This document shows, in pieces, positions 1-20,840 of a stretch of 20,840 nucleotides of DNA. Both the position numbers and the translations under genes were made by a program. This DNA comes from a virus, in the IMG/VR virus record IMGVR_UViG_3300006128_000077, positions 1 through 20,840 of that record. One strand, given 5' to 3'. The notes beneath the pieces are model-generated. The model ran no database searches and was not told where the DNA came from. It saw only the letters and a list, made by a program, of their open reading frames with translations. Within the stretch, counting starts at the first letter, position 1. Each line of letters starts with the position of its first letter.

Positions 1-113
1 TCTACACAGATGCGGGCGGAAACCCAATCAACGGTGGCGAAATTAACGAATACGGCCTACAAGCTGCTTACAGTTTGCTAGGCGTAAGTTCACAGGCTTA
101 TGTGGTAAGATCT
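1..113 (+). pseudogene. Internal fragment of tail sheath protein, inverted relative to its N-terminus
   Basis: The plus strand is open from base 3 to a TGA at 117 and reads YTDAGGNPI then NEYGLQAAYSLLGV and AYVVR. This is the T4-type tail sheath pattern in which an NEYGL-AAYS-LG segment ends in YVVRAD, a little inside the N-terminal domain. The match breaks off after YVVR at about base 110. The same protein's N-terminus is on the opposite strand just to the right (98-304), ending a few residues before this segment should begin. The two pieces therefore belong to one gene but face each other. The join lies in the palindrome AGATCT (108-113). I read it as a chimeric or rearranged end and not as a functional gene. 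Confidence 0.75.
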
Positions 114-304
114 CTCTGACTGGTGATCAGGTAAACTGTGCCAGCGTTAGCAGCTTGAGTGCCTACTGCAACTGTACCCGATGGATTAGTTTTATCTTGT
201 GCCGAAGCAACAAAAATTAGAGGTACAGTTCCTGGTGCAGCTGGAGTATAGAAGCTTTCATCTACTACTGTAACTGATACGCCTGGTGATTGTAATGTGG
301 CCAT
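98..304 (-). CDS. 18: Tail sheath protein gp18, N-terminal fragment
   Basis: The reading frame starts MATLQSPGVSVTVVDESF, the usual sheath opening (SPGV followed by a short strand), and runs to ITSQRDL, after which it meets TAA within a few codons. The chosen ATG at 304 has GGGAG about ten bases upstream; an ATG at 319 is in frame but lacks this. CTAAATA, a possible late promoter, lies at 338-344. Sheath subunits form the contractile outer tube of the myovirus tail and are several hundred residues long, so about 68 residues is only the start. The continuation is found inverted at bases 1-113. Identity as sheath is an inference from motif pattern, with good confidence. Confidence 0.8.
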   Translation of the reverse strand: MATLQSPGVSVTVVDESFYTPAAPGTVPLIFVASAQDKTNPSGTVAVGTQAANAGTVYLITSQRDLTT

Positions 305-337
305 TAGTATTTCTCCCAAATATGGTTTCGTTGTCAG

Positions 338-344
338 TATTTAG
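338..344 (-). promoter_or_regulatory. Possible T4-like late promoter (CTAAATA) for the sheath gene
   Basis: CTAAATA reads toward the sheath gene, with about 33 bases to the ATG at 304 and a GGGAG ribosome binding site in between. The same heptamer stands before the large gene ending at 6889 (8999-9005) and twice, in opposite directions, between gp13 and gp14 (2512-2525). That shared placement supports a late-promoter role by analogy with CTAAATA/TATAAATA in T4-like phages. Confidence 0.5.
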
Positions 345-403
345 TGCCGTTGGTAAAAAATATACCAGTTAAATACAATGAAAGGGAACCAAAAAGGGCT
401 TAA

Positions 404-739
404 ATGCGAACTCTATGTAAAATATGTGGTACTCGACCCGTGGCAATCAACTATCATCGAGATGGGAGGACGTTTTATCGTACCAAGTGTGATCACTGCG
501 GTCGCAAAAGAAAAACTGGAAAACCTTTGTGGTACCAGTCCGGATACAGAATGAAATGTAAATGTGATAAATGTGGATTCGAAAGCCGGTATCCACAACA
601 GTTTAACGTCTTTTATTTAGACGGAGAACCATCAAATTGTCATATTACTAATTTAAAAACAGTATGCGCTAATTGTCAACGCATACTGCATATTCTTAGA
701 CTTCCGTGGCGTCAGGGAGACCTAGTACCTGACTTCTAA
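404..739 (+). CDS. Small zinc protein with degenerate HNH-like C-terminus
   Basis: The 111-residue protein is rich in paired cysteines: CKIC near residue 5, CDHC near 29, CKCDKC near 52 and CANC near 88. These could bind two or more zinc ions. The C-terminal stretch (LDGEPSN, then ITNL, then VCANC) follows the zinc-supported half of HNH nucleases, where a DH-I-DG-N-NL-LC-CH pattern is usual. The catalytic DH dipeptide before the DG is replaced by FYL and the last histidine by Q. It is therefore either an inactive relative or a DNA/RNA-binding zinc protein. The gene overlaps the 3' end of the dNMP kinase gene tail to tail by 44 bases. AAAGGG and AAAAAGGG lie upstream of the ATG. I recall similar proteins in T4-like aquatic phages. 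Confidence 0.75.
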   Translation: MRTLCKICGTRPVAINYHRDGRTFYRTKCDHCGRKRKTGKPLWYQSGYRMKCKCDKCGFESRYPQQFNVFYLDGEPSNCHITNLKTVCANCQRILHILRLPWRQGDLVPDF

Positions 740-1349
740 TCTGACGGTGAAGATCATCAATTGATCCGTCATTGTCTAAATGAACATCATACTCAAAACC
801 GACACTAGAATATTCGCTAGCATGGACATTTCGTTCATTGAGAATTTCTAAACACCGAGATTTTATTGCTTCGTCTTCGGTATTGTTTAACACAGCAGCA
901 AACTCTAACCAGGTCGGATCCGTACCTCGATGTGTTCGAACAGTGATGCCGCCTGCATTTTTAATTGCTATCATTTCGTTGATAAACCGACAGTCTGTGA
1001 TAACAATGTCGTCTTTGACATTAAGAAGTTTTCGTTCGACTGATGCTACCCAAATTTCGTCGTGAAATCCTCGGCGAGCAACTTCTGTTCCCCATTGCTG
1101 TAGAACCCAACGAGGAGTGAGATCGGGAATGTTTAATCGAGTTGCCCACCATTCGTCAACTTGCTCACGCCATTCTCGGCTGTGCTTAGTTGACCCTTCG
1201 AGAAGATCTCTATCCCATCCGAATATAACAGAGATTGCATCTTTAAGAGATGCCCCGAAGCTCATGCGCTTAAAACCGTGTACTGTGCAGAGATAGTCTG
1301 CGGCAGTGTCTTTGCCTGATCCAATCAGGCCAGAAATTCCTATAATCAT
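696..1349 (-). CDS. 1: Deoxynucleoside monophosphate kinase (T4 gp1-like)
   Basis: The protein phosphorylates dNMPs to dNDPs for phage DNA synthesis in the host cytoplasm. From MIIG it is 217 residues, close to T4 gp1 (241). A P-loop GLIGSGKDT lies at residues 7-15, with D-T after the lysine as in gp1-type dNMP kinases. A WVLQQWGTEVAR segment near residue 85 and VITDCRFINE near 120 match the substrate and lid-region patterns of this family. I chose the ATG at 1349; an in-frame ATG at 1364 would add five residues, and neither has a strong ribosome binding site. It follows the small gene at 1385-1744 and gp13 on the same strand, so co-transcription is likely. The downstream neighbour is convergent and overlapping. 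Confidence 0.88.
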   Translation of the reverse strand: MIIGISGLIGSGKDTAADYLCTVHGFKRMSFGASLKDAISVIFGWDRDLLEGSTKHSREWREQVDEWWATRLNIPDLTPRWVLQQWGTEVARRGFHDEIWVASVERKLLNVKDDIVITDCRFINEMIAIKNAGGITVRTHRGTDPTWLEFAAVLNNTEDEAIKSRCLEILNERNVHASEYSSVGFEYDVHLDNDGSIDDLHRQIRSQVLGLPDATEV

Positions 1350-1384
1350 GTTTGCATTATACATGATTAAGAATCAACGGTCAA

Positions 1385-1744
1385 TTACTTTTTTGTTTTC
1401 TTTTGCCAATCTGCAACAGGACTTGTTTTACCTGTGGATTCGTGCTCTGTAGAATACCGAGCAGTTATTCTTTTACCTTTAATGCCCATTTTCTTGCCAG
1501 CTGCATTTAAAATTGTGTCGTCTGCATTGCTATATGATAGAGTAGCAAACTGACCGCCGACAGGACCTTCGTGATGTGTGTCTGCTTCAAAATCAGGTGC
1601 ACCTGCAATCATCATTCCGAATCTCAATGCTTTGTATGGATCGTTGTTATTGTTAACATCATTCCAGGTGGTTAGGTTAGGCAGGGCACCTTTGGCACTG
1701 TGCGAAAGTTCGTGCTTAGATTCAAAAAGTTCTCTAATTTTCAT
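1385..1744 (-). CDS. Conserved phage protein with capsid-targeting-like N-terminus
   Basis: This is a 119-residue protein of unknown function. It begins MKIRELFESK, close in form to the T4 capsid targeting sequence (MKTYQEFIAE), and LFE before the serine fits the L/I-x-E cleavage rule of the T4 prohead protease gp21. The body contains LPNLTTW, an NNNNDPY segment, an R-F-G-M-M-I-AGAP segment and a GGQFATLSYS-ADD-ILNAAGKKMGI region that I recall from T4-like aquatic phages. It starts three bases after gp13 stops (1748), so it is in the same operon between gp13 and dNMP kinase. Packaging into the capsid is an inference from the N-terminus only. Confidence 0.8.
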   Translation of the reverse strand: MKIRELFESKHELSHSAKGALPNLTTWNDVNNNNDPYKALRFGMMIAGAPDFEADTHHEGPVGGQFATLSYSNADDTILNAAGKKMGIKGKRITARYSTEHESTGKTSPVADWQKKTKK

Positions 1745-1747
1745 CGG

Positions 1748-2506
1748 TTATCCTACAACAAACCACATTGGTTTGCCACCTTCCGAATAATTAATCAATT
1801 CAGTTTCTAATCGTTCAATAGCAGCTTCGCCTTCTTGTTTAAGAGCATCGCCGTTGAGTGTAGTTCCGCCCTGCGGACTAGCAATCTGAGAAAACATCGA
1901 ACGTGCTTGTCCTAGGATAATTTTCGATTGTGCAAGTGCATAATCCTTGAGCCAAATGCCTGCATATGGATCGTTGAGCAGAACAAAGTCTGGTTTGTAG
2001 TTATAGCACCAAATTAATAGAGTTTCTTCGCCTCTAGGTCTTTGTTGAACCACTAGCTTCTTGGTGCTAGGGTTCCAAGTAAACATAATGTAACTACCGA
2101 ACATCTTACCAACTAATTTTTGATAAGAAGCAAACGCATAGTAAGTAGCTAATCCGCCCATGTTGCTAGAACTTAGTAGATAGGTATTTGAATAAGCCAA
2201 GTTAAATGGTTCAAATAATGAACCTGTATCTCCACCACCTGTTCTAGAACCAATCGATCGGCGAAATACATCTCGCACTTCGATAACATCTTGGCTTAGT
2301 GTATATTCGTTGGTATCTTGTTCCATTGTAAGGAACGCCCAACTTTCCTCTACAGCATTTGATGATCGTTGACGATATTTGGCAAATGCTTTATCAATAG
2401 CGGTATTGTAGTGAACTGGATCTAGTTCAACGTCAATCATACCGTCACCTAGCATAGCCTTGATGTAATCAACTATAGGTTGGCGTGCTTGTTCAATTGT
2501 GCTCAT
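1748..2506 (-). CDS. 13: Neck protein gp13
   Basis: This 252-residue protein forms part of the neck that joins the filled head to the tail. It opens with an Y-I-K-A-M-LGDGMIDVELDP segment like the gp13 start (an L-G-x-P-x-I-x-VELT pattern in T4). The C-terminal third has WLKDYALAQSKIILGQAR, then GGTTLNGDALKQEGEAAIERL and a terminal FVVG. T4 gp13 has the parallel series: a WVKDYATALAK segment, a GGVTIDGQRL segment and a terminal ILVG. It is shorter than T4 gp13 (309). It is transcribed divergently from gp14, with only 24 bases between the two starts. In T4, genes 13-14-15 run the same way, so the split orientation here is unusual. Confidence 0.85.
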   Translation of the reverse strand: MSTIEQARQPIVDYIKAMLGDGMIDVELDPVHYNTAIDKAFAKYRQRSSNAVEESWAFLTMEQDTNEYTLSQDVIEVRDVFRRSIGSRTGGGDTGSLFEPFNLAYSNTYLLSSSNMGGLATYYAFASYQKLVGKMFGSYIMFTWNPSTKKLVVQQRPRGEETLLIWCYNYKPDFVLLNDPYAGIWLKDYALAQSKIILGQARSMFSQIASPQGGTTLNGDALKQEGEAAIERLETELINYSEGGKPMWFVVG

Positions 2507-2511
2507 ACAAT

Positions 2512-2525
2512 TATTTAGCTAAATA
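2512..2525. promoter_or_regulatory. Palindromic divergent late-promoter candidate TATTTAGCTAAATA
   Basis: This perfect 14-base palindrome sits in the 24-base gap between the divergent gp13 and gp14 starts and presents CTAAATA on both strands. The distance to each ATG is only five bases, so transcripts starting at the usual distance would be nearly leaderless. GGAG before the gp14 ATG overlaps the end of the motif region. Confidence 0.5.
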
Positions 2526-2530
2526 GGAGT

Positions 2531-3757
2531 ATGCCAAGACTATCAATGTACCGGCCCGAGAAGGGAAATAATTTTAGATATATCGATCGTATGATCGAAC
2601 AACAGTTTCAGATTGGTGGTACTGATGTTTTTGTACACAAGTACCTTGGCCCTGTTGAGCCATCAGCGGGCGATGCATCTCCAGGAGTTCCTAATCAAAG
2701 CAATCCCCTCGGCGAACTTGGAATTCAAGATGTGATACTAATGGAAAACCGGGATCGCAGTTATGATCCTAATGTATTCGTAATGCGAGGAATTTATACT
2801 ATGCAGGACTTAGATTTTAATCTAAGTCAGTTTGGTATAATGTTGAATAATGATAACATTTTTATTCATTTCCATCTAAGAAATTGTGTAGATACCATTG
2901 AACGTAAACTTATGTCAGGTGATGTTATCGAATTGCCTCACTTAAAGGATGAATACACCCTAGATGACGCTATGGTTGCTCTTAAAAGATTTTATGTAGT
3001 ACAAGATGTGACTCGTGCTGCTAACGGATATAGCCCGACTTGGCATCCTCACTTATTGCGTGTTAAATGTGTACCTTTAGTTGATAGTCAAGAATACAGT
3101 CAGATACTAGGTGCTGATGCAGGCGCAGGTGACGGTTCGACTCTGAGAGATCTCATCTCAACGTATAATACCAGCATTGAAATCAACAATTCAATTATTG
3201 CACAAGCAGAAGCAGACGCAGCACTCAGCGGTTATGATACTCATCAATACTATGTTGTTCCATTAAATCCCGATGGTACTATAGCACATGAAGATGCTTC
3301 GCAAACTGATGCTGATGCTTCGATTGATTCATTGGAAGGAATTGTTGATGCTTCGATGACTTTAAGAAGTCCTACTAAAAACTACTATGTAGGATATCTT
3401 ACAGGTACTGGTCGACCACCTAATGGTGCTCCATATACATTTGGTACTAGTTTTCCTACTGACAAAACAGTAACTGGGCAGTTTCATTTAAGAACAGATT
3501 TCTTTCCTAATGTTCTATTCCGCTGGAGCGGTACACATTGGATTAAATTTGATGAAAGTGTACGTATGACAATGACCAACAATTATGATCCTTCAGTACC
3601 TAATGAAGATACTTCTGTAAGTGTATATTCAACAAAGCTAAGACAAACTCAACGTACTGGATTTATTAACAACAATAATACAGCTACTATCGCAGGGAAG
3701 GTAGTACAAGAACGTCAAGCACTAAGTCAAATACTCAAACCCAAGGCCGATAATTAA
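2531..3757 (+). CDS. 14: Neck protein gp14-like, extended
   Basis: The 408-residue product has a gp14-like first half: a start with MIEQQF and FVHKYLGP, then MQDLDFNLSQFGIML, a GDVIELPHLKDEY stretch and KRFYVVQDVTRA near residues 120-165. In T4 gp14 the parallel elements are a short segment before FGMQ, then G-D-LIYFP and an F-x-I-x-WVEP segment. gp14 binds gp13 in the head-tail neck. It is longer than T4 gp14 (256) because of a second half with an acidic, aspartate-rich linker (about 255-285) and a LFRWSGTHWIKF motif near residue 331, like short W-x-G-x-x-W motifs in phage tail proteins. GGAG precedes the ATG. Its TAA is followed immediately by the gp15 ATG. The assignment is from pattern and from gp13/gp15 context. 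Confidence 0.75.
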   Translation: MPRLSMYRPEKGNNFRYIDRMIEQQFQIGGTDVFVHKYLGPVEPSAGDASPGVPNQSNPLGELGIQDVILMENRDRSYDPNVFVMRGIYTMQDLDFNLSQFGIMLNNDNIFIHFHLRNCVDTIERKLMSGDVIELPHLKDEYTLDDAMVALKRFYVVQDVTRAANGYSPTWHPHLLRVKCVPLVDSQEYSQILGADAGAGDGSTLRDLISTYNTSIEINNSIIAQAEADAALSGYDTHQYYVVPLNPDGTIAHEDASQTDADASIDSLEGIVDASMTLRSPTKNYYVGYLTGTGRPPNGAPYTFGTSFPTDKTVTGQFHLRTDFFPNVLFRWSGTHWIKFDESVRMTMTNNYDPSVPNEDTSVSVYSTKLRQTQRTGFINNNNTATIAGKVVQERQALSQILKPKADN

Positions 3758-5193
3758 TGGAATATTTTTACGATTTTCAGATCAAACGATATCTAACGCA
3801 GTTTATGCGATTGATGAGCAATTTCTCATATAAAGACGGACAAGGTAATCTAGTACAGATTCCTGTGCGCTACGGAGATATGAATCGACAAGTTGGTCAG
3901 ATTTTAAAGAAGAACTCGGAAAATGTTGTGCAGAGCGCACCATTTATTGCCTGCTATATTAAAGCAATGGAATATGATCGTAATAGACTAGCAGATCCTA
4001 CTTATGTAAGCAAATTTAATATACGTGAACGTGCCTATGATGAACACGGTCAAGAATATCTAAATGTGCAGGGAGCAAATTATACCATTGAGCGTATTAT
4101 GCCTACTCCATTTAATTTGAAATTTAATGCAGATATATGGACAACTAACACTGATCAAAAACTGCAGATATTAGAACAATTATTAGTATTGTTTAATCCT
4201 TCAATGGAAATTCAATCCAGTAACAATTTTCTCGATTGGACCAGTCTCAGTCTTGTAGAATTAACAGATATGACGTTTTCATCCAGACAGATTCCGCAGG
4301 GAGTCGAGCAAGATATTGATATCGCCACACTGAATTTTACTACACCGATATGGATCACTCCTCCGGCCAAAGTTAAGAAGTTGGGAATTATTACTAAAAT
4401 TATTTCCTCTATATTCGATGAACCACCAGGAACTGCTGCTGGACTACAACCCATTGTAGACGGACAGACTATGGACTTCTTCGCCGGCAATAATCCTATT
4501 AGTATACAAGGAACCACACTGGGAGATCTTGGATTACTAGTTCTAGATAATACTGCTAAGTTAGTCAGTCCAAAGTCATCAAGAACGAATTTAAATTCAG
4601 ATCCAATAAGTGTTCCGTCTGTGTTAGGTCCTATTGTGAATTGGAACAGCATTCTTGATCAATATCCAGGAGTATTCACTGCTGGATTGAGTCAGATACG
4701 ACTAATGAAACCCGACGGTAATGAAATTGTAGGTCGTATCACTCTTAATCCCACAGACGAAACTGTTATGCAAGTGACTTGGGACTCCGATACTATTCCG
4801 ATGAATACGCTGTTAACTGATCGCAATGACCTTAATCCTCGAGGAACCATTGACGCAATCATTAATCCTCAAACTTATGATCCGCGTCCTATACAGGAAA
4901 ATGGTTCATTAGGTTGGCCTACCACTGATACTAGATATCTGTTATTAGAAGATTTAAACAGCGAAGTAGCTGCTTGGCAAAATCAAGATAACAGTTATTT
5001 CACTGCCAACGCCAATGATATTGTACAATGGGACGGCACAAAATGGAATACCATATTCACAAGTGCGATAAATCAAGGTCCTACATATATAACTAACAGT
5101 CGTACTGGTGTACAATATATGTGGAACGGCGAATCATGGATGAAAAGTTACGAAGGAGTTTACGAAGCGATACAGTGGAGACTGGTGCTATAA
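3757..5193 (+). CDS. 15: Tail terminator / sheath stabiliser gp15
   Basis: gp15 caps the tail tube and sheath and binds the neck. The start FYDFQIKRYLTQFMRLMSNF matches the gp15 opening (FY, then R-R-Y, then LMGDLFSNI in T4). It is followed by Q-I-PVRYGDMNRQ and then I-ERIMPTPFNLKFNADIWT and QILEQLLVLFNPSMEI (about residues 105-150), which match T4's PSPIKM-YELSIFTR and a QIVEQILPYFQP segment. The protein is 478 residues against 272 in T4. The extra C-terminal part contains IVQWDGTKW near residue 423 and YMWNGESW near 454, repeats of the motif also seen in gp14. The gene is joined to gp14 with no gap (TAATGG) and overlaps the Nudix gene at its 3' end. Confidence 0.85.
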   Translation: MEYFYDFQIKRYLTQFMRLMSNFSYKDGQGNLVQIPVRYGDMNRQVGQILKKNSENVVQSAPFIACYIKAMEYDRNRLADPTYVSKFNIRERAYDEHGQEYLNVQGANYTIERIMPTPFNLKFNADIWTTNTDQKLQILEQLLVLFNPSMEIQSSNNFLDWTSLSLVELTDMTFSSRQIPQGVEQDIDIATLNFTTPIWITPPAKVKKLGIITKIISSIFDEPPGTAAGLQPIVDGQTMDFFAGNNPISIQGTTLGDLGLLVLDNTAKLVSPKSSRTNLNSDPISVPSVLGPIVNWNSILDQYPGVFTAGLSQIRLMKPDGNEIVGRITLNPTDETVMQVTWDSDTIPMNTLLTDRNDLNPRGTIDAIINPQTYDPRPIQENGSLGWPTTDTRYLLLEDLNSEVAAWQNQDNSYFTANANDIVQWDGTKWNTIFTSAINQGPTYITNSRTGVQYMWNGESWMKSYEGVYEAIQWRLVL

Positions 5194-5621
5194 AAAAGCA
5201 GATTACCTGCGCGGGCGGTCTGTTTCTTTCTCGATCCACTAAACGTTTCTTATTCTTGTTGCGAACACAGGGCCGCACAGCAGGCACTTGGGGAATAGCA
5301 GGCGGTAAAAAAGAACCCTGCGATACCACTCCCTACGATACATTGCTACGAGAAATTCAAGAAGAACTAGGTGTAAGACCCGCAATAGAAAAGACCATTC
5401 CCATAGAACTATACAGTTCCAACGATGAACTATTCTATTACAACACTTATATATTAATCACACCTGACGAATTCATTCCTTTACTAAATGAGGAACATGC
5501 AGGCTATGCTTGGGTCAGCCTTGATGCTTGGCCAAAACCCCTACATCAAGGTGTTAAGACAACATTGCAGAATCGTACTACTCGGACAAAGATCGAAACT
5601 ATCTTACAAATTATAAGTTAG
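5136..5621 (+). CDS. Nudix hydrolase
   Basis: The protein would hydrolyse nucleoside diphosphate-linked substrates; the substrate is not readable from sequence. The box reads WGIAGGKKEPC, then LLREIQEELG, matching GGK-x-E then RE-x-x-EE-x-G. The REIQEELG metal-binding part is intact. The first half has one extra residue, and D stands where the consensus has E. A core strand ITCAGGLFL and a C-terminal HAGYAWVSLD segment also fit the fold. The start is uncertain: ATG 5136, GTG 5121 or GTG 5175 are in frame. The last leaves a 19-base overlap with gp15 and would still keep the whole domain. T4 has nudE, but gene position and sequence do not prove orthology. Its 3' end overlaps the convergent gene at 5611 by 11 bases. 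Confidence 0.8.
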   Translation: MDEKLRRSLRSDTVETGAIKKQITCAGGLFLSRSTKRFLFLLRTQGRTAGTWGIAGGKKEPCDTTPYDTLLREIQEELGVRPAIEKTIPIELYSSNDELFYYNTYILITPDEFIPLLNEEHAGYAWVSLDAWPKPLHQGVKTTLQNRTTRTKIETILQIIS

Positions 5622-6885
5622 GTTCTTCGCCTTCTGGCTCGCCTTGGGCTGCGGCTTCCGGGTTATTTCTTAATTCCCAAGCTTCTTTATTTCTCTTAGC
5701 AATACGCAGTTTCGGCATTATGTAAATATCCGGATCATTTGGTTTGCGTAACTCGTAGCCTTCTTGGGTAATACCTACAAATTCAACTCGCGGAGTTGCT
5801 CGAGGATTTGTCATAACAAGCATATCACCAGGTTGGAAATGTTCTTCGAACCAAGCAATAGTTGCTTGATCTTCTTCTGACATAGGAGCAGGGCGTTTTT
5901 TATCAGTCCAAAATTCCGCTAGTTTCGACTTAAGATCTTGAATTGCTTTAGTGACATCGTAGGTTAGAATTGGGTTTTTCGGATCCTCACTAGGAGTTTC
6001 TATTGCTGCTCGGTTAGCTTCCATACCTTTAATTAGATCGTCTAACAAATAAGGAAACCGTTCTTTAATGGTAATAGGCTTGCATTGATGATCTAGATAG
6101 TCTTTAAAACTATGCGACGGAGCATCGAATTGGAATTTTTCAGGAACCATTCCTGCGTTTGGATCAACACGAAACATTCCTGCAGGACCTTTAACCATCG
6201 AACCTTTTGGAATTAATCCAAAAATTGGACCTCTAGAAGAATAACTTTTCCAGTTAGCATCACTTTGAGAATTTGCAGTGCAGAATGTTGCACCTTTTCC
6301 GTGAATGATTGCTGCTGCTCTGTTTTGTAATAGATAAATTTTATATTCTGGTTCGTCTGCAATCAATACTGAACGAGGATTTTTAATAAGAGCAGATTTA
6401 GCGAGAGTGTCACGAAGGTCTGCAAGAGCACCGTGATAATGAGTAACTAGATAGCGGTGTAATGCTTTAACACCTTTAAATTTTTGAATGTCTGCATGAC
6501 GCTCATCTAAGAGATTGCGATTACGAAGAGCTATGTAGTCGGCTAACGTATCTTGCAACTCTCCTTCGATGTCTTCCCAAACATCGGCACCACTGGAGTA
6601 GTTAAGAGCAATCCACATGTTTAGCTTACCGTCTCGGCTGTAGCTAACTCCGTTTGCACCTTCTTGCTCCATACGATCTAATTCATTTAAGAACCATTCG
6701 GCTACTTCGTTGTCCTGCATCTTTTGAAATTTTTTAGATAATTGATGCGGAACAGTGTGATCGTATCTTAATTGGTCAGCAATCCCAGAAACTAGGTTAA
6801 TATTACGCAGAATATTTTGAGAACCTTTGGTAAGATTTTCAAGTAGAACAAGTTTAGACTCGACTATTAGTTCTCGAATACGCAT
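5611..6885 (-). CDS. Large protein with capsid-targeting-like start and GKGATFCTA motif
   Basis: The function of this 424-residue protein is unknown. It starts MRIRELIVESKLVLLE, again of the MKIREL type with IVE before serine, which fits an L/I-x-E prohead protease site. At about residues 196-215 a GKGATFCTA motif is followed by NWKSYSSRGPIFGLIPKG. The G-K-G-T-x-(W/F)-C-T-A ... Y ... G-x-x-(F/Y) pattern recurs in uncharacterised proteins of T4-like phages as I recall them. The C-terminus is proline- and glutamate-rich and looks disordered. It begins three bases after the stop of the 695-residue gene, so the pair is one operon. If the N-terminus is truly cleaved, the protein is packaged in the head and may enter the host with the DNA. 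Confidence 0.75.
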   Translation of the reverse strand: MRIRELIVESKLVLLENLTKGSQNILRNINLVSGIADQLRYDHTVPHQLSKKFQKMQDNEVAEWFLNELDRMEQEGANGVSYSRDGKLNMWIALNYSSGADVWEDIEGELQDTLADYIALRNRNLLDERHADIQKFKGVKALHRYLVTHYHGALADLRDTLAKSALIKNPRSVLIADEPEYKIYLLQNRAAAIIHGKGATFCTANSQSDANWKSYSSRGPIFGLIPKGSMVKGPAGMFRVDPNAGMVPEKFQFDAPSHSFKDYLDHQCKPITIKERFPYLLDDLIKGMEANRAAIETPSEDPKNPILTYDVTKAIQDLKSKLAEFWTDKKRPAPMSEEDQATIAWFEEHFQPGDMLVMTNPRATPRVEFVGITQEGYELRKPNDPDIYIMPKLRIAKRNKEAWELRNNPEAAAQGEPEGEEPNL

Positions 6886-6888
6886 TGA

Positions 6889-8976
6889 TTAATATCTCGG
6901 TAGTTCGTAAATTTTAAATAGTTTATTTCGCATTACACTCAATAAATCACTTAATTCTGCTGCTTTACCGCTGGTAATAGCAATTAAGAAATCGTTCTTT
7001 TCTTGAGGGCTCATAGCATTTGTGACTTCAGTAACGCTGGCTGCTACTAAGCGACCATAATCACGCATTGGTGAGTTATTTCCGCCGCCGGTCCAATCTG
7101 GATTTTCTGTATCCAATGCAGTCGAAAGTAATTGTAGTCTCTGACCTGACTGTGTCAATTTCTGTGCTTGATCATAGTTTCCGGCCTGCGACAGTCTTGC
7201 AATTTGTGGACCAATACGGCCCAATGTCTGTTGTACCATACGACCAAAAATTGGTTGTAGTTTAGTCATTACTGTGTTAACATCTACAGTCTTAGTAGTG
7301 TCTTTATCGCGTTCTGCACGAGCAGCCATCTTTTCGCGTGGTACAGCATCTTGTGCATAAACAATCTTACTTGGATAACCGATTACTTCGGCGAGTCTAT
7401 CAAAGATATTGTTTGGATTACGATCGGCATCTGAACGAGTAGGAAGACCGCCGCGACCTCTATGAAGCATTGGATATTCATCGTCTTTGTCATCATCTTT
7501 GGGCGGAGCAGCAATTAACTGGTTAGGAACAGCTCCCTTGGCAGTAAACACTTTGACCTGATACTTTAGTGTATTATCGCGGGCTGGATTATAGATCTGA
7601 CCTTTGGCTCTTGCTTTAGCAGCCTGAGCAGCAATCTGTTGTTCGCTGGGTTTGACGGCGGCAACACCAGTTTCTCCTATGACAACAATAAACTTATCTG
7701 GGTGATCTTTAAACTGTGTCCAAGCAACATCTTTGCCATTACCGCGGAACGGAACTGAACCCCATTGTGCATCTGCGTCTAAGCGCCATAGTTCTTTATT
7801 TCTATGCAACATCTGATATAGTTGCTTTCCACCCGGTGCAGCACCTAAAATCTTTTCCAACGAAGAGTAAGGCTTTTCTTCAGTTGACTTCCATCCCATA
7901 CGCTTTGTTTCGGGATCACGAACTTTACGAATGTTAGCTTCGTCAATTTCGATACCCAACGATTCAAAAATCTCGTTGTTGAGCTGTTCGTCTGTGGGTG
8001 CTTCGAGTTCTGCTAGTCTGTCTGCTAGACCGCGAATCGATTCGCTAATGGAAATTTTGTTTTTCATAGATTTAGTTTCTCTAATTCTCTTAATTGGTGC
8101 CCCGTAGTCGTCATATTCAATTTCATTGCTGCCATGCCCGATGGATCGAGTCGGCTCTAGTGAAACTGCATCCTTCTCGGGGTATGCATAGATGTATTTA
8201 CCAAAATCGTCCATGACTACATGAAACCGAGTATCCTCTGTGCGATATTCTCGCACACGGGGCGCATACCCTGGCATAATGCGACTATAGTCAATGTGAA
8301 CATCTCCCATGTCTTGACCATTGTTCTTTAACCAACCTACGACAGCATTAAGTTCTCGATCACTGTTTGGTCCCTGCGAATTCACATTGGCAATGGTAAT
8401 GATTTCTTCTAAAGGAGTGTTGGTAAACATTTTAAAGTTACCGCGTCCCATGGCACGAATAGCTCGTTGCATATAACCCGGTAGATTGGCAATAGTGTGC
8501 CAATCAGGAACAACATCAGTGTCAGCGACAATCTCTTGATTCATTACAGCAAGGTCCTGTCGAATCACTGCGGGCAATGTGTCATACTCAGGAAGTACTC
8601 TACGTGCTTCAACGGGTGTAAGTTCGTCTGCTACATCCATGTGCCCGGCACGTCGAGCCGCTTCCGCATCGTCAATTTCATCAGATGTATCAATGTCCTG
8701 CATACGGTTAAGCATGTTACGCATATCATCTGTGGGAGTAATCCCTGCAGTTTTTGCACGAGTATCAGTGGCACTAGCACGACTTAGTTCAGGACTGCCC
8801 TTTGGCTTTTCATCTGCGCTGCTCTTTGATTTCTCTGTGGAGGGATTAACAGTAGCAGGAACCGGCCCACCTGGCTGATCAATATGAATATCAAAATCAG
8901 AGGCTGCATGTGGATCAGCATATGGACGAGCTTTTTGTGGAGCATCAGTCTTTTTACGTTGAGAATCGGGCATCAT
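6889..8976 (-). CDS. 695-residue protein of unknown function, possible two-part fusion
   Basis: The first 100 residues are charged, proline- and serine-rich and probably disordered. A more ordered part follows to about residue 300, with a Y-T-N-T-P-L-E-E-I-I-like helix and an F-H-V-V-M-DDFGKYIYAYP segment. At residue 304 the sequence MKNKISISESIRGLADRLAE begins. This looks like a fresh protein start of the targeting-sequence type seen in the two other MKIREL proteins, and CTAAATCT lies upstream of its ATG at 8067. It may be a fusion of two ancestral genes or contain an internal start. The remainder has a W-G-S-VPFRGNGKDVAWTQF segment (about 400) and a Q-rich helical region near 600. AAGGAA precedes the ATG at 8976 and CTAAATA lies at 8999-9005. 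Confidence 0.75.
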   Translation of the reverse strand: MMPDSQRKKTDAPQKARPYADPHAASDFDIHIDQPGGPVPATVNPSTEKSKSSADEKPKGSPELSRASATDTRAKTAGITPTDDMRNMLNRMQDIDTSDEIDDAEAARRAGHMDVADELTPVEARRVLPEYDTLPAVIRQDLAVMNQEIVADTDVVPDWHTIANLPGYMQRAIRAMGRGNFKMFTNTPLEEIITIANVNSQGPNSDRELNAVVGWLKNNGQDMGDVHIDYSRIMPGYAPRVREYRTEDTRFHVVMDDFGKYIYAYPEKDAVSLEPTRSIGHGSNEIEYDDYGAPIKRIRETKSMKNKISISESIRGLADRLAELEAPTDEQLNNEIFESLGIEIDEANIRKVRDPETKRMGWKSTEEKPYSSLEKILGAAPGGKQLYQMLHRNKELWRLDADAQWGSVPFRGNGKDVAWTQFKDHPDKFIVVIGETGVAAVKPSEQQIAAQAAKARAKGQIYNPARDNTLKYQVKVFTAKGAVPNQLIAAPPKDDDKDDEYPMLHRGRGGLPTRSDADRNPNNIFDRLAEVIGYPSKIVYAQDAVPREKMAARAERDKDTTKTVDVNTVMTKLQPIFGRMVQQTLGRIGPQIARLSQAGNYDQAQKLTQSGQRLQLLSTALDTENPDWTGGGNNSPMRDYGRLVAASVTEVTNAMSPQEKNDFLIAITSGKAAELSDLLSVMRNKLFKIYELPRY

Positions 8977-8998
8977 AGTTCCTTGCTGGTTAGTGTTT

Positions 8999-9005
8999 TA
9001 TTTAG
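8999..9005 (-). promoter_or_regulatory. Possible late promoter (CTAAATA)
   Basis: CTAAATA reads toward the 695-residue gene, about 22 bases before its ATG, with AAGGAA between. This spacing is like that of the sheath gene copy at 338-344. Confidence 0.5.
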
Positions 9006-9101
9006 CTGATCAGGGTAAGAGGCCAGAGAGCGCGAAGCGCCTGCGCAGCAGAAAACGGTAAAACAGATTTTACCCCTATTAACCAAGCATATAATAAACA
9101 C

Positions 9102-9130
9102 TTGACACATACTGCCCCCCATGCTATATT
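9102..9130 (+). promoter_or_regulatory. Sigma70-like promoter, leaderless
   Basis: TTGACA (9102-9107) and TATATT (9125-9130) are separated by exactly 17 bases. The ATG of the first gene begins at 9137, about where transcription should start, so the first message is predicted to have no leader and no ribosome binding site. Confidence 0.8.
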
Positions 9131-9136
9131 AACAGC

Positions 9137-9418
9137 ATGAACAAAGATTATACACCTTTCGCCTACGCGGGTACCCTTTATAACCAAGAAGCCCGCGAGA
9201 CCTCAACTGTTCTTGGACACTGCTGGGCACGAAGTCGTGCGGAAGCAGAGGGACTAGCACGAGAAAGTCTAAAAAAACAATGGCCCGAAAGCGAACTTAG
9301 TTCCACACTGATGATCAGAGAAATCGAAGGCGCCGTCTACAAAGACACAGTCACTGACGCTCAACCCGAAAGCGAGCTACACTGGCTTGATCGCAACATT
9401 ACCATGAGGACACTCTAA
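9137..9418 (+). CDS. Small protein, first gene of plus-strand cluster
   Basis: I do not recognise this 93-residue protein. It begins MNKDYTPFAYAGTLY and has a central segment W-A-R-S-R-A-E-A-EGLARESL that reads like the helix of many small phage proteins that modify or bind host targets. The rest is acidic and Q/E-rich, with no membrane segment. The ATG is only seven bases past the -10 box, so translation is probably leaderless unless a start farther upstream in the genome is used. The TAA overlaps the next ATG (TAATG), so the four genes from 9137 to 10109 form one operon. It is the only plus-strand gene block in the small-gene half of the window. Confidence 0.75.
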   Translation: MNKDYTPFAYAGTLYNQEARETSTVLGHCWARSRAEAEGLARESLKKQWPESELSSTLMIREIEGAVYKDTVTDAQPESELHWLDRNITMRTL

Positions 9419-9639
9419 TGAGCAAAATAGAATGCTACGCTTGCAAAATGCCCGTGGAAATCAATGCCTCCCGTTGCCCTCACTGTACAAGTGAACTAGG
9501 TTGGGCCGCTGGTGATCCCACAGTAAGCCTAGATGATCAAACAGTGGGTTGTATGATCGCCTTTGTGATCTTTGCCATTCCCGTTTACTTTATACTACAC
9601 TGGTTATGCCTATTTCTAATTTGGCTTGGCTTGGACTAG
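9418..9639 (+). CDS. Zinc-ribbon membrane protein
   Basis: The 73-residue protein has a CYAC ... CPHC pair at residues 6-9 and about 20-23, a likely single zinc ribbon. After a short polar linker comes a hydrophobic C-terminal span (CMIAFVIFAIPVYFILHWLCL, about residues 45-65). A zinc-ribbon head with one or two membrane passes at the C-terminus suggests a small inner-membrane protein with a cytoplasmic N-terminus. The start overlaps the previous stop (TAATG). I cannot assign a role. Confidence 0.75.
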   Translation: MSKIECYACKMPVEINASRCPHCTSELGWAAGDPTVSLDDQTVGCMIAFVIFAIPVYFILHWLCLFLIWLGLD

Positions 9640-9657
9640 TATACACTAAATTAGTAT

Positions 9658-9873
9658 GTGAACATTAGATTACCTAGAGTACGAACATATCCCGGTGGTA
9701 TGCGTGTAGTGGAAATGAGTTATCACTACAAGATTGACTTGTGGGCACAAACCTACAATACCACAGCAACTAGCTATATAGATCCCTATGACTCAGATTA
9801 CTTTATAGTAGAGTTTCCCACTGATAAGATTGCAACATTGTTTGCACTCACTTACAATCACAGCTTTGACTAA
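9658..9873 (+). CDS. Small hypothetical protein, paralogue-like to its neighbour
   Basis: This is a 71-residue protein if read from the GTG at 9658; ATG at 9700 or 9718 would be shorter. None has a clear ribosome binding site, so the start is uncertain. The C-terminal half (DYFIVEFPTDKIATLFALTY) resembles the C-terminal half of the next protein (a W-DVTFRLYFHSEQDLTLFVLGF segment): a beta strand, then a short charged turn, then a T-L-F-x-L helix. It overlaps the next gene as TAATG. Function unknown. Confidence 0.6.
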   Translation: MNIRLPRVRTYPGGMRVVEMSYHYKIDLWAQTYNTTATSYIDPYDSDYFIVEFPTDKIATLFALTYNHSFD

Positions 9874-10109
9874 TGCACTTAGAGTTCCACGCTACTAGTT
9901 CACCGTTTTCCAGCAGAAGTCCGTATCTGACCAAAGATGTGCGAACAGCTATAGAAACATGGTGTGATCAACGTGAGCTCTACTATGACTTATATGAGCA
10001 TCGTACAAGTACATGGGACGTGACTTTCAGACTATATTTTCACAGTGAGCAAGATCTAACACTGTTTGTGTTGGGTTTTGGCAGATACCGTTTTCGTGTA
10101 GTGAAGTGA
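9873..10109 (+). CDS. Small hypothetical protein, last gene of plus-strand cluster
   Basis: The protein has 78 residues with no recognised domain. Its C-terminal strand-turn-helix (VTFRLYFHSEQDLTLFVLGF) echoes the preceding gene, so the two may be an old tandem duplication. The start overlaps the previous TAA. After the TGA, a short inverted repeat with GAGC and GCTC arms follows at about 10108-10118, but without a T run, so it is not a convincing terminator. Confidence 0.65.
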   Translation: MHLEFHATSSPFSSRSPYLTKDVRTAIETWCDQRELYYDLYEHRTSTWDVTFRLYFHSEQDLTLFVLGFGRYRFRVVK

Positions 10110-10562
10110 GCTTCGCTCAGCCGGCGACGATTGCGACGAGGCCGCACTGCGCTCGCTCATCGCGCACTAGCCGACATATATAAGCGAGAAAAAATTAGCG
10201 CGCAAAATTTTTACCACTGTGAATCTATTCTAGTCCAGAGTTTTTAAGGGCGGTCTATAGTGTGTGTAAAAAAATTGCCGCGCAAAAATATAGAGATCCG
10301 GAGAACCGTACCCCTGGTGAAATACATCTAACTGGGGTGGGTTTTTAGGGGTTTGAGAGAAGAGAATTAGACAAGCTAGCAGCTAGCGCAGCAGTGTGCA
10401 AGCAAAAAAGCACCTCCGACCCCACCACCTCGGCCTCTGATCCCTACCTCTGCCTGTGGGGCATCACCCTCCCCACTACACGTTCTCTTCCTGCTCAAAA
10501 TACGCAGTGTGGCAGCTCACACTACAGGCTCTCTACCAACTCCTACTACGCAGTGTGAGATC
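10110..10562. other. Gene-free stretch with two A-tract/GCGCG repeats and palindromes
   Basis: No convincing gene is visible in these 450 bases. They hold two copies of an A-tract followed by GC-rich bases and another A-tract: AAAAAATTAGCGCGCAAAA (10189-10207) and a near copy with GCCGCGC at 10268-10287. There are three G runs near 10335 and a GCTAGCAGCTAGC repeat near 10376. Two inverted repeats follow, each bordered by ACGCAGTGTG. The second is the perfect 16-base palindrome GTGTGAGATCTCACAC (10554-10569), which overlaps the end of the next gene. An origin, an early promoter region or a termination zone are all possible; nothing decides between them. Confidence 0.5.
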
Positions 10563-10751
10563 TCACACGCTAGTATCGTAGCCTGCGTGATGCGCAGTGT
10601 GTGACTGTGCTTGCAGCACACAGCGCACTCCCCATGCAAACATCACAACGCCCACGACATTGACAGTGAGATCCAGCCAGCTCACAGTAACAGCAGTAGG
10701 ATCTTCGCTGCCTGCAAGCATGATACCCAACAGCATGATCAAGTAATACAT
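10563..10751 (-). CDS. Small membrane protein
   Basis: This 62-residue protein has two hydrophobic spans, YYLIMLLGIMLAG at the start and VNVVGVVMFAWGVRCVL near residue 30, suggesting a two-pass inner-membrane protein. TAGGA is seven bases before the ATG. It lies 48 bases after the stop of the gene at 10800-11063 and would share its promoter. Opposite-strand frames in this GT/CA-rich region are open too, so its reality is less certain than that of its neighbour. Confidence 0.5.
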   Translation of the reverse strand: MYYLIMLLGIMLAGSEDPTAVTVSWLDLTVNVVGVVMFAWGVRCVLQAQSHTAHHAGYDTSV

Positions 10752-10799
10752 TGTCTGTGTCCTAGTGTGCGTTGCTATGCAGTGTATGTAGCATACTAA

Positions 10800-11063
10800 C
10801 TAAGCTGCTGCAAACTCTTTTTTGATCGCAGCAATGTCGTAGCCCGCACGTTCAATGTGCTGGATCATAGCAAACAGCGTCTGGCGAATGTAACGCTCTG
10901 CTTCTTCTTCGTCCTCAGGCACATCGATGTGCGACCAACTGCGATCAGGATCGATGCTGTTCATGGCATGGTGCAGGTCTTGGCCCGCACTGTCCAGTGC
11001 CATCAGTTTGGCTTCTTGTGGATTGGTGCTGGTCTCACCGTAGCTGTAGTCTGGACTATACAT
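10800..11063 (-). CDS. Small acidic protein
   Basis: The 87-residue protein is not recognised. It is acidic (a V-P-EDEEEAERYI segment near residue 50) and predicted helical, with a C-terminal YDIAAIKKEFAAA helix and no membrane span. AAAAAGG lies ten bases before the ATG. The promoter TTGCAC, 17 bases, TATACA lies at 11090-11118. The leader is 26 bases. It is probably cytoplasmic and early expressed. Confidence 0.75.
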   Translation of the reverse strand: MYSPDYSYGETSTNPQEAKLMALDSAGQDLHHAMNSIDPDRSWSHIDVPEDEEEAERYIRQTLFAMIQHIERAGYDIAAIKKEFAAA

Positions 11064-11089
11064 AGCGATACCTTTTTGTTGTTAACGTG

Positions 11090-11118
11090 TGTATAGCGTG
11101 TCTGTGTTGGTAGTGCAA
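11090..11118 (-). promoter_or_regulatory. Sigma70-like promoter
   Basis: TTGCAC (11113-11118), 17-base spacer and TATACA (11090-11095) on the minus strand. An exact 52-base repeat lies just upstream (11125-11176), as it does at the promoter at 11537-11565. Confidence 0.7.
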
Positions 11119-11124
11119 GAGTTA

Positions 11125-11176
11125 TTTTTGTGCCACACACTTTTTTTCTACATGCACTACTGCGTGTGCTTGGGGC
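11125..11176 (-). repeat. 52-base exact direct repeat, copy 1
   Basis: The 52 bases are identical to 11572-11623. In the direction of transcription the repeat ends about seven bases before the -35 box, and its other end (toward CCCC) leads into a hairpin region. It contains a seven-base A run and a GTGTGTGG stretch and looks like a promoter-upstream control block. Confidence 0.9.
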
Positions 11177-11295
11177 GTCAGTGTCCCAGTGCTGTGTGCT
11201 TGTAAGCTCTGCAGAATAAAACAGTGTTGTGGGAGCTCATCCTCCCCACACACAGTAAGAGGTAGACTGTGTGTGCTGGTGTGAGCACACGCTGT

Positions 11296-11325
11296 AAAAA
11301 CAAGCGCACTATTGCTAGTGCGCTT
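11296..11325 (-). terminator. Intrinsic terminator
   Basis: The arms AAGCGCACTA and TAGTGCGCTT enclose a four-base loop (TTGC on the plus strand) and are followed on the minus strand by GTTTTT. It ends the unit that starts at the promoter 11537-11565. Confidence 0.8.
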
Positions 11326-11333
11326 GCCCTGTG

Positions 11334-11532
11334 CTACTTAAACAGCTTTGCAGCGTTTGCGCTAACAAGCGTGTATTTTGCAGTCCAGTTTTTGTTGTTG
11401 CAGTGCGTAAAGCATTCCCTCACGTGCTGCTTGTTTTTGCGTGCTTGTGCTTTGAGAGCACTAACAGCAGCTTGCAGTGCTGTGTAGCTGTGTGCGCGCA
11501 GTGTTGTGTGCGTTAGCGCGTAGTTGCTGCAT
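11334..11532 (-). pseudogene. Broken or frameshifted small gene between promoter and terminator
   Basis: A good promoter (11537-11565) and terminator (11296-11325) bracket this stretch, but no single frame is clean. The ATG at 11532, four bases after the -10 box, opens a frame (MQQLRANAHNTARTQ) that stops at TAG after 23 codons. A second frame without ATG is open from the same area to a TAG at 11334 and gives a plausible coding string (ALQAAVSALKAQARKN, later NWTAKYTLVSANAAKLFK). A single indel would join the two. It could be a decayed gene, a sequencing error or an RNA gene. The reading frame ending 9 bases before the terminator favours decay. Confidence 0.35.
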
Positions 11533-11536
11533 GTTT

Positions 11537-11565
11537 TGTATAGCTGTGTGCTGTGCAGTTAGCAA
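11537..11565 (-). promoter_or_regulatory. Sigma70-like promoter without an intact gene
   Basis: TTGCTA (11560-11565), 17 bases and TATACA (11537-11542) on the minus strand. It is preceded by the second copy of the 52-base repeat. It reads into the broken unit ending at the terminator at 11296. Confidence 0.65.
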
Positions 11566-11571
11566 GCAGTT

Positions 11572-11623
11572 TTTTTGTGCCACACACTTTTTTTCTACAT
11601 GCACTACTGCGTGTGCTTGGGGC
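11572..11623 (-). repeat. 52-base exact direct repeat, copy 2
   Basis: Identical to 11125-11176 and placed at the same distance from a promoter. The sequence beyond the CCCC end differs, so the conserved block stops sharply. Confidence 0.9.
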
Positions 11624-11631
11624 CCTAGCTT

Positions 11632-12103
11632 TCCCACGGGCTATTCTAAGGTTTCGTGACCTTAAGTGGGACATTGTTTTTCCCACTAGAGACCTTAGAA
11701 ACCTCTTGCGTTGTAGTGGGGAAGGTGCTAGTGTAATAATCAAAGCACACACAGTAATATTATTGCGTGTGCGCCACACTTTCTTAGCTTGTAGGGCACA
11801 TTGCTTTACACGGGGAGACAGTGTGCGTTGAATTTTTTTAGCTCCCACAGTGTGTAGATGTAGTATAGACTTTGCTCGTGGGATAGTCTAGAATGTTTCT
11901 AAGAAATTTGTAGAATAATATCTGTGTCTAAGCGTTAAGAAGATTTTGTCTAACTTTCCCACTAGAGAAAGTCAAGAACACTACTGTAGTCTCTTGGGAA
12001 GTCATTGATTTTGTTGAGGTCGTGATCTACACAAAGACCTAGGTCTAAGACAAGAATTGTCTGTCCCACAAACTAAGAGACATTCTAACAATACTCCGTG
12101 GGG
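11632..12103. repeat. Gene-free cluster of CCCAC/GTGGG hairpins
   Basis: There is no convincing gene between 11533 and 12151. Four stem-loops with CCCAC- and GTGGG-type arms occupy it: 11632-11671, with an inner TAAGGT/ACCTTA stem; 11680-11723, with AGAG/CTCT; 11956-12000, with AGAGA/TCTCT; and 12064-12103. An AGGTC/GACCT repeat lies at about 12020-12045, and a GCACAC/GTGTGC arm pair near 11740-11770. Frames open here have no ribosome binding site and look like chance. These hairpins resemble the single ones upstream of promoters farther right, so this may be a graveyard of cassette borders. Confidence 0.6.
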
Positions 12104-12113
12104 TAGTCAAGAC

Positions 12114-12151
12114 TAAAAAAATAGCGCACTATTGCTAGTGCGCTAGTTTTT
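12114..12151 (-). terminator. Intrinsic terminator, near-symmetric
   Basis: TAGCGCACTA and TAGTGCGCTA arms with a TTGC loop are flanked by a run of A on one side and T on the other, so it could work in both directions. It directly follows the stop of the gene at 12152. The stem core is the same as at 11296-11325. Confidence 0.85.
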
Positions 12152-12397
12152 CTACACAATCGTAAAGCCTTCTTCGCCTGCTTCAGCAAGCTCAATCCAC
12201 TCGTCGTAAACGTCCTGCAAGTAACCCTCGTCACCTTCCTCAAGTTCGAGGCCGTCCTCGCCAAAACTCTCCAAGTAAGTAATCCCCGTGCCGCAGACGC
12301 AAACACCTGAGACTTCGTCAATGAGCACAATGTCGCTGAGTGTGCCCTTGTCCCAGTGCTCCTTGCTTTCCTTGTTGCTTACAATGCTAATGGCCAT
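12152..12397 (-). CDS. Small acidic protein with central cysteines
   Basis: The 81-residue protein begins MAISIVSNKESKEHW, with AAGGAG eight bases before this ATG. An ATG 12 codons upstream is in frame but lies at the promoter. A short GVCVCGTG segment near residue 34 holds two cysteines. The C-terminal half is very acidic and helical (LELEEGDEGYLQDVYDEWI). Such acidic small proteins are common among early phage inhibitors of host DNA-binding proteins, but that is only a guess. The gene has its own promoter and terminator. Confidence 0.8.
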   Translation of the reverse strand: MAISIVSNKESKEHWDKGTLSDIVLIDEVSGVCVCGTGITYLESFGEDGLELEEGDEGYLQDVYDEWIELAEAGEEGFTIV

Positions 12398-12421
12398 TTG
12401 CTTTGCTCCTTTGCTGTAGTG

Positions 12422-12450
12422 TGTATACGGCAAGGAGCACGGGCTGTCAA
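12422..12450 (-). promoter_or_regulatory. Sigma70-like promoter
   Basis: TTGACA (12445-12450), 17 bases, TATACA (12422-12427). Upstream lie an AGCGGGGTC copy (12491-12499) and the palindromic TCTAGA-cga-TCTAGA-type arms near 12470-12485. Confidence 0.8.
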
Positions 12451-12507
12451 CCTGTTCCCAGTAGGAATTTCTAGATCGTCTAGACTATATAGCGGGGTCC
12501 AGTGGTG

Positions 12508-12831
12508 TCACTCAATGACCTCTGCGGTCTGTGTGTTCACAAACTTCACAGCGATGATCTCTGCTGAGGCAGTGTTGACCATTGCAAGGTCGTAGCTGCC
12601 GTAGGCGCAGGCGGCTGACTTGATCCATGACGTTGCAGCTTCCCGGGTGGCAAACTCGTGGCCGCGACTGTTGTTTGGTGAGGGCGACCAGCGATATGGC
12701 GGGCAACCTGATGCCGTAGGATCGTTGACAATCACTGCCTGGGTGACGGTGTCGTCGTGCAGCGTCGCCGGTGCGAACACGAAGTATCCTACTCGCTCAC
12801 GTGAGTAGTTGTCGTGCGCCAAGTTAATCAT
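12508..12831 (-). CDS. Hypothetical protein, third gene of a three-gene operon
   Basis: This is a 107-residue protein from the ATG at 12831, which has AAGGAT seven bases upstream. It contains an R-V-G-Y-F-V-FAPATL strand and an H-EFATREAATSWIKSAACAYG helix near residues 67-88, ending in a V-KFVNTQT strand. It looks like a compact alpha/beta cytoplasmic protein; I do not recognise the family. It overlaps the upstream membrane-protein gene by eight bases. Confidence 0.75.
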   Translation of the reverse strand: MINLAHDNYSRERVGYFVFAPATLHDDTVTQAVIVNDPTASGCPPYRWSPSPNNSRGHEFATREAATSWIKSAACAYGSYDLAMVNTASAEIIAVKFVNTQTAEVIE

Positions 12832-12967
12832 CGGTGTGATCCTTGGGCGGCGTGCCGAGGTGAAAGCCCTGTTCGTCTTCCCAACCTTCAGGTGCGGTCC
12901 AAATGAGGTATACAGTGAAAAGAGCACAGAGGACAAACACGATGCCGACGATGAGGTAGTTGTTCAT
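12824..12967 (-). CDS. 47-residue single-pass membrane protein
   Basis: MNNYLIVGIVFVLCALFTVYLIW is a typical N-terminal membrane anchor, followed by a short polar tail (APEGWEDEQGF to KDHTDD). AAGGGG precedes the ATG. The start overlaps the stop of the 38-residue gene as ATGA. The rest of the longer open frame upstream has no ribosome binding site and was discarded. Confidence 0.7.
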   Translation of the reverse strand: MNNYLIVGIVFVLCALFTVYLIWTAPEGWEDEQGFHLGTPPKDHTDD

Positions 12968-13080
12968 TTCATAGCCCCTTGAACAGCAGCGAATGCGGCC
13001 TGAGTCTTGGAGTAGTCTGCGAGATCGCCGTACTGAGTGCAGCAATCGCTGAGTCCGACATGATCCTGTTCTCGTGCCAT
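12964..13080 (-). CDS. 38-residue protein, first gene of operon
   Basis: The ATG at 13080 has a strong AAGGAG eleven bases upstream and is the first start after the promoter at 13103-13131. The product begins MAREQDHVGLSDCCTQYGD and ends in a helix AFAAVQGAMK. It has adjacent cysteines near residue 13. The stop overlaps the next ATG by four bases (ATGA), which supports translation of both. Confidence 0.7.
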   Translation of the reverse strand: MAREQDHVGLSDCCTQYGDLADYSKTQAAFAAVQGAMK

Positions 13081-13102
13081 GATGTGTGCTCCTTATGTAC
13101 AC

Positions 13103-13131
13103 GTTATACAACACCGCTAGGATCCTGTCAA
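13103..13131 (-). promoter_or_regulatory. Sigma70-like promoter
   Basis: TTGACA (13126-13131), 17 bases, TATAAC (13103-13108). The spacer holds GATCCTAG, shared with the spacer of the promoter at 14746-14774. The 70-base repeat (13145-13214) ends 13 bases upstream. Confidence 0.85.
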
Positions 13132-13144
13132 CTGATAATTACGC

Positions 13145-13214
13145 TGAGTAAAAATAAAAAGTCGTTTGCATCCCGGCGGAGATAGCCGCTATACTAGCTG
13201 CTTTTCGTGGGGCA
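13145..13214 (-). repeat. 70-base repeat with variable hairpin core, copy 1
   Basis: Thirty conserved bases (13145-13174) and twenty conserved bases (13195-13214) flank a 20-base core that differs completely from copy 2 (13861-13930) but has the same length and can fold at the same place (GCGG/CCGC, loop of six). It lies between a terminator and the -35 box of the operon at 12964-13080, with TTTTTATTTTT on the minus strand after its GGG arm. Confidence 0.9.
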
Positions 13215-13228
13215 CAGACAGAGACCAA

Positions 13229-13256
13229 AAAGCCCGACATCACTGCCGGGCTTTTC
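13229..13256 (-). terminator. Intrinsic terminator
   Basis: AAAGCCCG and CGGGCTTT arms with a ten-base loop and a T run on the minus strand. It follows the 27-residue gene at 13274-13357. Confidence 0.85.
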
Positions 13257-13273
13257 TCAGTTCCATGGATCCT

Positions 13274-13357
13274 TTAGCGCGTAACAATGCAAAAGGCAAA
13301 GGAGCACGCTAGCGATACGATCAGGATCATTTGATGTTCCGCAGGAACTGGCAACAC
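13274..13357 (-). CDS. 27-residue membrane peptide gene
   Basis: A GTG start at 13357 lies 11 bases after a perfect AAAGGAGG and opens a 27-residue peptide. It begins MLPVPAEHQ and continues as one hydrophobic helix (MILIVSLACSFAFCIV) ending TR. A promoter of the TAAAAC class (13389-13416) and a strong terminator (13229-13256) bracket it, so some product is expected here. Small single-helix phage peptides often act at the host membrane, but no role can be read. Confidence 0.6.
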   Translation of the reverse strand: MLPVPAEHQMILIVSLACSFAFCIVTR

Positions 13358-13388
13358 TGCGTTAATGTCCTCCTTTGCTTACTCGTCT

Positions 13389-13416
13389 GTTTTAGCACTA
13401 ACAGCGCAGCAGTCAA
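13389..13416 (-). promoter_or_regulatory. Promoter of the TAAAAC class
   Basis: TTGACT (13411-13416), 16 bases, TAAAAC (13389-13394), then AG and GAGTAAGCA. Two other promoters (14318-14345 and 16393-16420) share the 16-base spacer, the TAAAAC box and this start of the transcript. Confidence 0.7.
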
Positions 13417-13446
13417 GAACTATTTTAGCTCAAAAGCAGAAAAAAT

Positions 13447-13497
13447 GTCGCCCCAGCGAAGAATGCACGACGTAAACTTAGGCACCTTGGGAGCGAC
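13447..13497. terminator. Long-loop hairpin with A and T runs on either side
   Basis: GTCGCCCCA and TGGGAGCGAC arms (one bulged base) enclose about 30 bases. A run of A precedes and a run of T follows, so either strand could use it as a terminator. It sits 30 bases upstream of a -35 box, in the position taken by CCCCAC/GTGGGG hairpins elsewhere. Confidence 0.55.
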
Positions 13498-13550
13498 TTT
13501 TTCTTGAGTCAGAGCTCGGCCCTGAACTAGAACTAGCACTTTTAGACTGT

Positions 13551-13592
13551 CCCCACAACAGGTTTCTTAGGTCGTAGACCTAGTCTGTGGGG
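13551..13592. repeat. CCCCACA/TGTGGGG hairpin with TAGGTC-gta-GACCTA core
   Basis: The outer arms CCCCACA and TGTGGGG enclose the perfect inner repeat TAGGTC/GACCTA. Thirty bases (13562-13591) are identical to 14801-14830. Confidence 0.85.
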
Positions 13593-13609
13593 CAACAGAG
13601 ACCAAAAGA

Positions 13610-13792
13610 TCACCATCGATCCTCCTCGATCTCTTCGTCCGCGTGGTAGTTCGGATCCTCGAAGATGTCCAAGCGATACTTGGCGCGGACCGTGTCCTCA
13701 CAGGCATCGCAGACGCGACCGACAGGAATGCCGCGAGCATCGTGGAGCCACCACGACTCTTCACGGTGACGAGGATTGGTGCATTGTGCCAT
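13610..13792 (-). CDS. Small conserved protein with DARGIP and CDAC motifs
   Basis: The 60-residue protein begins MAQCTNPRHREESWWLHDA and continues RGIPVGRVCDACEDTVRAKYR, then an IFEDPNYHADE segment. I recall the W-L-H-DARGIP-x-x-RVCD-x-C ... YR-x-x-(I/V)F pattern from small conserved proteins of phages and proteobacteria of unknown function. Three cysteines (residue 4 and the CDAC pair) could bind a metal. AAGGAG lies eight bases before the ATG. The gene forms a single-gene cassette. Confidence 0.8.
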   Translation of the reverse strand: MAQCTNPRHREESWWLHDARGIPVGRVCDACEDTVRAKYRLDIFEDPNYHADEEIEEDRW

Positions 13793-13814
13793 TGCCGTTA
13801 CTCCTTTGCTGTTG

Positions 13815-13848
13815 CTGCTATACTAGCAGGATCGCGGGCTGCTGCAAC
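13815..13848 (-). promoter_or_regulatory. Probable promoter, weak spacing
   Basis: TTGCAG is followed on the minus strand by GATCCTGCTAGTATAGC. TAGTAT is at 16 bases and TATAGC at 19, so the exact -10 is unclear. The GATCCT element in the spacer is shared with two stronger promoters. Confidence 0.5.
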
Positions 13849-13860
13849 CGAAAACTACAG

Positions 13861-13930
13861 TGAGTAAAAATAAAAAGTCGTTTGCATCCCAGACTAGACT
13901 AGTCGCGTATTAGCTGCTTTTCGTGGGGCA
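13861..13930 (-). repeat. 70-base repeat with variable hairpin core, copy 2
   Basis: The flanks are identical to 13145-13214. The 20-base core (13891-13910) here folds as GACTA/TAGTC with a three-base loop. It precedes the promoter of the gene at 13610-13792. Confidence 0.9.
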
Positions 13931-13940
13931 TTCTAAGATC

Positions 13941-13979
13941 AAAAAGGAGCGGACAAGGTCCCAACACCCGTCCGCTCTA
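13941..13979 (-). terminator. Intrinsic terminator
   Basis: GAGCGGAC and GTCCGCTC arms with a 15-base loop and TTTTT on the minus strand, following the gene at 14002-14277. Confidence 0.8.
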
Positions 13980-14001
13980 AGGTTCGCTATGAAATTGTGA
14001 A

Positions 14002-14277
14002 TTATTGCAGCGTAGGATGTCCCGCAAAAGTCACGGGCAGTTCCATGGACTCCGTCTGATTGATCAGCTGCTCGAGTTCCCGGAACATCGCATCCTGCTC
14101 TTCGGTCAGGAACATCGTGGCATTGAGGACAACGTGATCGTCCTTGTGCTCAAACTTCGGATCCGGATCAATGCGGTCGCCGGCGATGGCTCCCTTGGTG
14201 ATCAGTTCCAATCCGAGCACAATCGCGTCAAGCTCATTGCGGCACGGAAACGACATCTTGCGTTCAATAGTGGCCAT
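14002..14277 (-). CDS. Hypothetical protein
   Basis: The 91-residue protein begins MATIERKMSFPCRNELDAI and has mixed strands and helices, with a C-terminal LTEEQDAMFRELEQLINQ helix. No known domain is recognised. AAAAGGA lies nine bases before the ATG. The gene has its own TAAAAC-class promoter with a leader of about 35 bases and its own terminator. A plus-strand frame covering the same bases lacks a start signal. Confidence 0.75.
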   Translation of the reverse strand: MATIERKMSFPCRNELDAIVLGLELITKGAIAGDRIDPDPKFEHKDDHVVLNATMFLTEEQDAMFRELEQLINQTESMELPVTFAGHPTLQ

Positions 14278-14317
14278 AGCGTATTCCTTTTATGTGTAAG
14301 CTGCTGCTTACTCCACT

Positions 14318-14345
14318 GTTTTAGCATCGCTGCTGCATAGGTCAA
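14318..14345 (-). promoter_or_regulatory. Promoter of the TAAAAC class
   Basis: TTGACC (14340-14345), 16 bases, TAAAAC (14318-14323), then AGTGGAGTAAGCA. It is preceded by a T run and the hairpin at 14361-14402. Confidence 0.7.
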
Positions 14346-14360
14346 CAGAAAAAATGCCGT

Positions 14361-14452
14361 CCCCACAAAGAATATCCTAGGATGCAAAACCTGTGACTGG
14401 GGCAGCTTCTCCCCACAGGTTAGGCGAGAAACCTAGAAAAACCTGTGTGGGG
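14361..14452. repeat. Two back-to-back CCCC/GGGG hairpins between divergent promoters
   Basis: The first hairpin (14361-14402) has CCCC/GGGG arms around CCTAGG. The second (14411-14452) has long arms, CCCCACAGGTT and AACCTGTGTGGGG. One borders the minus promoter at 14318-14345 and the other the plus promoter at 14467-14495. The inner arms GGGG and CCCC could also pair with each other across the short gap. Confidence 0.7.
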
Positions 14453-14466
14453 CAAGAAAAAACTGG

Positions 14467-14495
14467 TTGACATCCCACGCCAACTCAGCTATGCA
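14467..14495 (+). promoter_or_regulatory. Orphan plus-strand promoter, pointing at the 3' end of a minus gene
   Basis: TTGACA (14467-14472), 17 bases, TATGCA (14490-14495); a TATAAT overlaps just downstream but at poor spacing. The transcript would run antisense through the gene at 14515-14724. No plus-strand gene is supported. Confidence 0.5.
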
Positions 14496-14514
14496 TATAA
14501 TGCAACGATGCGAC

Positions 14515-14724
14515 TCACCAATCAGGAGTCATCCCGCGCCCGTAGCAGACCTCTGCCTGGAGTGCGGCAGTGGACTTGACCTCAGCGATCGCAGCTTCAA
14601 AGGTTGCACAGTCCTTGATCAAGTCTGCGAGCTCAGAGTCCTCAAAGGTCTCGTAGATGATGTCCAAGTTGTCCTCGTTGTAGTGATCTTTGACATACTT
14701 CTTGACCTGCTGAACCAAATCCAT
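14515..14724 (-). CDS. Small acidic helical protein
   Basis: From the ATG at 14724 (GGAG upstream, ATAAGGAGACAC) the protein has 69 residues: MDLVQQVKKYVKDHYNEDN, then an I-Y-E-T-F-EDSELADLI segment and an A-A-IAEVKSTAALQAE helix. No domain is recognised. The longer open frame to 14766 lacks a ribosome binding site. Single-gene cassette with its own promoter. Confidence 0.75.
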   Translation of the reverse strand: MDLVQQVKKYVKDHYNEDNLDIIYETFEDSELADLIKDCATFEAAIAEVKSTAALQAEVCYGRGMTPDW

Positions 14725-14745
14725 GTTGTGTCTCCTTATGCAGTG

Positions 14746-14774
14746 TTTGTAGCGAACTAGGATCACTGTGTCAA
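14746..14774 (-). promoter_or_regulatory. Sigma70-like promoter
   Basis: TTGACA (14769-14774), 17 bases, TACAAA (14746-14751). The spacer contains GATCCTAG. Confidence 0.75.
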
Positions 14775-14789
14775 TGACTATTTTTCTGC

Positions 14790-14831
14790 TCCCAGTATAA
14801 GTTTCTTAGGTCGTAGACCTAGTCTGTGGGA
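14790..14831. repeat. TCCC/GGGA hairpin with TAGGTC-gta-GACCTA core
   Basis: It shares 30 exact bases (14801-14830) with 13562-13591, including the whole inner palindrome and the right arm, but the left arm and its neighbours differ. Confidence 0.85.
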
Positions 14832-14842
14832 CACACTAGGAT

Positions 14843-14876
14843 AAAAAAACAAGCGAGCCATTGCTGACCCGCTTGC
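14843..14876 (-). terminator. Intrinsic terminator
   Basis: AAGCGAGC and GCTTG-side arms with an ATTGCTG loop and a seven-base T run on the minus strand. Its stem-loop is nearly identical to 15215-15247. Confidence 0.85.
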
Positions 14877-14883
14877 TTCTGTG

Positions 14884-15090
14884 TTAGTATTCAAGCTTCA
14901 CGATATTAGCAATAGCGCGCGACTCTTGCATCCCAGCACCCGCATCCTTGGCGCCGTCAAACGCGAGGACCCACACATTGTCATAGAACTCGGCGCGCCC
15001 CTCCTCGGTGTCCTCGAGCGTGTCAGCAGTAATGCAATCGCCGATGTGACGATCTACGTTCTCGCGTGCTGCTTGCATATACTTGTTCAT
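14884..15090 (-). CDS. Small hypothetical protein
   Basis: This 68-residue protein starts MNKYMQAARENVDRHIGDC. It is acidic in the middle (ADTLEDTEEGRAEFYDN) and ends in a helix with SRAIANIVKLEY. No domain is recognised. AAGGAG is eight bases before the ATG. It has its own promoter and terminator. Confidence 0.8.
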   Translation of the reverse strand: MNKYMQAARENVDRHIGDCITADTLEDTEEGRAEFYDNVWVLAFDGAKDAGAGMQESRAIANIVKLEY

Positions 15091-15117
15091 TGTAGTTGCT
15101 CCTTGCTTGCTGCACTA

Positions 15118-15146
15118 CACATAGTAGATTGGCTGCAGAGTGTCAA
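15118..15146 (-). promoter_or_regulatory. Sigma70-like promoter
   Basis: TTGACA (15141-15146), 17 bases, TATGTG (15118-15123). Confidence 0.7.
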
Positions 15147-15156
15147 GCGGAAAAGA

Positions 15157-15213
15157 TCTTGCCCCACAAAGAGTTCTACAAGTGTGTATGTACAACAGCG
15201 GGGTCCTGCAAGA
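15157..15213. repeat. TCTTG.CCCC / GGGG.CAAGA hairpin with AGCGGGGTC
   Basis: Outer TCTTG/CAAGA and inner CCCC/GGGG arms enclose about 34 bases. The right arm is part of an AGCGGGGTC copy (15197-15205). It is placed just upstream of the promoter at 15118-15146. Confidence 0.65.
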
Positions 15214-15214
15214 C

Positions 15215-15247
15215 AAAAAGCAAGCGAGCCATTGCTGACTCGCTTGC
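15215..15247 (-). terminator. Intrinsic terminator
   Basis: GCAAGCGAG and CTCGCTTGC-type arms, an ATTGCTGA loop and a T run on the minus strand, right after the gene at 15259. Confidence 0.85.
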
Positions 15248-15258
15248 AGTGTGCTTAG

Positions 15259-15675
15259 TTAGGCAGCGCCAAAGAACGCATCGATCTCTGCGTCCGTAGC
15301 GTAGCGCACACCGTCGGCCAGTTCCAGCGGGTGCAAGTTGCAGCGACCGTCGGCGACGGTCGTGCCGCCATTGGCAGTATAGACTTCGGCATCGCCGTCG
15401 TGGTCGATGTTGCGGATCAGCAGAGTCTCGCCTGCTCGCACAACCATCGTGCCCTTCTTGTAAGGACCGACTTCATTGCTCTCGGTACAGTCGATGCCCG
15501 TGATTGCAGTGACCAGCGCGCGAACACTGGAGTCCTGGCAACCCCAACGACCGGCATTGACTGCGGCGAGGATCTGCTGCTGTTCAGCCGTGAGCACCAC
15601 GTCGTCAGTGTCGGCTTCGTTGTTGCGGCGCTTGGCCGTCTTGCGCTTGATCTTTGCGATATCGAAAAATGCCAT
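15259..15675 (-). CDS. Hypothetical protein, 138 residues
   Basis: A basic N-terminus (AKIKRKTAKRRNN) is followed by a helix (LTAEQQQILAAVNAGRWG) and a beta-rich part with KKGTMVVRAGETLLIRN near residues 84-100. The small barrel-like second half after a charged tail might bind nucleic acid, but no family is recognised. AAGGAG lies seven bases before the ATG. It has its own promoter and terminator. GC content is higher than in the left half of the window. Confidence 0.8.
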   Translation of the reverse strand: MAFFDIAKIKRKTAKRRNNEADTDDVVLTAEQQQILAAVNAGRWGCQDSSVRALVTAITGIDCTESNEVGPYKKGTMVVRAGETLLIRNIDHDGDAEVYTANGGTTVADGRCNLHPLELADGVRYATDAEIDAFFGAA

Positions 15676-15701
15676 TTGCTTGCTCCTTTGCCTGCATCCT
15701 T

Positions 15702-15730
15702 GTTATAGTGTGCAGTTGTAACCTTGTCAA
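15702..15730 (-). promoter_or_regulatory. Sigma70-like promoter
   Basis: TTGACA (15725-15730), 17 bases, TATAAC (15702-15707); a near-consensus promoter. Confidence 0.85.
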
Positions 15731-15744
15731 CGACTATTTTGTCA

Positions 15745-15786
15745 CCCCACAGATTTGTCTGCAGATAACATTACAGTCCCGTGGGG
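15745..15786. repeat. CCCCAC/GTGGGG hairpin
   Basis: The arms CCCCAC and GTGGGG enclose 30 bases with a CAGA-tttg-TCTG inner repeat. It ends 15 bases before the -35 box of the promoter at 15702-15730. Confidence 0.75.
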
Positions 15787-15797
15787 CACACGAGGCC

Positions 15798-15836
15798 AAA
15801 AAAATGGAGCAAGCGCCTTGACACTTGCTCCATTTT
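15798..15836 (-). terminator. Intrinsic terminator, possibly bidirectional
   Basis: AAAATGGAGCAAG and CTTGCTCCATTTT arms with a ten-base loop. The minus strand continues in a T run. It follows the gene at 15840. Confidence 0.85.
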
Positions 15837-15839
15837 GTG

Positions 15840-16343
15840 TTAGGCTGCGATTTCGCCCGCTTCTTCAGCAGCAGCGTTCTCGGCTTCGAGCTGCGCGTCT
15901 TCGGCGTCAGCAGCAGCAGCCCAGTCTTCCATCTGCTGGGCGGCCTTGCTCTTGCGCTTGGGCTTTGCAGCAGCGGGCAGCTCGATGATCTTGTCGTCAA
16001 CTTCGGTGTTGACAACGGGCTCATCTTCTGCAACAGTCGCAGCCGGCGCTTCTTCAGCGACAGCTTCCTCGACAGCAGCAGCAGGAGCAGCAGCAGGCTT
16101 GGGCACCGGATTGCCCAGCACGGCGTGCATCGCAGCAATGATCGCCGTGTCCGTGCTGAACGCGGGCAGCGTCAGCAAGTGGTCGACCGCGTCCTGCTTG
16201 TCCATGGCGTAGGGCAGCTCGATCAAGTTGATGTCGGTGTGGCCGTTCTTGTCCAGCACCTTCACGCGAGTGATGTCGTTGGCAAAGCGCGCCTTGAACT
16301 GGCCGTTGAGCTTGCTGACACCAGCAACAGTAAACGTCTTCAT
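15840..16343 (-). CDS. MKTFTVAG-type phage protein with alanine-rich tail
   Basis: From the ATG at 16343 (GGAG nine bases upstream) the protein has 167 residues. It opens MKTFTVAGVSKLNGQFKAR and continues FANDITRVKVLDKNGHTDI and ELPYAMDKQDAV. I recall this domain from T4-like phages of aquatic bacteria, where its function is unknown. After about residue 85 it turns into an Ala/Glu/Pro-rich linker (PKPAAAPAAAVEE) and a basic PKRKSKAAQQ patch, so the tail is probably disordered. A long plus-strand frame lies opposite but has no start signal and is a shadow of the alanine codons. The leader is about 50 bases and the promoter is of the TAAAAC class. Confidence 0.85.
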   Translation of the reverse strand: MKTFTVAGVSKLNGQFKARFANDITRVKVLDKNGHTDINLIELPYAMDKQDAVDHLLTLPAFSTDTAIIAAMHAVLGNPVPKPAAAPAAAVEEAVAEEAPAATVAEDEPVVNTEVDDKIIELPAAAKPKRKSKAAQQMEDWAAAADAEDAQLEAENAAAEEAGEIAA

Positions 16344-16392
16344 ATGCTTTACTCCGTTGCGTAGTAGCAGCAACATCGCTGCCTACTCCTCT

Positions 16393-16420
16393 GTTTTAAC
16401 ATCGTGTGCTCGCCCGTCAA
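16393..16420 (-). promoter_or_regulatory. Promoter of the TAAAAC class
   Basis: TTGACG (16415-16420), 16 bases, TAAAAC (16393-16398), then AGAGGAGTAGGCA. A T run lies just upstream. Confidence 0.7.
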
Positions 16421-16469
16421 TAAAAAAATGCCGCTCAGACTAATCTTTTTTCCTGCCTCATATACTGCC

Positions 16470-16525
16470 GTGGGGCAAGCTCTCCCCACAACGCTCTAAG
16501 ACTAGTCTAAACTTTCTGCGTGGGG
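16470..16525. repeat. GTGGGG-CCCCAC-GTGGGG switch-like element
   Basis: The middle CCCCAC (16484-16489) can pair either with GTGGGG at 16470-16475 (loop of eight) or with GTGGGG at 16520-16525, around the palindrome AGACTAGTCT (16499-16508). It lies between a minus promoter (16393-16420) and a plus promoter (16540-16568). Confidence 0.65.
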
Positions 16526-16539
16526 CACAAAAAATCAGG

Positions 16540-16568
16540 TTGACATCTTCCAAAATCCAAGCTATTGT
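16540..16568 (+). promoter_or_regulatory. Orphan plus-strand promoter
   Basis: TTGACA (16540-16545), 17 bases, TATTGT (16563-16568). The first ATG downstream (16578) gives only seven codons. The transcript would continue antisense into the gene ending at 16639. Confidence 0.5.
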
Positions 16569-16638
16569 CTGATCACGATGCCGGCTAGGTCATACAGTTA
16601 GACTGCATAACCAAACCGGTTAGATTGAGAATCCCAGT
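16569..16638. other. Gene-free tail after orphan promoter
   Basis: Seventy bases hold an AACC-aaacc-GGTT fold and a GTTA/TAAC stem. A tRNA was looked for and not supported: no cloverleaf closes. Confidence 0.4.
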
Positions 16639-16851
16639 CTATGTGCCGTATCGGGCGCAGGCTGTCCTGTGACCCAGTGTGGCTTCTGCCTGGGATTGAT
16701 ACCGTGCGACCACTTCGCTCGATCCGTCCCGGAAGAACACGCAGGTTTCGAACCGATATCCCAAATCAAATCCGGGAAGATTGGGCAGCTCTACCGTGGA
16801 TACTTCAGTGCGACCAAACGTGTTGATCAATTGCCATTGCTTACCGAACAT
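16639..16851 (-). CDS. Small protein with RFETC motif, third gene of operon
   Basis: The ATG at 16851 overlaps the end of the preceding gene by 11 bases and has AAAAGG nine bases upstream. The 70-residue product begins MFGKQWQLINTFGRT and contains a GYRFETCVFF strand near residue 32, then a helix EVVARYQSQAEA. A very similar RFESC-x-V strand ends the protein at 20329-20592. The motif recurs in small phage proteins as I recall, with no known function. Confidence 0.7.
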   Translation of the reverse strand: MFGKQWQLINTFGRTEVSTVELPNLPGFDLGYRFETCVFFRDGSSEVVARYQSQAEATLGHRTACARYGT

Positions 16852-17053
16852 AACGTGTGGCCTTTTCAAAACATTCCCGAAGGTAATAAACACGAGTAGG
16901 GTAGTTGTCCTCCCAGAACACTTCCCGACAACGATCGTAGATCATCGCATATACCTCAGTGACATTACCTTCCCACCAAGGTCCCTGACGAATCATCTTG
17001 CGAATAGCACGGCGAAGAATCCACCGCTCGATGAAGTTACAGCCATGAAGCAT
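16841..17053 (-). CDS. Small helical protein, second gene of operon
   Basis: The 70-residue protein begins MLHGCNFIERWILRRAIRK and has a Q-G-P-WWEGNVTEVYAMIY segment and an EDNYP-T-R-V-YYLRECFEKAT helix. It is basic at the start and aromatic-rich. Similar E/F-EDN-x-P ... EC-F ends occur in small proteins of T4-like aquatic phages as I recall. The ATG at 17053 lies inside the end of the previous gene (17-base overlap), with AAGAGG upstream. Confidence 0.7.
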   Translation of the reverse strand: MLHGCNFIERWILRRAIRKMIRQGPWWEGNVTEVYAMIYDRCREVFWEDNYPTRVYYLRECFEKATRYVR

Positions 17054-17294
17054 CTTCGTCGTCCTCTTCCTGCCAAGCAACAACCGCACAGTAAGCGCCG
17101 TGGTTGTGTTCCCAAAAGCGATCGCGGATCTTGTTGGCGTTGCGCTTGCCCTCGACCACACAGTGAAAAAGATCAGTGAACACATCGTCCGGTCCGCAGT
17201 GCATGACATCAATACCTTGTGCATCAGCATAGGCCAGCACTGACCTTGCAGCACTGCGTTTGATATGTTCTGCTGAGATCTTATAGCACTGCAT
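17037..17294 (-). CDS. Hypothetical protein, first gene of operon
   Basis: From the ATG at 17294 (AAAGGA seven bases upstream) the product has 85 residues: MQCYKISAEHIKRSAARSV at the start, a central FTDLFHCVVEGKRNANKIR helix and a very acidic tail (QEEDDEDASWL). The same frame is open upstream through an AGCGGGGTC copy (read as DPA), but no start codon lies there. The promoter (17347-17374) abuts the stop of the gene before it and is overlapped by a 9-base inverted repeat. Confidence 0.75.
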   Translation of the reverse strand: MQCYKISAEHIKRSAARSVLAYADAQGIDVMHCGPDDVFTDLFHCVVEGKRNANKIRDRFWEHNHGAYCAVVAWQEEDDEDASWL

Positions 17295-17334
17295 CACTAA
17301 ATCCTTTAAGAGTAGAGCAGCGGGGTCTTGTGTA

Positions 17335-17374
17335 CTCTGTGCAATGACACTAGCATCTGCACAGAGCCTGTCAA
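17335..17374 (-). promoter_or_regulatory. Promoter overlapped by an inverted-repeat operator candidate
   Basis: TTGACA (17369-17374), 16 bases, TAGTGT (17347-17352). The perfect arms CTCTGTGCA (17335-17343) and TGCACAGAG (17358-17366) flank the -10 and fill much of the spacer, a natural repressor position. Confidence 0.6.
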
Positions 17375-17614
17375 TTAGTAATGCAGCCGAGAACCAACAT
17401 AGTTGTAGTCGTCGAGCAAGTCCTGATCCTGTTCCCACGCAAACTGATCTGCGCGATCGTCATACAGCGAGGGATCATCACGATCAATGAGTTCCTGCTC
17501 GATGTCGTAGAGCAAGAGATGATCATTGTCATCAGCCGCACGGCTACGAATGCGCTCACGAATCTCCGATTCCGCTTCCATAAGACGAGTTGTGGACCAC
17601 TCCGAAATTCGCAT
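17375..17614 (-). CDS. Acidic helical protein
   Basis: The 79-residue protein begins MRISEWSTTRLMEAESEIR and is helical and highly acidic toward the C-terminus (WEQDQDLLDDYNY). No domain is recognised. AAGGAG lies nine bases before the ATG. Its stop codon touches the -35 box of the next promoter, so there is no room for a terminator and read-through into the next operon is likely. Confidence 0.75.
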   Translation of the reverse strand: MRISEWSTTRLMEAESEIRERIRSRAADDNDHLLLYDIEQELIDRDDPSLYDDRADQFAWEQDQDLLDDYNYVGSRLHY

Positions 17615-17642
17615 AGCTGTTACTCCTTGTTCCAGTTCGCAC

Positions 17643-17671
17643 TATATACTAATGGTTCTGATCGGTGTCAA
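17643..17671 (-). promoter_or_regulatory. Sigma70-like promoter
   Basis: TTGACA (17666-17671), 17 bases, TATATA (17643-17648). Confidence 0.8.
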
Positions 17672-17687
17672 GTGATTTATTTGCCTG

Positions 17688-17755
17688 CCCCACAGTATAT
17701 ACTCTAGACCTTCGCCCCACAGACTGGGAGCACGATCTCCTTCCTCCTAGTGGGG
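17688..17755. repeat. Paired CCCCACA boxes and GTGGGG between divergent promoters
   Basis: Two CCCCACA boxes (17688 and 17715) face one GTGGGG (17750-17755). Inside the second is a GGGAG-cacgat-CTCC hairpin. It stands between the minus promoter (17643-17671) and the plus promoter (17784-17812). Confidence 0.6.
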
Positions 17756-17770
17756 CAAATCCCACCAAAA

Positions 17771-17812
17771 GGAAATTGACCACTTGACAGCAGCCAATTT
17801 CCATGTTATACA
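17771..17812 (+). promoter_or_regulatory. Orphan plus promoter with inverted repeat around the -35
   Basis: TTGACA (17784-17789), 17 bases, TATACA (17807-17812). Perfect arms GGAAATTG (17771-17778) and CAATTTCC (17795-17802) sit symmetrically about the -35 box. An ATG follows six bases after the -10, but its frame runs antisense to the gene at 17828-18043. Confidence 0.6.
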
Positions 17813-17827
17813 ACGATTATGGGAAAG

Positions 17828-18043
17828 TCAATTCCAATCATCATCCCGAGCAGTGCGGGGATCATAACCGATCTCATCCTTCCAAGTCCCACTGAACAGT
17901 TCTTCTTCGGACTTTTCCCATTCATCGAGATCGACTTCTTCAAAGCCGTCGAGTTCATCCTCGGGAAGATCATCGTCGTCGAATCTTTTTCTTCGACCAG
18001 TGTCTTGAAACAAGCGGTCTAAGGGTGTAAAACGATCATTCAT
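17828..18043 (-). CDS. Strongly acidic small protein
   Basis: The 71-residue product starts MNDRFTPLDRLFQDTGRR and then is dominated by D and E (FDDDDLPEDELDGFEEVDL, later EKSEEELF). Phage acidic proteins of this size often mimic DNA, but nothing here proves it. AGAAGGAG lies before the ATG. The start overlaps the stop of the preceding gene (ATGAATGA), so they are co-expressed. Confidence 0.75.
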   Translation of the reverse strand: MNDRFTPLDRLFQDTGRRKRFDDDDLPEDELDGFEEVDLDEWEKSEEELFSGTWKDEIGYDPRTARDDDWN

Positions 18044-18329
18044 TATCAGATTCTCCTTCTAGTGTTGTAACTTCAATAAAGGGCATTTCATTCCAGTATT
18101 GATCCCCATCAATTCGATTAAATTGGTCGAGATATTGTTCACAGATGTCCGCGAGCCAAACAAATCGATATTGATCTTCTGCACTCATCTTAACTGAAGC
18201 AGCCGAGTCAATGCGCTCGAGAACTGCGACAGTATAAGCGAGATCGTTGAGTGTGTCCGCAGACAAACAATGATCAATGTCTAACCGATGACCGGTCTCA
18301 AAGTTTACATAAGTGACATTCCTGTCCAT
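18036..18329 (-). CDS. Hypothetical protein
   Basis: From the ATG at 18329 (AAGGA nine bases upstream) the product has 97 residues. It begins MDRNVTYVNFETGHRLDID, with a helix NDLAYTVAVLERIDSAASV and an acidic C-terminus. It looks like a small alpha/beta protein; no family is recognised. The ATG at 18389 lies upstream of the predicted transcription start and is rejected. Confidence 0.75.
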   Translation of the reverse strand: MDRNVTYVNFETGHRLDIDHCLSADTLNDLAYTVAVLERIDSAASVKMSAEDQYRFVWLADICEQYLDQFNRIDGDQYWNEMPFIEVTTLEGESDNE

Positions 18330-18379
18330 GATCAATTCCTTGTATACGCGCACAAGTGCGAGCGCGTGTTCATTGTGTA

Positions 18380-18408
18380 TATATAACACACACTCACGAG
18401 CATGTCAA
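18380..18408 (-). promoter_or_regulatory. Sigma70-like promoter
   Basis: TTGACA (18403-18408), 17 bases, TATATA (18380-18385). Confidence 0.8.
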
Positions 18409-18446
18409 CACACGTAGACAACCTTTTTTGACTATATATAGAGAAC

Positions 18447-18478
18447 ATCGTATAGAGAGATCATCGTATAGAGAGATC
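18447..18478. repeat. Two exact tandem 16-base units
   Basis: The unit atcgtatagagagatc occurs twice in a row. A partial third unit follows near 18477-18486. The repeat lies about 40 bases upstream of the -35 box at 18403-18408. Confidence 0.9.
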
Positions 18479-18492
18479 CTTGTATATACGCA

Positions 18493-18536
18493 GTCCCACA
18501 CGCAACAGCACAGCGGGGTCTTAGCAGTAGTGGGAC
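18493..18536. repeat. GTCCCAC/GTGGGAC hairpin with AGCGGGGTC in the loop
   Basis: Perfect seven-base arms enclose 30 bases including AGCGGGGTC (18512-18520). Confidence 0.75.
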
Positions 18537-18743
18537 AAGATCTGGTTCTAGACTACGACTGCCCCCACTAAAAAACCACAGTAAAACTAGCAAGAATCGG
18601 GGAATTCTCCACCAGTTTTGGCCAATTTATTCGTCATTTCGAGTCAGTTTTCACACGTTTTTTACTGTAAAAAAATTTGGATTGGCTACGGTGGAGAGAG
18701 GCTATGCTAGAATGGTTTTCAATTCATTCTAAAAATTCTCCCA
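18537..18743. other. Gene-free stretch with interleaved inverted repeats
   Basis: No gene is supported. ACAGTAAAA (18578-18586) pairs with TTTTACTGT (18660-18668), and CTCCACC (18607-18613) with GGTGGAG (18690-18696). The two pairings cross, as in a pseudoknot. TAGAATG/CATTCTA arms follow at 18709-18732. Confidence 0.45.
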
Positions 18744-18887
18744 CTATATACCAAACCCTCTATCTTCTATATAAGTTTCAATCACCCTTTCTGCTTCTTT
18801 ACAGTCTGCGAGATTGTGTGTATATACAGCGGGGTCTAGCTCTATAATGAATTGGCTTATATAGTCATTGACTTTGAAGTCTTTGTT
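18744..18887 (-). pseudogene. Remnant of a small gene, no start codon
   Basis: A 47-codon frame without ATG or GTG at its start reads NKDFKVNDYISQFIIELDPA and ends CKEAERVIETYIEDRGFGI, a natural-looking protein end. Just upstream an ATG (MQVYR) lies in another frame and would join after a one-base shift. The AGCGGGGTC copy at 18828-18836 encodes the DPA in it. A frameshifted or truncated gene is the best reading; an unusual start cannot be excluded. Confidence 0.4.
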
Positions 18888-18895
18888 CTATATAC
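18867..18895 (+). promoter_or_regulatory. Possible plus-strand promoter
   Basis: TTGACT, 17 bases, TATACT. It faces the 3' end of the gene at 18959 and has no plus-strand gene behind it. Weak evidence. Confidence 0.35.
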
Positions 18896-18958
18896 TTGCA
18901 TTTGAATTTGAATGTTCGTTGAGTAGTTCTTATATAACAGTTCACTTATACAACGAGT

Positions 18959-19159
18959 TCAACAATACTTGAAAATGAATATACTGGCTCTTTTTTCATC
19001 AGTGACAGTATAAGCAGCGCGAACGCCTCTTTGATAGTCATTGATGGTAATTAGATCTCCTGCATATAATAGTCCGAATTCCTGTTCGAGATCACTGTCA
19101 GAGAGACCTGCATATAAGACACGCAGTTCTTGTTCGTCAGTGAGTTTGATTATCTTCAT
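18959..19159 (-). CDS. Small protein with DEKRAS C-terminus, copy 2
   Basis: The 66-residue protein begins MKIIKLTDEQELRVLYAGL and ends TDEKRASIFIFKYC. The end is nearly the same as that of its upstream neighbour (VDEKRASKFILKYCSE), and the DNA is similar over about 40 bases there. The ATG at 19159 is one base after the neighbour's stop; no clear ribosome binding site is visible, so translational coupling is likely. Function unknown. Confidence 0.65.
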   Translation of the reverse strand: MKIIKLTDEQELRVLYAGLSDSDLEQEFGLLYAGDLITINDYQRGVRAAYTVTDEKRASIFIFKYC

Positions 19160-19160
19160 G

Positions 19161-19370
19161 TCATTCACTGCAATACTTGAGAATGAACTTGCTGGCTCTT
19201 TTTTCATCAACCACTTCGAACACATCCATTTGTCTGAGCATATCTTGCTCAGTTCGCAGAAATTTCAATCCGTGTTCGTTTTCTACGTGCAGATTAAATG
19301 ATCGCCAGGACTCATATCTGCCATCGACAGCTTTGAGCACATCACACTGAGAGATTCGAACTAGAGTCAT
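19161..19370 (-). CDS. Small protein with DEKRAS C-terminus, copy 1
   Basis: The 69-residue protein has N-terminal MTLVRISQCDVLKAVDGRY, then EQDMLRQMDVFEVVDEKRAS. Its last 15 residues are repeated in the next gene. The ATG abuts the TAA of the membrane-protein gene before it (TAAATG). No domain is recognised. The pair looks like a partial duplication. Confidence 0.7.
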   Translation of the reverse strand: MTLVRISQCDVLKAVDGRYESWRSFNLHVENEHGLKFLRTEQDMLRQMDVFEVVDEKRASKFILKYCSE

Positions 19371-19559
19371 TTATGAGATAAAACCCGTGAGCAGGATCGC
19401 AGGCAGGAACAAGAAGGTGAGCACGACAGCACCGACAGTGCTATTACTCCAACCTCGACGGTCCAACCAATCGCCTAGCGCATAGCCCAATTTGATCCAA
19501 CTCAACGTGAACACAAAGAAAGCAATGATTGCCAGCGGAGTTGCAGGGTTATAGTTCAT
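19371..19559 (-). CDS. Two-pass small membrane protein
   Basis: From the ATG at 19559 (GAGGAG upstream) the 62-residue product has spans LAIIAFFVFTLSWIKLGYAL and VGAVVLTFLFLPAILLTGFI joined by a basic loop (DWLDRRGWSN). It is an inner-membrane protein of unknown role. It overlaps the preceding gene by 11 bases. Confidence 0.75.
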   Translation of the reverse strand: MNYNPATPLAIIAFFVFTLSWIKLGYALGDWLDRRGWSNSTVGAVVLTFLFLPAILLTGFIS

Positions 19560-19749
19560 CAGCGTTCTCCTCGTTGTAGAAACGGCGATCAACGTATTGT
19601 TGGAATTCTTCCTCAGACGGATTGCTATATGGGCTGTGATGGAATGGGTGCCACTTGCCCGTGCGTTCACAGACCACATAGTGAAACCGCTTGCGACAGT
19701 CTTCTTCTTCTTCGATTTCAACTTCGAATCGATATCCGCGATATTTCAT
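19549..19749 (-). CDS. Small hypothetical protein, first gene of four-gene operon
   Basis: The 66-residue protein begins MKYRGYRFEVEIEEEEDCRK, with a CERTGKWHPFHHSPY segment near residue 27 containing several histidines and cysteines, and ends acidic. No family is recognised. AAGGAG lies eight bases before the ATG. It is the first gene behind the promoter at 19776-19804. Confidence 0.75.
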   Translation of the reverse strand: MKYRGYRFEVEIEEEEDCRKRFHYVVCERTGKWHPFHHSPYSNPSEEEFQQYVDRRFYNEENADEL

Positions 19750-19775
19750 TGCGTGTCTCCTTGTGTTGTGCTTGT

Positions 19776-19804
19776 GTATTAGCAGGAGTGTTGGCGTATG
19801 TCAA
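19776..19804 (-). promoter_or_regulatory. Sigma70-like promoter
   Basis: TTGACA (19799-19804), 17 bases, TAATAC (19776-19781). Confidence 0.75.
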
Positions 19805-19811
19805 TGCCTTA

Positions 19812-20153
19812 TTACATCATATAGGCGCGGATCTCATAGCCTTCATCGATGCGATTCTTGACCCACTCCTGAAGCCAGTCCACGTGATCCCGCCCTTGAT
19901 TGAAGGTCCGTTCACCAATGGGCTCACGTTCGCCCCAAAGGTCATCTTCTTCAAACACAGGGTAGGTCTGATCCTTGGAGTTGCTGAGAACCCAGTCACA
20001 ATAGGCTTGGACTTGATCTTCAGCGTCAAGGATTGCATAGGTCACCGCAGTGGGTGTTTGCCATACCGCGGCCTCTTCGGTCTGAACGGATCTCGCGCCG
20101 GTCTTGACTACTTGGACTTCGCGCACAGCTTCAAAACAGATGTTCATGCTCAT
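19812..20153 (-). CDS. Hypothetical protein
   Basis: From the ATG at 20153 (TAGGAG upstream) the product has 113 residues: MSMNICFEAVREVQVVKTG, then an A-V-T-YAILDAEDQVQAYCDWVL helix and an acidic WGEREPIGERTF region, with a helical WLQEWVKNRIDEGYEIRAY end. Possibly a small alpha/beta fold. It follows the 32-residue gene after 10 bases. The plus-strand frame opposite has no start signal. Confidence 0.75.
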   Translation of the reverse strand: MSMNICFEAVREVQVVKTGARSVQTEEAAVWQTPTAVTYAILDAEDQVQAYCDWVLSNSKDQTYPVFEEDDLWGEREPIGERTFNQGRDHVDWLQEWVKNRIDEGYEIRAYMM

Positions 20154-20163
20154 TGTGGATCTC

Positions 20164-20262
20164 CTAGTATCCGAACAGGTGGAAGTGGTGCTTGATCCAT
20201 TCTGCAATGAGATTGCCGATGAACAGTCCAAGCATCATAGCAGCCCAATTTCTCCAAGTCAT
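20164..20262 (-). CDS. 32-residue membrane peptide gene
   Basis: AAGGAG lies ten bases before an ATG at 20262 that opens MTWRNWAAMMLGLFIGNLIA and ends with a polar, histidine-rich end (EWIKHHFHLFGY). One membrane span, or an amphipathic helix, is likely. It is the first gene after a strong promoter, which supports it despite its size. Confidence 0.65.
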   Translation of the reverse strand: MTWRNWAAMMLGLFIGNLIAEWIKHHFHLFGY

Positions 20263-20290
20263 TTGTGTTCACTCCTTGATTGATGTGTAG

Positions 20291-20319
20291 TATATAACAG
20301 AGCTTCTATGATGCGTCAA
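20291..20319 (-). promoter_or_regulatory. Sigma70-like promoter
   Basis: TTGACG (20314-20319), 17 bases, TATATA (20291-20296). Confidence 0.75.
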
Positions 20320-20328
20320 TGCCGTTGT

Positions 20329-20592
20329 TTACCGATCCTCGTAGACCATGCAGCTTTCGAAACGCCAATCCCAAAACCCTAACCGATCGAAACGACGCCA
20401 CGTAGCATTGACATCGCACCACGGAATCGAGTTGGGATCTTGGTGATTGCGGATCAAAGTGCGCCTACGCTCATACCGCAGATCGCAGTCCTGCTTGACA
20501 TAGCGATAGAAAGCATCAACCTGGCGGATCTTGATCACGGTATGGGCAATGACGAAAAGGCCAATGACCAGGATTGGAATAAACGGGTTCAT
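20329..20592 (-). CDS. Membrane-anchored protein with RFESC end
   Basis: From the ATG at 20592 (AAGGAG nine bases upstream) the protein has 87 residues. An N-terminal span (FIPILVIGLFVIAHTVI) is followed by a basic cytoplasmic part (YERRRTLIRNHQDPN) and a terminal WDWRFESCMVYEDR. RFESC-x-V recalls the RFETCVFF strand in the protein at 16639-16851. The start overlaps the preceding stop (ATGA). Confidence 0.75.
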   Translation of the reverse strand: MNPFIPILVIGLFVIAHTVIKIRQVDAFYRYVKQDCDLRYERRRTLIRNHQDPNSIPWCDVNATWRRFDRLGFWDWRFESCMVYEDR

Positions 20593-20744
20593 TGAAAGAT
20601 CTCCTTGGAGTAAAATACCAGGGCCCAAATAGCACCTCCCCAAAAGCCAGTAATGTAACGAACATCCCAGCCTGTGTGTGCTTGCACTACATCGCCTAGC
20701 ACAGCAATGAAAATGATGGCAACAAGGGCAACAATGAATTTCAT
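20589..20744 (-). CDS. 51-residue membrane protein
   Basis: The ATG at 20744 opens MKFIVALVAIIFIAVLGDVV, a membrane anchor or signal-like segment, followed by QAHTGWDVRY and a second span (GFWGGAIWALVFY). AGGAG lies ten bases upstream. Its start and stop both form ATGA overlaps with neighbours, which strongly supports translation. Function unknown. Confidence 0.7.
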   Translation of the reverse strand: MKFIVALVAIIFIAVLGDVVQAHTGWDVRYITGFWGGAIWALVFYSKEIFQ

Positions 20745-20840
20745 TTCATGCTCCTATAAAAGCTGATGCCAAAAGTAGGGAAGCCTACAATCATGCAGGC
20801 TATGCCCAGGAAGCCCGTGGCGTCCGGGTCGGGCCACGTA
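20741..20840 (-). CDS. C-terminal part of a membrane protein, cut by the window edge
   Basis: The frame is open to the window end and reads WPDPDATGFLGIACMIVGFP and ends FYRSMK, with the TGA overlapping the next ATG. A hydrophobic span is evident. The start is outside the window. Confidence 0.55.
   Translation of the reverse strand, partial: TWPDPDATGFLGIACMIVGFPTFGISFYRSMK

Follow-up and report, generated by a model that had tools for sequence, protein, structure and literature searches.

Judged by architecture only, the closest known system to the locus analysed here would be the promoter early stem-loop (PeSL) cassette of T4-type phages, which was reportedly described by Arbiol and co-workers in 2010 and by Comeau and co-workers in 2014. 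PeSLs are reported to mediate gene shuffling in T4-like phages (PMC4503421). The stoperators of the cluster A mycobacteriophages are asymmetric single sites that are bound by a monomeric repressor (PMC9283540).

The locus studied here lies in virus record IMGVR_UViG_3300006128_000077, whose 20,840 bases are the window of this analysis and which comes from a large uncultured freshwater phage. T4-type structural genes are found in the first 9 kb of the window (gp15-like tail sheath stabiliser, head-tail adaptor Ad2, dNMP kinase). The protein encoded at 2531-3757 has 34-36% identity to proteins of PA5oct, Atu_ph07 and Phosso, and the phage's nearest named relatives, judged by protein, are large myoviruses, these among them. 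Judging by its T4-type neck and tail genes, the window's phage is a T4-related large phage. Small genes with almost no matches, most of them on the minus strand, fill the window from about 9 to 20.8 kb; in the repeat region the minus strand is the coding strand.

An earlier note on this DNA had described a 70-base repeat, present twice, in which 30 identical bases on one side and 20 on the other enclose a 20-base core that differs between the copies. We confirmed both copies, A and B (Table 1), as well as the short hairpins GCGG/CCGC and GACTA/TAGTC, each of which starts at the second base of its core. The two hairpins are unlike, with stems of 4 and 5 bp and loops of 6 and 3 nt in A and B, respectively. 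The sister phage IMGVR_UViG_3300025467_000022 holds both copies at the same 716-base offset, with the cores unchanged in place. The description of the cores as unrelated agrees with their ungapped identity of 6/20 but is slightly too strong, since a gapped alignment (two deletions and two insertions, net zero) pairs 13 positions (P = 0.037 against shuffled cores); the two cores may therefore go back to one origin and have diverged greatly. Two further ideas about the cores were abandoned: that core B is the inverted core A was rejected on inspection by eye, and an enrichment of CTAG in the cores was dropped, the frequency of CTAG across 12.1-20.8 kb being equal to expectation.

Read on the minus strand, copy A is TG-CCCCAC-N30-CCGGGA and copy B is TG-CCCCAC-N30-CTGGGA. 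In both, the arms CCCCAC and C(C/T)GGGA flank exactly 30 bases, and the 20-base core lies mostly within this gap, with its last two bases inside the right arm. What had appeared to be a swapped hairpin core looks like the variable spacer of two two-armed sites. A and B are two among at least 13 copies (about 15-17, within 10.4-18.6 kb) of a minus-strand element composed of YCCCAC, exactly 30 unrelated bases and STGGGR, and the copies are intergenic, among small genes. When spacers of 0-100 were scanned with degenerate arms, whose consensus was derived from the same copies on which it was tested, 13 arm pairs were found at a spacer of 30, 3 at 29 and 2 at 28, with a mean of 0.14 pairs at each spacer other than 30; 500 dinucleotide shuffles gave a mean of 0.01 pairs at spacer 30 and a maximum of 1. 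A count of exact matches, which is independent of the consensus, returned CCCCAC-N30-GTGGGG 5 times and any other inverted 6-mer pair at most twice in the window at spacings of 15-60. When all exact inverted 6-mers were tallied by spacing, 30 was not singled out; only the specific arm sequence does so. Spacers of 27-29 occur in some looser copies (one doubtful copy has 31 at best), which are found mostly in the non-coding 11.6-12.1 kb. Among unrelated copies, 8.2 of the 30 interior positions are identical against 7.7 expected, and as this is identity at the level of chance, the interior is free in sequence while held in length. The cores of A and B are equally long because the distance from arm to arm is fixed, and the importance that had been attached to their equal length was well placed: exactly 30 bp separate the arms at no fewer than 13 sites despite unrelated interiors. 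Separately, the motif GACCCCGCTRT recurs intergenically on the minus strand, often shortly past gene ends (~18834, 18512, 17327, 15205, 12499), and in two cases (15203 and 12497) it is the left arm of an element.

Table 1. Features of the repeat region, with positions in the window. Numerical copy names give the start of the left arm on the minus strand.
Feature	Position	Strand	Remarks
70-base repeat, copy A (element + T-rich tract ATGCAAACGACTTTTTATTTTTACTCA)	13145..13214	(-)	
70-base repeat, copy B	13861..13930	(-)	
Element of copy A, CCCCAC-N30-CCGGGA	13171..13212	(-)	identical in sister phage
Element of copy B, CCCCAC-N30-CTGGGA	13887..13928	(-)	identical in sister phage
10461, CCCCAC-N30-GTGGGG	10420..10461	(-)	weaker tandem copy at 10471-10512
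Looser element, spacer 28 (27 in sister phage)	12064..12103	(-)	
12497, CCCCGC-N30-CTGGGA	12456..12497	(-)	TTGACA 5 nt downstream
13492, TCCCAA-N30-CTGGGG	13451..13492	(-)	TTGACT-N16-TAAAAC 34 nt downstream
13592, CCCCAC-N30-GTGGGG	13551..13592	(-)	30 of first 31 bases in register in 14831
14402, CCCCAG-N30-GTGGGG	14361..14402	(-)	TTGACC 15 nt downstream
14452, CCCCAC-N30-GTGGGG	14411..14452	(-)	tandem with 14402 copy
14831, TCCCAC-N30-CTGGGA	14790..14831	(-)	TTGACA 15 nt downstream
15203, CCCCGC-N30-GTGGGG	15162..15203	(-)	TTGACA 15 nt downstream
15786, CCCCAC-N30-GTGGGG	15745..15786	(-)	TTGACA-N17-TATAAC 14 nt downstream
Degenerate element, CCCCAC-N30-TCTGAG	16434..16475	(-)	TTGACG 13 nt downstream
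16525, CCCCAC-N30-GTGGGG	16484..16525	(-)	
17729, TCCCAG-N30-GTGGGG	17688..17729	(-)	TTGACA 16 nt downstream; overlaps 17755 copy
17755, 29-base spacer, CCCCAC-N29-GTGGGG	17715..17755	(-)	
18535, TCCCAC-N30-GTGGGA	18494..18535	(-)	
Promoter after A, TTGACA-N17-TATAAC (11/12)	13103..13131	(-)	39 nt past right arm
Weak promoter-like site after B, TTGCAG-N16-TAGTAT (7/12)	13820..13847	(-)	39 nt past right arm
Terminator-like hairpin + T run directly upstream of A	13227..13255	(-)	read in sequence; identical in sister phage
Terminator-like hairpin + T run directly upstream of B	13941..13978	(-)	read in sequence

The surroundings of the element follow a usual order, namely a gene, a terminator hairpin with a T run, 6-15 bases, the element, an A/T tract and TTGACA, and then 16-17 bases, a -10 box, AAGGAG and ATG. 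From the right arm to the -35 box there are 13, 14, 15, 15, 15 and 16 nt in six copies; this distance is not universal, as it is 39 in A and B, 34 in 13492 and 5 in 12497. In six of the ten promoter-linked copies the centre of the element lies upstream of the expected start by about 70-72 bp, and activators that contact RNA polymerase from upstream work over a range that includes this distance. Most of the promoter-linked copies have predicted promoters of the host type, with 9-11 of 12 matches to the sigma-70 consensus; the site after B, upstream of the ATG at 13792, is weak. Terminators were recognised by eye ahead of A, B, 14831 and 15786, with no clear one at 13592 or 12497, and terminator-like sites lie on the minus strand at 15247-15220, 17802-17771, 14484-14466 and 12145-12122, so that a putative stem-loop terminator stands beside the promoter. 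Two other cassette parts recur. Four related terminator hairpins (14844-14876, 15215-15247, 11295-11327 and 12115-12147) have a common design of GCGAGCCATTGCTGACYCGC or GCGCACTATTGCTAGTGCGC with A/T runs, and a 22-base block around the -10 box and the bases that follow it (TGCTAAAACAG-GAGTAAGCA on the minus strand) is common to three promoters (13376-13397, 14305-14326, 16380-16401; 86-91% identical), making it the third reused part.

About 1 kb at 11100-12150 is without convincing genes and holds looser arm pairs (spacers 28-29) and promoter-like sites. A repeat pair of 62 bases (11115-11176 and 11562-11623) is 94% identical. The stretch is possibly a non-coding RNA region; a long non-coding RNA is annotated in PA5oct, a distant relative.

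The likeness to the PeSL cassettes lies in a predicted terminator stem-loop beside a predicted early promoter of the host type, an arrangement repeated many times between the small genes of a phage related to T4. The element is dense in the region of small variable genes, and the differing gene content at one cassette, that of A, may parallel the gene shuffling at PeSLs. The difference is the extra two-armed element with its fixed 30-bp spacer between terminator and promoter, and we know of no fixed two-armed element in PeSLs. In phage P1, scattered c1 operators control many promoters of one phage, and in this dispersed control they are like the array described here, but they have another sequence and are not known to have a fixed 30-bp gap between inverted arms. 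With the stoperators, the array has in common many short intergenic sites in one phage that are read as binding sites of one regulator. However, the element is not a short asymmetric single site but a symmetric, inverted pair with a 30-bp gap, located upstream of promoters.

Pattern scans of viral contigs, a scan of genome contigs and the other genomes that were read yielded no array of the element beyond the window's phage and its sister. Exact-pattern scans for the outer flanks matched the sister phage alone, and scans of viral and genome contigs for arms plus promoter gave scattered or single-family matches, with varied spacers or one copy per genome. The contig scans used exact CCCCAC/GTGGGG arms, or relaxed arms in one viral-contig scan, and because all of them required a nearby TTGACA, other variants of the element could be missed. 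In the first 30 kb of the T4-type phage RB49 no inverted 6-mer pair recurs at a fixed spacing, and the element is absent from large phages related through structural proteins or through the protein encoded at 16343 on the minus strand (L070-L072). In one of the latter, L071, a TAGGGCAA motif of its own is repeated downstream of promoters, without the fixed spacing of 30. In the same phage (a 330 kb contig, locus 1-16243), TATA(A/C)..ATAGGGCAAC occurs repeatedly directly past GGTTGACA promoters and is possibly a 5' leader element.

Our preferred reading, to which we assign a probability of roughly 0.5, is that A and B are copies of a promoter-upstream two-armed element, a putative two-part protein-binding site within a reusable, shuffled cassette. 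Such a cassette would comprise the terminator of the upstream gene, the two-armed element, an A/T tract, a sigma-70 promoter, a ribosome site and a gene. A symmetric protein complex would grip both arms, about 36 bp apart from centre to centre, and would influence the promoter next to it; an activator or regulator is the likeliest role, given that six of the ten promoter-linked copies are centred at the upstream distance given above. The interior would be spanned and not read, and for this reason it would drift and be swapped between copies by recombination, with its length held at 30. More tentatively, inverted CCCCAC/GTGGGG half-sites exactly 30 bp apart may form the two-part operator of a phage-wide regulon, which would take in most promoters of the small-gene region and depend on a putative phage or host factor bridging about 36 bp. 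Common descent could contribute to the constant length.

The arms might instead form a hairpin in RNA or single-stranded DNA, with a 6-bp stem and a 30-nt loop, that works as an insulator, a further terminator or the end of an mRNA. In favour of this, most copies have complementary arms (86.7% of cells are paired across 15 copies), eight copies have C-G as the outer pair and two have T-A, and the elements come after terminators. However, arms dealt at random pair equally well and the pairing ends exactly at the arm edges, a pattern expected of two copies of one protein half-site, and the innermost pair is broken in 7 of the 15 copies. Covariation in the arm helix did not exceed that of permutations (p = 0.23), and a stem under selection is disfavoured because the compensatory change expected of it is absent. 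Neither a helix covarying clearly beyond controls nor a match to a known family, by which a structured RNA family would be recognised, was found, an Rfam scan having given no match and a tRNA scan none. As the loop of a hairpin also need not be exactly 30 nt long, we consider this explanation unlikely.

Comparison with the sister phage bears on the possibility that the element is a site of exchange. Over A and B together the two phages show 0/140 differences, against 18/183 and 20/324 in neighbouring genes, and 0 differences were found in the 282 bases that make up both 70-base repeats and the 13592 and 13492 elements, together with what separates the latter two. Since a single sister genome overlaps the region, recent exchange could be part of the reason for the region's conservation. 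Between the phages the 12497 element differs at no fewer than 3 positions, with a changed interior whose length is 30 in both. Directly after A, the phages have different promoters and a different next gene, and the sister phage has an extra small gene with its own promoter; this is the one clear case of changed gene content at a cassette in the one sister genome compared. Within the window, 13592 and 14831 have 30 bases in common in register and then diverge with their length kept. This block and the differing gene after A lend support to the earlier suggestion of exchange between copies, and we would read the similarities among copies as block-wise exchange between cassettes under the length rule. 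In a separate stretch, 9750-11529, the phages are 99.8% identical as opposed to about 95% in the adjoining stretches, which suggests recent exchange or strong constraint. The element itself could mainly be a border where cassettes of genes, or cores, change places through general or site-specific recombination, as would suit the in-register blocks of A/B and 13592/14831, the gene that differs after A and the shuffling of genes by PeSLs reported for T4-like phages (PMC4503421). Nevertheless, a fixed gap of 30 bp is no requirement of general homologous recombination, a recombinase was not found here, and the promoter linkage at 13-16 nt is indicative of transcription, with exchange as a possible by-product of repetition. 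A dedicated exchange site is accordingly held to be improbable, to the same degree as the hairpin.

Pure descent, in which old duplications of one promoter cassette have passed on the constant 30 without selection, is similarly doubtful. It would account for the related pairs A/B and 13592/14831 and for the weak gapped alignment of the A and B cores, but most interiors are at chance identity and yet the arms and the length are kept, and indels at such divergence should have scattered the length. The weakest explanation is the one first proposed, that every core is required to fold into a hairpin at the same position: although both cores do have a short hairpin starting at the same base, it is very improbable, as the 30-base interiors fold like shuffled ones (mean z -0.45, s.e. 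0.24; A -0.81 and B +0.24, neither unusual) and neither core hairpin covaries clearly beyond shuffled or slid controls across 15 ungapped aligned copies. The earlier note would have given up this proposal for cores that do not fold or that vary freely in length; the cores share no fold, but their length does not vary freely.

The preferred reading of A and B as copies of a two-part binding site turns a repeat curiosity into a regulatory code that can be tested, in which two short boxes keep a strict distance at many promoters of a large phage. If a protein bridges these boxes, that protein would exert common control over a group of small genes of the phage. Fixed spacing combined with a free interior would mean that phage promoter cassettes can shuffle and diverge without loss of function.
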